From an uncultured Prevotellaceae bacterium (lineage in GTDB: Bacteria > Bacteroidota > Bacteroidia > Bacteroidales > Bacteroidaceae), in contig CAMKEM010000009.1 of assembly GCA_946411565.1 (NCBI GenBank), positions 1 to 64,000 of the forward strand: a stretch of DNA of 64,000 nucleotides, written 5' to 3'. Position numbers and translations under genes: made by a program. Shown here in pieces: positions 1-64,000 of the stretch. Below the pieces are notes generated by a model that made no database searches, had not been told where the DNA came from, and worked only from the letters and a program-made list of their open reading frames with translations. Position 1 is the first letter of the stretch; each line of letters starts with the position of its first letter.

Positions 1-451
1 TGGCTACCAGCCTAAGGCTGCTTAGCCTATTATTAATTTTTTAACGAAGTATTGTATGATGATATATTGGGTATTAATATTGATTGAAAATGTTGCAAAC
101 TCTCTACTTCCTCAATAGAAAACTTAGGACTTTAGCAGTGAAGGTAAACTGTCACACTATTTGGTTTCAAACTGAGGGAGTTTTATAGTGTAGTTTTCTT
201 TATTATTCGACCTCTCTTATTCTTCAATACAGAGAGATTTGTGCGATAAATAGCCAATGTCGTATTTCTTGCGCTCTCCTTTTGGCACATGTACAAGTTC
301 AACGAGATTTTCAAATTTTAAAGATTTGTTAGTTTGGGAATATTTATATATATTCCCACCTCGTTTTTGTTGTACCACCGAGAGGCAGAATTGTTATTCT
401 GCCGCAAAGATAAACAATTTATTTGACAATTCCAAATAATTGTAAAAATAT

Positions 452-2758
452 TTATCCTGGATCTACATCATAGTGTACGAGTAATGACTTGTAGTTTGCA
501 TCAGTCATCATCTGCTGAACGCAGAATTTGATATTATCCCTTACGTTTTTGAGAGGGAGTGAGAGGTCGAGTTTCAATACTATCTTTCTGATGCAGAGAG
601 TCTTGATGCGCGCAACGGCTGGCTTGTCAGGACCAAGTATCATAGTGCCTTTCTGATTCTTCAAGGCTGGAGCCTGACGAAGTCGGTTGGCAAGTTCTAT
701 GCCCGCATTATTCACAATCTGGTTATCACGATGCTTTAGATAAATATAGATGAGGCGCGTGAAAGGTGGGTAGCAGAAGGCACGACGCTCTTGCATCAGG
801 TCACGGAAGTAACCAGAGAAATCGTTGTTTACTATCTGTCGGATGATAGGCAGTTCAGGATTGTTCGTCTGAAGGATGACTTTGCCTTGCTTGCCTTTTC
901 TTCCTGCACGACCAGCCACCTGTGTTATCATCATATAGGCGGTTTCCCATGCTCGGAAATCGGGATAGTTGAGCATGGAATCAGCAGAGAGGATGCCCAC
1001 AACGCTAACGTGGTCGAAGTCGAGGCCCTTTGTGACCATCTGTGTACCTATGAGAAGGTTGGTTTTCTGTGAAGAGAAATCGCTTATGATGCGCTCGTAG
1101 GCGTTGCGTGTCCTTGTTGTGTCGAGATCCATACGACCTATGCGAGCCTCTGGGAACTCCTCACGAATTATGTCCTCAATCTTCTCCGTTCCGTAACCAC
1201 GATCCTTGAGTTCTGGGTTATGGCAATCTGGGCACTCTGTAGGCATACGATAGGTAAAGCCGCAGTAGTGGCAGGTGAGGGAGTTCATGTTCTTGTGGTA
1301 GGTGAGGGAAACATCACAGTTTGTGCAACGAGGCACCCATCCGCATTGGTGGCATTCTATAATAGGAGAAAAGCCTCTTCTGTTCTGGAAGAGAATAACT
1401 TGCTCGCCGTTATGAAGAGCCTCTCCGATAGCCATTCTAAGGTCTGGAGACAGAACGCCTTGCATCATCTTACGACGACGAAGATCCTTCACGTTCACCA
1501 CGTTAATCTGTGGGAGCTTTATGTTCTTGAATCTCTGTGTTAGAGAGATGTAGCCGTATTTGTTCTGAGAGGCATTATAATAGGTCTCTGCGCTTGGTGT
1601 GGCAGTTCCGAGGAGCGTTTTTGCACCATACATCTGCGCAAGGACAATGGCGGCTGAGCGTCCGTGATAGCGAGGGGCAGGGTCTTGCTGCTTGAATGAG
1701 CTTTCGTGCTCCTCGTCGATTATCACCATGCCAAGGTTACGGAAAGGCAGGAAAACGGCAGAGCGAGCTCCGAGGATTACATTATAAGGATGATCAGAAA
1801 GCTGTTTTTGCCAGATTTCAACGCGCTCAGCATCAGAGTATTTTGAATGGTAGATGCCGAGTCTGTTGCCAAAGACACGATGCAGACGCTCTGTGATCTG
1901 CACGGTGAGGGCAATCTCAGGAAGGAGATAGAGAACTTGCTTGCCCTCGTCAATGGCACGCTGGATCATCTTGATGTAGATTTCTGTCTTTCCGCTTGAA
2001 GTTACTCCGTGAAGGAGGCATACGTTGTGCTCTTCCCATTCCTTGTAGATGCTATCGTAGGCTTTCTGCTGGGCTTCGTTTAGGATTGATGGGGGAGTGT
2101 TTTGAGTTGAGAGTGAAGTATCACGCATTAGACGGCTTACTTCCTTGTCATAGATGCGTAAGAAGCCTCTGTCGCATAGGTTCTTTATTGTTGCTGAATT
2201 GGCATGGGCATCGTTCATCAGCTCCTCGCGTGTGACCTCTACTATCTCCTCACGGGTGCTATCGCCTTCTATGGAATCCCAATGTGAGAGGGATAGGTAT
2301 GAATTGAAAGCCTCTAACTGGCGCGTTGCCCTTACGAGCATATTGAGTGCAATGTGAAGGGCATCCTCATTCTGATATTGCTCTGTTAGACCGATGTATG
2401 TCTCTGTCTTTGGACGGTAAATACCTTCTGCTTTCATACCAGAGGGTAGGGCTGCACGGAAAATATCGCCGAGGGGCGACATATAGTATTCGGAAATCCA
2501 AGTCCAGAGCTTGTATTGCTGAGGCAGAAGGACGGGGGCGCTATCGATAATAGCGATAATGTCACGTATCTGTACTCCTTCTTTTATTGATATCTCCTCA
2601 GTTGGAGCGTTTACAACAAGTCCTGTGTATGTCTTTGAAATACCCAATGGTACCTTTACTCGGATGAAGGGCACAACGTCTTTTTCCATGCTTTCGGGCA
2701 CAGAGTAAGTGTATAGTCCATCAATTCCGAGAGGGAGGATTACGTTGATGTATTTCAT
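452..2758 (-). CDS. priA: Primosomal protein N' (replication restart helicase PriA)
   Basis: Walker A GVTSSGKTEIY, DEEH box, zinc-binding Cys clusters (CHQCGWVPRCTNCDVSLTYH...CHYCG), typical length. Confidence 0.97.
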   Translation of the reverse strand: MKYINVILPLGIDGLYTYSVPESMEKDVVPFIRVKVPLGISKTYTGLVVNAPTEEISIKEGVQIRDIIAIIDSAPVLLPQQYKLWTWISEYYMSPLGDIFRAALPSGMKAEGIYRPKTETYIGLTEQYQNEDALHIALNMLVRATRQLEAFNSYLSLSHWDSIEGDSTREEIVEVTREELMNDAHANSATIKNLCDRGFLRIYDKEVSRLMRDTSLSTQNTPPSILNEAQQKAYDSIYKEWEEHNVCLLHGVTSSGKTEIYIKMIQRAIDEGKQVLYLLPEIALTVQITERLHRVFGNRLGIYHSKYSDAERVEIWQKQLSDHPYNVILGARSAVFLPFRNLGMVIIDEEHESSFKQQDPAPRYHGRSAAIVLAQMYGAKTLLGTATPSAETYYNASQNKYGYISLTQRFKNIKLPQINVVNVKDLRRRKMMQGVLSPDLRMAIGEALHNGEQVILFQNRRGFSPIIECHQCGWVPRCTNCDVSLTYHKNMNSLTCHYCGFTYRMPTECPDCHNPELKDRGYGTEKIEDIIREEFPEARIGRMDLDTTRTRNAYERIISDFSSQKTNLLIGTQMVTKGLDFDHVSVVGILSADSMLNYPDFRAWETAYMMITQVAGRAGRKGKQGKVILQTNNPELPIIRQIVNNDFSGYFRDLMQERRAFCYPPFTRLIYIYLKHRDNQIVNNAGIELANRLRQAPALKNQKGTMILGPDKPAVARIKTLCIRKIVLKLDLSLPLKNVRDNIKFCVQQMMTDANYKSLLVHYDVDPG

Positions 2759-2769
2759 TGGAGAAAAAT

Positions 2770-2940
2770 AACAGCCCCTAACCCCAGCCCTTCCCCCGTT
2801 CGGGGGAAGGGAGTAGTTACCTTTGGTAACTATGTACTTTGAGGATTATGGATTATCTTTTATCGCTATTGGCTTTGAGGACAAATACTATCCTGCAACC
2901 TTCCCCCCCGGCGGGGGAAGGGTCGGGGTTAGGGGCTGTT
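2770..2940. repeat. Inverted pair of G/C-rich palindromic elements (REPIN-like)
   Basis: aacagcccctaaccccagcccttcccccgttcgggggaaggg at 2770-2811 mirrored by ccttcccccccggcgggggaagggtcggggttaggggctgtt at 2899-2940. Confidence 0.85.
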
Positions 2941-2953
2941 GATTTGTTTTATT

Positions 2954-3547
2954 TTAGAAATAGTACGTCAGGCCTATCTGCCATGCGTTAGCCTTTGGCT
3001 CGAGCTTGAATGTTTCCGTATAATTGGCAACAATCTCTTCAGCTTCGGCAGTCTTTCCAAGAGCAGAATTATAGTTTACTCTAATTTCGATGTTGTTGAT
3101 TTTTACACCTCCACCAAGGTTAACGCTGAAATCGCTATTCTTCCAGCGCCAGTCTTTTACGCAATCAGAAACATCGTCAATGTTTTTTGCTCCTACGTTG
3201 AATGCAAACTGTGGACCTGCAAAAACGAAAATTTGGCTGTTGTCGTTGATATCAAGTGCTTTGCGGATATTTGCCTGAATGTCAAGATTCTGCTTCCTAA
3301 CGGTTTCTTTGTCAACTTCTACGCTGCGTACATCATAGATGCCTGCAACCTCAATGTCGAAGATAGGGCAACCGATAAGGAATGTAGGACCAACGTAGAA
3401 TCCTGCCTGATTGCTTGATTCCACGACCTTAGTATCCATGACGAATTGGTTTATGTTAAATCCTCCCTGAATACCGAATTTTATCTGTGCACTTGCTGGG
3501 AGTGCTAGCATTATTATCGCAAATATTGCAAGAAATGTTCTTTTCAT
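2954..3547 (-). CDS. Outer-membrane beta-barrel (porin-like) protein
   Basis: Signal peptide MKRTFLAIFAIIMLALPASAQ, alternating beta pattern, C-terminal ...IGLTYYF. Confidence 0.8.
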   Translation of the reverse strand: MKRTFLAIFAIIMLALPASAQIKFGIQGGFNINQFVMDTKVVESSNQAGFYVGPTFLIGCPIFDIEVAGIYDVRSVEVDKETVRKQNLDIQANIRKALDINDNSQIFVFAGPQFAFNVGAKNIDDVSDCVKDWRWKNSDFSVNLGGGVKINNIEIRVNYNSALGKTAEAEEIVANYTETFKLEPKANAWQIGLTYYF

Positions 3548-3574
3548 AATTGTATTTATTGATGGTTTTTATTA

Positions 3575-3636
3575 AAACGCAAAGTCGCAAAGACGTAGAG
3601 AAGATTGAACTTTGCGACTCTGCGACTTTGCGTTTG
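3575..3636. repeat. Intergenic inverted iterated repeat (cgcaaag/ctttgcg)
   Basis: aaacgcaaagtcgcaaagacgtagag ... aactttgcgactctgcgactttgcgttt. Confidence 0.8.
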
Positions 3637-3642
3637 AGAATA

Positions 3643-4785
3643 TTAATGTCTTTGGCGACGAACACTTACTCGGGCAGAACCAGAAGAAACGGCAGAAGAC
3701 TTTGATTTTGTTTTTGTGCTCTTAACCTCTGATGTTGAGGTTGATGAGCGTCGTGTAGTTTTCTTTGCTTTCTTCTTGCCTTTGCCGTCTTTCTCTACCT
3801 TGGCTATGCTGTCAAGAGAATCCTTTCGAGCCTGATTACCCCAGATACTCTTTTCGAAAGACTTCATCTGGTTTTCGATCTTTGCCCGTTCCTTCTTTAT
3901 TGCAGTAGCATGATCTGTGGAATCTGTAGTGGCAATGCTTTGTGCAAGAGTCTGACCGAGCATGTTGTTGGTCTTGTAGATGTCGCCTTTGTATTTGTTC
4001 TTTACAAAGAAGTCATCAATGCTCATCATTGCGGCATTGTTGATGTTGCTCGTCATGATCATCTGTTTTGAGAGGAATGGGGCAATGTCATCGTATTTTA
4101 CCCAGAAGAGAGGGTAGGTGTTTGCCTGGCCACCAAAATCGTCCTCGCGTGTCATGATAGGGCAAAGGGCAACGACCTTTGTGTGGTAGGTCGCAGTGTA
4201 TTGGTCGTAGTAGGAAGACTCCTTCACATAGTATGACTTTACCTCACGGCTTGGGATGTCGGAGTTGTCGATCTTGAGTCTGCCATCTTTCTTCTCGTAG
4301 TAGATGCTGTAGTTGTCAAGAAACTCCAATGGCTTTATCTTTGCATCTGGAGTAAACGATTCGTCACCATTCAGATTATATTTGTATGCGGTAATCTGAC
4401 CAGAAAGCATTAGTTTGAAGAGGTATGTGAAGAGGTTCATCTGCGAACCTACTGGCTCAACAGGATAGTAAAGACCTCCATTCTCATCCTTTGTAAGGTC
4501 AAGCTCACGATAAAGATCACGACGCCAAACAACGTCCTCTGGCATTTTCTGCTGAGTTGGGAACGCTATCTTTGCTCGTTCGGTCATGTTATTGGCATTG
4601 CTCTTCTGCGTTTTCTGTGCCTGTTGGGCACGGCGTGCTGCTGGCTGTGCAATGACAGATGAGGCAATGAGAGAGAGGGCAACAAGGCAGAAAAGCCTTG
4701 CGCAAAAGCCCCCCAGCCCCCCCAAGGGGAGCTTTCTATATACCTTGTCTCGCTGTGGAGATTCGTTGTTCATCTTATATTTCAT
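3643..4785 (-). CDS. gldN: Type IX secretion / gliding motility protein GldN (PorN)
   Basis: Position after gldM in a porPKLMN-order cluster; motifs VVWRRDLYRELDL, NGGLYYPVEPVGSQMNLFTYLFKLM. Confidence 0.92.
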   Translation of the reverse strand: MKYKMNNESPQRDKVYRKLPLGGLGGFCARLFCLVALSLIASSVIAQPAARRAQQAQKTQKSNANNMTERAKIAFPTQQKMPEDVVWRRDLYRELDLTKDENGGLYYPVEPVGSQMNLFTYLFKLMLSGQITAYKYNLNGDESFTPDAKIKPLEFLDNYSIYYEKKDGRLKIDNSDIPSREVKSYYVKESSYYDQYTATYHTKVVALCPIMTREDDFGGQANTYPLFWVKYDDIAPFLSKQMIMTSNINNAAMMSIDDFFVKNKYKGDIYKTNNMLGQTLAQSIATTDSTDHATAIKKERAKIENQMKSFEKSIWGNQARKDSLDSIAKVEKDGKGKKKAKKTTRRSSTSTSEVKSTKTKSKSSAVSSGSARVSVRRQRH

Positions 4786-4873
4786 AAATAGTTACGAATT
4801 TCTAATTACGATTTTCACACCCCCATTGGGATTATTACTATCTAAAAGCTCCCCCTTGGGGGCTGGGGGCTAT
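4703..4873. repeat. Inverted pair of G/C-rich palindromic elements spanning the gldN 5' end
   Basis: aaaagccccccagcccccccaaggggagcttt (4704-4735) and aaaagctcccccttgggggctgggggctatttt (4844-4876) in opposite orientation. Confidence 0.85.
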
Positions 4874-6420
4874 TTTATTATAACCTCCATAGATGTTGGC
4901 AATGTACGTACAATACCATCAGGACCTTTTGCTTTCACCTTTGAGATATAGAATCGCTTAGAGCGAGAAAGCTTGCGGAAAGTATCCATCTGTCGTGCTG
5001 AGAATGAAGGTCCATCGCTTGTGATTGGAACTGCATTACCCATGTTGTCAAAGAATACAGCCTCAAAACCTAAAACCATGAACTCAATGTCGAGAAGTCC
5101 GTCATCAATTGCAGCCTTGATGCCTGTTGCTCCGAGGAGAGAAGCCTTTGCAAGACCACCACCACGGAAACGGTTGTCGCCTACGAGGATATAAGGTGTA
5201 GGATCTGGAAGTTTACGAACACGGAATGTGAACTGTCCCATCTGTACAGCCTTACCTGTCTGGGTGCTTGAAACAGAGAATGTTACATCTTTTCCAACGG
5301 CAGTTGGACGGGCGATGTATTTGCCGGGACCAACAGGAGTTAAAGAGCCGCCTGTCATAGTTGCGCTAACCTTATTGAGCGGAACTCCAGGGATGGATAC
5401 GCTTATAGGGTTAGGGTAACCTGCATAGAGTACGTTCATCATTGTGGCAGATACGGTGGCGGAAGGATCTACAACCGTATATTTCTGCTCAAAGTCACGA
5501 CGGATAATCTCACCACCACCATTCTGTACGGTCATGTAGCCAGAAAGGGTGAAGTCACCTGTCTTACCTGCTACGAATTCGTATGTGTTGTTCGTTAGGT
5601 TCACTTCATGACCACCGATGAAAATTTGTGGCTGTTGGGTTGTATCTACAGCTGCCATGACAATCTTTGCAGAAAACTTATCGCCTCTTACAATTGTCTG
5701 GGCATTAGGGATAACGAAAGCAGAAAGCTTGTTTACACGAATATCCTTTACGTCGATGTTGCTTACGAGATTATGAAGAACCTCGCCCTCGGCATAGCGA
5801 ATATCACTTTGAAGTTTTGAGAGCATTGTGATTGCAGCAGCAACAGGCATACCTTCAAACATATACTCTTCCCAATTCTTGTTGAGAGGATTTCTACGTC
5901 CTGTTATCTTTGTTGTGAGATTGCTTGCAATGATACGACGCTTATCCTCGTCTGTTATCATCGTGAGAATCTGCTCACGGTAGTTGTCTATTGCCTTGCG
6001 AAGCTTGGAGCCCTGTCCTGTGCCTGGAGCGAGCATTACATGATTTGCGGCCTCAAGGTCGTCAACTCTTTCTATATTGTTGACATCACCATCTGAGCCG
6101 TCTGCATCTTTCACGATTTCCACCTTCAGTTGCTGAGCATAGTTGTAGAGGGAATCGCTCATTCTCTTGACAAGTGTAGCTTTGTCAAACCATTCCTTGA
6201 CTTTCTGAGGGTTGGCCTTGAGCTGAGCCTCGAAGTCATCGTATATTGTGGTGTTCTGTTTCTCCGTATTTGCCGTTGATTGCATCAGGCTTGCATCAAC
6301 GATGCTGAAGCCATCAAGCACCTCGCTGGAGATATTCATCGCCAGCATCGCCATAAGGACCACATACATCAGGTTGATCATCTTCTGGCGTGGAGAAACT
6401 GGTTTCTTCTTTATTGCCAC
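4870..6420 (-). CDS. gldM: Type IX secretion / gliding motility protein GldM (PorM)
   Basis: N-terminal SPRQKMINLMYVVLMAMLAMNISSEVLDGF signature. Confidence 0.95.
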   Translation of the reverse strand: MAIKKKPVSPRQKMINLMYVVLMAMLAMNISSEVLDGFSIVDASLMQSTANTEKQNTTIYDDFEAQLKANPQKVKEWFDKATLVKRMSDSLYNYAQQLKVEIVKDADGSDGDVNNIERVDDLEAANHVMLAPGTGQGSKLRKAIDNYREQILTMITDEDKRRIIASNLTTKITGRRNPLNKNWEEYMFEGMPVAAAITMLSKLQSDIRYAEGEVLHNLVSNIDVKDIRVNKLSAFVIPNAQTIVRGDKFSAKIVMAAVDTTQQPQIFIGGHEVNLTNNTYEFVAGKTGDFTLSGYMTVQNGGGEIIRRDFEQKYTVVDPSATVSATMMNVLYAGYPNPISVSIPGVPLNKVSATMTGGSLTPVGPGKYIARPTAVGKDVTFSVSSTQTGKAVQMGQFTFRVRKLPDPTPYILVGDNRFRGGGLAKASLLGATGIKAAIDDGLLDIEFMVLGFEAVFFDNMGNAVPITSDGPSFSARQMDTFRKLSRSKRFYISKVKAKGPDGIVRTLPTSMEVIIK

Positions 6421-6468
6421 AGGCTATGCAATTAATAATTTAGAATTAATAATTAACTAGGTTGCGAA

Positions 6469-7356
6469 TTACTGTTTTGGAATATTAACAGTCATAGCAT
6501 CTATCATACGAGCATATACAGTATTGAGCTCCTTGATCTCATCTGCCATCTTGCGTGTCTCAGCATTAATCTCGTCTTGAGTCGTAATCTGCTGTGAGGC
6601 TGATTTGAGCTGCATTTCATAGACACGTGCAATACCTGTGAGGGTGCGGTTGAGGTTCTCCATTTCTTGAGAGTCGATTGATAGACGCTCGCTGACAGCT
6701 CCGATCTTGAGAAGGAGCTCATTAAGTTCGTTGAGGCGATCAACGTATGTAGATGTTGCCTGTTCCATTGCCTGAGCTGTTTCTGGAGTTACAGCTGGGG
6801 CTGGTGTGCCAATCTGAGGAGTGGAAATATTGGTTATTGGTTGCTTCTCAGAATTGCTTGGCGCAAACGATATTGCCTCAGAAGAAGATTGCTGAGAAGT
6901 AGATGATGGAGTTGTAGAAGAACTTCCACCGATTGTACCTCCACCGATGATGATTGTTCCACCTGATATTTGTGATATAGGTGAAGTTCCTGCATTGGTT
7001 GATTTGGCTGTAGTGGCAGCAATGTTTTCGGAAATCTGGTTGCCGTTCGTTCCTTCTGCTGTTGTGTCCTGAGCTGCAAGTGCTGCGAGTTCTGTGTCAG
7101 TTGCAAGGTTTCGACCTTCCTGAGTCTTGTCAAATGGACGGTCGAAAGCTGAGATGAAGAACACGAATACCTCAGTTCCCATTCCTAAAAAGAGCATAAA
7201 GTTTGCTCCAGGAAGGTGTGTGAGCTTGAAGAGTGTTCCGAGGATGACGACTGCAGCACCCCATGAATAGGCATAGTTCATAAAGGTCTGACCTGATACG
7301 CTATCCATCCATTTCTGGAGTCTATATACTATGTTGTATTTGCTATATTTTGTCAT
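6469..7356 (-). CDS. gldL: Type IX secretion / gliding motility protein GldL (PorL)
   Basis: Two N-terminal TM segments (WGAAVVILGTLFKLTHLPGANFMLFLGMGTEVFVFFISAF), adjacency to gldK/gldM. Confidence 0.95.
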   Translation of the reverse strand: MTKYSKYNIVYRLQKWMDSVSGQTFMNYAYSWGAAVVILGTLFKLTHLPGANFMLFLGMGTEVFVFFISAFDRPFDKTQEGRNLATDTELAALAAQDTTAEGTNGNQISENIAATTAKSTNAGTSPISQISGGTIIIGGGTIGGSSSTTPSSTSQQSSSEAISFAPSNSEKQPITNISTPQIGTPAPAVTPETAQAMEQATSTYVDRLNELNELLLKIGAVSERLSIDSQEMENLNRTLTGIARVYEMQLKSASQQITTQDEINAETRKMADEIKELNTVYARMIDAMTVNIPKQ

Positions 7357-7367
7357 AATGAATTTGT

Positions 7368-8825
7368 TTATCTTTTCTTTTTGCCTTTACCATTCTGGCT
7401 TGCTGGACTTGCTAATGAGCGGACGCAACGGAATCCGATGTATGCTCTTGGCTGATTCTGATATTCCCAAGAACGCCATGCGGAGCGGATGAAACTCTCT
7501 GGATCTTTCCAAGAACCACCCCTTACACTCTTCTTCTTCAGTCTGTATGGATCTTCTGTTGCTGCATTATACTCAAGCTTTGGGTTGAGGTCGTTCATTG
7601 CCTCTACTCCTGCTTCTGTATATATGGTAGAAGTCCATTCTGCAACGTTTCCTGCCATATCGTAAAGACCATGGCTATTTGGAGAGTATATACCAGTCTT
7701 AGATGTAATCAGATTACCATCCTTTGTGTAGTTGCCTCTGTCTGGCTTGAAATTTGCGTAGAAACAGCCGTCACCGTTTTTTACATCTGGATTCTCCCAA
7801 GGGAACTCTGTGCCGTCCTTACCGCGTGCTGCGTATTCCCATTCAGCCTCAGATGGAAGACGATAACGCTGAATATATTTTGCTTGACCTGAAAGTCCTT
7901 TGAGAAGGAAGTCAGTTCGCCATGCACAGAAGGCATTAGCTTGTTCCCATGTCACGCCAACAACAGGGTAGTCGTTGTATGTTGGGTTGCTGAAATAATT
8001 GCGAAGATAAATCTCGTTGTCAGAGTTTGGAAAGTCGTTTACCCAGCATGTCGTGTCTGGATATACATTCACGATATATGTGTTGAGGAAGTCCCAAGGA
8101 CCAGAAAGTGGACGATTGATAGCTTCTCTTACGATTTTTCCTTCATCGTTGATATAAGCTGTGTCCTTTGTTATCATTACGACTTCATCTGGATTCACGG
8201 TTATATCTGTATTGAGATTCCTTTCTTCTGGCTTGATGCGATTGCGACGAAGAGCTGCTGTTGTATAGTCGTATATCTCATAGCGATATATAAGCTGTGA
8301 TGCATCTATGAGTTTTTCGCCTGTAACTGGATTTGTGATATACAAGCTCTCGTATGCACGCTGCTGATCCTCGTTATGCTTGCGTGGTAATGGCTTCTTC
8401 CAGTTGATTCTTGGAGGAATAGGATCGTGATTCTGATCTTCTGTTATGAGATATGTTTCATCACCACCATATGCAGGATCTGCAAGACGAGTACGTAGAA
8501 TACTATCACGCACCCACATAACGAACTGACGGTATTTTGAGTTGCTGACCTCTGTTTCGTCCATCCAAAATCCGTCAACGCTGATGTCCTTGACAGGTGC
8601 AACGTTTCCCCAGAGTGAATCTTTGGAGTCAATACCCATCTTGAGAGAACCACGATTTACCATGGTCATCCCATAAGGAGTTGGCTCTGTGAATCCTCGT
8701 CCATTGCCAACACCAGTCACCTCTCCTCCTAATGCAGAGGATGTCATCTTACCTCCAAAGCAAGATGAAAGAAGGATAACCGTATTGGTAATCGCAAGTG
8801 CAAATATAATATTTTTTATCTTCAT
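7368..8825 (-). CDS. gldK: Type IX secretion lipoprotein GldK (PorK), SUMF1-like domain
   Basis: Lipobox LLSSC; SUMF1 motifs GFWMDETEVSNSKYRQFV, RLPSEAEWEYAARG, GLYDMAGNVAEWTS, VRGGSW, GFRCVR. Confidence 0.95.
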   Translation of the reverse strand: MKIKNIIFALAITNTVILLSSCFGGKMTSSALGGEVTGVGNGRGFTEPTPYGMTMVNRGSLKMGIDSKDSLWGNVAPVKDISVDGFWMDETEVSNSKYRQFVMWVRDSILRTRLADPAYGGDETYLITEDQNHDPIPPRINWKKPLPRKHNEDQQRAYESLYITNPVTGEKLIDASQLIYRYEIYDYTTAALRRNRIKPEERNLNTDITVNPDEVVMITKDTAYINDEGKIVREAINRPLSGPWDFLNTYIVNVYPDTTCWVNDFPNSDNEIYLRNYFSNPTYNDYPVVGVTWEQANAFCAWRTDFLLKGLSGQAKYIQRYRLPSEAEWEYAARGKDGTEFPWENPDVKNGDGCFYANFKPDRGNYTKDGNLITSKTGIYSPNSHGLYDMAGNVAEWTSTIYTEAGVEAMNDLNPKLEYNAATEDPYRLKKKSVRGGSWKDPESFIRSAWRSWEYQNQPRAYIGFRCVRSLASPASQNGKGKKKR

Positions 8826-8833
8826 ATCTTTTA

Positions 8834-9778
8834 TTATAGATGTCTTACACTTTGATGCCTATTTTTGCCTTTAGGCATGAAGTTGATATCCGTTTGATAG
8901 CCAACGAACAGTTCGTGAGAGCCATTCTCGAAATTGATACCGCTTGTGTATATGTCGTAGCTGTAGCCTATCCTTATACCTCGGAAGCTTCCTGCAATAT
9001 AGATTGTTGTGGAGATGCTGGGACTATATCCTATGCCTGCACTCATTGTCTTACCTTCATTTGTATAGACCAGACGTGAGGTTAGCTGTCCTCTGTACCC
9101 GACAAGGTCTGTTGCTACGAATGCTGATGTTTCTATGTTAAAAAATGGGTTGTTTAATTTGAAATTATATCCTCCATTTGCATATAGAGTGGTGGCTACT
9201 GTTTTTTCGTTGGTTTCGCCAAGTGCAACTGTTGGTGATGTCAGATGTTGAGCTGATACTCCTACATACCATAACTCTTGATTGTAATGTAGTCCGAAGG
9301 CGAAGTCTATGGAGTTGCCATCTACTTTACTTTTGCTGAATGCCAAATCATTGGTGTCATCTACATCAATTTTTGAACCATCGAATGACTCGCTGAGTAA
9401 TCCGGCTTGAATGCCTATTGCCAAACGACCTTCTGCGAATTTTCTCTGGTAACTGTATTTCGCGTTTATCTGTTGTTTGGAAAACAGACCTGCTTTGTCG
9501 TTCATAAAGCTGACTCCAACACCATTTCGCGTGTTAAGAGCGTTGAAAGGCATGTCGGCAGAAATGTATGCAGTCTGTGGACAGTTTTCGTATCCTACCA
9601 TACTCATTGCGTATGAGGCGTTGATGTTCAGTTTGTCAAACAATCCAACGGCTGCAGGATTGAATGCTGGCTGCATATCGAAATAGTGAGAAAAATATAC
9701 GTCATCTTGGGCTCTGACTTTCGTTGAGACCAGCGCCATGGCTATGAGTATGATTATCACTATTCTGTTTGCTTTCAC
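8834..9778 (-). CDS. porP: PorP/SprF-family type IX secretion outer-membrane protein
   Basis: AQDDVYFSHYFDMQPAFNPAAVG signature, directly upstream of gldKLMN. Confidence 0.93.
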   Translation of the reverse strand: MKANRIVIIILIAMALVSTKVRAQDDVYFSHYFDMQPAFNPAAVGLFDKLNINASYAMSMVGYENCPQTAYISADMPFNALNTRNGVGVSFMNDKAGLFSKQQINAKYSYQRKFAEGRLAIGIQAGLLSESFDGSKIDVDDTNDLAFSKSKVDGNSIDFAFGLHYNQELWYVGVSAQHLTSPTVALGETNEKTVATTLYANGGYNFKLNNPFFNIETSAFVATDLVGYRGQLTSRLVYTNEGKTMSAGIGYSPSISTTIYIAGSFRGIRIGYSYDIYTSGINFENGSHELFVGYQTDINFMPKGKNRHQSVRHL

Positions 9779-9824
9779 TTTTATATAACGAAAAACCTCC
9801 TTTTTTATTACAAAAGGGCATGAA

Positions 9825-9857
9825 AAAAAGCTTCACCCTATTAGGATGAAGCTTTTT
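9825..9857 (-). terminator. Rho-independent terminator downstream of ompA-like gene
   Basis: aaaaagcttcaccctattaggatgaagcttttt hairpin with flanking T/A runs. Confidence 0.75.
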
Positions 9858-9877
9858 CTTATTTAGTTGAGTTTTAA

Positions 9878-11047
9878 TTACTTCTCGAAGAACAGCATAG
9901 CTACACGGTTGTTCTCGTAAGTCTCGTACTTGTCCTTTGTAGTACCGCAACCCTCAGCTGTGATACGGCTCTCTTCAATACCGTACTTCTTAACGAGGAG
10001 GTCCTTAACTGCGTTAGCACGACGAACAGAGAGTTCCTGATTCTTCTTTGCTCTACCCTCTGGTGAAGCATAACCCTTGATGTTGAGCTTGAGCTCTGGG
10101 TGGTTCTTAAGAATCTGTGCTGCAACTGCAACGTTCTCAGCCTGCTGCTTTGTGATGAGAGACTTGTTAACATTGTAGAATACAGATGGGATTGTTGGAG
10201 CCTCGAAAGGTGCTTCTGGAGCTGGCTTGTTCTCGCAGTCTCTGAGAGCCTTCTGGAGACGTGCAATTTCTGCCTGAAGCTGAGCAATCTTAGCCTGATC
10301 TGCAGCGTTCTTGTCACGGAGGCTATTGATTGTGTTGTTCAAAGCGTCAATCTCACGCTGGTCACACTCTGTGATGTTGAGGAAGTGGTGTGTGCCGTTG
10401 CTTGTCTTGAAGTAGTAGTTAACACCAACGTTCAACTCGAGATTAGCATAGTTAGAATTGTACTGAATCTTCTGACCATTCTTTGCGCCACCGAGAGCGT
10501 ATGTTACAGCTGGCTCTACATAGAACTGCCACTCCTTCTCGCTGCCGAAATTCCATGCGAAGTCAAGACCGAACTTAGAACTCAACATGTTGAGCTGGAT
10601 TCTTGAGTCATTGAATTGCTCTTTCTTTGTTCCGAAGTTGTGGATAAAGCCGATACCTGCAAGACCGATAACTTCAAATGAACGTGGTGAACCAGTGTAG
10701 CCACCGAATGCATTTGAGAAGTTAAGAGTTCCGAGGAGGTGGAACTTTGCTGCATGGAAGAGTGAAGGATCTGTAAGCTGTACACCATGTGCCTTGTTTC
10801 CGAAAAGGAATGCGCCCTCTGCAGAGAGACCAACACTTGGTGTGAACCACTTACCAAAGCGGAGGCCAAACTCAGGGTTCAGATTCTTCAAGACAGCCTG
10901 GTCAGTAGCCTTGGACATAACACCTAAGTTTGCACCAAGATACCAGTTGTCCCAGAACTTAGCGTCTGCAAATCCGCTCTTTGGCTCCTGCGCTGATGCA
11001 GACATAGCTGATGCTGCAACAGCAAGCATTAAGAAAAACTTTTTCAT
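9878..11047 (-). CDS. OmpA-family outer-membrane protein with C-terminal peptidoglycan-binding domain
   Basis: Signal peptide, N-terminal barrel, coiled coil, OmpA motif LNIKGYASPEGRAKKNQELSVRRANAVKDLLVKKYGI. Confidence 0.93.
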   Translation of the reverse strand: MKKFFLMLAVAASAMSASAQEPKSGFADAKFWDNWYLGANLGVMSKATDQAVLKNLNPEFGLRFGKWFTPSVGLSAEGAFLFGNKAHGVQLTDPSLFHAAKFHLLGTLNFSNAFGGYTGSPRSFEVIGLAGIGFIHNFGTKKEQFNDSRIQLNMLSSKFGLDFAWNFGSEKEWQFYVEPAVTYALGGAKNGQKIQYNSNYANLELNVGVNYYFKTSNGTHHFLNITECDQREIDALNNTINSLRDKNAADQAKIAQLQAEIARLQKALRDCENKPAPEAPFEAPTIPSVFYNVNKSLITKQQAENVAVAAQILKNHPELKLNIKGYASPEGRAKKNQELSVRRANAVKDLLVKKYGIEESRITAEGCGTTKDKYETYENNRVAMLFFEK

Positions 11048-11120
11048 TTCGTTTATGATTTTAATTGTTTATATCATGCAATTAACCCTAGATGGTTTTT
11101 TTTCATCTAGATATTTGTTG

Positions 11121-11128
11121 CAAAAGTA
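11121..11128 (-). promoter_or_regulatory. Bacteroidota -7 element (TACTTTTG) of the ompA-like gene
   Basis: gcaaaagta on + strand, i.e. TACTTTTGC on -, about 75 nt upstream of the start codon. Confidence 0.6.
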
Positions 11129-11233
11129 ATATATTTTTGCTAAACAACAAAATATTCTTGCAATTTTTCGTCATAAAAGTGCAAAAAAAGTGATTTTTAT
11201 CATATTTTAATTCAAAAATGACGTTTTTCTATG

Positions 11234-13345
11234 TTAAAATTTGTATTTTACGCTCAAATCGATGTCTGTTTGATGTGAATGTTTAATCATTCTAAGTCCA
11301 GAAGAAATCGCATTTCTGTTAAAGTATTTCGTGAAACCAACCTTGAAATTTGCTATTACTTTGGAAGTTAGCGCTGATTTGAAAATTGAGGAAAATCGGA
11401 TACCTTTTCCATAAAATGATAGTGAGGAATATGAACCAGGAATTGTCCTTTCGCTCAAATAAACACTGGTGTTGCTATCGTCTGTATTAAAATAGGATGC
11501 AAATGCGTAAATTGTTGCATTTTTGTGTATACGAAAACTTATATTTTGAGAGAAAGAGTAGCCTTGCGACGAATAACCTGTGTAGTTGAGTCTTGACAGG
11601 TCTATAATTGTTGATGTTGATACATTTTCGCTCGTTTTTTGAACTGAAATTCTAAGTTTGTTGTTATATCTATTGATAATAGCCGTTTTGTCGGAATTAT
11701 TTCTTTGTCTGATTCTGAATTTATATTTAGCTTGAAGTGTCCAACTGTTATAGTCGTATTTTAATGATATGTTATTATCGAAGGAATATGAAGAATCGCT
11801 TGTGTAATATTTTATCCAAGGAAAATATGACAGATCTGAATATGCATTTACGGTAATTCTTTTATTCGCAATCCATGTTATGCCCGCATATATTCCACTT
11901 TCATTTTGTGTATATCCTCCGTCATTGAATGCTTTTGCGTTTATTGCATAGTATTTGTATGAATAAAAGCGTTGTACGGCATTTAACGTAATGTCGCTAT
12001 TGACTTTTGCCTCTATACTATTTATTGTTGCAATAGAATTGCATGAACCTGTTGCTGTTTCTCCGGAAAAAGTAAATTTCCTTGAAATATATCCATAGTT
12101 CAGGCTTGCATTCCAGAAGTCATATCCTTTTGCATAGTATGTCCTATATGAATTAGGGTTGTTATTCGGATTGGGGTTCAAAGGTCTGTCAAACCAATTA
12201 TATACCATTGATGCTCCTATGTAAAGCCCATCCCTTTTATAATTTATATGTGTACCAGTAGTTAGAGATGAAGAATTATTCTTTTTCTCCATCTCAGTAG
12301 GTGTTCTGTGGTAACCGTTTATTGAAATTGTTGAAATGCTTCCGTTGCTGTTTAATGTGGCATCTATTTTCCGATAAGACCAAAAAGATGTCAAAGTCCA
12401 TTTGTTAATGGAGGATTTCTTGCCTAAATCAAATGTGTTTGCCAATCCCATGAAATGTCCTCCGTCTGATCTTGAAGCATGTCCTGTTATGGTAGCGTCA
12501 TAGTTGTTCATGGAAGATAACATTATCTGCTTGCCATAGCCGAAACAATTGTTTTGTATTAGTCCCATTCCGAACTTGATTTTGTATTGCCCAAGCACAA
12601 ACGTTTTCAATCTTCCGATATTATTCACCTTGACATAAAAGGAATAATAGTCGGTCCCCCATTTGTTCTTGTTTGCAAATAGTGGTTCGCCTGCATCTTG
12701 TGAGGCACAGAAACCATATTTTATGTTGTCGGAGAATTTTCCTGTAAGTTTGGTGTTGTATTTGTATTTATAACCTAGATAGCCGTTTTGGTCGCCCTCT
12801 CTATTATATAATGGTATATTGACATTTGCAGAAAGTTCTCCATGTCCTTTTCTCATTATAGAATCAAGAGTAGGTCTTGAGTACCATTTTGCTTTTACTA
12901 TTGGTTCTGCAATTATGAAGTTGCATAGGAAAAGTCTAAGAGGTCTGTCTATGGATTCAATAAGTGCAAGTTCTTCTATGGTTCTGAATTCTCCATATCT
13001 GTCACGGTATTTTATGATGTCATCTATCTGATCTCTGTTAATTCCTGGAATTAGATATAAATCTTCTGGATTTAATGTGTTGATGTTTAGTGGTGAGGAT
13101 TCAAGTTCGCATAGGTGCTCGTAATCATCTTCTATTGATGTCTCGTCTATTTCCTCCATTGCATATATTTCGTAGAAATATTCTTCCCATGCTTTTTCTT
13201 GTGCCATGGAAAGTATTGGAAATAGTGATATTAATATAATAATGTATGCGCGCACGTGTATTAGATATAATGTGAATCCGATGAAATCAAACAGGAACAA
13301 GGGAACTTGGTAATTCGCCTTTCCTTCGTTCTTCCTCCGAACCAA
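11234..13345 (-). CDS. Helix-hairpin-helix (ComEA-like) N-terminal domain plus outer-membrane barrel-like C-terminal region; the ORF-track start (TTG) is probably too early
   Basis: LNINTLNPEDLYLIPGINRDQIDDIIKYRDRYGEFRTIEELALI repeated HhH; aromatic-rich beta C-terminus ending SVKYKF; likely signal peptide RAYIIILISLFPILSMAQ. Confidence 0.8.
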   Translation of the reverse strand: MVRRKNEGKANYQVPLFLFDFIGFTLYLIHVRAYIIILISLFPILSMAQEKAWEEYFYEIYAMEEIDETSIEDDYEHLCELESSPLNINTLNPEDLYLIPGINRDQIDDIIKYRDRYGEFRTIEELALIESIDRPLRLFLCNFIIAEPIVKAKWYSRPTLDSIMRKGHGELSANVNIPLYNREGDQNGYLGYKYKYNTKLTGKFSDNIKYGFCASQDAGEPLFANKNKWGTDYYSFYVKVNNIGRLKTFVLGQYKIKFGMGLIQNNCFGYGKQIMLSSMNNYDATITGHASRSDGGHFMGLANTFDLGKKSSINKWTLTSFWSYRKIDATLNSNGSISTISINGYHRTPTEMEKKNNSSSLTTGTHINYKRDGLYIGASMVYNWFDRPLNPNPNNNPNSYRTYYAKGYDFWNASLNYGYISRKFTFSGETATGSCNSIATINSIEAKVNSDITLNAVQRFYSYKYYAINAKAFNDGGYTQNESGIYAGITWIANKRITVNAYSDLSYFPWIKYYTSDSSYSFDNNISLKYDYNSWTLQAKYKFRIRQRNNSDKTAIINRYNNKLRISVQKTSENVSTSTIIDLSRLNYTGYSSQGYSFSQNISFRIHKNATIYAFASYFNTDDSNTSVYLSERTIPGSYSSLSFYGKGIRFSSIFKSALTSKVIANFKVGFTKYFNRNAISSGLRMIKHSHQTDIDLSVKYKF

Positions 13346-13403
13346 ACTCGGTGAACCTCCGTTCTATGTCCGCTCTTGGAACGGACCTTCACCGAGTTTG
13401 GTT
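13340..13403. repeat. Long-stem hairpin, copy 1
   Basis: aaccaaactcggtgaacctccgtt...aacggaccttcaccgagtttggtt; 24-bp stem with a 2-bp mismatch; second copy at 52654-52717. Confidence 0.9.
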
Positions 13404-13471
13404 CCTTTTTATAGTGGAGGTATAACGAACTTATATAGGAGTTACTTGGGGAATAGTAGGAAGGCTTTACG

Positions 13472-14161
13472 TTATTGTAAGGCCTTCTCTACTTGTTGCA
13501 TAAGCCATTCGTTCTGCTGTGGAATGGTCATATCGCTATTGTCGAGCAGGATTGCATCTTCTGCCTGACGTAAAGGAGAGACTTCTCTGTGAGAGTCGAT
13601 ATAGTCACGTTCCTCTACGTTCTTCAGAATCTCGTCAAAGTCTGCCGGCATGCCTTTTTGCTGAAGTTCGTCATAGCGTCTCTGAGCACGCACCTTGGCA
13701 CTTGCTGTTACAAAGATTTTGAGTTCGGCATCTGGGAAGACGGTTGTGCCGATGTCTCTTCCGTCCATGACAATCCCTTTCTCTGCTCCCATCCTTCTCT
13801 GCTGGTTAACCATTGCCTCGCGTACAAATGGGATGGCTGCTATCTTTGATACGTGATTGCTGACTTCAATAGAGCGGATGATATTCTCTACACATTCGTC
13901 GTTGAGACAGGCATCTGGTCTTCCTGTCTCTTTATTGATGCAGAAAGAGACCTTGATATTGTTCATTTGTTTCTGTAGTTCATCAGTCAGGACTTCTCCT
14001 TCAGAATCGAACAGATTATTGCGCATCGCATATAGGGTGACGGTACGGTACATAGCACCTGTATCAACATAAATGTAACCTAACTTGCGGGCGAGTTCCT
14101 TTGCCATAGTGCTCTTTCCGCAAGAAGAGTGGCCGTCTATTGCTATTGTTATCTTTTTCAT
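13472..14161 (-). CDS. cmk: Cytidylate kinase
   Basis: [62 protein letters not shown]. Confidence 0.97.
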
Positions 14162-15027
14162 TTCTTTTCTATGTTGTAATTATTCTTGATTCTGTCGGCA
14201 ACTTGTTCCATAAGCCATTTCGGGGTAGAAGTTGCTCCGCAGATACCAATACTGTTGACATTTGTAATCCACTTAGGATCTATCTCGTCAGGACCTTCTA
14301 CAAGATATGTGTGTGGGTTCTGCTCTTTGCAGGCGTTGTATAGCACCTTACCGTTACTACTCTTTCTGCCTGAGACGAAGAGTATTAGATCGTGCTTTGT
14401 GGCAAATGAGCAGATGTTAGGCATTCTGTTGGCTACTTGTCTGCAGATAGTGTCAAACCATTGGAAGTTTGCCCCTTCTGCCATGTGAGCTTGGATATAG
14501 TCTATGATGGTGTGAAACTCATCAAGCGATTTTGTGGTCTGGGAATAGAGGTAGATGTCGTGTGTGAAATCAAGTCTTGTAACCTCATCTGCATGCTCTA
14601 TTACTATGGCACGCTGTCTTGTTTGACCTACGAGACCTAACACCTCCGCATGCCCATTCTTGCCAAAGATTACAATCTGCGCATCTGGATTTGCTGTGAA
14701 CTGTTTTTTGATACGCTTCTGCAACTGAAGTACCACAGGACAGGTAGCATCAATAATCTCGATGTTGTTCTGCTCCGCTATCTTATAGGTCTCAGGCGGT
14801 TCGCCATGTGCTCTTAGCAGTACCTTGGCATTATGAAGCTCGGCAAACTGAGCATGGTCTATGGTGATAAGTCCCATCTCGCGAAGTCTTTCACACTCCA
14901 TACCGTTGTGCACAATATCTCCAAGGCAATAGAGAGTAGAGCCTTTTGCCAATTCCTCTTCTGCCTTGTTGATTGCTGTTGTCACACCAAAACAGAATCC
15001 TGATGATGAGTCGATTTCTATTAGCAT
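14158..15027 (-). CDS. ispH: 4-hydroxy-3-methylbut-2-enyl diphosphate reductase
   Basis: [45 protein letters not shown]; overlap with cmk. Confidence 0.97.
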
Positions 15028-15065
15028 CGTGTTATGTACAATTTAGCAAAGTACAATTTTTAATT

Positions 15066-16163
15066 TTATCTCAGTTGTTTGTAAAAGTCATCCAGAAGGT
15101 TGTAAGCAGCTGTGAAACTGGTCTTCTCGCCATTCTGGACACTCATTTCTGCTTCTGCTAATTTCTGAGTTATGACTGGATCGTTGTAGAACCTGTTTCT
15201 GAGATTTGCTTCTATGGTTTCATACATCCAGTATTTGTTCTGACGGTGACGTCGTGTCTCGAAATAGCCATTCTTCTTTACAAAGTCCACATACTCAAAA
15301 ATCATATCCCAGACTTCCTTAACGCCATATCCGTAGAAACCAGAATAGCAGAGAACCTTAGGCAACCAACCGCTTTCAGGCATAGGGAAGAAATGAAGTG
15401 CGTTGCGGAAATGAGTTGCTGCCATCTGGCATTTATCCACGTTGTCGCCATCGCATTTGTTTACGACTATGCCGTCTGCTATTTCCATAATGCCTCGCTT
15501 GATGCCTTGAAGCTCATCGCCTGTGCCTGCAACCTGAATAAGTAGGAAGAAATCCACCATGGAATGACATGCAGTCTCGCTTTGTCCTACGCCTACAGTC
15601 TCTATGAAAATCTTGTCATAGCCTGCTGCCTCGCAGAGTATTATTGTCTCACGAGTCTTTCTTGCTACTCCTCCAAGAGAACCTGCAGATGGTGAAGGGC
15701 GGATAAACGCCTCTTTCCTTAAGGATAGTTTCTCCATTCTTGTCTTGTCGCCAAGAATACTGCCCTTGCTCCTTTCAGAAGAAGGGTCAATGGCAAGAAC
15801 CGCGAGTTTTCCTCCGTAGGTGTCAAGGACGTGTGTACCAAAGACATCAATAGAGGTACTCTTTCCTGCACCTGGAACACCGCTAATGCCAATCCTTACA
15901 GACTTTCCGCTATAGGGAAGACACTTCTCTATCACCTCCTGCGCTTTTGCTTGATGCTCAGGATTGACAGACTCAACGAGCGTGACAGCCTGTGAGAGTA
16001 TAGTCACATCACCACGCAATAGTCCTTCAACCATTTCATCCACACTATACTCTCTATGACGAAAGCGTCCGCGTTTCAGATATGGGTTGACGATAGAGGG
16101 CTGAGCCACACCGCTATTTACGGTTAGTCCTACATATTCGCTGCTGTTTTCTGGATGTTCCAT
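15066..16163 (-). CDS. meaB: Methylmalonyl-CoA mutase-associated GTPase MeaB (G3E/ArgK family)
   Basis: RIGISGVPGAGKSTSIDVFG, LAIDPSSERSKGSILGDKTRM, FIRPSPSAGSLGGVARKTRE, VNKCDGDN. Confidence 0.95.
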   Translation of the reverse strand: MEHPENSSEYVGLTVNSGVAQPSIVNPYLKRGRFRHREYSVDEMVEGLLRGDVTILSQAVTLVESVNPEHQAKAQEVIEKCLPYSGKSVRIGISGVPGAGKSTSIDVFGTHVLDTYGGKLAVLAIDPSSERSKGSILGDKTRMEKLSLRKEAFIRPSPSAGSLGGVARKTRETIILCEAAGYDKIFIETVGVGQSETACHSMVDFFLLIQVAGTGDELQGIKRGIMEIADGIVVNKCDGDNVDKCQMAATHFRNALHFFPMPESGWLPKVLCYSGFYGYGVKEVWDMIFEYVDFVKKNGYFETRRHRQNKYWMYETIEANLRNRFYNDPVITQKLAEAEMSVQNGEKTSFTAAYNLLDDFYKQLR

Positions 16164-16180
16164 AGTGTAAAAGAATAATA

Positions 16181-16314
16181 GCCCCTCACCTGCCCTTCGG
16201 GCATCCTCTCCCCAGGGGGCGAGGGGGATGTTTGTAATAAGCCCTTCAAAGCAATTAAATGTAACTTATCCCTCGCCCCTTGGGGAGAGGGTGTCCGTAG
16301 GACGGGTGAGGGGC
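16181..16314. repeat. Inverted pair of G/C-rich palindromic elements
   Basis: gcccctcacctgcccttcgggcatcctctccccagggggcgaggg mirrored by ccctcgccccttggggagagggtgtccgtaggacgggtgaggggc. Confidence 0.88.
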
Positions 16315-16316
16315 AG

Positions 16317-17369
16317 TTATTTCTTAATCTCAATTATCACCTTCTGCTGTCTTGGGTCATTCGTAATCATGAGAATACGAGGACGGGTTTTAACCCTTGA
16401 CAGGTCTTGCGCATAACCGGTAATCTTCATCTTTGTACTCTCACCTGCATTAAGTTTTTGCTTGGCAAGAGTGATTTCTATGCCAGGAGTAAACAACTGC
16501 ATAGAGCGAATCTCAAGAGGAGACTTACCCTTGTTTGTTATCACAATCTCGGCCTTCTTCTTACTGCCTTTTATGTTTGAAAGGTCAACGGTTGTAGAAG
16601 AGATTTGTATGCGAGGACTGCGATACAGGCTTGCCTCGTCAAGTCGTGGTTCTGGAGGAAGAAGAACTGTAGATACCATGATTTCCTTGTCCTCAGAAAC
16701 CTTGTCGCCCATGCCTTTTGAAAGGTAGATGCTTGCCTGAGAAAGGCCGAGCGATTTCATTTTGCTTGAGTTTAGCATAATATGAATAACGCCTTCTTTC
16801 TTAGGACCAAGACGCTTTGGCGAAATCTCTGCACGGAGATAGTCAGGAAGGTGCATAAGCACAGGCTCTACAAACTGGTTATTAGGGTTCATGATGTGGA
16901 TGTCCTGAACAGGACGCTCACCACGGTTTACATCATCAAACTCAATAATGTTTGCATCTGTCAACAGACCTCCGATAGAGTAGGGGTAGTTACCAACAAA
17001 GTTCTCGACCTTTGGCACTACTACGCCCTTGACTGTAACGTATGTAGGCTCTTTCTGATCCTTGACATAGATAGCAACATCACGCTGGAAATGTCCAAGT
17101 TGCTTAGAGTCATACGTTGCACTAACCTTGAAATCTGTACCTGCAGGTATTACTCCTACAGGAAAACCTACCTGAGTGCAGTTGCAGCCAGAATACATGC
17201 TTGATATCTCGATAGGTGCATTTGATATATTCTTTACGTCAAATGTAGCTGTGATAGGTTGCATGAACTGAACCTGTCCTAAGTCGATGACGTTATTTCT
17301 TACCTGCAATGTCTGTGCCGAGGCAAAGAGCGGAAATGCGAGTAGAAGTGATAGAGATAGTTTCTTCAT
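16317..17369 (-). CDS. DUF1573 domain-containing secreted protein
   Basis: Signal peptide; VIDLGQVQFMQPITATFDVKNISNAPIEISSMYSGCNCTQVGFP pattern typical of DUF1573. Confidence 0.88.
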   Translation of the reverse strand: MKKLSLSLLLAFPLFASAQTLQVRNNVIDLGQVQFMQPITATFDVKNISNAPIEISSMYSGCNCTQVGFPVGVIPAGTDFKVSATYDSKQLGHFQRDVAIYVKDQKEPTYVTVKGVVVPKVENFVGNYPYSIGGLLTDANIIEFDDVNRGERPVQDIHIMNPNNQFVEPVLMHLPDYLRAEISPKRLGPKKEGVIHIMLNSSKMKSLGLSQASIYLSKGMGDKVSEDKEIMVSTVLLPPEPRLDEASLYRSPRIQISSTTVDLSNIKGSKKKAEIVITNKGKSPLEIRSMQLFTPGIEITLAKQKLNAGESTKMKITGYAQDLSRVKTRPRILMITNDPRQQKVIIEIKK

Positions 17370-17398
17370 TTATTTCAATTATTTCAAATATTTCAATT

Positions 17399-20300
17399 TT
17401 ATTTTACCACATAGTTAGAACCTGGGGTTCTTCCTGTGAATACAGGAGAATAGGTACAGGTCGCTGTAGCTGTGCCTGAAGTGTAGTTACCGCTTCTTGC
17501 CACATAGTATGATGTCTTGATCACATGTGTGCCTTTGCTCAACATATTGTAACAATATTCTGTCTTAGTGTCACGGATAATCTTGTATGTGCCGTGGCTA
17601 TATCCAGAGAGCTGTTCTACAGGTTCAAGACAAGCCGGACGATTATCAGTTACGGTCACAAAGTCATAGTCGCGGTCTGCTGTGATTGTTATTGTCACCT
17701 CAACCTTGTCGCCAACCTTTAGCTGTTTGTTAGGGCTCTCAACCTTTCTCGTAATTGAAAGCCCTGTTGAAGACTCCTTGCTTTCTGTGGCAGTCTGCTT
17801 GTATTCAATGAACACATTTGTCCAAGACTCACCGTCTGTATGCTTGGTAACTGTAAGGGCATTGTCCTTTGAGGTGATGTCCTTTGAAGTCTTAACATAG
17901 CCAAGCGCAGAGGTGTATTCCTGAGCCGGCATTCTTGTCTTGCCTAATGCTATGTCTGCAGGTACGCCTTTCCTAAGTGAAGAGGTAATGCCTTGTGATG
18001 GGCATAGGAAGGCATAGATTGCATCTACTGCATTTATAGGAGTATCCCAAGACTGGGTTCTCTTACTCTGCAACAACCAGCGCTTCATGTCTGCTATTTC
18101 TTTTGCGGAGTTCTTGCCGTCTATTAGTTTCAGAGCCTCAATAACAGAAACCTGAGTTGGGATCTTATAGTCGTACCAAGAGTAAAGTGCGCGGTCAGAA
18201 TCAAAGTATCTGCCAAGATCCTCACGATAAACAGTATGCTCCACTATGCTCTTGATAAACTCAGAAGCCTTATTCTTATTGCCAGAATATGAGAGAATGA
18301 CGGCAGCCTGTGCCTTTGTCCTCATATCATCATAGCGCGTTTCCTCTGGAACAAGCTTTAGCAGATAATCGGCATTACTATTGCTTTTGATATTTGTGCC
18401 AGAAGCCTTGGCGATAGCCCTGCAATAGAGATAGTCAAGGGCATAGTAAGGAAGATACTTGAATTTCTCCTTCTTCATCTCTGCCACTCTTTTGGCAATC
18501 TCTTTGTCAAGGAAGTTGAAAGAACGCTTAATCAACTGCTCATTCTGCTTTTTGAACTTCTCGTCGTTCATCATGAGATTAAGACGCACAAGTGTCTTCA
18601 GAACCTGAACAGTCATATATGTACTACCGTTCATGCCTTTCCACCAACTCCAGGAACCGTCGCTGTTCTGAAGATTTGAAAGACGGCTAAGAATATCGTT
18701 ATTACGATAATTGATAGAGGTAGAATCAAAGAGCTGTTTCAACTCGTCAGACTTCCACTCATCTACGGCTTTCCTTATCTCTGGATTTGTGCGTGCTATG
18801 CCAGATGCTATGCTGTTAGCATAATATGCGGAAGAAAGACAAATCGCACACTCGTCATAGTATTTTGAGATATAAGGCAGGGCCTTTATCATCAGCCATT
18901 CAGGAGAATCCGTATATTCTACTGTGAGGTGCTTGTCATTGACAGATGGCATGATCTTCTTCAAATCAAATGTCTTTTCTCCTGTCTCTGTAAGGATGAA
19001 TGTCTGGGTGTTCACCATTAATTCCTTCTGTGAAAGAATCGGCAGATCTTTCTGCTCGCCGTCTGTGAAAGTGCCTTCCTCGCTCTTGCCAGAAACGCTA
19101 TAACGCACGATTATAGACTTGTCTTCCTGATTTCTTGAGTCGTAAGGGAAAGAGACTGCCTCGCTCTCGCCAGCCTTGACGTTTATCTTCTTGCTTTGAG
19201 TTGCGAGAACCTTTTCTGTCTTTGCATCAAGAACGGTGAACTTCACAGTTGCCGTAATATCCTTGTCTGTTATATTTGATACAGAAGCCGGAATGTCTGT
19301 CACGTCACCTTCACGCAAGAAGCGAGGCAGACGAGGCTGAATCATCAGTTTCTTTTGTGCGATGACCTCATCTGTCATAGTGCCAAACTTCACATCCTTA
19401 TCATGTGCAAATGCCATGAACTTCCATGTCGTGACACTCTCAGGAAGAGTGAAAGATAATGTTGCTATGCCTTTATCGTCAGTTCTTAACTGAGGCATGA
19501 AGAATGCAGTCTCGTTGAGGTTAGTGCGGATTGTTTCTTCTTCCGCATCATAATCTTCTTCCTCCGCAGAAACACATTGCATTTCCATTTCATCATTCGC
19601 AACAATAGATTCTTTTGCCTTGAGTATTTCCCCTGTTTCTGCTTCCATAGATGAATATCCCTTTACTATGATTCTATTGCTTGCTTTCAATGTCGCAACT
19701 CCATAGGCGACAGGAGCACTATATTTGAAGGAATGATAGGACAGGCCATCTGTTAAAGTCGAGAATTCAAGTGACTTATATGTGTAATATTTAGTAGGCT
19801 TTGAGTAATGTAGGTATATGCCCGTATTTCCTCTATTGGTACGCCAATGGAATGAAGGGGTAACCAAGAGCCTTGTGTCAGAGAAATTCCAAGAATGCTC
19901 CATTATTGCATCAAGTGACTTGTCGTAAAGTACAGCCATCACATTGGCATTTGCAGGCTTACCGTCCTTGTCTGTTACAGAAAGTTTCCATTCTTCCTTC
20001 TGTCCAGGTTCAAGCTTATTGCGGAATGTTGTCCAGTTGAGTTTGAGCTTGTGATTTGGAAGTGGGCGAGTAATAGTATGACAATGTTCATAAAACTCTC
20101 CATTGCGAACCCAGGCAACAGTATAGCATATACCATCACCGTATTCTTCCTTGTACTCAAATTTGCGTGTAACAAGTGAAGAATCAAGTTTCAAAGAACC
20201 AGACTCTATAACCTTAGATCCGCTGAAAAGGGTATAGACAGCGTGAACATCTTTTTCGCAAGTGCCAAACTGGATAGTTGCAGGAAACTTATCTCCTGTG

Positions 20301-22759
20301 GCATACCACCAGTCTTTTGTTTCTGTTGCAGGAACCTTGTCTTCAAGGCTAAACAGCACGAACTTTTTTTCAATAGTGTCAGTCCCACAAATCGCCCTTA
20401 TAAAATGGGATTTGGTAGGGATTTGCATAGGAATTGCATAGGCCTTGCCACAGACTGCCTTTCCTTGCTCTTTTCCGTCAATTTCAATGGAAACTTCACC
20501 GTCAATCTCTTTGCCTGCATTGTTCCTACGGGTAAATGTAATCTCAATAGGCTTGTCGCTTTTGAGATATTTATCTTTAATGTCGCTTGTGAGTACTGTA
20601 GAACGGTTGCTGAGTGGCAATAAGATTACCCCTTCGTGTGATTCTCCTGCAATATCCGTAACAACAGCAGTTGCATTGATACTGTAGAACATAGGTAACC
20701 AGTATCGTTTCTGGTCATCCTTGTTATTAGGTAGAACCATTGGCATCTTCATGAAGAAATTTCCAGATGCGTCAGTTTTTACCGTGTCTTGGAGTAATTC
20801 TGTGTTTTCATAAGGCGCTCTCCACCACCAAGCAATGCTTCTGCGGATTGTATATACAACCTTTGCATCGCTTACTGGAACACCACTATAGGTCTTGGCT
20901 GTTCCTGTAACTGTGATAGTATCACCATCTTTGTATTCAATCTCAGGCTTATTGATTGTCACCTCAAATGTAGGACGGACATATTCCTCTACGGTGATAC
21001 TTGCAGAGTATGAGTTTCCTGTCATTATGTGGAATGTTCCGTTTTTAACATTCGCGGGAATCACAAAGTCAGTAGTTGCCACGCCGAAATTGTCAGTCTT
21101 GACATTTGTTGAACAGACTTCCTTGTGGTCAGGGGCTTTAAGTGTAATGTTAATCTCTTTGTTCTCAATTGTTGATGTTGTCTCATGCCCGATTTCGTTG
21201 TAAGCAACTAATGAAACATGTACAGTCTGCCCAGGACGATATAATTTGCGATCTGTAAATACTGATGTTCTAAGTCTTGCTCTATTGTCCTTTTGATAGT
21301 CTGTATGACTTGTGTAAAGATATTGCGACTGCATTGCCTTGTCTTTGTCAGTTGTGGCAAAGGCGTATCGAGGCTCATTATCTTTTGTAAACTCACAGAT
21401 ATACTCTCCGTTTTCGTTTGTGTTCACAACTCTTGGATGTTCGTGTTCTTTTTTACCTGCCAGATGTAGCTGTGCTCCGGCAACAGTTTTGCCGGTAATG
21501 GCATTTACCACGACATATCTTTTCTGTGTCTTGCTCTGCTGAAGGGCAATGACTCTAAGGTCGCTGACTGTGAGAATACTCAAATTGTCCAGAGAAGAGA
21601 TGTTTGCACCATCACAGGTAACATCTATCAGATATGTACCAAGTGGAAGTGTTCCAAGCGAAAGACTGTCTTGGAAGAACTCGTATATCTCATGTTTGTC
21701 AAACTTTTTGGAGCAGGTGATTGCTTTTGCCTTTTGCAAGTGTTGTTTTAGTTTGGCAATATCGGCTTTCTTTCCATGTTCCAATTTGCTGATTTCTTCA
21801 GAAGCCAATCCTATTACAGGTGTGGCAGAAACTTTTATGTTTGATACGTTCCTGACATTCTCAAAATAGATCTTTACATCTTGGTTTGTATTGAATATGC
21901 CAGATTTGTTCGTTGTCTGTATATTGATATTAGGGGCAGTAAGATCTGCTTTAGCATTTTTTAGTTCATTTATTTCCTGCCATTTAGGCCATCTTTTTAT
22001 GGCTTCATCTATCCATTCTATAGCCTTTTTCCTGTTTTTGATGTCGTAATTGTCAAATAAACGATATTTTCTTACGGCGATGGCACCACACTCATTAAGG
22101 TCGCTATATACGGTAATTAGTGAGTCTGCTTTTTGTATTAATCTGGTTGTTTCTGCGTCGTCAAAAGCGTTGTCTTCCAGCATGAGGGTAGCTGCTATAC
22201 ATGCAGCCTTTCTGTTGCCTGTCTCTGAGTAATAACGTACAAGTGGTTCATAGTCAACTATAGTGTAAGCTATGAGGCTTATAAGGTCGTGACAGAAATA
22301 CTGGCTGTCAATTCCTTTGCTTACAAGTGGAATATACTTTAGTGCTCCGTTTTCCTTTGTCAGTTCGTTTACGATTTCTGGAGTTGTATGGTAGAGTAGG
22401 CTATCAATCATGGGGCTGTCAGAGCCGTTTTTTGCTACATGATATATACAAGCTGCTACTGGAGCTGTTTTTGAGAGTTCCTGATACTTTGCCTCCATAC
22501 GCTTTTCCATAGGGGCAATAGAGTCTCTTGAAATCTCATCAAGAAGGTTTTTCTCTGTAAAGAGAGCAGCAAACAGATGACCATAATACTTTTCCTTTTC
22601 TGCCTTTTCCTCAATCTTCCTTACGGCAGACAGGGCAGTTTTGGGCTGATCCTTCTCCTGGGCATTTTCGCATTGCTTCCAGAGGGAGGTGTAGTCTCCC
22701 TGTGCTGACATTCCTAATACCAGCACAGAGAGTAGCAATATGGTCAATATTCTTTTCAT
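17399..22759 (-). CDS. Large bacterial alpha-2-macroglobulin family protein
   Basis: MG repeats, bait-region-like acidic segment, FTDRKLYRPGQTVHVSLVAY, LPESVTTWKFMAFAHD, terpenoid-cyclase-like segment NLQNSDGSWSWWKGM. Confidence 0.92.
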   Translation of the reverse strand: MKRILTILLLSVLVLGMSAQGDYTSLWKQCENAQEKDQPKTALSAVRKIEEKAEKEKYYGHLFAALFTEKNLLDEISRDSIAPMEKRMEAKYQELSKTAPVAACIYHVAKNGSDSPMIDSLLYHTTPEIVNELTKENGALKYIPLVSKGIDSQYFCHDLISLIAYTIVDYEPLVRYYSETGNRKAACIAATLMLEDNAFDDAETTRLIQKADSLITVYSDLNECGAIAVRKYRLFDNYDIKNRKKAIEWIDEAIKRWPKWQEINELKNAKADLTAPNINIQTTNKSGIFNTNQDVKIYFENVRNVSNIKVSATPVIGLASEEISKLEHGKKADIAKLKQHLQKAKAITCSKKFDKHEIYEFFQDSLSLGTLPLGTYLIDVTCDGANISSLDNLSILTVSDLRVIALQQSKTQKRYVVVNAITGKTVAGAQLHLAGKKEHEHPRVVNTNENGEYICEFTKDNEPRYAFATTDKDKAMQSQYLYTSHTDYQKDNRARLRTSVFTDRKLYRPGQTVHVSLVAYNEIGHETTSTIENKEINITLKAPDHKEVCSTNVKTDNFGVATTDFVIPANVKNGTFHIMTGNSYSASITVEEYVRPTFEVTINKPEIEYKDGDTITVTGTAKTYSGVPVSDAKVVYTIRRSIAWWWRAPYENTELLQDTVKTDASGNFFMKMPMVLPNNKDDQKRYWLPMFYSINATAVVTDIAGESHEGVILLPLSNRSTVLTSDIKDKYLKSDKPIEITFTRRNNAGKEIDGEVSIEIDGKEQGKAVCGKAYAIPMQIPTKSHFIRAICGTDTIEKKFVLFSLEDKVPATETKDWWYATGDKFPATIQFGTCEKDVHAVYTLFSGSKVIESGSLKLDSSLVTRKFEYKEEYGDGICYTVAWVRNGEFYEHCHTITRPLPNHKLKLNWTTFRNKLEPGQKEEWKLSVTDKDGKPANANVMAVLYDKSLDAIMEHSWNFSDTRLLVTPSFHWRTNRGNTGIYLHYSKPTKYYTYKSLEFSTLTDGLSYHSFKYSAPVAYGVATLKASNRIIVKGYSSMEAETGEILKAKESIVANDEMEMQCVSAEEEDYDAEEETIRTNLNETAFFMPQLRTDDKGIATLSFTLPESVTTWKFMAFAHDKDVKFGTMTDEVIAQKKLMIQPRLPRFLREGDVTDIPASVSNITDKDITATVKFTVLDAKTEKVLATQSKKINVKAGESEAVSFPYDSRNQEDKSIIVRYSVSGKSEEGTFTDGEQKDLPILSQKELMVNTQTFILTETGEKTFDLKKIMPSVNDKHLTVEYTDSPEWLMIKALPYISKYYDECAICLSSAYYANSIASGIARTNPEIRKAVDEWKSDELKQLFDSTSINYRNNDILSRLSNLQNSDGSWSWWKGMNGSTYMTVQVLKTLVRLNLMMNDEKFKKQNEQLIKRSFNFLDKEIAKRVAEMKKEKFKYLPYYALDYLYCRAIAKASGTNIKSNSNADYLLKLVPEETRYDDMRTKAQAAVILSYSGNKNKASEFIKSIVEHTVYREDLGRYFDSDRALYSWYDYKIPTQVSVIEALKLIDGKNSAKEIADMKRWLLQSKRTQSWDTPINAVDAIYAFLCPSQGITSSLRKGVPADIALGKTRMPAQEYTSALGYVKTSKDITSKDNALTVTKHTDGESWTNVFIEYKQTATESKESSTGLSITRKVESPNKQLKVGDKVEVTITITADRDYDFVTVTDNRPACLEPVEQLSGYSHGTYKIIRDTKTEYCYNMLSKGTHVIKTSYYVARSGNYTSGTATATCTYSPVFTGRTPGSNYVVK

Positions 22760-23856
22760 TACTTTGTCTTTACAATCTTGGTCTTCTCCTGTTCCTTGTT
22801 CCTTCTGTTTACAACAGTAACAACGCTTTGGGCAAGTGCGAGGAATGCCTGACCTGTAATGGTGTTCTCGTCAAGAGCCGCAGGAGTTCCTGCATCGCCC
22901 TTTTCGCAGATACCTTGAACAAGAGGAATTTGTGCAAGAAGTGGCACGTTCATTTCCTGTGCGAGATTCTTGCAGCCTTCCTTGCCGAAGATATAGTACT
23001 TGTTCTCAGGGAGTTCTGCCGGAGTAAACCATGCCATATTCTCGATGAGGCCAAGGATAGGAACATTTACCTTGTCGTTGGTGTACATGTCAATTCCCTT
23101 ACGGGCATCGGCAAGTGCCACCTGCTGTGGGGTACTTACGATAATAGCACCTGTGATGGCGAGTGTCTGTAGTAGGGTGAGGTGAATATCACTTGTACCC
23201 GGAGGAGTATCAAGAATGAAATAGTCGAGTTCACCCCAGTCTGCATCTGCAATCAACTGTTTCAAGGCTGAACAAGCCATACCACCTCTCCAGAGAGTTG
23301 CTGTGTCTTTTCCTACGAAGAAACCGATAGAGAGAAGCTTAACTCCGTATTTCTCAACTGGAACAATAAGCTGACGGCCGTCTTTCTCTATGGCGTAAGG
23401 ACGCTCGCTCTCTACATTGAACATCTTTGGCATACTTGGACCAAAGACATCAGTATCAAGAAGTCCTACCTTATAGCCGAGTCGTGCAAGTGCTATGGCG
23501 AGATTGGCAGATACTGTGCTCTTACCAACACCACCTTTGCCAGAACTTACTGCGATGATATTCTTAACGCCCGGAAGTAAATCCTCAACCTCTGGACGTG
23601 GGGCTGATTTGTATTCTAATTTGATATTTACTTCTACATCCTTACCAACGTGATAATGGATAGCTGCTTCTGCAGCCTTAACCGTTGATTTAAGGAAAGG
23701 ATCAGTTTCGCGTGGGAATATAAGGACAATCGTCACGCTATTGCCGTTTATGCTTGGAGTGTCGGCAAGCATTTCCGACTCTATAAGGTTCTTCTTTGTG
23801 CCAGCGTAGATGACTGTTGCAAGTGCATCTGTTATGAGTTTCGGGTATAAATTCAT
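22759..23856 (-). CDS. mrp: Mrp/NBP35-family Fe-S carrier ATPase
   Basis: IIAVSSGKGGVGKSTVSANLAIALARLGYKVGLLDTDVFGPSMPKMF; stop overlaps the start of the A2M gene. Confidence 0.95.
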   Translation of the reverse strand: MNLYPKLITDALATVIYAGTKKNLIESEMLADTPSINGNSVTIVLIFPRETDPFLKSTVKAAEAAIHYHVGKDVEVNIKLEYKSAPRPEVEDLLPGVKNIIAVSSGKGGVGKSTVSANLAIALARLGYKVGLLDTDVFGPSMPKMFNVESERPYAIEKDGRQLIVPVEKYGVKLLSIGFFVGKDTATLWRGGMACSALKQLIADADWGELDYFILDTPPGTSDIHLTLLQTLAITGAIIVSTPQQVALADARKGIDMYTNDKVNVPILGLIENMAWFTPAELPENKYYIFGKEGCKNLAQEMNVPLLAQIPLVQGICEKGDAGTPAALDENTITGQAFLALAQSVVTVVNRRNKEQEKTKIVKTK

Positions 23857-23954
23857 TACTGTTTTTTGTTCAAAAATGATTTTCTTTTAGAATGCAAAGA
23901 TAGTGATAAAAATGGAGATTTCCAAATCTTATTAGTGAAAAGAGATTAAAGCAC

Positions 23955-23988
23955 GAAAAAAGGCTTGCAACCGAAGTTACAAGCCTTG
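23955..23988 (-). terminator. Rho-independent terminator
   Basis: aaaaaaggcttgcaaccgaagttacaagcctt; downstream of the 24021-24623 gene, T-run on - strand. Confidence 0.75.
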
Positions 23989-24020
23989 TATTTGTTATGT
24001 TTAAATTTCAGATTTCAGAT

Positions 24021-24623
24021 TTAGAGAGCCACGTAAACACCAAAGCTGATGCTGTTGTCAAGACCAATGTTGAAAGCGCTTATTGTTGATTTAACGTCAT
24101 ATCTCTTTGCTTTTGTTGTTGTAATGTTATAAGAGAGATCACCGAAGTGGGCTACGAGTGTTACATCGTCGCTGATTGCATAGGCAATACCTGGGTTGAA
24201 ACCAATGTTAAAGAAATTTGGATTTTCGATTACATCAGAATAACCATTGAGGTGAGTGGTGCCGTAGGTGATGCCGCCATCAATAAAAGCTGTGAAGTTA
24301 CCCTCGTTGAAGAACTTGTAACGAACGTATGGGTTGATAGCAAAAGAGTTTGCTGTACCGGTGAATTTGTCATTATTTATCTCTACTGTATAAGAGTCTA
24401 TATGAGCATAGCTGAGTCTAAGAGCTACAGCCCAATTCTCATCAAGGTCATAACCTACTTCTGGCGCGAATGAGAATGCACTTGCGGTATTATCCAAAGA
24501 TGCGTATCTGTTCTCAATTTCTGTTTTTGTTGATGTGTAACCAAGGTTACCACCAATCCAAGCCTGTGCGTTAGCAGTAAGAGATGCTACTGCGAGAGCA
24601 GCGATTGCAAAAAATTTCTTCAT
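24021..24623 (-). CDS. Outer-membrane beta-barrel protein
   Basis: Signal peptide MKKFFAIAALAVASLTANAQ, beta-barrel pattern. Confidence 0.85.
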   Translation of the reverse strand: MKKFFAIAALAVASLTANAQAWIGGNLGYTSTKTEIENRYASLDNTASAFSFAPEVGYDLDENWAVALRLSYAHIDSYTVEINNDKFTGTANSFAINPYVRYKFFNEGNFTAFIDGGITYGTTHLNGYSDVIENPNFFNIGFNPGIAYAISDDVTLVAHFGDLSYNITTTKAKRYDVKSTISAFNIGLDNSISFGVYVAL

Positions 24624-24957
24624 AATTTTTAAGTTGCTTAATTTTGTATTATTCCTACTCTGTCCTGAATACTGAGGTTTTCGGATTACCCTCTTTTTAA
24701 AGTTTTATGTTATGCTTGAAAGCGGGTGCAAAATTAAGTAGAGAATCCCTAATTCACAAATTTTTCCTATGTTTTTGTGTAGGTACACAATATTTCCTTG
24801 ATAATCGTCAACAAAACCGATGTAAAATCTAAAGTTTTCGGCAAAAGCCCATAAAAACTCAGATTTTATCTTATTTTCGGATACTTTTTCGCGAGAATAT
24901 CCCTGAAATGCCCCTCCTTGGTCATTTCTGCCCACCTTTCCCTGCCTTGGTCTAAAA

Positions 24958-27165
24958 TTATGCGAATGGTTTTCTGTACGTGCAGCCATTCTTCCATTCA
25001 GAACATCCGTATGCAGTCTTTCCTTTGATAATTGTGCCTTTACCACATAGAGGGCAGATTGTAGGAACATCATTGGCATTGGTACGCTGAGAAGATACAG
25101 GTGCATCAGCTGTTTTTTTCTTTGCTGAGGCTTTCTTTGTTGTTTTCTTCTTTTGCTCTTCCTCTGGCGCAACCACAGTAACTCGTCTGTTTGTATTGTC
25201 TGCAAGAACTTGATTTACAATGCTATTAATTTGCTCCTTCAATTCTGAAATGAACATACCAGCATCATATTGTCTATGCTCAATGTCGCGCAGTTTCTTT
25301 TCCCATACACCTGTAAGTTCTGGACTTTTCAGGATATCCTCGTGGATAAGGTCTATTAGCTCAATGCCCGTTGGGGTTGCAACGAGGTTCTTACGCTCTT
25401 TCCTTATGTAATGGCGTTTGAAAAGCGTTTCTATTATAGCTGCACGAGTAGAAGGACGACCAATGCCGTTCTCCTTCATTGCATCTCGTAGCTCGTCATT
25501 ATCCACGAACTTACCTGCAGTTTCCATTGCGCGAAGCAACGTCGCCTCTGTGTAAGGCTTGGGGGGTTGTGTCCATTTTTCGGAAAGAGAAGGGATGTGA
25601 GGACCTTTCTCGCCCTTTGAGAATGTCACATTAGAAGAAGCATTGTCTTCTTCTTCGTTCTCGTTGTCAGAATCTGTAATTGCATTGTCTTTCTTGAAGA
25701 CGACCTTCCAACCTTCATCCGTGACAATACGGACAGAGGTTCTGAATAGCACGCTGTTCTCATCATTAAGCTCTTCTGCGCTTGCTACAGTTCCAGAGGT
25801 ATCTCCCTCTGGTGTGATAGCCACTCTTCCGAGAATCGTTGTTGTTTCAAATTTCAGGTCTGGGTAGAAAGCTGCAATGAAAGCCCTTGCTACAAGGTCA
25901 AACACGTTACGCTCCATATCCGACAATCCCTGTGGGGATACTCCTGTAGGGATTATGGCATGGTGATCCGTCACCTTTGAAGAATCGAACACCTTTTTGC
26001 TCTTTTTCAATGGCTTGCCACCAATCGCCTTGACAAGTTCTGCATAAGGAGCCACACCCGAGAATTGAGTCTTGTATAGACCATTCATTGTCTGAGGACA
26101 TTTAGGGTAGATGTCATCAGAAAGGAATGTCGTATCAACACGTGGGTATGTGGTGAACTTTTTCTCGTAAAGTGCCTGTATAAGTTGAAGCGTCTGGTCG
26201 GCTGAATATCCGAATTTCTTATTGCAATCTACCTGAAGTGAGGTGAGGTCATAAAGTCGTGGAGGCGCTTCTGTTCCCTTACGCTTTGTTATATCTACAA
26301 CATGGAAATCATTGTCCTTGATAGCTTCAAGAACCTTATTTCCCTCTTCTTCTGTTGTATATTCAATTTGACGATAGATTGGGCCTTTCGACTTCTGTGT
26401 CTTGCCATTCTTTGCTGCCTCTGCAACTTCTGCAGCATCCTCAGCCTCGGCTTCCTCGTCGTGTGCAATAGCAGTAAACTTAGAATCCTTGAATAATGTG
26501 GAAAGAACCCATGACTGGCGAGGCTCAAAATTTTCTATTTCCTTCTGGCGGTTGACAATCATCGCGAGGGTAGGGGTTTGTACCCTTCCAATGGAAAGAA
26601 CCTGATTAGTTTTTCCTTGTGGACGGTATTTCAGAGTATAGAGGCGTGTGGCATTCATGCCAAGCAGCCAATCGCCTATGGCACGTGAAAGACCTGCAAG
26701 ATACAACGGCTCGTATTCCTGCTGATCCTTTAGTGTCTGAAAACCTTCTCGTATTGCCTCTTCTGTAAGGGATGAAATCCACAGTCTTTTTACTGGACAT
26801 TTAACCCCAGCCTTCTGCATTACCCATCGTTGTATAAGCTCTCCCTCTTGTCCGGCATCACCACAGTTTATAATGGAGTCTGCCTCTTGCATCAGCTTTT
26901 CGATAGTAGCAAACTGAGCTTTAATGCCTTGGTCGTTCTTCAGTCTTATTCCGAAACGTTGTGGTATCATAGGCAAAGCCCCCAATGACCATCTTTTCCA
27001 CGTTGGAGTATAGTCATCGGGTTCCTTGAGCTCGCATAGGTGACCGAAAGTCCATGTCACCTGATACCCATTGCCCTCAATGTATCCTTGCTTTGAAGTT
27101 GTAGCTCCAAGTACATTGGCAATATCACGAGCTACGCTCGGTTTCTCGGCTATGCAAACAATCAT
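24958..27165 (-). CDS. topB: DNA topoisomerase III
   Basis: [45 protein letters not shown], zinc ribbon CPLCGKGTIIKGKTAYGCSEW. Confidence 0.96.
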   Translation of the reverse strand: MIVCIAEKPSVARDIANVLGATTSKQGYIEGNGYQVTWTFGHLCELKEPDDYTPTWKRWSLGALPMIPQRFGIRLKNDQGIKAQFATIEKLMQEADSIINCGDAGQEGELIQRWVMQKAGVKCPVKRLWISSLTEEAIREGFQTLKDQQEYEPLYLAGLSRAIGDWLLGMNATRLYTLKYRPQGKTNQVLSIGRVQTPTLAMIVNRQKEIENFEPRQSWVLSTLFKDSKFTAIAHDEEAEAEDAAEVAEAAKNGKTQKSKGPIYRQIEYTTEEEGNKVLEAIKDNDFHVVDITKRKGTEAPPRLYDLTSLQVDCNKKFGYSADQTLQLIQALYEKKFTTYPRVDTTFLSDDIYPKCPQTMNGLYKTQFSGVAPYAELVKAIGGKPLKKSKKVFDSSKVTDHHAIIPTGVSPQGLSDMERNVFDLVARAFIAAFYPDLKFETTTILGRVAITPEGDTSGTVASAEELNDENSVLFRTSVRIVTDEGWKVVFKKDNAITDSDNENEEEDNASSNVTFSKGEKGPHIPSLSEKWTQPPKPYTEATLLRAMETAGKFVDNDELRDAMKENGIGRPSTRAAIIETLFKRHYIRKERKNLVATPTGIELIDLIHEDILKSPELTGVWEKKLRDIEHRQYDAGMFISELKEQINSIVNQVLADNTNRRVTVVAPEEEQKKKTTKKASAKKKTADAPVSSQRTNANDVPTICPLCGKGTIIKGKTAYGCSEWKNGCTYRKPFA

Positions 27166-27935
27166 TATTTGGCTGTATCTAAGCTACTGCGCTTGTCTCT
27201 GTGATAAGAGCGATAATCATCCAGTTCTATCTCTTTTTCTGACTCCGTGAGCTGCTTTTCACGTGGAAGAAGGAACTTCATATATTTGATGTTAAGACCA
27301 CGCTCAATCCACATAGACTCGTAATAGGTCTGTATGGATAGAATTTTCTTTGTCTCTTCATCAATTCCCTCGGTATGGTAGAGGTCTGTTGTGCGGAAAA
27401 GAACTGGCAGCTCATTATGCTCCACCATGTAGGTTGTGTAGGTGAACAGGAAGTTAGAGTCCGTCTTTAGGTGAATGATACCGTTATCCACAAGGAAATG
27501 ACGGTAACGCTCAAGGAAGAAGGTTGAAGTAAGGCGTTTATGCACGTTCTTCATCTGAGGATCAGAGAAGGTGAGCCAAATCTCCTGTACTTCATCTTGG
27601 GAGAAGAAACGGTCTATAATCTCAATGTTTGTGCGAAGGAAAGCCACGTTCTTTAGACCAGCTTCCAAAGCCTTGGTTGCACCTGTCCACATACGAGCTC
27701 CCTTGATATCAACGCCTATGAAGTTCACATTAGGATATAGTTGAGCAAGTTCCACAGTATATTCACCCTTACCGCACCCTAATTCAAGCACGATAGGATT
27801 ATCATTGTGAAAATACTGTTCTCTCCAGTGACCTTTCATTTCGAAAGGAACATTGTCCACTACAGAGAATGGATATTGGAACACGTTCTCATAGCGTTCC
27901 ATGTCTGCGAACTTTGCAAGTTTACCTTTTCCCAT
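27165..27935 (-). CDS. trmB: tRNA (guanine-N7-)-methyltransferase
   Basis: [59 protein letters not shown]. Confidence 0.95.
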
Positions 27936-28014
27936 TGATTAAATATATTTTTCGGAATACAATTCCAGATGCAAAATTAATCAATAAATCTGAGATTTCA
28001 AAATAAAACAAAAA

Positions 28015-28063
28015 AAAGATGAACGAGTGCCATTATTTATTGTAATGATACCCGTTCATCTTT
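28015..28063 (-). terminator. Terminator downstream of sORF1
   Basis: aaagatgaacg...cgttcatcttt stem followed by T-rich tract on - strand. Confidence 0.7.
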
Positions 28064-28088
28064 CTTTGATTATGATGCAATCAACATA

Positions 28089-28226
28089 TTATTGTGCATC
28101 ATCGTACTCCTCATCGGTGAAACCTCCATTGAATGGATCTTTTTCTTCTGGCTGGCTCACCATGAGTGGCTCGATTGCTTTCATGAATCTTGCGCGGAAA
28201 TATGGAGCTTTATATTCTTTTTTCAT
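28089..28226 (-). CDS. Unannotated small ORF 1 (45 aa): MKKEYKAPYFRARFMKAIEPLMVSQPEEKDPFNGGFTDEEYDDAQ
   Basis: Read from the sequence; ATG 18 nt after the stop of the upstream surface protein, ends before a terminator; resembles sORF2. Confidence 0.7.
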   Translation of the reverse strand: MKKEYKAPYFRARFMKAIEPLMVSQPEEKDPFNGGFTDEEYDDAQ

Positions 28227-28244
28227 ATTTTATGCCCTTTCTTA

Positions 28245-29927
28245 TTATTTTACTACTGTCTTAGATACCTCAACTGAACCATCAGAGTAAGTTTTCTTTA
28301 CGATGTTAAGACCATTAACTGGCTCGTTAGAGATCTGACCATTTGCTGAGATGTACTGAACAGATACTACGTCGCTGCTGTTTACAACACCGTCAATAGC
28401 AGTAGTCTCTGCATTGTTAAAGTCGGCATTGATGGTTTCAACTGTACCATCTTCATCAATGAAGAGAACAATTGCGTTGTCAAGCTTCGCATTTCCTGAT
28501 GTTGGAATATATTCGAAGTAGCAACGACCTGGCTTCATTGTAGAATTCTTATTGAGCTTGCCGAAATGACCATTCTCTGCTACAATATATCCGTGGTCAG
28601 CGAGTTTAGCGTCTGAACCCTTGATTGGCTCAAATGTACCACAGAATCGAGCACCATTGTAACTTGCTGTTTTAACATCCTTTGTTGCCCACACAGTAGT
28701 ACCCATATCACCAGTCAGCTCACTTGCGTTATTACCGATTTCCAATAAGTATGGAGTGTTTGCAACGATGACATCTGTCGTTATTGTTGAAATCTCATTC
28801 TTCTGCTCATCATAGCCAGTAAGTCTTCCCATTCTTCTGAACACGTCTAATGCGCTTGAGATGTTGAATGGAACTACTATTGTGCCGTATGCGTCAGCTT
28901 TGAAGTTGCGATAGTATTTTGTTGTGCTTGCAACGAAGTTCTTATAAACATAAATCTCCTGACCATTGTCGGAAATCTCATAGCTGCTACTATTCTGACC
29001 TACTACGATATTCTTGCCAGATGCGTTTGCTCCTGTTGCGAAATATGCAATTCGGTTGTCGTTGATATCTGTTGATACAGCACCGAGGATACTTGCATTG
29101 CTGAAATCATAGTTAAGGTATGTATATGCTGGTTCATTGAGAATAGCCTCTACCTTGCCGTTATCAACAACTCCAGATACAAAACCTACTTTGCCATCAC
29201 CTGTTACTGTGTATGACTCATATCCCTCTGCAATTGCAGTTGGGTTGTATGTAACATAACAGTTGTTGTATATAGTACCACGTGCATAGTCACCGTCAAT
29301 ATTAAGAATTGGCAGGAACTTATTTCTACGGAAATTCATGTAATAGAGTTCGTCAACGATTTCTACACCATCGTCATCTTCATCTATTACTGTGTTGTTC
29401 CATTTTGCTGATTTAAGTTCTGTACCAGTGAAAATGATAGCAGGCTGGATGTTTTTTATCTCAGTACATGCAACTATGTATTTTGCAAATTCTTTTGAAG
29501 TCTTATTTGGAGTATATGCGCTCACATAGTTACCAGACATTTTTGTATAAACAATATCCTCCTCCTTTACTACTACATCATAGATAGTCGTGCTTGATTT
29601 AACACGCTCTGTAAATGGTGCAATGTTACTTGAGGTTGCTGAGGCATTAGTCAGCTTTACGTTGTAAATGAGATTACAGTCGCTGACCGTAACTCTCAAG
29701 TCACTTTTCAAAGTAACCTTGTACTGGTCGGTGTTTATGTCAAATGAACGTCCATTTGAATAAAGAGTGTCACCTTTTTCTGAGTTGGCATCGAGATCTT
29801 TCACGGTGTCATAAGAATAGGTGTTTCCGTATTTGTCAGTGACAGTTGCGGAAGTCTTGCTTTGCGCGAACAAAACGTTTACGCTTGCAGAAAGAACTGC
29901 TGTTAAAAGTAATAATCTTTTCTTCAT
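28245..29927 (-). CDS. Secreted surface protein with C-terminal module shared with the BspA-like protein; probable T9SS cargo
   Basis: Signal peptide MKKRLLLLTAVLSASVNVLFAQ; C-terminal ISANGQISNEPVNGLNIVKKTYSDGSVEVSKTVVK. Confidence 0.75.
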   Translation of the reverse strand: MKKRLLLLTAVLSASVNVLFAQSKTSATVTDKYGNTYSYDTVKDLDANSEKGDTLYSNGRSFDINTDQYKVTLKSDLRVTVSDCNLIYNVKLTNASATSSNIAPFTERVKSSTTIYDVVVKEEDIVYTKMSGNYVSAYTPNKTSKEFAKYIVACTEIKNIQPAIIFTGTELKSAKWNNTVIDEDDDGVEIVDELYYMNFRRNKFLPILNIDGDYARGTIYNNCYVTYNPTAIAEGYESYTVTGDGKVGFVSGVVDNGKVEAILNEPAYTYLNYDFSNASILGAVSTDINDNRIAYFATGANASGKNIVVGQNSSSYEISDNGQEIYVYKNFVASTTKYYRNFKADAYGTIVVPFNISSALDVFRRMGRLTGYDEQKNEISTITTDVIVANTPYLLEIGNNASELTGDMGTTVWATKDVKTASYNGARFCGTFEPIKGSDAKLADHGYIVAENGHFGKLNKNSTMKPGRCYFEYIPTSGNAKLDNAIVLFIDEDGTVETINADFNNAETTAIDGVVNSSDVVSVQYISANGQISNEPVNGLNIVKKTYSDGSVEVSKTVVK

Positions 29928-30146
29928 ATTATGTATTTTTTTATCTATTCCTGTTGAATTAATGTATCTATATCCCTTTCATCATATAGAATCCTGTGAT
30001 ATGTGCATATTCGGGTGCAAAAATAACATTTTTTTTCGAACTGACCAAATTTTGGTAAAAAAAAAAGAAAAAATTAACAAAAACATTGAATATGAAAAAG
30101 AAACGATTGTGTGGTTTCTATGTCCGGTGCTTTGTACTATTATACC

Positions 30147-30180
30147 CAAAAAAGAGGAAAGACGTGCTTTCCTCTTTTGG
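30147..30180 (-). terminator. Terminator downstream of sORF2
   Basis: ccaaaaaagaggaaagacgtgctttcctcttttgg hairpin. Confidence 0.7.
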
Positions 30181-30200
30181 TTTTATTAGTAAATATACAC

Positions 30201-30359
30201 TTATTCATCATATTCTTCGTCTTCTGAATCCCAGAATCCTATTGAACCTTTGGCGTCAAGTTTTCCATGACCAGGGCCGATATATGAACTTTCGAGAATG
30301 TTGTTCCATGCAGTGAAGGTGGCAACTTTTATCTCAGGTGAAATATATCTTTTTTTCAT
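30201..30359 (-). CDS. Unannotated small ORF 2 (52 aa): MKKRYISPEIKVATFTAWNNILESSYIGPGHGKLDAKGSIGFWDSEDEEYDE
   Basis: Read from the sequence; ATG 9 nt after the BspA-like stop codon, ends before a terminator; resembles sORF1. Confidence 0.7.
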   Translation of the reverse strand: MKKRYISPEIKVATFTAWNNILESSYIGPGHGKLDAKGSIGFWDSEDEEYDE

Positions 30360-30368
30360 CTTGTATAT

Positions 30369-32903
30369 TTATTTTGTAATTTTCTTTGTTGAGCCATTAG
30401 AGTATTTAACGATGTTGATACCCTTTGTTAGCTCATTTTGCTTTCTACCGTTGATGTCGTAGATTGCGATGATTTCTTCAGAGTCGTTACCTACGGTTTC
30501 AATGCCAGTAGTCTCTTCTGTCATCTCGTCTTCGTCAAGACACATGATAGAAATCTTTGTGTTTGCGAACTTGCCTTCAGACTCTCTGTCGATAATGTCA
30601 AGATACCATCTGTTTGCTTTCAGGTAGTCCTCTTTTTCTGCGAGCTTGACACCACCGCCTGCCATTGCGTAATAATTTCCTGCTACCAACTCATTTCCAT
30701 CCATTGGTCTGTATGTACCATAGAAAACATATTTTGTTGAAACAGAAGCGCAGTCTATAGAGTTGTATTCTGCTTTTCTGAGAATAGCGTTGTTAACAAC
30801 TATGGTCTGTGGATCGTCGGATGTCTGCTTTGCTCTTATAACACATGGTGTGTGAGCCTTGATAGTCTTGCCATCCTTCTGTTTTACAACCTCGATGAGT
30901 GTGCGGTCGATAGTACCATTGTCATCATCGTCAAACTGGTGTATGTTATTTACGATAGCAACCTCGAATTTGCCTTTCCAGTCGTTGTATGACATATCAA
31001 ATGGAACGTAGAGACTTTGCCAGTTGGTGTTCGTGAATGTTCTTGAATAAACAATCTGTTTAGCTGCTGTATCTTCCTTTCTGTCGTATTTTGTGCCATC
31101 TACCATTGTGAATGTTCCGAATGAAACAGATACACTACACTTAGCACGTGCTGCGCCATCTCCTGAAATTGCTGTGAGTGTTGCATTGCCAGGACCAACA
31201 GCGATAATGTTTCCATTCTCGACTTTTGCTACAGCCTCATCAGTAGTAATCCAGATAACATTTTTATATGTTGCATCTGAAGGACCTACTGTAGCTTTGA
31301 CAGGGATGCTATTGCCTACTTCCATAATTGCATTTGTCACATTGAGTGTGACGCTGGTTGCAGGAACGAATGACTTTCTTACTAAAATGTCGCACTTTGC
31401 TGATTTGCCTGTTCCATCGGCAGCAGTACATGTGATGATTGCAGAACCTTCCTCAGCTCCAGCGATAAATGTACCTGTGCTTGGATCCAGAATTGTAATT
31501 ACATCGTCGTTACTACTTGTGAATATTACATCCTTTACACGAGCGTTATCGGGATTGATGGTTGCTTCCAACTTGCCAGACTTTGTTGTAAGTACAACCT
31601 TGGATGTGTTGTCAAGCTCGATTGATTCAACATGTACGATATCAATGTCGGCAACGTAGTGGCCTGCATAGTTTGACCAGTTTGTCGCATTCTCAAAAAT
31701 GCTCTTCATCAGAGTAAACACATGAATCTTTGTGCCATCTGTAACTTGGAAAGGAGTATTATCGTTGAGGGCAATCTTGCTTGGGATATTGTTGATGTAG
31801 AAATTCTCAACGTTAGTTCTATTGAATGCATTAGTGGCAATTGAAGTAACGGATTCTGGGATTTCTACTTTGTTGATAGTTGTTCCGTTGTTGTAGAATG
31901 CTTGTGCACCAATAATTTCCAGACCTTCTGGGAGTGTAATGTTTGTCAATTTACATCCGCTGAAGGTTGAAGCCTGAATCTCTGTGATGCTTCCTGGAAT
32001 GTCAATGCTTATGAGACCTGAGTTCTCGAAAGCTGAAGTTCCAAGGTCATATACAGATGTAGGCAAATTGACATTAGTAAGAGCTTTACATCCTTTGAAT
32101 GCAGAACTTCCAATGATACCTACACCATCTTCGATAGCGACATGTGTCAGGTTGGTACAGCCTCTAAATGCGTTAGAGCCAACCTCTGAAAGAGTAGAAG
32201 GGAGTACGATGTTTGATGACAATGAAGCCGCATTTCTGAATGCATCGCTGCCAAGGAGAGTCAAGCTTGATGGGATGTTGGCGCTTGCCAACTTAGAGCA
32301 GTCCCAGAAAGCTCCATCTTCGATTTGCTTGAGACTGTTTGGCATAACAATATTTGTTATTTCGCTACATCCGTTAAAGGCGAACTTTTTGATCGTTTTT
32401 ACGTCTTCTGGTACGATGAAAGAACCAGAAATCGTTTTTGGACAGAAAATAAGCTCTGTCTGAGTCTTGTTATACAATACACCATTAAGATCAGCATAGA
32501 AATATGCACTTGTAGGATCTACGGTAATTTTAAGAACATTGCTCTCGTCAAATGCCTGTGCGCCAATAGTGCTGACTGTGCTTGGGATTTGTACGCTTTT
32601 GAGGTTTGGACATCTGTAGAATGCCTTTTCCTGAATGCTTGTAACAGTATATGTTTCGCCCTCCACGTTAATAGTAGAAGGGATCTGTACTGTATTGGTA
32701 TAGTAACCATAGCCTTCACCAAGATACTGGGTGTTGGTTACAGTGGCAGTACCAAATCCATTGATTAAGAAGTGGATACCATTGACGTTTGCATGTTTTT
32801 CCTCTTTGGCGTCCCCATACTGAGCCTTAGCACCCATCCATGAGGCGCTTACTGTAAGGAGTAAGAGCATGAAGCTCAAGAATTTACGAGTAGATTTGTT
32901 CAT
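30369..32903 (-). CDS. BspA-like leucine-rich repeat surface protein with Big2-type Ig-like domains and T9SS-like C-terminus
   Basis: Repeated LRR_5 units (NVNLPTSVYDLGTSAFENSGLISIDIPGSITEI); Big2-like VKATVGPSDATYKNVIWITTDEAVAKVENGNIIAVGPGNATLTA; C-term IAIYDINGRKQNELTKGINIVKYSNGSTKKITK. Confidence 0.88.
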   Translation of the reverse strand: MNKSTRKFLSFMLLLLTVSASWMGAKAQYGDAKEEKHANVNGIHFLINGFGTATVTNTQYLGEGYGYYTNTVQIPSTINVEGETYTVTSIQEKAFYRCPNLKSVQIPSTVSTIGAQAFDESNVLKITVDPTSAYFYADLNGVLYNKTQTELIFCPKTISGSFIVPEDVKTIKKFAFNGCSEITNIVMPNSLKQIEDGAFWDCSKLASANIPSSLTLLGSDAFRNAASLSSNIVLPSTLSEVGSNAFRGCTNLTHVAIEDGVGIIGSSAFKGCKALTNVNLPTSVYDLGTSAFENSGLISIDIPGSITEIQASTFSGCKLTNITLPEGLEIIGAQAFYNNGTTINKVEIPESVTSIATNAFNRTNVENFYINNIPSKIALNDNTPFQVTDGTKIHVFTLMKSIFENATNWSNYAGHYVADIDIVHVESIELDNTSKVVLTTKSGKLEATINPDNARVKDVIFTSSNDDVITILDPSTGTFIAGAEEGSAIITCTAADGTGKSAKCDILVRKSFVPATSVTLNVTNAIMEVGNSIPVKATVGPSDATYKNVIWITTDEAVAKVENGNIIAVGPGNATLTAISGDGAARAKCSVSVSFGTFTMVDGTKYDRKEDTAAKQIVYSRTFTNTNWQSLYVPFDMSYNDWKGKFEVAIVNNIHQFDDDDNGTIDRTLIEVVKQKDGKTIKAHTPCVIRAKQTSDDPQTIVVNNAILRKAEYNSIDCASVSTKYVFYGTYRPMDGNELVAGNYYAMAGGGVKLAEKEDYLKANRWYLDIIDRESEGKFANTKISIMCLDEDEMTEETTGIETVGNDSEEIIAIYDINGRKQNELTKGINIVKYSNGSTKKITK

Positions 32904-33274
32904 AATCCTTTTTTAACTGATTTAGCTATCCCTGAATAATCAGTGTAATGTTTTAAAGTTATTTTTATAGCCGTTGGGTACTCTACACACTTGCGTTGCA
33001 AACCGTCTTTGTTTTGTATCCTGTTTCCCGCAATTCTCAAGGTGTAAACGCTATTTTTTCTTTGTTTATGTTATCGTAAGCACGAATTTGGGGGCAAAGT
33101 TAAGATTTTTTTTTGAAATAGCGAAATGTTGCAGACTTTTTTTGCTAAAAAGTAACATTTTTTTGTAATTCGGTGTAAAAAACTGGGAAGATTTTAGTGA
33201 TTTTGTGTGGATTTTTGTAGAACATATCAACAATAATTTTTCTTTAATTTATTGGTAGCAAGCAGTTTTTGCTG

Positions 33275-33366
33275 ACACAAATTACCAATCTTACTAATCT
33301 TCATCCAACAAATGTGTTTTAACATTTTTTGTGGTGAGAGATTGGCAAGATTGGTGATGTCAGTTC
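33275..33366. repeat. Intergenic inverted iterated repeat (accaatctt / aagattggt)
   Basis: gctgacacaaattaccaatcttactaatcttcatccaac ... gtggtgagagattggcaagattggtgatgtcag. Confidence 0.75.
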
Positions 33367-33412
33367 TGTGCTGAATGCGCATTCTTATTTGCATCCTCGC
33401 ATTTGAGGCTGA

Positions 33413-34531
33413 TTATTCAATAACGACGCGAGTCCAGTTGTGAATGTCTGGCTCAATGCCGTACTGGATGTTGCGGAGCTTAGTGAAGAGCTTCTCGGAA
33501 ACAGGTCCTGGCTTCTCGCCAAAGACGTAGCTCTTACCTGTCTCGATGTCGTCTATGCGTGAGATTGGAGAGATAACGGCTGCTGTACCACAAGCACCTG
33601 CCTCCTCGAATGTCTCAAGTTCCTCTTCTGGAATCTGGCGACGCTCAACCTTCATTCCGAGATCCTCTGCCAACTGCATAAGTGACTTGTTGGTAATAGA
33701 TGGGAGGATAGAGGTTGACTTTGGAGTAATGTAGGTGTTGTTCTTGATACCGAAGAAGTTAGCTGCACCAGCTTCGTCTATATACTTCTTCTCCTTGGCA
33801 TCGAGATAGAACTCGCAAGCATAGCCGAGCTTGTGTGCCTTGTCGTTTGCCTGAAGGGAAGCTGCATAGTTTCCACCAACCTTATATATACCTGTGCCGA
33901 GAGGGGCACTACGGTCAAACTCGCGAACGATAACGTATGGGTTTGCGAAGAAACCGCCCTTGAAGTATGGGCCTACTGGAGTAACGAAGATCATGAAGAG
34001 ATACTCCTTGGCTGGGTGTACGCCAACCTGAGCACCTGTACCAACGAGAAGAGGACGAACATAGAGAGTTGCACCTGACTCGTAAGGTGGGATATAATCC
34101 TGATTCAGACGGACCACCTTGTCCACCATCTCATTGAAAAGCTCTGTAGGAACCTCTGGCATGAGAATTCCGCGACTTGTTGACTGCATACGAGCAGCGT
34201 TCTCGTCGGTACGGAACACACGCACCTTGCCGTCTGGACAACGGTAAGCCTTCAGTCCCTCGAAAGCCTCCTGACCATAGTGCAGACATGTTGCAGCCAT
34301 GTGCATGTTGATGTATTCACTGGAGCAAACTTCAATCTCGCCCCACTTGCCGTCACGATAGTAACAGCGAACATTGTAGTCTGTAGGTCTGTAGCCAAAC
34401 CCCAGATTAGACCAATCTAAATCTTTCATATTGTTACTTTTTAGTTCGGAAAAATCAAATTTCAAAATGCAAAAGTATAAATTTTCTTTTAAATTTGCAA
34501 GAAAGTAGGCTTTTTTTTCATTTTTAGTCAA
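33413..34531 (-). CDS. ilvE: Branched-chain amino acid aminotransferase; true start probably the internal Met at 34429 (MKDLDWSNLGFGY)
   Basis: YGQEAFEGLKAYR, SGATLYVRPLLVGTG, KVGGNYAASL, EAGACGTAAVISPI; TACTTTTGC promoter element near 34470 lies inside the longer ORF. Confidence 0.94.
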   Translation of the reverse strand: MTKNEKKAYFLANLKENLYFCILKFDFSELKSNNMKDLDWSNLGFGYRPTDYNVRCYYRDGKWGEIEVCSSEYINMHMAATCLHYGQEAFEGLKAYRCPDGKVRVFRTDENAARMQSTSRGILMPEVPTELFNEMVDKVVRLNQDYIPPYESGATLYVRPLLVGTGAQVGVHPAKEYLFMIFVTPVGPYFKGGFFANPYVIVREFDRSAPLGTGIYKVGGNYAASLQANDKAHKLGYACEFYLDAKEKKYIDEAGAANFFGIKNNTYITPKSTSILPSITNKSLMQLAEDLGMKVERRQIPEEELETFEEAGACGTAAVISPISRIDDIETGKSYVFGEKPGPVSEKLFTKLRNIQYGIEPDIHNWTRVVIE

Positions 34532-34646
34532 AAATAAATGAAATTAATTACGAATTGCAAATTGTGAATTGCCTTTTTTGATAAATCCGTTCCTGTTTTT
34601 ATCTCCACTTCTAATCTCTTTTTCCTCCCTTTCTTCTCCGAAGTTG

Positions 34647-34720
34647 CTCCATCGCTGGTCCATCGCTGCTCCATCGAAACGATGGACTAACGATGGAGTA
34701 ACGATGGAGTAACGATGGAG
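34647..34720. repeat. Inverted iterated repeat (tccatcg x3 / cgatgga x4)
   Basis: ctccatcgctggtccatcgctgctccatcgaaacgatggactaacgatggagtaacgatggagtaacgatggag. Confidence 0.9.
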
Positions 34721-34753
34721 TATCTTGGGAGGAAGAGCGGACGAACGACGGTA

Positions 34754-34948
34754 TTATTTGCCGCTTTCGAGGATCTTCTTGATTTCCTCTTCGGTCTTTG
34801 TTAGCTTGTCTTTGCAGAGCTTGATGAGCTGCTGGGCGTTCTTTAGTTCGGTGCTCATCATGTCAATGTCGAGTTCGCCACTCTCCATCTTCTTTACAAT
34901 CTCCTCAAGTTGTGAGACTGCCTCTTCGTAATTAGGTGTTTTCTTCAT
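34754..34948 (-). CDS. xseB: Exodeoxyribonuclease VII small subunit
   Basis: NYEEAVSQLEEIVKKMESGELDIDMMSTELKNAQQLIKLCKDKLTKTEEEI. Confidence 0.92.
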   Translation of the reverse strand: MKKTPNYEEAVSQLEEIVKKMESGELDIDMMSTELKNAQQLIKLCKDKLTKTEEEIKKILESGK

Positions 34949-34965
34949 ATTTCTTTAGTTTAAAT

Positions 34966-35041
34966 TAAACGCAAAGACGCTAAGACGCTGAGTGTTTTCT
35001 TGAATGTTTTTGGACTTTGCGTCTCTGCGTCTTTGTGTTCG
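34966..35041. repeat. Intergenic inverted iterated repeat (acgcaaagacgc / gcgtctttgtgt)
   Basis: aaacgcaaagacgctaagacgctgag ... actttgcgtctctgcgtctttgtgtt. Confidence 0.8.
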
Positions 35042-35062
35042 ATAAAAATTCATCGAGCTGCG

Positions 35063-36403
35063 TTATTTGACGATTGTATCGATGGCTCCAGAAGCCATAA
35101 CGATGGTAACCTCGTCGCCTTTATTGAGTGATTTCGGGTCTTTAACTGCCATTCCGTCATGAAGCGCGATGCTGTAACCTCTTCTTAGAACGTGGATTGG
35201 ATCAACGGCATTTGTGCGTTGTGAAAGCATCTCCAACTGGTACGAGGCTCTTTCGATTCTGTTCTTTATGATGAGAGGGAGCCTTTGCTCGACATTTGTG
35301 ATGCGGTTCTGCTCTATGTTGATGAAATGCGTGACGGAAGTCAGGAGTCGGGTACTGAGATTCGTAAGTTTTGCCTCTTCCTTCGTCTTCTTGAGAGAAA
35401 AGGCAACAGGCAGGAAGCTTTGAATTCTACCAAGACGGAGACGTTCTTTCTCCATTCGTGAGCGGACGTAATCTGTTATTCTTCGCGAGAAATCATCGAT
35501 TTCATCGAGCGTTTCGATAAGATTGTCAATAAGCCAAGTGGCGGCTGCCGTTGGAGTCTTGACTCTTACGCAAGAAATCATGTCAAGTATGCATTCGTCA
35601 CGATCATGCCCGATACCTGTTATTATAGGTAATGGGAAGTTTGCAATGTTCTCGGCAAGTTCGAGTGTGTCGAAACCTGAGAAATCACTCGTCGCACCAC
35701 CTCCTCGGATGATGGCTACAACGTCGAAATCCTCGATGGAATCGTTGATTTTGTTGAGAGCGGCTATAATTGACTGCTCAACTTGTTCGCCTTGCATTAT
35801 GGCAGGGAAGAGTCGGGTAGTGAACTGAAATCCGTACTCGTTATTGAGAAGTTGGTTGCAGAAATCGCCATATCCTGCGGCTGTCTGGGAAGATATTACG
35901 GCAATTCTTTGAGCGAACTTCGGGATAGTTAGCGATTTGTTGAGGTCGAAAACACCCTCGCGCTTCAAGGTCAGGATAATCTCCTGGCGTTGGCGGGCCA
36001 TATCGCCAAGGGTATAGTTTGGGTCAATATCCTGAACAATCCAAGAGAAACCATAAGCCTCGTGAAATTGCGCCTTAACTAAAAGCAGAACCTTCATTCC
36101 GGGATGCGGACGCTCGCCAGTTACCTTCATGAACTTGGGAAGGACATAGCTCCATGTGCTTCTCCAGCATCGTGCTTGTGCTCTGGCTATGATGGTGCCA
36201 CCCATTCGCGCTCCGGCTCCCTCCCTACGGGAAAGGGCGGGTGGGGAGGCCTCACCGTCTTCTGTCTGTACCAGATCCATATAGCAATGACCACCTGACT
36301 CGCGACATTCCGCGAGTTCGGCTTCCACCCAATAGGCTTCGCAAAGCGAATAGTCAATGGTCTGTCGGACGAGATTGTTGAGTTGGTAGAGAGTGAGGTT
36401 CAT
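35063..36403 (-). CDS. xseA: Exodeoxyribonuclease VII large subunit (carries an in-frame palindromic-element insertion)
   Basis: OB-fold N-terminus, KVLLLVKAQFHEAYGFSWIVQDIDPNYTLGDMARQRQEI, RIAVISSQTAAGYGDF, IIRGGGATSDFSGFDTLELA. Confidence 0.94.
   Translation of the reverse strand: MNLTLYQLNNLVRQTIDYSLCEAYWVEAELAECRESGGHCYMDLVQTEDGEASPPALSRREGAGARMGGTIIARAQARCWRSTWSYVLPKFMKVTGERPHPGMKVLLLVKAQFHEAYGFSWIVQDIDPNYTLGDMARQRQEIILTLKREGVFDLNKSLTIPKFAQRIAVISSQTAAGYGDFCNQLLNNEYGFQFTTRLFPAIMQGEQVEQSIIAALNKINDSIEDFDVVAIIRGGGATSDFSGFDTLELAENIANFPLPIITGIGHDRDECILDMISCVRVKTPTAAATWLIDNLIETLDEIDDFSRRITDYVRSRMEKERLRLGRIQSFLPVAFSLKKTKEEAKLTNLSTRLLTSVTHFINIEQNRITNVEQRLPLIIKNRIERASYQLEMLSQRTNAVDPIHVLRRGYSIALHDGMAVKDPKSLNKGDEVTIVMASGAIDTIVK
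36201..36256 (-). repeat. G/C-rich palindromic element inside xseA
   Basis: cattcgcgctccggctccctccctacgggaaagggcgggtggggaggcctcaccg; encodes GEASPPALSRREGAGARMGG on - strand. Confidence 0.85.
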
Positions 36404-36583
36404 ATTTGGAGTTTATTAAGTTCATAATTCATAGTTCATAGTGCATAGTTGTGGGCGAACGCTAACTATGAATTATGAACCGTACACTATGAACTAACTT
36501 GATTTTTGGCGCAAAGTTATGAGAAAAAAGTGATTCGGCAAAACAAATTGGCGATTTTATTTTGAAATGAACTAAAAATATAC

Positions 36584-36591
36584 TAACTTTG
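36584..36591 (+). promoter_or_regulatory. Bacteroidota promoter -7 (TAACTTTG) with -33 TTTG at 36561-36564
   Basis: TTTG-N19-TAACTTTG upstream of the MATE gene. Confidence 0.7.
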
Positions 36592-36616
36592 TACCCTAAA
36601 TTAATAATGTACGTAA

Positions 36617-37957
36617 ATGGATAATCAACAAGCCACTTTGGAGCTGGGCACAAAGCCCGTTGGACGATTGCTAATGCAGTATGCCCTTCCTGCTATCGTT
36701 GCTATGGTTGCAGCCTCGCTCTATAACATGGTGGACAGCATCTTTATTGGCCAAGGCGTTGGCGTTTTAGCTATTTCGGGATTGGCAATCACCTTCCCAT
36801 TCATGAACCTGTCGGCTGCCTTTGGCGCGGCTATTGGTGTGGGTTCTTCTACATTCATAAGTGTCAAACTTGGTCAGCGTGACTATGGTATTGCCAACAA
36901 GGTGCTTGGCAACTGTGTGATGCTGAATATTGTCGTAGGCGTTATCTTCGGAGGCCTCTGCCTGTTGTTCCTTGATCCTATTCTAAGGTTCTTCGGAGCA
37001 TCGGACAATACACTTCCGTACGCTCGGGATTATATGCAGATAATTCTTCTGGGTAATGCCTTTACGCATCTGTACTTCGGATTGAATGCCGTACTTCGCT
37101 CGGCAAGTAAGCCTCGCCATGCGATGTATGCCACGATATTTACGGTTGTGCTCAATACGATTCTCGACCCTGTCTTCATCTATGGTTTGGATATGGGAAT
37201 CCGTGGTGCAGCCTTTGCTACGATACTCTCTCAGGTTATAGCTCTTTGCTGGCAATGGAAACTGTTCTCTAATAAGAATGATATCCTGCATTTCGACTAT
37301 AGCCTGTTCAGAATAGACAAGCCGATCGTGAAGAATATCATAGGTATAGGCATGTCGCCTTTCGCTATGAACTCATGTGCTTGTCTGGTGGTGATATTCA
37401 TAAACACCTGCCTTATGAAGTATGGTGGAGACCTTGCCGTTGGCGCATACGGAATTGCAAACAGAATAGGTTTCGTCTTTGTGATGGTGACAATGGGTGT
37501 GAACCAGGGAATGCAGCCAATAGCAGGCTATAACTATGGTGCGCAGAACTATGACCGTCTTCGTAAGGTTGTTAAGCTTGCCATAATCTGTGCAACGATT
37601 GTTTGTACGATAGGTTTCCTTGTTGCTATGTTTGCTGCATATCCTTGTGCAAGACTCTTTACTAAGGATGAGCAGTTGATAAACCTTGCAGAGACAGCCA
37701 TAAGGATGATGATGATGATGTTCCCTATTGTGGGATTCCAGATAGTAGTAACCAATTTCTTCCAGAGTACGGGCAAGGCAAAGGTGAGTATGTTCTTGTC
37801 TCTGTCTCGTCAGTTGCTGTTCCTTGTTCCTGCCCTTGCAATCTTCTCTAAGATATGGGGGCTTTGGGGCGTGTGGATTGCAATGCCGTTCTCTGATGCC
37901 CTTGCTACAATAGTAGCGGCAGTAATGATGAAAAAATCGAGCGTATGGAAAAAGTAA
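36617..37957 (+). CDS. MATE family efflux transporter
   Basis: 12-TM pattern; PVGRLLMQYALPAIVAMVAASLYNMVDSIFIGQGVG. Confidence 0.93.
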   Translation: MDNQQATLELGTKPVGRLLMQYALPAIVAMVAASLYNMVDSIFIGQGVGVLAISGLAITFPFMNLSAAFGAAIGVGSSTFISVKLGQRDYGIANKVLGNCVMLNIVVGVIFGGLCLLFLDPILRFFGASDNTLPYARDYMQIILLGNAFTHLYFGLNAVLRSASKPRHAMYATIFTVVLNTILDPVFIYGLDMGIRGAAFATILSQVIALCWQWKLFSNKNDILHFDYSLFRIDKPIVKNIIGIGMSPFAMNSCACLVVIFINTCLMKYGGDLAVGAYGIANRIGFVFVMVTMGVNQGMQPIAGYNYGAQNYDRLRKVVKLAIICATIVCTIGFLVAMFAAYPCARLFTKDEQLINLAETAIRMMMMMFPIVGFQIVVTNFFQSTGKAKVSMFLSLSRQLLFLVPALAIFSKIWGLWGVWIAMPFSDALATIVAAVMMKKSSVWKK

Positions 37958-38562
37958 TTATCAACGTAGGTCGTCAGGTTGGCTGTGGCGGTAGAGAGAT
38001 TGCCCAGTTGCTTGCAAAGGAGTTTGATGCTCGTTTGCTCGATAAGGAACTTCTTGACCTTGCTGCAAAGGAGAGTGGTTTCTCGGCAAAGCTATTCAAA
38101 CAGCACGATGAGCATAGAGGGTTCCTTAATCATCTGTTCCATTTCCGTGGAACGGTTACTTCAGGTAACTTCTATGAGGACAAACTCTCGCCAGAGGCAT
38201 TGTTCAAGTTTCAGAGCGATGCTATCAGAAAAGCTGCGAGTGAAGGCTCATGCGTGTTTATTGGCAGATCAGCTGACTATGTGCTCAGGGATATGAAGAA
38301 TGTGGTCAATGTCTTCATCCATGCAGATATGGAAGATCGCATAGCATGTGTGTCAGAGGTGAAGCTGTGCGATAAAGAAACTGCTCGAAAGCTCATAGAG
38401 AGAAAGGAAGAGGAAAGAGCAGCCTACTATAACTATTACACAGGAAAGAAATGGGGAGATTCCAGAAGCTACGATCTCTGTGTTAATTCTTCGCTGTTAG
38501 GAATAGAGGGTACTGCAAGGCTCATCTCTGGGTTTGTGCGTGATGTGATTTCAAAAAAGTGA
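37945..38562 (+). CDS. Cytidylate kinase-like family protein
   Basis: IINVGRQVGCGGREIAQLLAKEFDARLLDKELLDLAAKESG; overlaps the MATE gene end. Confidence 0.88.
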   Translation: MEKVIINVGRQVGCGGREIAQLLAKEFDARLLDKELLDLAAKESGFSAKLFKQHDEHRGFLNHLFHFRGTVTSGNFYEDKLSPEALFKFQSDAIRKAASEGSCVFIGRSADYVLRDMKNVVNVFIHADMEDRIACVSEVKLCDKETARKLIERKEEERAAYYNYYTGKKWGDSRSYDLCVNSSLLGIEGTARLISGFVRDVISKK

Positions 38563-38603
38563 GTGGAAACTTTCTTTAATACAATATTTAAATACTTAGA
38601 CAA

Positions 38604-39782
38604 ATGAAAAAGATTTTATTGTTAGGTTCCGGGGAACTTGGTAAGGAGTTCGTTCTTGCTGCAAAGCGTAAGGGCGTTTACGTAATAGCATGTGATAAAT
38701 ATGATAATGCCCCAGCTATGCAGGTTGCAGACGAGCGTGAGGTGTTCTCTATGCTCGATGGTGATGCACTTGCTGCTGTGGTTAACAAGCATAAGCCTGA
38801 TATCATCGTACCTGAGATTGAGGCTATCCGTACAGAGCGCCTCTTCGACTTTGAGAAGCAGGGAATCCAGGTTGTACCTTCTGCCCGTGCGGTGAACTTC
38901 ACAATGAATCGTCAGGCAATCCGTGACCTTGCTGCCAAGGAACTTGGACTTAGAACCGCAAAGTATTTCTATGCTAAGACATACGAGCAGCTCGTAGAGG
39001 CAAGCAAGGAGATCGGTTTCCCTTGTGTTATCAAGCCTCTTATGTCTTCTTCAGGTCATGGTCAGAGCACGGTTAAGACCTTTGAGGATTTGAAGCCTGC
39101 TTTCGATGCTGCTATGGCTGGTGCTCGTGGTGATGTTAAGGAGGTTATCATCGAGGAGTTTATCCACTTCACTTCAGAGTTTACTCTTCTTACTGTTACT
39201 CAGAAGAATGGTCCTACACTTTTCTGTCCTCCTATCGGACACGTTCAGGTGGGTGGTGACTATCGTGAGTCTTGGCAGCCATATCAGATTTCTGAGAAGG
39301 ATTTGAAGGATGCTCAGGATATGGCGGACAAGGTGACAAAGGCTTTGACTGGCTATGGAATCTGGGGTGTAGAGTTCTTCTTGACAGACACAGGTGTTGT
39401 GTTCTCTGAGCTTTCTCCACGTCCACATGATACAGGTATGGTTACACTTGCTCATACAACAAACCTCTCTGAGTTTGAGCTTCATCTTCGTGCGGTTCTT
39501 GGACTTCCTATCCATGATATTCGTCTTGAACATGCAGGAAGTTCTGCGGTTATTCTTGCTGATAAGGAATATGAAGAGGCTCCAGAGTATAACCTTGTTG
39601 ATGCCTTGAAGGAGGAATGTACTCGTGTTCGTATCTTTGCAAAGCCAGGAGGACATTTCGGTCGTCGTATGGGCGTAACCCTTTGCTATGGTGCTCCAGA
39701 TGCAGATGTTAATGCGCTTCGTGAGAAGGCAAAGCGCCTTGCAAAGACAGTTCTCGGAACTGATCCTTACATGGATAAGTAA
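38604..39782 (+). CDS. purT: Formate-dependent phosphoribosylglycinamide formyltransferase
   Basis: [84 protein letters not shown]. Confidence 0.96.
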
Positions 39783-39784
39783 TA

Positions 39785-41698
39785 TTGGTAATGTCTTTAA
39801 GGAAAAGAATCATAGAAGGAATAATGAGCATGGGAAAGTCGCTATTCTCTAAGGATAGTCTTGGCTTTCTCGTGTTCATGTATGCTCTTGGCATAGTGGA
39901 AAGCTATGCGGTTCTTTCGCATTGGAAAGGAGCAAAGGTTTATGAAAACCTATACTATGAACTTTTCCTTGATTTGCTGGTACTTGTATTTTTTGTTGCT
40001 CTTGTTCCACGGAAGATAGGGAAATTTCCTTTGCGTGCAACTGTCAGGGGCATTATCTGTGCCATTGCCTATTTGCTTGCCATTATAGATACGTTCTGTA
40101 TGGTACAGTTTGGCAATACTATTAGTCCTTCGATGCTGTTGCTTGTCGGAGAGACCACGGGAAATGAGACCGCTGAGTTCCTGAGCACATACGTTAATCT
40201 TGAGTTTGTGTTTACAACAGAACTCGGGTGGGTGTTGCTCGTATTGCTGGTGCATATTCTTTGGAAATGCCTGAAGTCTAAAGGGGAAAAGCTTTTGACA
40301 AAGATTTGGGGTAGTTCGGCTATCTTTCATTTCTCGTCCTATGCTAATCGCCTTTTCCCTTATGCCTTTTGTCTTTTCGCATTAGTCGTATTGAGTATAG
40401 GTTGGGATGCCTGTGTCATTAATAAGAAATGTATGATAAGGCATTTTAGTTGCAAGACTGTTGGCGATGTGGAGAAGGATATGAATATTCGTCCGATGGT
40501 GATGATGTATCAACCCGTTTATCGTCTTACAGATGCAATCTTTACCAATCGTCTTGTTGCTCTTCAGCTTGATCGATTGAAGGAGGAGGCAGAGAAGGTA
40601 GAACGGATGACTCCAGAACAACTTGGAATTCCTTCGGATTTGAAGGATTCCAAACCTTCGAATATCGTCCTTATCATTGGCGAGAGCTTCAACAAGTATC
40701 ATTCTCAGCTCTATGGCTATGAAAAGAAGAATACTCCACGTCAGGTGAGGCTTGAGAAGGGCGGACGACTGGTGAAGTACTCCGATGTCATGGCACCGTG
40801 GAATCTCACGAGCTTCGTCTTCAAGCACCTTATGACTACCTATACCGTTGGCGATGATGGCGATTGGTGCGACTATCCGCTTTTCTGTCAGTTGTTCCGT
40901 AAGGCTGGCTATCAGGTCAATTTCCTCACCAATCAGTTCTTGCCTCATGCCAAGGATGCAATATATGACTTCAGCGGCGGCTTCTTCATCAACGACGAGA
41001 TGCTGAGTAAGGTGCAGTTTGATGTAAGGAATGAAGAGACACACCTCTGGGATGAGGATCTGTTGAAGGATTATGCTCGACTTGTGGCTCCACCAGAAGG
41101 TGTTGTTGATACTGCCTCGGTTCCTTCTCTTACAATCTTCCATCTTATGGGACAACATGTGAATTATCGCATTAGATGTCCGAAGCAGAAGATGAAGTTC
41201 TTCCCAGAAGACTATGATTGTCCGCAGAATACGCAGAAAGAGAAAAGGAATATTGCATTTTACGATTGTGCTGTGTGGTATAATGACTCAGTTGTTGGTG
41301 CTATCGTTGATAGGTTCAAGAATGATGATGCTATAATCATCTATTTCCCAGATCATGGGGATGAGGTATATGGACCTGGCTCTTTGCATCATTGTGGACG
41401 AAATCACACGACGAATATCACCAAAAACATCGCCCAACAGGAATATGAGATACCGATGTGGTTCTATTGGACAAAGAAATATGCCAAGAGTCATCCTGAT
41501 GTGGTGTCTTCAATAAGGAAGGCAAAGAATAAACCTTTTATGACCGATGCAGTATCGCATCTTCTGCTTGGTCTTGCTGGAATAAAATGCAAGGATTATC
41601 GTCCGCAACTGGATTTGCTCAGTCCGCAGTATAACGAGAAGAGACAGCGATTGATGCAGCATCTTGTGGATTATGATGAAGTAGTAAAGGATAAATGA
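39785..41698 (+). CDS. Sulfatase-fold phosphoethanolamine transferase-like membrane enzyme; likely start ATG 39791
   Basis: N-terminal TM segments; NIVLIIGESFNKYHSQLYGYEKKNTPR, DDAIIIYFPDHGDEVYG, EIPMWFYWTKKY. Confidence 0.88.
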   Translation: MVMSLRKRIIEGIMSMGKSLFSKDSLGFLVFMYALGIVESYAVLSHWKGAKVYENLYYELFLDLLVLVFFVALVPRKIGKFPLRATVRGIICAIAYLLAIIDTFCMVQFGNTISPSMLLLVGETTGNETAEFLSTYVNLEFVFTTELGWVLLVLLVHILWKCLKSKGEKLLTKIWGSSAIFHFSSYANRLFPYAFCLFALVVLSIGWDACVINKKCMIRHFSCKTVGDVEKDMNIRPMVMMYQPVYRLTDAIFTNRLVALQLDRLKEEAEKVERMTPEQLGIPSDLKDSKPSNIVLIIGESFNKYHSQLYGYEKKNTPRQVRLEKGGRLVKYSDVMAPWNLTSFVFKHLMTTYTVGDDGDWCDYPLFCQLFRKAGYQVNFLTNQFLPHAKDAIYDFSGGFFINDEMLSKVQFDVRNEETHLWDEDLLKDYARLVAPPEGVVDTASVPSLTIFHLMGQHVNYRIRCPKQKMKFFPEDYDCPQNTQKEKRNIAFYDCAVWYNDSVVGAIVDRFKNDDAIIIYFPDHGDEVYGPGSLHHCGRNHTTNITKNIAQQEYEIPMWFYWTKKYAKSHPDVVSSIRKAKNKPFMTDAVSHLLLGLAGIKCKDYRPQLDLLSPQYNEKRQRLMQHLVDYDEVVKDK

Positions 41699-42750
41699 TA
41701 AAAATAAGTAAAACGGAATCTCAGGCGATGCGTGGAATTGCCATCCTCGCTATCGTATTACATAATTACTGTCATTGGCTCGGTAAGATGGTTCAGGAGA
41801 ATGAATACCAGTTTTATGAGCGTAATGTCAGGCGATTGATGGTTGAGGTTGCTCATCCTTCCTGGGAACTTATTGCTCATCTCATCTCTTTCTTCGGTCA
41901 TTATGGTGTGCCTGTGTTCGTGTTTCTTAGTGCCTACGGATTGGTTATGAAGTATGAGAAATCTCCGTTAGTGGTTGACGCTAATGAAGAAGGGGCTTGG
42001 ACTTTCATCTGGAAGCATTATAAGAAGCTTTTCCTGATGATGATTGTAGGATATTCCGCATACGTCATGGTTGATTATATGACACCTGCACCTCGTAGAT
42101 ATGAGTTCTGGAATGTAGTCGGTCAGTTAGGTATGTTCAGTAATCTCTACAAGGATCCCGATCATGACATCTGGCCAGGACCTTATTGGTACTTTGGTTT
42201 AATGGTGCAAATATATATAGTATATCGCTTGGTATTCTATCCCCAGAAACTGCGGACTAACAAATGGCTTATCGGTGTACTGTTCGCCGTCACCCTCCTT
42301 GCGCAGTTGTTCTTCTTGCCAGAAGGATTGTCTCTTCAATGGTATCGCTATAATGTGTTTGGCTCTCTGCCTGTCTTCATAGCAGGACTACTGTTCGCCC
42401 GACATAACCGTTTCAACGAACCTACACGCACCACATTCATCGGTCTCGCCATTGCAAGCATGGCTTTGATATTCCTGTTCAGCCTTTGGTTCGCTACGTG
42501 GATTATCGTGCCTTTCCTCATCTGCATAGGTACGGTGGCAATCGTCAAGCTTCTTCCGCAATCCCTGCTGAATATCTTTTCATGGGTTGGCGGTATATCT
42601 GCGGCTATGTTCGTGTGCCATCCAATAACAAGAAAGGTGATTATCCCGATATCACGTCATGGTGACCTCTTTGCTGGATTGTTGCTGTATCTCGTTGCCA
42701 CCATCGTTCTGGCGATGATATTTAAGAAGGTGATGGCACAATTTAGGTAA
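41695..42750 (+). CDS. Acyltransferase 3 family membrane protein
   Basis: Multi-TM; AMRGIAILAIVLHNYCHW, PVFVFLSAYGLVMKYEKS. Confidence 0.82.
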   Translation: MIKISKTESQAMRGIAILAIVLHNYCHWLGKMVQENEYQFYERNVRRLMVEVAHPSWELIAHLISFFGHYGVPVFVFLSAYGLVMKYEKSPLVVDANEEGAWTFIWKHYKKLFLMMIVGYSAYVMVDYMTPAPRRYEFWNVVGQLGMFSNLYKDPDHDIWPGPYWYFGLMVQIYIVYRLVFYPQKLRTNKWLIGVLFAVTLLAQLFFLPEGLSLQWYRYNVFGSLPVFIAGLLFARHNRFNEPTRTTFIGLAIASMALIFLFSLWFATWIIVPFLICIGTVAIVKLLPQSLLNIFSWVGGISAAMFVCHPITRKVIIPISRHGDLFAGLLLYLVATIVLAMIFKKVMAQFR

Positions 42751-42798
42751 TTAGGAACTTGCGTAGCTCGATAAGCTTGCGAATAATTTGTAACTATT

Positions 42799-43860
42799 TT
42801 GAAAATAAAGGACATAGACCTCGTAAATGTCTCTCGATTTAGAGCGGAGCACATGGGAATGGCGATGCTTTTCGTCATTCTCTTCCACGTTGGATTACCA
42901 AGGTGGAGTGATTTCTATGGTCTCCGTAGAATGGGAAACCTCGGTGTGGATATGTTCCTGTTCCTCTCTGGCGTTGGTCTGTGGTTCTCATGGGCAAAGA
43001 CCTCGCTTTTGCGGACAGGCTCCCTCCCTATGGGGAAGGGAGGGGGGAGAGGCCTTTTTTTCAAAAATTGGTTCTCTTTCTATATGCGCCGCTTAAAGCG
43101 CATCTATCCTGTATGGCTCATAATAGCGTGTTTATATTATATACCGAGATTTGACGGAGAGCATTGGATTGATCTTTTTGGTGATATCCTAATCAACTGG
43201 GATTTTTGGCTGCATGATGAGTTGACCTTCTGGTATATTCCAGCCACTATGATGCTGTATATTTTTGCACCGCCATATATGGAATTGATACGTCGTCACC
43301 CCATTTATCATTGGCTTGTACTCGTTATGGTGATGTGGTGCATACTCGTTCAATGGGTAACGCCTATACATCGGGCTGTTGGTCATATAGAGATATTCTG
43401 GAGCCGTGTGCCAATATTCTTCCTCGGAATCAATATGGGTGAGATGGTCAGGCAGAAGAAAAGCCTTGACGGACAATGTATCTGGATGGTGTGGATAATG
43501 TTCCTTATGTCGCTCTGTACGAGTATCTGGCTCGAACAAGAGATACACGGAAAGTTCCCTCTCTTCATTGAGAGAATGCTTTACATCCCACTCACCGTAA
43601 CCACCATCATTCTTCTCAACCGTGTGTTCCGTAGAACTCCACAGTGGTTTAATAAGAGCGTGGCGTGGTTTGGCGTTTTGAGTCTTGAGGCATATCTTAT
43701 TCATATAGAATTTGTACTCAAGCCACTTGAAAAGAACACAGATCTTGGATATTGGATGACATTCTTCATTACTGTTGCCGTAACAATGCCTTTGGCATGG
43801 CTTTTACATTTCTTGGTTAACAATGTCATCCTGAAATATTTATTTTGCAAACAAAAATAG
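42799..43860 (+). CDS. Acyltransferase 3 family membrane protein (carries an in-frame palindromic-element insertion); apparent TTG start
   Basis: MLFVILFHVGLP, NLGVDMFLFLSGVGLWFSWAK, FYMRRLKRIYPVWLI. Confidence 0.87.
   Translation: MKIKDIDLVNVSRFRAEHMGMAMLFVILFHVGLPRWSDFYGLRRMGNLGVDMFLFLSGVGLWFSWAKTSLLRTGSLPMGKGGGRGLFFKNWFSFYMRRLKRIYPVWLIIACLYYIPRFDGEHWIDLFGDILINWDFWLHDELTFWYIPATMMLYIFAPPYMELIRRHPIYHWLVLVMVMWCILVQWVTPIHRAVGHIEIFWSRVPIFFLGINMGEMVRQKKSLDGQCIWMVWIMFLMSLCTSIWLEQEIHGKFPLFIERMLYIPLTVTTIILLNRVFRRTPQWFNKSVAWFGVLSLEAYLIHIEFVLKPLEKNTDLGYWMTFFITVAVTMPLAWLLHFLVNNVILKYLFCKQK
43011..43055 (+). repeat. G/C-rich palindromic element inside the acyltransferase CDS
   Basis: gcggacaggctccctccctatggggaagggaggggggagaggcct; encodes RTGSLPMGKGGGRG. 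Confidence 0.87.
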
Positions 43861-43864
43861 CACG

Positions 43865-44740
43865 ATGAAAAATATCATCCGACTTACGCGACCATACCAA
43901 TGGGCTAAGAATATCTTCATACTGTTGCCGATGTTCTTCGGTGGTGCTCTTACTGATTTATCGTCAGCCAAGATGGCTCTGATGGCTTTCTTTGCGTATA
44001 GCTTTGCTGCTTCTGCAATCTACTGCTATAACGACATAATTGATGTGGAGGACGACCGTAAGCACTCGGAGAAGTGCCATCGCCCGATAGCATCAGGTGC
44101 GCTGAGCGTTGCCCAGGGCTATGTCATCATGGCATTGATGATGGTGCTATCAGCAGTAATCATAGCGTTGATGGGCGACAGGGCTTTGCTTGTCGGTGGT
44201 GTGGTGGTAGCATATTTCATTCTCGACATACTCTATTGCCGATTGCTGAAGCATTATGCCATAGTTGATGTGTGCGTGTTGTCATTCGGCTTCGTGCTGA
44301 GGATTCTTGCGGGAGGCTTTGCCACGAACATAACGCCTTCAAACTGGCTTGTGATGATGACCTTCCTGTTAACCCTCTTCCTTGCCTTTGCCAAGCGTAG
44401 GGATGATGTGGTGAGGATGCTGAAAACGGGTGAGGCACCTCGACACAACACGGAGAGATATAACCTCACTTTCATCAATCAGGCTGTGACTATCACGGCG
44501 GCGGTCACGGTGGTGAGCTATATAATGTACACGGTATCACCTGCCGTCACCCAGCGCATAGGTTCTGACTATGTTTATCTCACTTCCGTCTTCGTGATTC
44601 TCGGTTTGCTGAGATACATGCAGCTAACGCTTGTTGACGAGAAGAGCGGTGACCCGACGAAGATGCTGTATTCCGACCACTTCCTACAGTTGGTTATCGC
44701 GATGTGGTTCGCCGCGTACCTTATTATAATATATGTATAA
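43865..44740 (+). CDS. UbiA-family prenyltransferase, decaprenyl-phosphate phosphoribosyltransferase-like
   Basis: IRLTRPYQWAKNIFILLPMFFGG, YCYNDIIDVEDDRKHSEKCHRPIASG. Confidence 0.9.
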   Translation: MKNIIRLTRPYQWAKNIFILLPMFFGGALTDLSSAKMALMAFFAYSFAASAIYCYNDIIDVEDDRKHSEKCHRPIASGALSVAQGYVIMALMMVLSAVIIALMGDRALLVGGVVVAYFILDILYCRLLKHYAIVDVCVLSFGFVLRILAGGFATNITPSNWLVMMTFLLTLFLAFAKRRDDVVRMLKTGEAPRHNTERYNLTFINQAVTITAAVTVVSYIMYTVSPAVTQRIGSDYVYLTSVFVILGLLRYMQLTLVDEKSGDPTKMLYSDHFLQLVIAMWFAAYLIIIYV

Positions 44741-44766
44741 AGCCCCCCACCCCCCAAGGGGGAGTT
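44738..44766 (-). repeat. G/C-rich palindromic element abutting the UbiA stop codon
   Basis: taaagccccccaccccccaagggggagtttttt. Confidence 0.8.
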
Positions 44767-44796
44767 TTTTAGATAGTAATTAATAACTGATAAAGA

Positions 44797-45453
44797 TTGA
44801 CAATGAAAGAAAAAAATGACTTTTCGCGGACAGGCTCCCTCCCTACGGGGGAGGGCGGGGGGAGAGGCCACAGAATACTTTTCTCCGACTTCGACGGCAC
44901 ATTGACCACCTCCGATTCGATGATGTCGATAATAATATACCAGCGTGGCAAGTTGGGATTGGCTCTTTCCTTGCTCCGCATACTGCCCTGGCTAATACTC
45001 ATGTTCATGGGCAGATATTCAAATCAGCGGACAAAGGAGCGACTTCTTCACAACTGCTTCGGAAAGATGACCGAGGAAGAGTTTAATGACTTCTGTCAGA
45101 GCTTTGCCGATAGTCACAGACAGATACTTCGTAAGAGCGTTTATGATAGGCTTATGGAGGCAAAGAAGAACGGTGACGAGGTGGTGGTGGTGACTGCAAG
45201 TCCTGAAAACTGGGTGAGCAGATTGGTGCCTGAATTCAAGGTATTGGGAACAAAGATGGAGTTCAATCCTTGCTTCACGGGAAGATTCTTAACGCCCAAC
45301 TGCTATGCACAGGAGAAGGTGAACAGAATACTTGCTGCATATCCACAGCTGAAGAGCGATAGAAAAGCCTATCATGTCACGGCATTCGGTGATTCACGAG
45401 GCGACAGGGAGATGCTTGCTTTTGCTGATGAGCAGATATTTAAGCCAATATAG
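44797..45453 (+). CDS. HAD-IB family phosphatase; native start probably obscured by an inserted element
   Basis: ILFSDFDGTLTTSDSMM, VVVVTASPENWVSRLVP, HVTAFGDSRGDREML. Confidence 0.88.
   Translation: MTMKEKNDFSRTGSLPTGEGGGRGHRILFSDFDGTLTTSDSMMSIIIYQRGKLGLALSLLRILPWLILMFMGRYSNQRTKERLLHNCFGKMTEEEFNDFCQSFADSHRQILRKSVYDRLMEAKKNGDEVVVVTASPENWVSRLVPEFKVLGTKMEFNPCFTGRFLTPNCYAQEKVNRILAAYPQLKSDRKAYHVTAFGDSRGDREMLAFADEQIFKPI
44826..44869 (+). repeat. G/C-rich palindromic element at the N-terminus of the HAD CDS
   Basis: gcggacaggctccctccctacgggggagggcggggggagaggcc; encodes RTGSLPTGEGGGRG. Confidence 0.88.
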
Positions 45454-46959
45454 ATGAAGAGTATAACAGACATATTCAAGATACGTAAGGACGAGCGATG
45501 GCTAGCAATGGTGTCAGTCGTGGTATTCTCGTTCCTTAATTTCTTGACAGTCAATATGTACTGGCGAAGGTTCAGCGTGCTTTCCGGCCACTATCACCGC
45601 CTGTTCGTGAGATGGTTCAGAATTTCGGGGTTCGACCCTCTGACATACGAGGTGATATCCTACTGGGACACGGCATACAACGTGTATCGTCATCCGCTAT
45701 TGGCATTCTTCATGTGGCCGTTCGCTCAGTTGAACCAGTTGTTGATGACATTGACGGGCAAGAACTTCGCCACGGTCATCACCGCTATTATCGTCATCTT
45801 TTGCTCTCTTTATTCCGCTATATTTCTGTTCAGGATTTTTAAGGACATAATTATGGTGAAGATGCGTGAGGCTTATCTGCTCACGGCTCTCACGTTCAGC
45901 ATGGCATTCATCATGCTCTCGGCAATGGTGCCCGACCATTTCATCATGTCGATGTTCGCCCTTACCCTGACTCTCTATCTATCGGGCAAGAAACTGAGAA
46001 ACGGTTCTGCGCTCAATATGTGGCAGACGATAGCGATGTTCATCCTCACGGCTGGTATCTCGCTCAACAACGGACTAAAAATATTCCTTGCTGCTCTTGT
46101 AACCCGTAGGAAGAGATTCTTCGAGTGGCGTTATCTGCTTCTTGCAGTCGTATTGCCATGTGCCATGATATGGTGCTTTGCACGGTGGGAATACCGCACA
46201 TACGTATGGCCGAAGGAGATGGCACGTAATGAGGTTAAGGCGAAGAAGAACCGTGAATATACGGAGAAGATTCGCCAACAGGTTCGTGATTTAATCGGTT
46301 CAAAGGACTCTGCCGCCGTTGAGGCATTGACGAAGAAGATAAAGCAGCAGAAGGCTGTGGAGAAATATCGTCGTGACCACAAAAAAATATGGAACAAGAA
46401 CACGGGTAAGCCGATAGCACAGGGTGAGTTCATGCGTTGGACTGACAAGACCACCTCGCGTTGGGATGTGGCTGTGGAATGCCTCTTTGGTGAGGGAATA
46501 CAGTTGCATAGGGGCTATCTTCTTGGCGATGTGCTTCGTAACCGTCCGTTGATAGTGAGATATGACACGAACTATATTTCGGGATATATCAACTATCTTG
46601 CAGAGGTGGTTATTATTCTGCTGTTTATTGCAGGACTAATCTGTGCGTTTGTTCGTAAACGCCATGAGCACTCCGGCTCCCTCTCTACGGGAGAGGGCGG
46701 GGGGAGAGGCCTCCTGTTAACTGCTTTGTCTTTCTTCCTAATGGATATGGCTCTCCACATGGGACTTGGTTTCGGCATCAATGAGATATATATCATGTCG
46801 GCTCACTATCTCTTTGTGTTGCCTATTGGTATGGCTTATCTGTTTAAGGCGATAGAAACGCGGAAAAGGCTGTCTGTGGCTATCTATACAGTTTGTGCCT
46901 TGACCACGGTGTGGTGCTTTGCGTGGAACATAATTAACATCATTGGATATTGTCTATGA
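45454..46959 (+). CDS. DUF6080-like multi-TM protein, copy 1 (carries in-frame palindromic element)
   Basis: Multi-TM; ISGFDPLTYEVISYWDTAYNVYRHPLLAFFMWPFAQLN parallels copy 2; family name from memory. Confidence 0.7.
   Translation: MKSITDIFKIRKDERWLAMVSVVVFSFLNFLTVNMYWRRFSVLSGHYHRLFVRWFRISGFDPLTYEVISYWDTAYNVYRHPLLAFFMWPFAQLNQLLMTLTGKNFATVITAIIVIFCSLYSAIFLFRIFKDIIMVKMREAYLLTALTFSMAFIMLSAMVPDHFIMSMFALTLTLYLSGKKLRNGSALNMWQTIAMFILTAGISLNNGLKIFLAALVTRRKRFFEWRYLLLAVVLPCAMIWCFARWEYRTYVWPKEMARNEVKAKKNREYTEKIRQQVRDLIGSKDSAAVEALTKKIKQQKAVEKYRRDHKKIWNKNTGKPIAQGEFMRWTDKTTSRWDVAVECLFGEGIQLHRGYLLGDVLRNRPLIVRYDTNYISGYINYLAEVVIILLFIAGLICAFVRKRHEHSGSLSTGEGGGRGLLLTALSFFLMDMALHMGLGFGINEIYIMSAHYLFVLPIGMAYLFKAIETRKRLSVAIYTVCALTTVWCFAWNIINIIGYCL
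46669..46712 (+). repeat. G/C-rich palindromic element inside DUF6080-like copy 1
   Basis: cactccggctccctctctacgggagagggcggggggagaggcct; encodes HSGSLSTGEGGGRG. Confidence 0.87.
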
Positions 46960-48311
46960 AGAAGTTTCTGAACAGACATAGGGAGACCTTGCTTGTGGCG
47001 CTGACAGGACTTGTCATCATCGTTGCGCTCAACATAATGATGCTTCAGTATCACTATGCGGCGTGGACGAATCCGAAGGTAGGCTTCTGGAGTGCTTTCT
47101 GGAACAGATTTGAGATTTCGGGCTTCGACCCATACACATATATCGTGGTATCAAAATGGCGCACGCTATATGTTCTTTCACGTCATCCGCTGCTTGCAGG
47201 GATGATGTGGCCGTTGTCACAGCTCAACGGTTGGCTGATGGAAGAGACTGGCATCAACTGCGCCATATTCATTGTGGGTGCATTGCTCGTGGTGTGCAGT
47301 CTTTGCTCGTGGATGCTGATGTATAGGATAATGCGAAGGTTGCTGAATATGTCGGCTAAGATTAGCCTACTGCTCACCTTCTATTTCTATTCCTTCTCCC
47401 ACGTTATGCTCACCATCTTCGTGGAAGACCACATGGCATTCACACTTCCGCTACTCCTTCTCTCCATATACCTTGCAGGAAAAGCCATCAGGAAGGGTAG
47501 GACTATGCCTCTGTGGCAGTCGTTGCCGTTGCTCTTCATCTCAACAGGCATAACCACGACCAACTGCGTAAAGATAGGATTGGCAGACCTCTTTACACAA
47601 TGGGGGAGGAAGCCATTCTCAAGGATAGTGCTTCATTTCCTTATCTATCTCATTCCTCTCGGAGTGATTGGCTACTTCTATACCTATCAGCAGGAGAATA
47701 CTCAAAAAGAAGAGAAACGTAACATAGAGCGGACTGTGAACAGGCGTATGCAGCGTGATTCCGTCTTTGCCGTGCAATGGAAGAAGGAACAGGCTGACAA
47801 TAAGATACGCAAGGAGAAGCAACTCGTTCACCTTGATTTCGTCACCAACACCGACTATAAGATAGACCGTATGCCATCGCTTGTGGAGAATGTATTTGGT
47901 GAGGGATTCATCCTTCATTATCGCTATCCGCTTCGTGATGCGAATAAGGAGAATCATCGTCCGGTACTCGTGAGATACAAGTATTGGTGGAACTATGCCT
48001 TTGAGGCGTTGATAGTTGCGCTCTTTGTGGCTGGTGTGTGGTGTGGCAGAAAAGAACGCCTCATGTGGATGGTGATGTCAATGTTCCTATTTGACATGCT
48101 TCTGCACGTAGGTCTCAACTTCGCCTCTGCTGATGTATATATAATGACAGCCCATTGGGCATTCGTCATTCCGATAGCCGTGGCATATCTCATTAAGAGA
48201 ACCGCCTCCGTGCCAAAGGTCAATATGGCGGTGGTATGTGCCATACTATTCCTCACCCTCTATATGTGGGGGCATAATCTTCAAATCATCATTCAGCATA
48301 TCATCGGATGA
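46950..48311 (+). CDS. DUF6080-like multi-TM protein, copy 2
   Basis: ISGFDPYTYIVVSKWRTLYVLSRHPLLAGMMWPLSQLN parallels copy 1. Confidence 0.7.
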   Translation: MSMKKFLNRHRETLLVALTGLVIIVALNIMMLQYHYAAWTNPKVGFWSAFWNRFEISGFDPYTYIVVSKWRTLYVLSRHPLLAGMMWPLSQLNGWLMEETGINCAIFIVGALLVVCSLCSWMLMYRIMRRLLNMSAKISLLLTFYFYSFSHVMLTIFVEDHMAFTLPLLLLSIYLAGKAIRKGRTMPLWQSLPLLFISTGITTTNCVKIGLADLFTQWGRKPFSRIVLHFLIYLIPLGVIGYFYTYQQENTQKEEKRNIERTVNRRMQRDSVFAVQWKKEQADNKIRKEKQLVHLDFVTNTDYKIDRMPSLVENVFGEGFILHYRYPLRDANKENHRPVLVRYKYWWNYAFEALIVALFVAGVWCGRKERLMWMVMSMFLFDMLLHVGLNFASADVYIMTAHWAFVIPIAVAYLIKRTASVPKVNMAVVCAILFLTLYMWGHNLQIIIQHIIG

Positions 48312-49420
48312 AGGTACTGATATTAAGCACATTCCAGTCATCGGGCGGTGCAGCAATAGCCGCTACCCGACTGATGCACGCTCTTCAGCAGAATGGCGTG
48401 GAGGTCTCTATGCTTTGCAGGAAGAACATATCATTCGGTCCTGCGGGACTTAGGAAGCAGTCGTGGACAAGCATCTTCGAGCGTGCCTTTATCTGGATGT
48501 GTAACGGATTCTCCACTCGCAACCTATGGGCGACTGATATTGCCCTTCTTGGGCAGGATATCACCCATACACGCGAATATAAGGAGGCTGATGTCATTCA
48601 CCTTCATTGGGTAAATCAGGGGTTCATATCCCTTGCCTCTATCAAGAAGATGCTTGATGACGGTAAGAAAGTGGTGTGGACTATGCACGATGCGTGGAAC
48701 GCTATGGGGGCTTACCATCTCAAGATACAGCAGAAGGATGACTATCTTGAACGCAGTACCAGAAAGCGGAAACAGGCACTCTATGCAGGTGGCAGGATTC
48801 AGTTCGTTACTTGTAGTCAGTGGCTGAGAAATGAGGCTTTGACGAGTCCGCTGATGGCAAAGCAGAGGGTGGTTGCAATTCCTAATCCTCTCGATACGAG
48901 CATCTTTAAGCCTGAGCCACATCCTAATCATCGTCGGGTGCTCTTTGTGGCACAGTTCGTCAATAATCCTATGAAGGGGATGCAATATCTTGACGAGGCC
49001 GCAAGGATAATCAATGACAACTCGACCGGGCTCGGTCGAGTGGAGATAGTAGCCCTTGGCAGGGATATTCCGTATATCTCCGACACTCGTGAGATGGCAA
49101 AACTCTATGCCTCCGTGGATGCCTTTGTGCTCCCTTCCCTTTCAGAGAACCTTCCAAATACTATCATGGAAGCAATGGCTTGTGGTACGCCATGTGTGGG
49201 CTTCCGTGTAGGAGGCATCCCTGAGATGATAGACCATCTTGAGAACGGCTATCTTGCCAACTATAAGGATTCTGAGGACTTGGCTAAAGGCATACTATAT
49301 GTGCTTGATGAGAAGAATCATCAGCGTCTTGCCGATAATGCCAGAAAGAAGATAATACAGTGCTACGGAGAGGAAGCCGTTGCCTCACGCTATATCGAAA
49401 TCTATGGAAATGAGCAATAG
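48308..49420 (+). CDS. Glycosyltransferase family 4
   Basis: VLILSTFQSSGGAAIAATRLMHALQ, SLSENLPNTIMEAMACGTPCVGFRVGGIPEMI. Confidence 0.93.
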   Translation: MKVLILSTFQSSGGAAIAATRLMHALQQNGVEVSMLCRKNISFGPAGLRKQSWTSIFERAFIWMCNGFSTRNLWATDIALLGQDITHTREYKEADVIHLHWVNQGFISLASIKKMLDDGKKVVWTMHDAWNAMGAYHLKIQQKDDYLERSTRKRKQALYAGGRIQFVTCSQWLRNEALTSPLMAKQRVVAIPNPLDTSIFKPEPHPNHRRVLFVAQFVNNPMKGMQYLDEAARIINDNSTGLGRVEIVALGRDIPYISDTREMAKLYASVDAFVLPSLSENLPNTIMEAMACGTPCVGFRVGGIPEMIDHLENGYLANYKDSEDLAKGILYVLDEKNHQRLADNARKKIIQCYGEEAVASRYIEIYGNEQ

Positions 49421-50216
49421 GAAATACTCAATCATCGTTGTCACGCTGAATAATGCCGACGGACTGAAGAGGACTCTCCAGAGTGTGAGTGCCCTCAGTT
49501 ATCCGTGCCATGAGGTGATAGTTATTGACGGTGCAAGTACAGACGCTACGAAGACTGTTGTGGAGGGCTTTGGTGAACTCGTCACAATCTTTGTCTCTGA
49601 GAAGGATAATGGCATCTATAACGCGATGAACAAGGGCATTGCTTATGCCACAGGAGACTATACCGTGTTTATGAACGCTGGTGACTGCTTTGCCACTCCC
49701 GATGTCCTTGCTATGGTTAGCCAGTGTGATGCAGATATCATTCTCGGTGGTGCGAGATACGGGGATTCAGACCGTCCTGTTCCTGAGAAGATGACATTGT
49801 ATGATGTCCTTTCGCTCGGCATAAATCATCAATCCACCTATTATCGCACGGACTTGCTTCGTAAGTACGGCTTTGATGAGAGTTACCGACTGATAGCCGA
49901 CCTGAAGTCGGTTGTTGAGCCTATGGCACGAGATAAGGCTACTATTGCCACTATCCCTTCTATGCTTTCCGTTTGCGAGGGTGGTGGTATAAGCAAGCAG
50001 AAATGGCGGGATACCCTTGTAGAGAGCCGTCGCATAGTGTCAGAAGTGATAGAGCCATATTATAGTGAGGACTATCTACGTTTCTCTCGCATAAACAATA
50101 GCATGCTTGATGATTTCATAGTCCTCTCGCACTTTCAAAGCATCTTCCCATTACTTCGCCTTATGGCAAAGGTTATGCGCTTTCTAAACTCTAAATTCAA
50201 GCATATCCCACTATGA
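49380..50216 (+). CDS. Glycosyltransferase family 2; likely ATG start at 49404 or 49410
   Basis: YSIIVVTLNNADGLKRTLQSVSALSYPCHEVIVIDGASTDATK, EKDNGIYNAMNKGIAYATGDYTVFMNAGD. Confidence 0.92.
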   Translation: MPHAISKSMEMSNRKYSIIVVTLNNADGLKRTLQSVSALSYPCHEVIVIDGASTDATKTVVEGFGELVTIFVSEKDNGIYNAMNKGIAYATGDYTVFMNAGDCFATPDVLAMVSQCDADIILGGARYGDSDRPVPEKMTLYDVLSLGINHQSTYYRTDLLRKYGFDESYRLIADLKSVVEPMARDKATIATIPSMLSVCEGGGISKQKWRDTLVESRRIVSEVIEPYYSEDYLRFSRINNSMLDDFIVLSHFQSIFPLLRLMAKVMRFLNSKFKHIPL

Positions 50217-51154
50217 CCATAACGATTCTTGTCCCCGTCTATTGCGTGGAGAAATACATAGTTGAGTGTGCAGAATCACTCTTTTTGCAGACATATTCTG
50301 ATATAGAGTATGTATTTTGTGATGACTGTACTCCTGATAGAAGTATAGAGGTCTTGCATGAGGTTATGGAGCGATATCCTGATCGTAAGTCACATGTGCA
50401 CATCATCCACAATGATTCCAACAAGGGAATTGGTTATACCAGATCACTTCTCGTTTCACAAGTATTGACAGAGGCGTTCTTCTTTGTGGATAGTGACGAT
50501 GTGTTGCCTCACAATGCTGTGGCTATTCTTGTCAATAAAATGAAAGAAACTGATTCTGATATCGTGGATGGAGCTTATGCTGTCTATGTTGATGAGAAGG
50601 CTGGAAAGGTTATAAAGCCATCACACGATGAGCCGTCAAAGTATCTTGATAAGATTCTTTGTCAGAATATCATCTTGCCTCGTGTTTGGGGAAGACTTTA
50701 TAAAGTCTCTGTGTTACAGCAGGTTAAGGAACTCTTCTTCGAAGGAATTGACTTTGCGGAGGATATTTGTGCCACAAGCAGATTGGCTTGTGTAACATCG
50801 CGTTCTTGGACGGATGATGTCGTCTATTACTATCGTACGGATAACATCAATTCCTATACGCGAAACATAACGAAGAAAAACGTCCTGTCATATTTCCGTG
50901 CTATGTCTGTGGTGTTATCTTTCTATCATCAGCGCAAGGGGCATCTTCCAATGTCTCTTGAAATTGGAGTGCTCAATGCCTATCGTCAGTGTGGCAGGTC
51001 TAATATTCCTGTAAGCAAGGCTGATGAAATAATAGGTTATGTTCCAGAACATTTTACGGCTCAATTACTTTGTTGGTTATTCCACAGTAAATCAAAAGTG
51101 GTACGGAAGATAGCAGATTTGATGTATAGAGTTGTGCGAACTTGTAATTCATAA
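50213..51154 (+). CDS. Glycosyltransferase family 2
   Basis: ITILVPVYCVEKYIVECAESLFLQTYSDIEYVFCDDCTPDRS, AFFFVDSDDVLP. Confidence 0.92.
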   Translation: MTITILVPVYCVEKYIVECAESLFLQTYSDIEYVFCDDCTPDRSIEVLHEVMERYPDRKSHVHIIHNDSNKGIGYTRSLLVSQVLTEAFFFVDSDDVLPHNAVAILVNKMKETDSDIVDGAYAVYVDEKAGKVIKPSHDEPSKYLDKILCQNIILPRVWGRLYKVSVLQQVKELFFEGIDFAEDICATSRLACVTSRSWTDDVVYYYRTDNINSYTRNITKKNVLSYFRAMSVVLSFYHQRKGHLPMSLEIGVLNAYRQCGRSNIPVSKADEIIGYVPEHFTAQLLCWLFHSKSKVVRKIADLMYRVVRTCNS

Positions 51155-51177
51155 TTATTAATTCGTGATTAATACAA

Positions 51178-52608
51178 GTGTCTGAATCATTAAAACAAAA
51201 AACGGCAAAAGGTCTTTTCTGGGGAGCTTTGAATAGCGGAACTACCCAGATACTCAATCTTGTAATAGGTATCGTTCTTGCACGTCATCTGACTAAGGGC
51301 GATTATGGTGTCGTGACCGTACTCACCATCTTCACGGCTATTGCTGCTGACCTCCAAAGTGCAGGATTTACGCAAGGACTCATCAATATCAAGCGTCCTA
51401 CGGCACGCAATTACAACTCTGTTTTTTCGTTTAATGTCTGTATGTCGATGCTGATGTATGTGATACTATTTTTCTGTGCGCCACTAATTGCTCAGTTCTA
51501 TCATCAGCCCTGCCTCACGTATGTTTCTCGTGTGGTATTTCTTACTTTCTTCATTTCTTCGCTTGGTATTGCTCATGGAGGATATATGGCTAAGAATATG
51601 ATGAATAAGGAACTTGCTATCATTGGTGCTCTCGCCCTTATCATTTCGGGTGCTGTTGGTATCACGCTTGTATTACTTGGTTTTGCCTATTGGTCACTTG
51701 TCTGGCAACAGGTCACTTATATGGTGGTGGTTAATATTGGACGCTATTACTATGTTCGCGATTGGCGACCACGCCTTTCGCTCGATTTTGGACCTGTGCG
51801 TGAATTAGCTCCATTTGCGCTAAAGATTCTTGTCACGAAGATAATCAATACTATTTCTACCAATATTCTTACCGTTATCTTTGGCCGTAAGTTTGCTATT
51901 CATGAGGTTGGAAGCTATGGTCAGGCATTCAAGTGGAATACTATGGCGTATTCGCTTGTGGCAAATACCGTTGGGCAGATAGCTCAACCTGTTCTTGTGG
52001 AGTCGGAAAAAAATATGGCTTTTCGTAAGATGCTCCGTTTCACGTGCTTTTTCTCTATGCCACTTATGTTCGGCTTCGCCTTAGTAAGTGAGGAGTTCAT
52101 ACTCATTACCATCAAGGATGAATGGATAGAGTGTGTTCCGCTATTGCAGGTTCTCTGTATTTCTGGTGCTTTTATGCCTATACACACAATGTATCAGAAC
52201 CTTGCAATCAGTCGTGGTAGAAGTGATATTTTCATGTGGCTAAATATTGGTCAGATAGCATTACAGATAGCCATAGTCTTTGCTTTTTCATGTTATGGAA
52301 TGTTCGTTATGGTTGCCGCTTATTCTGCTATGATGATTCTGTGGCTATTCCCGTGGCATCTTTATGCAGGAAGGCTTATAGAATATAGTTGGTGGCAAGC
52401 CTTTAAGGATGTAGCGCCATTTACTCTAACGGCGGCTGTTACTATGGTAATAACCTATTACGTTACGAAAACGATAACTAACATTTATCTTCTTCTCATC
52501 GTAAGATGCGTCCTTGCTGCTGCAATCTACTATTTTGTGATGAAACTCTGTAAGGTTCAGATTCTTGCAGAGTGCGAACAATTCTTCTTGAATAAGCTAA
52601 GGAAATAG
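51178..52608 (+). CDS. Oligosaccharide flippase / lipopolysaccharide biosynthesis protein (Wzx-like); GTG start
   Basis: LKQKTAKGLFWGALNSGTTQILNLVIGIVLARHLTKGDYGVV and multi-TM pattern. Confidence 0.92.
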   Translation: MSESLKQKTAKGLFWGALNSGTTQILNLVIGIVLARHLTKGDYGVVTVLTIFTAIAADLQSAGFTQGLINIKRPTARNYNSVFSFNVCMSMLMYVILFFCAPLIAQFYHQPCLTYVSRVVFLTFFISSLGIAHGGYMAKNMMNKELAIIGALALIISGAVGITLVLLGFAYWSLVWQQVTYMVVVNIGRYYYVRDWRPRLSLDFGPVRELAPFALKILVTKIINTISTNILTVIFGRKFAIHEVGSYGQAFKWNTMAYSLVANTVGQIAQPVLVESEKNMAFRKMLRFTCFFSMPLMFGFALVSEEFILITIKDEWIECVPLLQVLCISGAFMPIHTMYQNLAISRGRSDIFMWLNIGQIALQIAIVFAFSCYGMFVMVAAYSAMMILWLFPWHLYAGRLIEYSWWQAFKDVAPFTLTAAVTMVITYYVTKTITNIYLLLIVRCVLAAAIYYFVMKLCKVQILAECEQFFLNKLRK

Positions 52609-52653
52609 TATTTCTCTTCGCTTCTCTATCGTTCATCCTCCGTCGTTCTTCCT

Positions 52654-52717
52654 AACCAAACTCGGTGAAGGTCCGTTCTAAGTCCGCTTCTGGAACGGAC
52701 CTTCACCGAGTTTGGTT
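52654..52717. repeat. Long-stem hairpin, copy 2, between convergent genes
   Basis: aaccaaactcggtgaaggtccgtt ... aacggaccttcaccgagtttggtt, perfect 24-bp stem with 16-nt loop. Confidence 0.95.
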
Positions 52718-52744
52718 CCTTTTCATATTGGAGCTATAACGAAA

Positions 52745-53626
52745 TCACATAGGCTTCACCCTCTTGTATAAATCTACGAATGCGTGGCTATGGTGGCTTA
52801 CGCGTTTTTCTACAGGAGGAAGCTGCATATAGTCGCCGTACATTTGGGTAAGATAGTCGTGATAGTTGCCTGGGATATAAACCTCGGTATCTTCAAATGG
52901 TTTCTTTGTGAGAGGGAGAATCCATTCTTTAGGATGAATCTCTTTCTCTGCCCATGCGCCTCCATAGTTAGCTATGTTTACCGACGTGTTGAAGTCGTGG
53001 GATGTGGCTATTGCGTGGAGTTTTTTTATAAGCAGTTTACGGATAGTTTCTCTTCCAAAGATAAAAGCCGCTGTCTGGAATGCCATACGTCCCCATTCCT
53101 TGGGCTTGAATAACAAACTGATGTATTCTCCAAAGGTAAGATGCCCAATTGTTGCGTCTATTTTGTTAGAAATTCGCTTGAAGGTTTTCATCATGCGAGT
53201 TGCCTCTGCTTTGTCTGATGATGTGCCGTCAATAGGAAAAATGTCGATGTAGATGCCGTAGAGGCATGGAACGTTTTCAATTTCTATTAGCGAGGTGTCT
53301 TTGTCGCAGAACTTCGAAAAGAAGAAAGGGTAGCCTTTCATTTCTGGTGTGGCAAGCTCGTAGTGCCCGAGATATATAGTCTTGCAGAGCTTTAGGAAAC
53401 GCTCATAGTCGGGACGGGGCATAGCAATATCAATATCGTCATCCCAAGGAATCATACCTCCGTGGCGTACAGCACCTATAACTGTACCTCCTACACAGAA
53501 ATATGTCAGCTGATGTGCCTCGCATATTTCCACGAACTTATGAAGGCATCCCATTAGGATGTCGTTCCATCTTTTCTTATCTTCTTCTGAAAATTGGTAT
53601 TCCAACTTAAAATTAACAGTTAACAA
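52745..53626 (-). CDS. LicD family phosphotransferase
   Basis: YFCVGGTVIGAVRHGGMIPWDDDIDIAMPRPDYERF. Confidence 0.93.
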   Translation of the reverse strand: MLTVNFKLEYQFSEEDKKRWNDILMGCLHKFVEICEAHQLTYFCVGGTVIGAVRHGGMIPWDDDIDIAMPRPDYERFLKLCKTIYLGHYELATPEMKGYPFFFSKFCDKDTSLIEIENVPCLYGIYIDIFPIDGTSSDKAEATRMMKTFKRISNKIDATIGHLTFGEYISLLFKPKEWGRMAFQTAAFIFGRETIRKLLIKKLHAIATSHDFNTSVNIANYGGAWAEKEIHPKEWILPLTKKPFEDTEVYIPGNYHDYLTQMYGDYMQLPPVEKRVSHHSHAFVDLYKRVKPM

Positions 53627-53675
53627 TTAACATGGAGTGTACAAACTAAATTAGGTAATTCGTAACTCGTAATTT

Positions 53676-54695
53676 TTATAGCATACATCCATAGTGGTCA
53701 ACAATGCCGAGCAGATGCTTCTGCTTGTCGGCTACAAGCACGCTATGAACCTTGTATTTCTGCATTACTGCCTGAATAGCGGTAATCTTTGTCGTAGGTA
53801 AAACAATCTTTGGTGTAGTGGTCATGATGTCGCTCACCTTATGATTGAAGAACTGCTCTTGCCAACGCTCGGTAGCACGTCTTAGGTCACCATCGGTTAT
53901 AAGTCCGATGATACGTCCTTCCTCATCCAATGATACTCCCATTCCGAGCTTTCCTCTACTAACCTCAATAATTGCCTCACCAAGTCGCATATCGGCAGGA
54001 ATGACAGGAAGGTTTTCCTTGAACATAACGTCCTCAGCAGTAGTAAGTAATCGCTTGCCAAGAGAACCGCCAGGGTGGAAAAGCGCAAAGTCGTTTGGCT
54101 TGAAATTGCGCATGTGAACAAGAGCACAAGCTAAGGCATCACCCATTACCATCGTGGTGGTTGTGGAAGATGTTGGGGCAAGGTTCAGGGGGTCTGCCTC
54201 GTGGTCAACAGCAATGTTGAGGTGGCAGATAGAGTATTGTGCAAGAAGTGAATCTGGATTTCCCGTAACACCGATTATTGGTACCTTACGCTCTATCAAA
54301 AGCGGTATGAAGCGAAGAAGCTCATCTGTAAGACCAGAATATGAAATTGCCATCACCACATCGTTCCCGTCAATCATTCCGAGGTCACCGTGATAGGCGT
54401 CAAGAGGATTGAGGAAGAACGAAGGAGTGCCAAGAGAGGCAAGTGTGGAGGCAATCTTTTCTCCCACGTGACCGCTCTTGCCAACGCCTGTGACGATTAG
54501 CTTTCCCTTACAATTATAAATCATCTCCACCGCCTTCTGAAAGTTATCATCAAGCAGCGGAATGAGGTTCAGTATGGCTTGAGCCTCGTCCTTGAAGCAT
54601 TTTATGGCAAATTCCTTTATATCCATTACAGATGATGTGAACCTGTTATTGTTTTTATCATTTGCAAAGGTACAAAGAATTATCGGAACAACCAA
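53676..54695 (-). CDS. KpsF/GutQ family arabinose-5-phosphate isomerase (SIS + 2 CBS); likely start Met at 54626
   Basis: KLIVTGVGKSGHVGEKIASTLASLGTPSFFLNPLDAYHGDLGMI; LAPTSSTTTTMVMGDALA; CBS tail; promoter-like CAAAGGTA at 54665-54672 lies inside the longer ORF. Confidence 0.93.
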   Translation of the reverse strand: MVVPIILCTFANDKNNNRFTSSVMDIKEFAIKCFKDEAQAILNLIPLLDDNFQKAVEMIYNCKGKLIVTGVGKSGHVGEKIASTLASLGTPSFFLNPLDAYHGDLGMIDGNDVVMAISYSGLTDELLRFIPLLIERKVPIIGVTGNPDSLLAQYSICHLNIAVDHEADPLNLAPTSSTTTTMVMGDALACALVHMRNFKPNDFALFHPGGSLGKRLLTTAEDVMFKENLPVIPADMRLGEAIIEVSRGKLGMGVSLDEEGRIIGLITDGDLRRATERWQEQFFNHKVSDIMTTTPKIVLPTTKITAIQAVMQKYKVHSVLVADKQKHLLGIVDHYGCML

Positions 54696-54871
54696 ATTTT
54701 CATGACCTTTTAATTCCTGATAGTAAATAATGTGTGAAACGTATTTTGCCCTAAATATATATCACTATTGAATTTTATTTATATTCAAAAACGAGCATTT
54801 TGAGGCTACGTTAATTTATGACGAATAGCGTTAATCTTCCATAATCGTTTTGTTTTTCCGACTTTTTTTCG

Positions 54872-54879
54872 TATCTTTG
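54872..54879 (+). promoter_or_regulatory. Bacteroidota promoter -7 (TATCTTTG) with -33 TTTG at 54849-54852
   Basis: TTTG-N19-TATCTTTG immediately upstream of ATG 54885. Confidence 0.75.
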
Positions 54880-54884
54880 CAGTC

Positions 54885-56006
54885 ATGAGCGTAAATCGTA
54901 CATTTAAAACTATAATATGTGCATGTATATTGGTGCTTGGTTTAACAAGTTTTTCAAAGGAAGGCTTTACGCTGACCGAGCAACAACAGATAAGCGTTGA
55001 GACACCGGGATTGTTCATGCAATCCAATGCCTTTCAGGTAGATTTTGCCCAGATGGCTAAGGGCGAATATTCCTTTCCTCTTCCTGTGGGAAAGATTGCT
55101 GATGTAACTCCTTCTGATATTCTTATAGAGACAACCAAAGGCGATGCCGTTAAGGCTATGTTCGGTGGCGTGGTTCGACTTTCACGTAACACCCCACATC
55201 TTGGCAATGTGGTTGTTGTCCGTCACGATAATGGTTTGGAAACTGTCTATGCCCATAATGTGCAGAACCTTGTAAAAGTAGGGCAGAGCGTTAAGGCTGG
55301 TCAGACAATCGCTATTGTAGGAGGTGAGGGTGGCCGTACTTGCTTACTGTTCGCCATAATGGTGAATGGTCGTAGGATAAACCCAGAAACGATTCTTGAT
55401 GTGGATGCTCATGCACTTCATCGTCAGGTTGTTACATTCAAGAAAGTAGATAAGGGTATTGAGGTTGTCTGTGCTCGAAAGGAACGAAAGAAGAAGGAGC
55501 CTGAAGGGATGAGTATGGATACCAACGATCCATTCGGTGGCAATTCCGTATATCGTCTGGATCTCACTTCCATCAAGTCGTGGCGCTATCCTCTTGATGA
55601 TTCTCACGTAATCAGCGGCTATGGTGGCAGGCGACATCATTCGGGTGTGGATATAAAGAATGCACCTAACAAGGAGGTTTATGCCGCTTTTGATGGTCTT
55701 GTGGTGCAGTCGGGAAATTTCTCTGGCTATGGTAAGTGCGTTACCGTTCGTCATCCCAACGGACTTGAGACTCGATATTCTCACAATAGCAAGAACTATG
55801 TGAACGTGGGGGATAAGGTTAAGGCAGGTGATGTTATCGGCACTACAGGTCGTACAGGTCGTGCCACAACCGAGCATCTGCATTTCGAAATTCGCATAGC
55901 AGGTCGTGCTTTTGATCCTGCCTACGTGTTCGATCACGTCAACCATTGCTTGCAGCAATGTGTCTTGCAGTTCAAGAAGAACGGAAGCGTGTCGAGGTTG
56001 AAATAG
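54885..56006 (+). CDS. M23 family peptidase with two tandem LytM-like domains
   Basis: GYGGRRHHSGVDIKNAPNKEVYAAFDGLVVQSGNFSGYGKCVTVRHPNGLETRYSHNSK; HLHFEIR. Confidence 0.92.
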   Translation: MSVNRTFKTIICACILVLGLTSFSKEGFTLTEQQQISVETPGLFMQSNAFQVDFAQMAKGEYSFPLPVGKIADVTPSDILIETTKGDAVKAMFGGVVRLSRNTPHLGNVVVVRHDNGLETVYAHNVQNLVKVGQSVKAGQTIAIVGGEGGRTCLLFAIMVNGRRINPETILDVDAHALHRQVVTFKKVDKGIEVVCARKERKKKEPEGMSMDTNDPFGGNSVYRLDLTSIKSWRYPLDDSHVISGYGGRRHHSGVDIKNAPNKEVYAAFDGLVVQSGNFSGYGKCVTVRHPNGLETRYSHNSKNYVNVGDKVKAGDVIGTTGRTGRATTEHLHFEIRIAGRAFDPAYVFDHVNHCLQQCVLQFKKNGSVSRLK

Positions 56007-56106
56007 GGAAATCCCTACCTTGCTTTCGGGATTATATCTTTTTCGTCTTGAACAAAATCTGTACTTTTGCACTCAGAAAATAAAAGGTATGTAATTTTCA
56101 AGAGAT

Positions 56107-56880
56107 ATGAAAAAGTCTGTTATTATAGCTACTTGTGGCGTATTGCTACTGACATCCTGCGGATCAACTGCTGGAGAAGGTGCTTTCAATGGTGCTATGC
56201 TTGGCGGATGGTTCGGTTCTGCTATTGGTGGCATCATAGGTGGGCATTACGGTCACGATGTTGGTACTGTGGTCGGAATGGCAACTGGTGCTGTGATCGG
56301 TGCTCAGAATGGTGCAGAGGAAGAGGAACGACGCATTGAGGCATACGAGGAGGCTCGTCGTGAGCGCGTGCAACGTCATCGTGGGCATAGGCATCGCGGT
56401 ATTGAACGTCGTGGAAATGTCGATAGAAGATACGATGATGACTATGATAGCGGCTTTGACTCTACGAATTCTGGTGATGACCGCATTGAGTTTGAGTCAA
56501 GTGTGGCTGAATCCCAGTCCACAGTCTTTGAACTGAAGAACCAGCACTTCACCGATGCTAATAATGATGGAATATTACAGCGTTCTGAGGTTGGAAGGAT
56601 TTCTTTCGAGATAAAGAATGTTACTTCTCAGATTCAGTACGACCTTATCCCTGCTGTTGTTGAGAGCTCAGGTAACAGCCACATCCTTATCTCTCCTTCT
56701 GCTCATATCGAGAATATTGCCCCTGGACAGACTCTTCGCTATACGGCAATGGTTGCTGCTGACGGAAGTCTGAAGGATGGTAAGGCAACTTTCGAGATAT
56801 CAGTATCTTTGGACGGCAGAGTGCAGGGTAAGGAACTGTTGATTGAGGTGCCAACCAGCAAAACAAAGAATCAGAAATAA
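56107..56880 (+). CDS. Glycine-zipper lipoprotein/membrane protein
   Basis: Lipobox LLLTSCG; GAMLGGWFGSAIGGIIGGHYGHDVGTVVGMATGAVIGAQNGA. Confidence 0.8.
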   Translation: MKKSVIIATCGVLLLTSCGSTAGEGAFNGAMLGGWFGSAIGGIIGGHYGHDVGTVVGMATGAVIGAQNGAEEEERRIEAYEEARRERVQRHRGHRHRGIERRGNVDRRYDDDYDSGFDSTNSGDDRIEFESSVAESQSTVFELKNQHFTDANNDGILQRSEVGRISFEIKNVTSQIQYDLIPAVVESSGNSHILISPSAHIENIAPGQTLRYTAMVAADGSLKDGKATFEISVSLDGRVQGKELLIEVPTSKTKNQK

Positions 56881-56969
56881 AAAAACTGTAAAACATATCG
56901 CATTTTGATTATTTTTTGTTACCTTTGCACTCAGCAAACGTAAACAACCAATAATCTCAAGGAAAATGC

Positions 56970-57012
56970 AAAAAGAAGATTCCTCCTTGAAGCAAGGGGG
57001 AATCTTTTTTCT
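56970..57012 (+). terminator. Rho-independent terminator
   Basis: aaaaagaagattcctccttgaagcaagggggaatcttttttct. Confidence 0.75.
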
Positions 57013-57074
57013 GTTATTCCGAACGCGAGGGTAGGGATTAAAAAATTAAGAGATTAAGATATTGATAAATTAAG

Positions 57075-57108
57075 AAAACTTTGCGTCTCTGCGTCTTTGC
57101 GTTTCAAC
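57075..57108. repeat. ctttgcgtctctgcgtctttgcgttt repeat, single arm
   Basis: Same words as 3575-3636 and 34966-35041. Confidence 0.75.
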
Positions 57109-57177
57109 AAGATAATTGGGTTGTTTGTCAAGAAACGATTATCCCCGCAATGCCCTCTGCGGAAAAAGCTATAAAGA

Positions 57178-57207
57178 ATTCCCCCTTGGGGGGATAGGGG
57201 GCTTTTA
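57178..57207 (+). repeat. G/C-rich palindromic element upstream of the PEP-synthase-like gene
   Basis: attcccccttggggggatagggggctttt. Confidence 0.8.
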
Positions 57208-57211
57208 AAAT

Positions 57212-60187
57212 ATGAATTCAACTCCACTACGTGACGTCACGTTTCTCAATCTGATGAACCGACGCATCTACAGGGTGCTTATCATCGCTAATCCATACGA
57301 CGCCTTCATGCTCGAAGACGATGGTCGTATAGATGAGAAACTGTTCAATGAATACACCGAACTTGGTCTTCGATATCCTCCTACGTTTACTCAGGTTAGT
57401 ACTACGGAGGAAGCTCGTGCCGTGCTTACGTCAGTTGACGTGAACCTCGTTATCTGTATGCCAGGTAATCTGGACAATGGTGCTTTCGATGTGGCTCGTG
57501 CAGTGAAGGCCGACTTCCCTCACATGCCTTGCGTGGTGCTCACACCGTTCAGCCACGGTATCACCCGAAGAATGCAGAACGAGGACCTCTCCATGTTCGA
57601 TTTCGTGTTCTGCTGGCTGGGAAACACAAACCTCATCCTCTCTATCATCAAGATAATAGAGGACAGCATGAACCTTGAGCATGATGTGAACGAGGGTGTG
57701 CAGGTTATCCTCTTTGTTGAGGATAGCATTCGTTTCTATTCATCCATACTCCCTCATCTCTATAGCTTCATCCTTGCCCAGAGCCAGCGCTTTGCCACAG
57801 AGGCTCTCAACCCTCATGCGTCTGCCCTTCGTATGCGAGGAAGACCGAAGGTGGTTCTTGCACGAAACTATACCGAGGCTGTGAGGATTTATGACAAGTA
57901 CAAGGAGAATATGCTTGGCGTTATTTCCGACTGCCGTTTCCCTATCACTGGCTACACTCAGCTCAATGGCGAAAGTGAGAAAGTGGCTGATGCTGGTTTC
58001 AAACTGCTCGACTATATCCGCAGTCAGGATGAGTATGTTCCTCTGATTATCGAGAGTTCGGAACAGGAGAACATGGCTATTGCCAAGCAGAAGGGATATT
58101 TCTTCCTCGACAAGAACTCTAAGAAGATAAGCGTGGATTTGCGTAAGGCTATGGAGGAACACATGGGATTCGGTGACTTCCTATTCCGTGACCCGAAGAC
58201 TCATGAGGTGGTCCAGCGTGTGCGTTCCCTAAAGGAATTGCAGGACCATGTATTCTCTATTCCTCGTGAGTCAATGCTCTATCATGTTAGCCGAAACCAC
58301 GTATCTCGTTGGCTCTCAGCTCGTGCCATATTCCCTGTGTCTGCCTTCCTGAAGCATATCACATGGCATAAACTTCAGGATGTGGATGCCCATCGTCAGA
58401 TTATCTTCGATGCAATTGTGCAGTACCGACACATGAAGAACATCGGTACGGTGGCTGTTTTCGATAGGCTGAAGTTCGACTCATACAGTCACTTTGCACG
58501 TATCGGTGAAGGCTCTCTCGGAGGTAAGGGACGTGGTCTGGCTTTCCTTGACAACGTGATAAAGAGCAAGGCTGAGTTTGACCAGTTCGAGGGTGTGAAG
58601 GTATCAATTCCGAAGACTGTGGTGCTTTGTACCGACATCTTCGATAAGTTCATGGAGGAGAATGACCTTTATCCTATCGCACTCAGCGATGCTTCCGACG
58701 AGGAGATTCTTGAGGCTTTCCTGAAGGCTCAGTTCCCTGATGATTTGCGTAGTGACTGCGAGACTTTCATACGTGCCACAAAGTGTCCGCTTGCCATACG
58801 TTCATCCTCTCTTCTGGAGGATAGCCACTACCAGCCGTTTGCAGGTGTATATTCCACATATATGATACCTTATATCGCTGACCATGAGGTGATGCTCAGT
58901 ATGCTTGCAAAGGCTATCAAGAGCGTGTATGCTTCTGTCTATTACAAGGATTCTAAGGCTTATATGACTGCCACCTCAAATGTCATCGACCAGGAGAAAA
59001 TGGCTGTTGTGCTTCAGGAGGTAGTGGGTATGCCGCATATCTGTGATGGCAAGACCTTGTACTATCCGAATATGTCGGGCGTGCTTCGTTCGCTCAACTA
59101 TTACCCTATCGGTGACGAGACTTCCGAGGAGGGCATTGCATCGTTGGCAATGGGCTTGGGCAAGTACATCGTGGATGGTGGTCGTACCCTTCGTGTCTGT
59201 CCTTATCACCCTCGTCAGGTGTTGCAGATGAGCGAAATGGAGATTGCCTTGAAAGAGACACAGACCATTTTCTATGCCCTTGACATGAGTGCTGCCGACG
59301 AGGATTTCAAGGTGGATGATGGCTTCAACATTAAGCGTGTTAGGGTTAAGGAAGCGGATTATAATGATGGTTCTATGCGTCATATTGTCTCTACCTACGA
59401 CCCATACGATAACGTCATTCGTGACGGTCAGTATGATGAGGGCAGAAAACTGATATCCTTCGTTGGAGTACTTCAGAATTGTGCTGCGCCTATACCAGAG
59501 CTTATGCAGATGTCGATGAAATTCGGCTCAGAGGCTATGCGTCGTCCTGTTGAGATCGAGTTTGCGGCGAATATCAAAGGCGACAAGACCGTGGATTTTT
59601 ATCTCCTTCAGATTCGCCCTATCGTTGACTCGAAGCAGGAACTCAACGAAGACCTCACGAAGTATTCAGATGACGAGTGCCTTATCCGCACATCAAGTTC
59701 ACTTGGTCATGGAGTTTCTGAGGATGTGATGGATGTTGTCTATGTAAAGACAGATGAGAACTTCACAGCTTCAAACAATCCATACGTTGCAGACGATATT
59801 GAGCGTATCAACCGCGGATTCCTTGCTCGTGGCGAGAACTATATCCTTGCAGGGCCTGGACGCTGGGGCTCAAGTGACTTGTGGCTCGGTGTGCCTGTTA
59901 AGTGGCCTCATATTAGTGCCTCAAAGCTGATAGTGGAGGTAGGGCTTGACAACTATCGTGTGGATCCTTCGCAGGGTACTCATTTCTTCCAGAACCTAAC
60001 CTCGCTCGGTGTAGGTTATTTCACCATCAACCCTTATCGTGGTGAAGGTATTTTCCGCAAGGAGATACTTGACGCTATGCCAGCCGTTGAGGAAACGAAG
60101 TATGTTCGTCATGTGCGGTTCCCTAAGCCTCTCAAGATTATGATGGACGGCATGAAGCAGCTCGGCGTGGTGTTGCTCGGTGAGTAG
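57212..60187 (+). CDS. Receiver-like N-terminus fused to PEP/pyruvate-binding (PPDK_N ATP-grasp) domain, PEP-synthase-like
   Basis: Two receiver-like segments (RVLIIANPYDAFMLEDD; QVILFVEDSIRFYSSILPHLYSFI); GEGSLGGKGRGLAFLD, CPLAIRSSSLLEDSHYQPFAGVYSTYM, VDFYLLQIRPI. Confidence 0.85.
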   Translation: MNSTPLRDVTFLNLMNRRIYRVLIIANPYDAFMLEDDGRIDEKLFNEYTELGLRYPPTFTQVSTTEEARAVLTSVDVNLVICMPGNLDNGAFDVARAVKADFPHMPCVVLTPFSHGITRRMQNEDLSMFDFVFCWLGNTNLILSIIKIIEDSMNLEHDVNEGVQVILFVEDSIRFYSSILPHLYSFILAQSQRFATEALNPHASALRMRGRPKVVLARNYTEAVRIYDKYKENMLGVISDCRFPITGYTQLNGESEKVADAGFKLLDYIRSQDEYVPLIIESSEQENMAIAKQKGYFFLDKNSKKISVDLRKAMEEHMGFGDFLFRDPKTHEVVQRVRSLKELQDHVFSIPRESMLYHVSRNHVSRWLSARAIFPVSAFLKHITWHKLQDVDAHRQIIFDAIVQYRHMKNIGTVAVFDRLKFDSYSHFARIGEGSLGGKGRGLAFLDNVIKSKAEFDQFEGVKVSIPKTVVLCTDIFDKFMEENDLYPIALSDASDEEILEAFLKAQFPDDLRSDCETFIRATKCPLAIRSSSLLEDSHYQPFAGVYSTYMIPYIADHEVMLSMLAKAIKSVYASVYYKDSKAYMTATSNVIDQEKMAVVLQEVVGMPHICDGKTLYYPNMSGVLRSLNYYPIGDETSEEGIASLAMGLGKYIVDGGRTLRVCPYHPRQVLQMSEMEIALKETQTIFYALDMSAADEDFKVDDGFNIKRVRVKEADYNDGSMRHIVSTYDPYDNVIRDGQYDEGRKLISFVGVLQNCAAPIPELMQMSMKFGSEAMRRPVEIEFAANIKGDKTVDFYLLQIRPIVDSKQELNEDLTKYSDDECLIRTSSSLGHGVSEDVMDVVYVKTDENFTASNNPYVADDIERINRGFLARGENYILAGPGRWGSSDLWLGVPVKWPHISASKLIVEVGLDNYRVDPSQGTHFFQNLTSLGVGYFTINPYRGEGIFRKEILDAMPAVEETKYVRHVRFPKPLKIMMDGMKQLGVVLLGE

Positions 60188-60234
60188 TTCTTTGTCCTTT
60201 CCTTCATTCGCCCTTCCGGATAGGGCTTAGGTTC

Positions 60235-60300
60235 GCTATGGGGAACGGACTCGTAACGGACCTGAAACGGAGGTGGAACGGACTTACAACGGCTTTATAA
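60235..60300. repeat. Iterated aacgga(c/g) words
   Basis: ggggaacggactcgtaacggacctgaaacggaggtggaacggacttacaacggctttataacgaac. Confidence 0.7.
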
Positions 60301-60332
60301 CGAACCCACCCTTGCGCAAGTTTGTCTAACTA

Positions 60333-60414
60333 CTCCCCCTTGAGGGGGGGGCTTTTCACATACTCCGATCTTATCAACATCGGACTACCCATTGGGGAGG
60401 GGACTGGGTGGGCT
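60333..60414 (+). repeat. Two tandem G/C-rich palindromic elements
   Basis: tactcccccttgaggggggggctttt and actacccattggggaggggactgggtgggcttgg. Confidence 0.7.
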
Positions 60415-60496
60415 TGGTTTCGTTGCAAAGTTACAACATTCTCATTGCGGTTCACGAATGTTTCGCGAAAAATTTTTTGATTTTTTCAGGAAGGGC

Positions 60497-60670
60497 ATGA
60501 GTGTCAAGTGTCACGGTGTCACGAGTGTCATTAAGCATTTCGGAGTGCGGAGAATCCCCATAATAATATATAAAAATATTTTTATATATTATTATGAGTA
60601 CTTCCCCCCTCTCTTTTTAATTAGAAAACCTTAATGACACTAATGACACCATGACCCTATGACACCACGT
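60497..60670. repeat. Large nested inverted repeat: iterated gtgtca arms around a 38-bp perfect AT palindrome
   Basis: gagtgtcaagtgtcacggtgtcacgagtgtcattaag / cttaatgacactaatgacaccatgaccctatgacaccacg; core cataataatatataaaaatatttttatatattattatg at 60559-60596. Confidence 0.9.
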
Positions 60671-60713
60671 ATAATGAATGGTTGTTTAACAATCTCAGAA
60701 AGAGATAGTTGGC

Positions 60714-60836
60714 GTTAATGCTAATTAATGCTTTTACGTCGGCCGAAATTTCGACCCTCGTACTTTTAACCTTTTTGTTAATGCTGATTAATGTTTGGAT
60801 GTCAGCGAAAATTTGCGTCCACATGTCCTCTCCCAT
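60714..60836. repeat. Imperfect 63-bp direct repeat, two units
   Basis: gttaatgctaattaatgcttttacgtcggccgaaatttcgaccctcg (60714) vs gttaatgctgattaatgtttggatgtcagcgaaaatttgcgtccaca (60777). Confidence 0.75.
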
Positions 60837-60933
60837 GCATTACTTGACTTGTGAAACCTTATCGTAAGGTTAAAAAATCTTAAGTGCAATAAAGAAAATC
60901 GGGAGGAATGTCTTGAACCGCAACGAAATATTG

Positions 60934-60941
60934 TAACTTTG
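60934..60941 (+). promoter_or_regulatory. Bacteroidota promoter -7 (TAACTTTG) with TTG at 60913-60915
   Basis: Spacer about 18 nt; about 45 nt upstream of the BspA-like start. Confidence 0.65.
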
Positions 60942-60987
60942 CATCTGAAAATAAAAATGGTATAATAACGAAACTAAAAAAACATCG

Positions 60988-62151
60988 ATGATGACAAAAT
61001 CAATGAAATTCTTAATGCTTATGCTGACACTGGTAGTGTCAGTGGCTGGACATGCTCAAAAGGTTAATGGTGAGCAAACAGAGATTAATGGTTTGTATTA
61101 TAATCTTGATTATTTTGATTTCAAAAAAAATAGTCGTATTTTTGGTGAAGCGGAAGTTACTGATGGTGAAAAAAAATATTCAGGCGATGTTGTTATTCCT
61201 GCAACAGTAACTTATGGCAAAGATTATAAAGTGGCGAGAATTTCTATGTATGCATTCTATAGTTGCCCAGATCTAAATTCCGTTACAATTCCTAATTCCG
61301 TAACGAGCATAGGTCATGGAGCTTTTTCAGGTTGTTGGAATCTTACCTCTGTAACAGTTCCAAATTCCATAACGAATATCGAAGAAGCTGCTTTCTCGCT
61401 GTGTACAAGTCTTACCTCAATCACAATTCCTAATACAATTACAAGTATAGAAAAAGCGACTTTCTTTGCTTGTCAAGGTTTTAAGTCTATCACAATTCCT
61501 AATTCCGTGACAAGTATTAAGATGCAAGCTTTTTCTGCATGCTCTGCTCTCACTTCTGTAACAATTCCTAATTCTGTGACAAGTCTTGGCGAAATGGCTT
61601 TTGATTGTTGCTCTGGGCTTAAATTTGTTTCTATTCCAGAATCTCTGACTGATTTTGATGAGAATGTTTTTGATAGATGTGATAGCCTGATAACGGTTGT
61701 AAATCTTTCTAAGACGCCACAGAATATACCTGACGGAACATTCTCAAAATATGGTACTCTTCATGTACTTCCTGGTTGCAAGGCTGCATACGAGGCTGCT
61801 GATGTATGGAAGAACTTTACTATTGTGGAGGATGCAAATCAACCTGCAGAGGTAATAGCTGTTAATGACCTGATTGCTGCTATCGGAAAAGTGGAAAATA
61901 CAGAGGAAAGCAAAGCAAAGATTACAGCTGCTCGTTCTGCATACGATGCTCTAACAAAGGAACAGCAGGCTCTCGTAAAGAATTTCAACGCTCTTGTTGA
62001 TGCAGAAAATGCTTACAAGCAGTTTGAAACTACTGGTATTGCTAGTGTAGAGACCAAAGACAGCAATAAGGATGGAAAGTATATTGAAAATGGCAATATC
62101 GTGATTGTAAAGAACGGCAAGAAATACAATATCAATGGTCAGGCAGAATAA
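60988..62151 (+). CDS. BspA-like LRR surface protein with 3-helix domain and C-terminal IVIVKNGKKYNINGQ motif
   Basis: Signal peptide; repeated LTSVTIPNSVTSIGxxAFxxC units. Confidence 0.9.
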   Translation: MMTKSMKFLMLMLTLVVSVAGHAQKVNGEQTEINGLYYNLDYFDFKKNSRIFGEAEVTDGEKKYSGDVVIPATVTYGKDYKVARISMYAFYSCPDLNSVTIPNSVTSIGHGAFSGCWNLTSVTVPNSITNIEEAAFSLCTSLTSITIPNTITSIEKATFFACQGFKSITIPNSVTSIKMQAFSACSALTSVTIPNSVTSLGEMAFDCCSGLKFVSIPESLTDFDENVFDRCDSLITVVNLSKTPQNIPDGTFSKYGTLHVLPGCKAAYEAADVWKNFTIVEDANQPAEVIAVNDLIAAIGKVENTEESKAKITAARSAYDALTKEQQALVKNFNALVDAENAYKQFETTGIASVETKDSNKDGKYIENGNIVIVKNGKKYNINGQAE

Positions 62152-62189
62152 TGGATGTTCTGATTATCTTATTGTAATACAAAATATTA

Positions 62190-62226
62190 AAAACTCCTCG
62201 CTTGCTTTTGCAAGTGGGGAGTTTTT
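62190..62226 (+). terminator. Rho-independent terminator
   Basis: aaaactcctcgcttgcttttgcaagtggggagttttt. Confidence 0.8.
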
Positions 62227-62273
62227 CTATTGCTTTATTTGAGTTCTTTTGCTATGCAAAGTATGGGTAATAA

Positions 62274-62987
62274 TTAGAATGAGCGTGTCTCGATGAAAGA
62301 ACGGAATGCTTGTTGATACCCTTCAGGCACATGGATGATTTCCTCACCGATGTAGATGCAGTCGTTGCGGTCTATTTTCTTGATTTTATCGACGGCGATG
62401 ATGTAGGAACGGTGTACGCGCAGGAATTTATCCGTAGGAAGCATAGCTTCTACCGCCTTCATGGTGAGGTGAGAGATTAGCGGTTTGGTCTCTCCGTCAA
62501 GGTAGAACATGACATAATCCTTCATTCCGCTGACGTATGTGATATTTTCAATCGAGACATTGCGCAGTTCGCCATCCACACGGATGAAAAGGCTCTTTGA
62601 CTTTGCATCATCTTGGTTTTCACGTTCATACCATTGCTTCGCCTTTTCAACTGCTGCAAGGAATTTGTTGTATCGGATAGGCTTTAGCAGAAAGTCGAGT
62701 GCAGATACTTCGTAGCTCTCGAAAGCGTATTCCTTGAATGCCGTAGTGAAGATTGCACGGGTGGTTGAAGGAATCATGTGTGCTAATTCCATACCGTTGA
62801 GGTCGGGCATCTGAATGTCAAGGAAAAGCAGATCGGGCTTCTGCTCCTTGATGGCATTGATAGCCTCGACAGAATCGGTAAACGAGCCTAACAGTCGTAA
62901 GTCTGGGGTTTTCGTGACAAACGACTCAAGCAATTTGACGGCTAACGGCTCGTCATCGACGATGATACATGATATTAGTTGATTCAT
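62274..62987 (-). CDS. LytTR-family response regulator
   Basis: IIVDDEPLAVKLLESF, LLFLDIQMPDLNGMELA; LytTR tail FIRVDGELRNVSIENITYVSGMKDYVMFYL. Confidence 0.95.
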   Translation of the reverse strand: MNQLISCIIVDDEPLAVKLLESFVTKTPDLRLLGSFTDSVEAINAIKEQKPDLLFLDIQMPDLNGMELAHMIPSTTRAIFTTAFKEYAFESYEVSALDFLLKPIRYNKFLAAVEKAKQWYERENQDDAKSKSLFIRVDGELRNVSIENITYVSGMKDYVMFYLDGETKPLISHLTMKAVEAMLPTDKFLRVHRSYIIAVDKIKKIDRNDCIYIGEEIIHVPEGYQQAFRSFIETRSF

Positions 62988-62988
62988 A

Positions 62989-63993
62989 TTATTGATTTGT
63001 TTTCAGGATGATTCTGACGTGGTAGATATTGTCGGAAGTGATACTTTGTTCCCATTCATAGCGACCATGATAAACCAGTTCAAGTCGGCGACGAGTGTTC
63101 TCCAATCCTATGCCTGAACCGCTACGGTCTGTATCGTTCTTGGGGTAATTGGTGTTGTCGCAGGTGAATACGAGTCGGTCTTCTTCCTCTTTCAGACAAA
63201 TATCAATATTGGAAGGGCGATTGCTGCTGACGCCATGCTTGAAAGCGTTCTCTATGAGTGAGATAAACAACAACGGCGCTACTTCCAATTTGGGATTGTG
63301 AATGTCGAATTTTGCATTGATGATGGCTTTCTCGTTGCAACGTAGTTTCATCAAGTCGATGAAGTTGCTCATGAAATTTATTTCTCCGTCGATTGGCACC
63401 ATCTTCTTGTTCGTTTCGTACATTGCGTAGCGAAGTAGGTCGCTAAGCTGTGCGATAGCATCCTGTGCAGCATCGGAATCAATCTGCGTGAGACTGCTGA
63501 TGTTGTTCAGCGTATTGAACAGAAAATGAGGGTTTATCTGGTTTTTCAGCCACGCAAGTTCAGCCTCCGTATTCTTTGCCTTCTCTTCTTTCAACTGCTG
63601 CTTAATCTGGCGTATGCGGACGAAATGGCGTATGCCGATAGCGATAGCAGCCATTACGCAGTTGAGCACAAAGAACATAAGGAAGCCTGAGAATATGCCT
63701 ATCCACATACGAGAATCCATACCTGGCACATGATGGTGGAGGTGAGGAGGTATGTTTGGCCTGTTGAAATAGAGTAGGAAAAAACGTGAGTTGAGGCCGA
63801 GAATGAGTATGAGGTTGCAGATTACAAACCACCAATTACGACGCTTGAAAAAAAGGTAAGGGCCGAGCAGATAGAAATTGATGAAATATACTACAATCGA
63901 GGACTGGAACTGCCTCCACGCCACCATAAACGAGGTTCCGATGGATGTCACGTCCCCCGTGCTCAGGAATGTGGCTAATGGCAGCACAAGCAA
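62989..63993 (-). CDS. LytS/YehU-like sensor histidine kinase, probably truncated by the window edge
   Basis: LKNQINPHFLFNTLNNISSLTQID, LRYAMYETNKKMVPIDGEI, GSGIGLENTRRRLELVY. Confidence 0.93.
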   Translation of the reverse strand: MLVLPLATFLSTGDVTSIGTSFMVAWRQFQSSIVVYFINFYLLGPYLFFKRRNWWFVICNLILILGLNSRFFLLYFNRPNIPPHLHHHVPGMDSRMWIGIFSGFLMFFVLNCVMAAIAIGIRHFVRIRQIKQQLKEEKAKNTEAELAWLKNQINPHFLFNTLNNISSLTQIDSDAAQDAIAQLSDLLRYAMYETNKKMVPIDGEINFMSNFIDLMKLRCNEKAIINAKFDIHNPKLEVAPLLFISLIENAFKHGVSSNRPSNIDICLKEEEDRLVFTCDNTNYPKNDTDRSGSGIGLENTRRRLELVYHGRYEWEQSITSDNIYHVRIILKTNQ

Positions 63994-64000
63994 AACTACT

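Follow-up and report, generated by a model that had tools for sequence, protein, structure and literature searches.

Small YxxP-leader proteins beside exported surface proteins in Prevotella-like bacteria: probable scattered precursors of an LPP-like peptide pathway

Introduction

The YxxP leaders of lasso peptide precursors bind PqqD-like RRE proteins. Phosphorylated lasso peptides of the paeninodin and pseudomycoidin type resemble the system considered here in having a YxxP or WxxP leader, a PqqD-like B1 protein, an HprK-like kinase and an NTP transferase. A further pathway, the Linear Polyphosphorylated Peptides (LPP; LppA, B, K, S, D, N), was described in 2026 from Bacillota, to which its authors consider it restricted, and Bacteroidota go unmentioned in their report (PMC13381572). 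The LPP precursor has the leader YxxPxVLxHQxIxFETxxS, and its YxxP is held by N33 and D70 of the LppB RRE (PMC13381572). The LPP kinase phosphorylates Ser3 of the core and does not act on Thr or Tyr, cleavage of LppA by the peptidase falls just ahead of A1-Q2-S3, and a capsule-locus setting has been reported for LPP in Bacilli (PMC13381572).

Here we describe a family of small proteins in Prevotella-like bacteria, starting from two short open reading frames (sORF1 and sORF2) in the genome of an uncultured Prevotellaceae bacterium. We found no description of this family in Bacteroidota in the literature on RREs, Bacteroidales RiPPs, ruminal lasso peptides and the type IX secretion system (T9SS). 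The window, that is, the whole stretch of DNA analysed, comprises 64,000 nucleotides of one contig.

Results and discussion

Two small genes behind two exported surface proteins

The two small genes, their partners and the predicted parts of their products are as follows.

28008..28067, minus strand: terminator-like hairpin and T run behind sORF1 (strong hairpin at about 28018-28061, then T8)
28089..28226, minus strand: sORF1, ATG start, 45 aa, predicted precursor peptide
28155..28157, minus strand: sORF1 Ser24 codon, predicted phosphorylation site (core position 3), from the position profile and by analogy with S3 of LppA
28164..28226, minus strand: sORF1 predicted leader with YxxP, residues 1-21 (MKKEYKAPYFRARFMKAIEPL), from the 81-member position profile, with the cleavage point placed by analogy with LppA
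28245..29927, minus strand: partner 1, exported protein of 560 aa that has a T9SS-type tail at its C-terminus and matches no Pfam family
30145..30180, minus strand: terminator-like hairpin behind sORF2 (12-bp stem, 30150-30178)
30201..30359, minus strand: sORF2, ATG start, 52 aa, predicted precursor peptide, with a relative in another genome (G001)
30288..30290, minus strand: sORF2 Ser24 codon, predicted phosphorylation site, from the position profile and by analogy with S3 of LppA
30297..30359, minus strand: sORF2 predicted leader, residues 1-21 (MKKRYISPEIKVATFTAWNNI), from the position profile, with the cleavage point placed by analogy with LppA
30369..32903, minus strand: partner 2, surface protein of 844 aa with BspA-type LRR and Big_2 domains and a T9SS-type tail at its C-terminus

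The initial annotation had described both small genes as paired with large secreted proteins, and re-reading the DNA bore this out: their coordinates, strand, ATG starts and sequences are exactly as reported, they begin 18 nt (sORF1) and 9 nt (sORF2) after the stop codons of their partner genes, and a hairpin lies 3' of each. Pfam and NCBIfam hold no family for either sORF, and the relevant NCBIfam matches are to lasso-precursor models alone and are weak (paeninodin family, E 0.0066). The small proteins carry no signal peptide.

Several other regions of the window encode surface-related functions. Another BspA-type LRR_5 protein is encoded at 60988-62151 on the plus strand, and a scan of the window showed no YxxP small ORF with it. 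The minus strand encodes a 1786-aa alpha-2-macroglobulin family protein (MG2, A2M and bMG10 domains) at 17399-22759. A long run of plus-strand genes at 36617-52608 contains MatE, ATP-grasp, sulfatase, acyltransferase, DUF6080, glycosyltransferase and polysaccharide flippase domains, and is probably a surface-polysaccharide locus.

A family under purifying selection

Exact matches to ATGAARAARNNNTAYNNNNNNCC number 12 in the same genome, compared with none for the reversed pattern. Short ORFs of the sORF type account for 11 of the 12. The suggestion that such proteins are common in Prevotella was borne out on a larger scale, with 455 exact MKKxYxxP matches in the DNA of 79 genomes of the genus against 33 for the reversed control, and up to 20 in one genome. 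These counts are lower bounds, as the exact pattern misses variant starts, which account for at least a third of the members in the window's own genome (MRKKY, MNKKY, MGKKY, MKSIY and MKKKKVY). The MKKxYxxP form is not phylum-wide, since counts of the DNA pattern in phylum-wide and order-wide samples were near those of the control.

One recurrent hit, MKKRYLAPS..C.PSVQPAIT, was rejected and excluded from the family. It is a very short ORF that is near-unchanged in many genomes, and we took it to be antisense, probably to a conserved coding gene. It occurs about once per genome of the genus (e.g., L035, L039, L044 and L129) and is a trap for small-ORF scans.

sORF1 and sORF2 belong to a real family that is under purifying selection. 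The pooled pN/pS is 0.39 over 13 non-independent pairs, whereas a value near 1 would have spoken against the coding potential proposed at the outset, and sORF2 differs from a 51%-identical relative by a dN of 0.34 and a dS of 0.92. Conservation does not extend to genomic position: the window pair is absent from 80 TrmB-anchored loci of relatives, and the pair of partner 2 and sORF2 was found in just one relative (L014 in G001). Individual pairs therefore turn over while the class persists.

Pairing with exported proteins

The C-terminal tails of both window partners follow the pattern (T)TGI...YxLxGxxV...KGxYIxNGKKxxxK. They are related to the T9SS type A sorting domain, although the match of the tails to its model (TIGR04183) is weak (of 28 tails, eight score an E of 1 or lower, the best 0.0015), and the sORFs themselves have no such tail. 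The genome encodes SprA (PF14349, 4e-217). With a tail profile (A1) we found about 64 tail genes in the genome, of which 17 have a hand-checked YxxP small ORF directly downstream; two further flagged downstream ORFs (L257 and L273) were false positives on reading. The median gap between tail gene and small ORF is 20 nt. Among loci that had been fetched for other reasons, in which tails were called by a profile since a regular expression misses variants, a YxxP small ORF follows three of eight tail genes, compared with one of 847 other long ORFs (Fisher P 2e-6).

The small size of these ORFs and their location ahead of a terminator could potentially be explained if they had a regulatory or attenuator role, or had arisen by chance behind large genes. 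We consider this highly improbable, given the 455 to 33 excess of the pattern, the near absence of such ORFs behind ordinary long genes, the low pN/pS and the conservation of protein motifs despite varied codons.

Some members do not follow a tail gene; they precede, by 13-110 nt, a gene that encodes either a fimbrillin-like lipoprotein or a secreted lectin-like protein (L033, L038, L042, L127, L128, L130, L131, L133 and L134). The common factor is an exported surface protein rather than the T9SS tail alone. The same observation bears on the possibility that each small protein is a dedicated secretion factor, either a T9SS accessory or, in the cytoplasm, a chaperone or pilot that maintains its partner in an export-competent state. 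Tight pairing with tail genes and the lack of a signal peptide would suit such a role, but members placed before fimbrillin-like and lectin-like genes would not, and about three quarters of the tail genes in the window's own genome have no small ORF.

A constant leader and a variable tail

We built a position profile from 81 unique family members, all located behind tail genes, in which the search pattern itself imposes Y5 and P8. Hydrophobic residues alternate further on (10, 12, 13 and 15), residue 21 is hydrophobic in 94% of members, and the commonest residue at position 22 is Ala. Ser occurs at position 24 in 56% of members and at position 25 in a further 25% (81% in total, against a background of 7.8%), while Thr reaches 5% at each of the two positions. 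Both sORF1 and sORF2 have Ser24. The remainder of the proteins is variable, rich in Gly, Pro and Asp, looks unstructured, and has an acidic, often aromatic end. DEEYD, which had been put forward as a shared acidic tail, is not a family motif; the tails are acidic and often contain W or Y.

Judged from these residues, the layout is that of a precursor peptide, with a putative leader (MKKxYxxP to the hydrophobic residue 21) followed by a putative core that bears the Ser and a variable acidic tail. A cut before residue 22, as predicted, would place Ser24 at core position 3.

An RRE, a putative kinase and a signal-peptidase-like protein beside rpoD

PqqD/RRE proteins (PF05402) occur in 71 of 80 genomes of the genus, mostly as a single stand-alone copy of about 90 aa. 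The RRE of the window's own genome (G000:C27:20360-20578, PF05402 2.1e-17) is on contig C27, and the sORFs are on contig C9. In most of ten genus genomes the gene order runs from rpoD through a secreted protein (about 150 aa), a P-loop kinase (about 300 aa) and a signal-peptidase-like protein (about 165 aa) to the RRE. The kinase and the peptidase adjoin the RRE in all ten genus loci that we inspected, and the window's own genome has all three (L374). In another genome of the genus (G386), a tail gene and its sORF lie directly after the RRE.

A search of the RRE profile against the PDB returned four matches alone, all of them RREs for lasso or LPP leaders (6jx3, 9x90, 9x8z and 5v1u). LppB (9x8z) was matched at E 0.035 over an aligned stretch of 58 residues, and TfuB1 at 5.7e-6. 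The Asn and Asp that correspond to N33 and D70 of LppB are invariant in our RRE alignment (A3), while paeninodin-type RREs have Gly and Gln where the Prevotella RREs carry these two residues. The peptidase has a weak PF00717 match (2.7e-5 in a relative), a weak sigpep_I match, and the motifs GxSM, HR and GD[GA]N, which would supply the Ser, His and Asp of a SipW-type enzyme. The kinase matches no Pfam model and stays below every NCBIfam cut-off. We classify it as a putative HprK-like P-loop kinase on the basis of its motifs and of weak similarity to ScmC, to HprK-related kinase A and, among generic P-loop matches, to HprK (1ko7, E 0.07). The similarity of the kinase and RRE to the NCBIfam models for SynChlorMet ScmC/ScmD and HprK-related kinase A is a weak profile similarity, far under the curated cut-offs.

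The roughly 150-aa secreted protein encoded between the rpoD and kinase genes is conserved (L374-L383; xVYMFGFAASFNDSTVYFTDIQELD) and has no Pfam or NCBIfam match. It may be part of the pathway.

The precursors could also belong to a different RRE-dependent product, such as a true lasso peptide or a radical-SAM-modified peptide, since their leader is like lasso leaders and a related cluster in another genome (L413) has two radical SAM genes. Such a product is very unlikely, as the lasso B2 protease is missing from nearly all genomes of the genus: its leader peptidase domain (PF13471) is over the cut-off in one of 80, and there is none in the window's own genome, for which reason a lasso reading was dropped. 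Beside the rpoD-linked cassettes that we inspected there is also no radical SAM protein or cyclase, and no macrolactam synthetase (C protein) was noticed beside any of the cassettes inspected, including those of other genera. The position of the conserved Ser sets the family further apart from the paeninodin and pseudomycoidin type, in which it lies at the C-terminus rather than at the core position 3 predicted here.

Related cassettes in other Bacteroidaceae

In other Bacteroidaceae genera, or as second copies, YxxP small proteins are encoded near the cassettes themselves (L400, L401, L402, L408, L409 and L413). The precursors of the first five loci have 19-20 residues from Tyr to Ser and leaders that end in F/I/M-A/C-A/S-S. 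An NTP transferase (NTP_transf_5), an ABC exporter and the capsule export genes wza and wzc lie beside some of the cassettes of other genera.

In four loci (L396, L399, L402 and L408), the cassette or its kinase is situated in a capsule or exopolysaccharide locus with wza and wzc. The L413 locus (G573:C5, 3901-13015) encodes three YxxP precursors, each about 130 aa long and with a Cys-rich core, along with two radical SAM proteins, two PqqD-like proteins, a kinase, an S24-like peptidase and an NTP_transf_5 protein. It is apparently an undescribed radical-SAM RiPP cluster in a Bacteroidaceae genome.

Co-occurrence of small proteins, cassette and T9SS

We compared mean exact-pattern counts in a sample of 100 other genomes of the Bacteroidaceae. 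The abundance of the small proteins follows the cassette, and does so among SprA-positive genomes as well, although just four of these lack it. Genomes with both SprA and the kinase averaged 4.19 matches (control 0.30), and genomes with neither averaged 1.27 (control 1.0). The four genomes that have SprA and lack the kinase were at background (mean 1.0, control 1.25). Genomes with the kinase and without SprA averaged 1.89, with 12 matches coming from a single genome (G491) and the remainder near background, which indicates that possession of the cassette is not by itself a predictor of the scattered family. Within the genus, the median was five matches in PqqD-positive and two in PqqD-negative genomes (P 0.0012, a value that overstates independence because the genomes are related). 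There are exceptions in both directions: one genome (G388) has 10 matches and no PqqD was found in it, and two (G016 and G385) have PqqD and one exact match each, which is the antisense artefact.

The genome with 12 matches (G491, g245) has 12 sORFs and tail-bearing partners, and no SprA (PF14349) match although it is rated 100% complete. SprA may be missing from the assembly, or the T9SS may have been lost.

The higher abundance of the small proteins in SprA-positive genomes would also be expected of dedicated secretion factors. However, such factors would not be predicted to fall to background in SprA-positive genomes that lack the cassette, nor to have relatives beside wzc in a SprA-negative genome, and the invariant part of the proteins is a short leader whereas the tail is variable and unstructured-looking. 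We regard a secretion-factor role as unlikely.

A separate possibility is that the YxxP start does not serve RRE binding but, for instance, acts as an adaptor for another protein, and that co-occurrence with the cassette reflects the shared ancestry of the Prevotella clade. The co-occurrence is partly phylogenetic, and the three exceptional genomes break it. Set against this, the spacing between Tyr and Ser is the same in the cassette-linked precursors of other genera and in the scattered family, and the RRE has kept the YxxP-binding residues. We therefore hold this explanation to be quite improbable.

A pathway that resembles LPP

Among the roles first listed for the sORFs (chaperone, secretion pilot, precursor peptide or regulator), that of a precursor gained support from the leader, the Ser, the variable tail, the cassette and the linkage in other genera, while a T9SS chaperone or pilot fits less well. 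It is likely, in our judgement, that sORF1 and sORF2 are scattered LPP-like precursors that are served by a single shared maturation cassette. The YxxP of leader residues 1-21 would be bound by the stand-alone PqqD-like RRE, encoded once in the genome, whose gene appears to form a cassette with those of an HprK-like kinase and a SipW-type Ser-His-Asp peptidase and, in most of the relatives inspected, adjoins rpoD. The kinase would phosphorylate Ser24, the conserved residue at core position 3, and the peptidase would take off the leader to leave a linear acidic phosphopeptide, which might exit the cell or act in the envelope. The candidate precursor genes lie directly behind, or less often before, genes for exported surface proteins that are mostly T9SS-tailed. 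As they are encoded beside such proteins, their product probably works together with the partner, or on it, at the envelope, and the pairing suggests a role in display, anchoring or function of the partner. This reading predicts a phosphorylated Ser, a leader cut site and three required genes.

The family shares with LPP a short precursor with a constant YxxP leader, a variable core and a Ser at predicted core position 3, as well as a stand-alone RRE with the YxxP-binding Asn and Asp, an HprK-like kinase and a SipW-type peptidase, as far as comparison of the proteins can tell. The Prevotella family strongly prefers Ser to Thr, and the LPP kinase takes Ser only. In other Bacteroidaceae genera the likeness extends to the capsule-locus setting, the NTP transferase and the ABC exporter near the cassettes. 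The differences are the phylum (Bacteroidota here, Bacillota in LPP), a Prevotella leader that has YxxP and a downstream Ser without HQ and FET, and a distance from Tyr to Ser of 19-20 residues in Bacteroidota precursors compared with 18 in LPP. Furthermore, the rpoD-linked cassettes inspected have no NTP transferase and no MsbA-like or other ABC exporter beside them, and the precursors are scattered and paired with exported proteins, whereas in LPP they are encoded within the cluster. Since the window's own genome has neither an NTP transferase or exporter in the locus nor a precursor in the cluster, we have not filed the system as a member of LPP. It is best called a pathway that would work like LPP, in which the unlinked, one-to-many arrangement, the other phylum and the pairing with surface proteins are what is new.

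Conclusion

We tentatively propose, as a possibility that we would still rate below even, that a shared rpoD-side cassette makes many different phosphorylated companion peptides, each of which is produced together with its own secreted surface protein and either acts on it or is delivered alongside it. These could together constitute a peptide arm of the T9SS and of envelope display in Prevotella-like bacteria, related or parallel to LPP. If this is true, a pathway published as restricted to Bacillota would be a core trait of a genus that ranks among the most abundant in the gut, rumen and mouth, with an unusual layout in which a single set of enzymes serves many unlinked substrates. A function would be assigned to hundreds of unannotated small genes, and a phosphopeptide tied to T9SS and fimbrial surface proteins would be revealed. 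The LPP family would thereby gain its first functional context, in the form of specific surface-protein partners.
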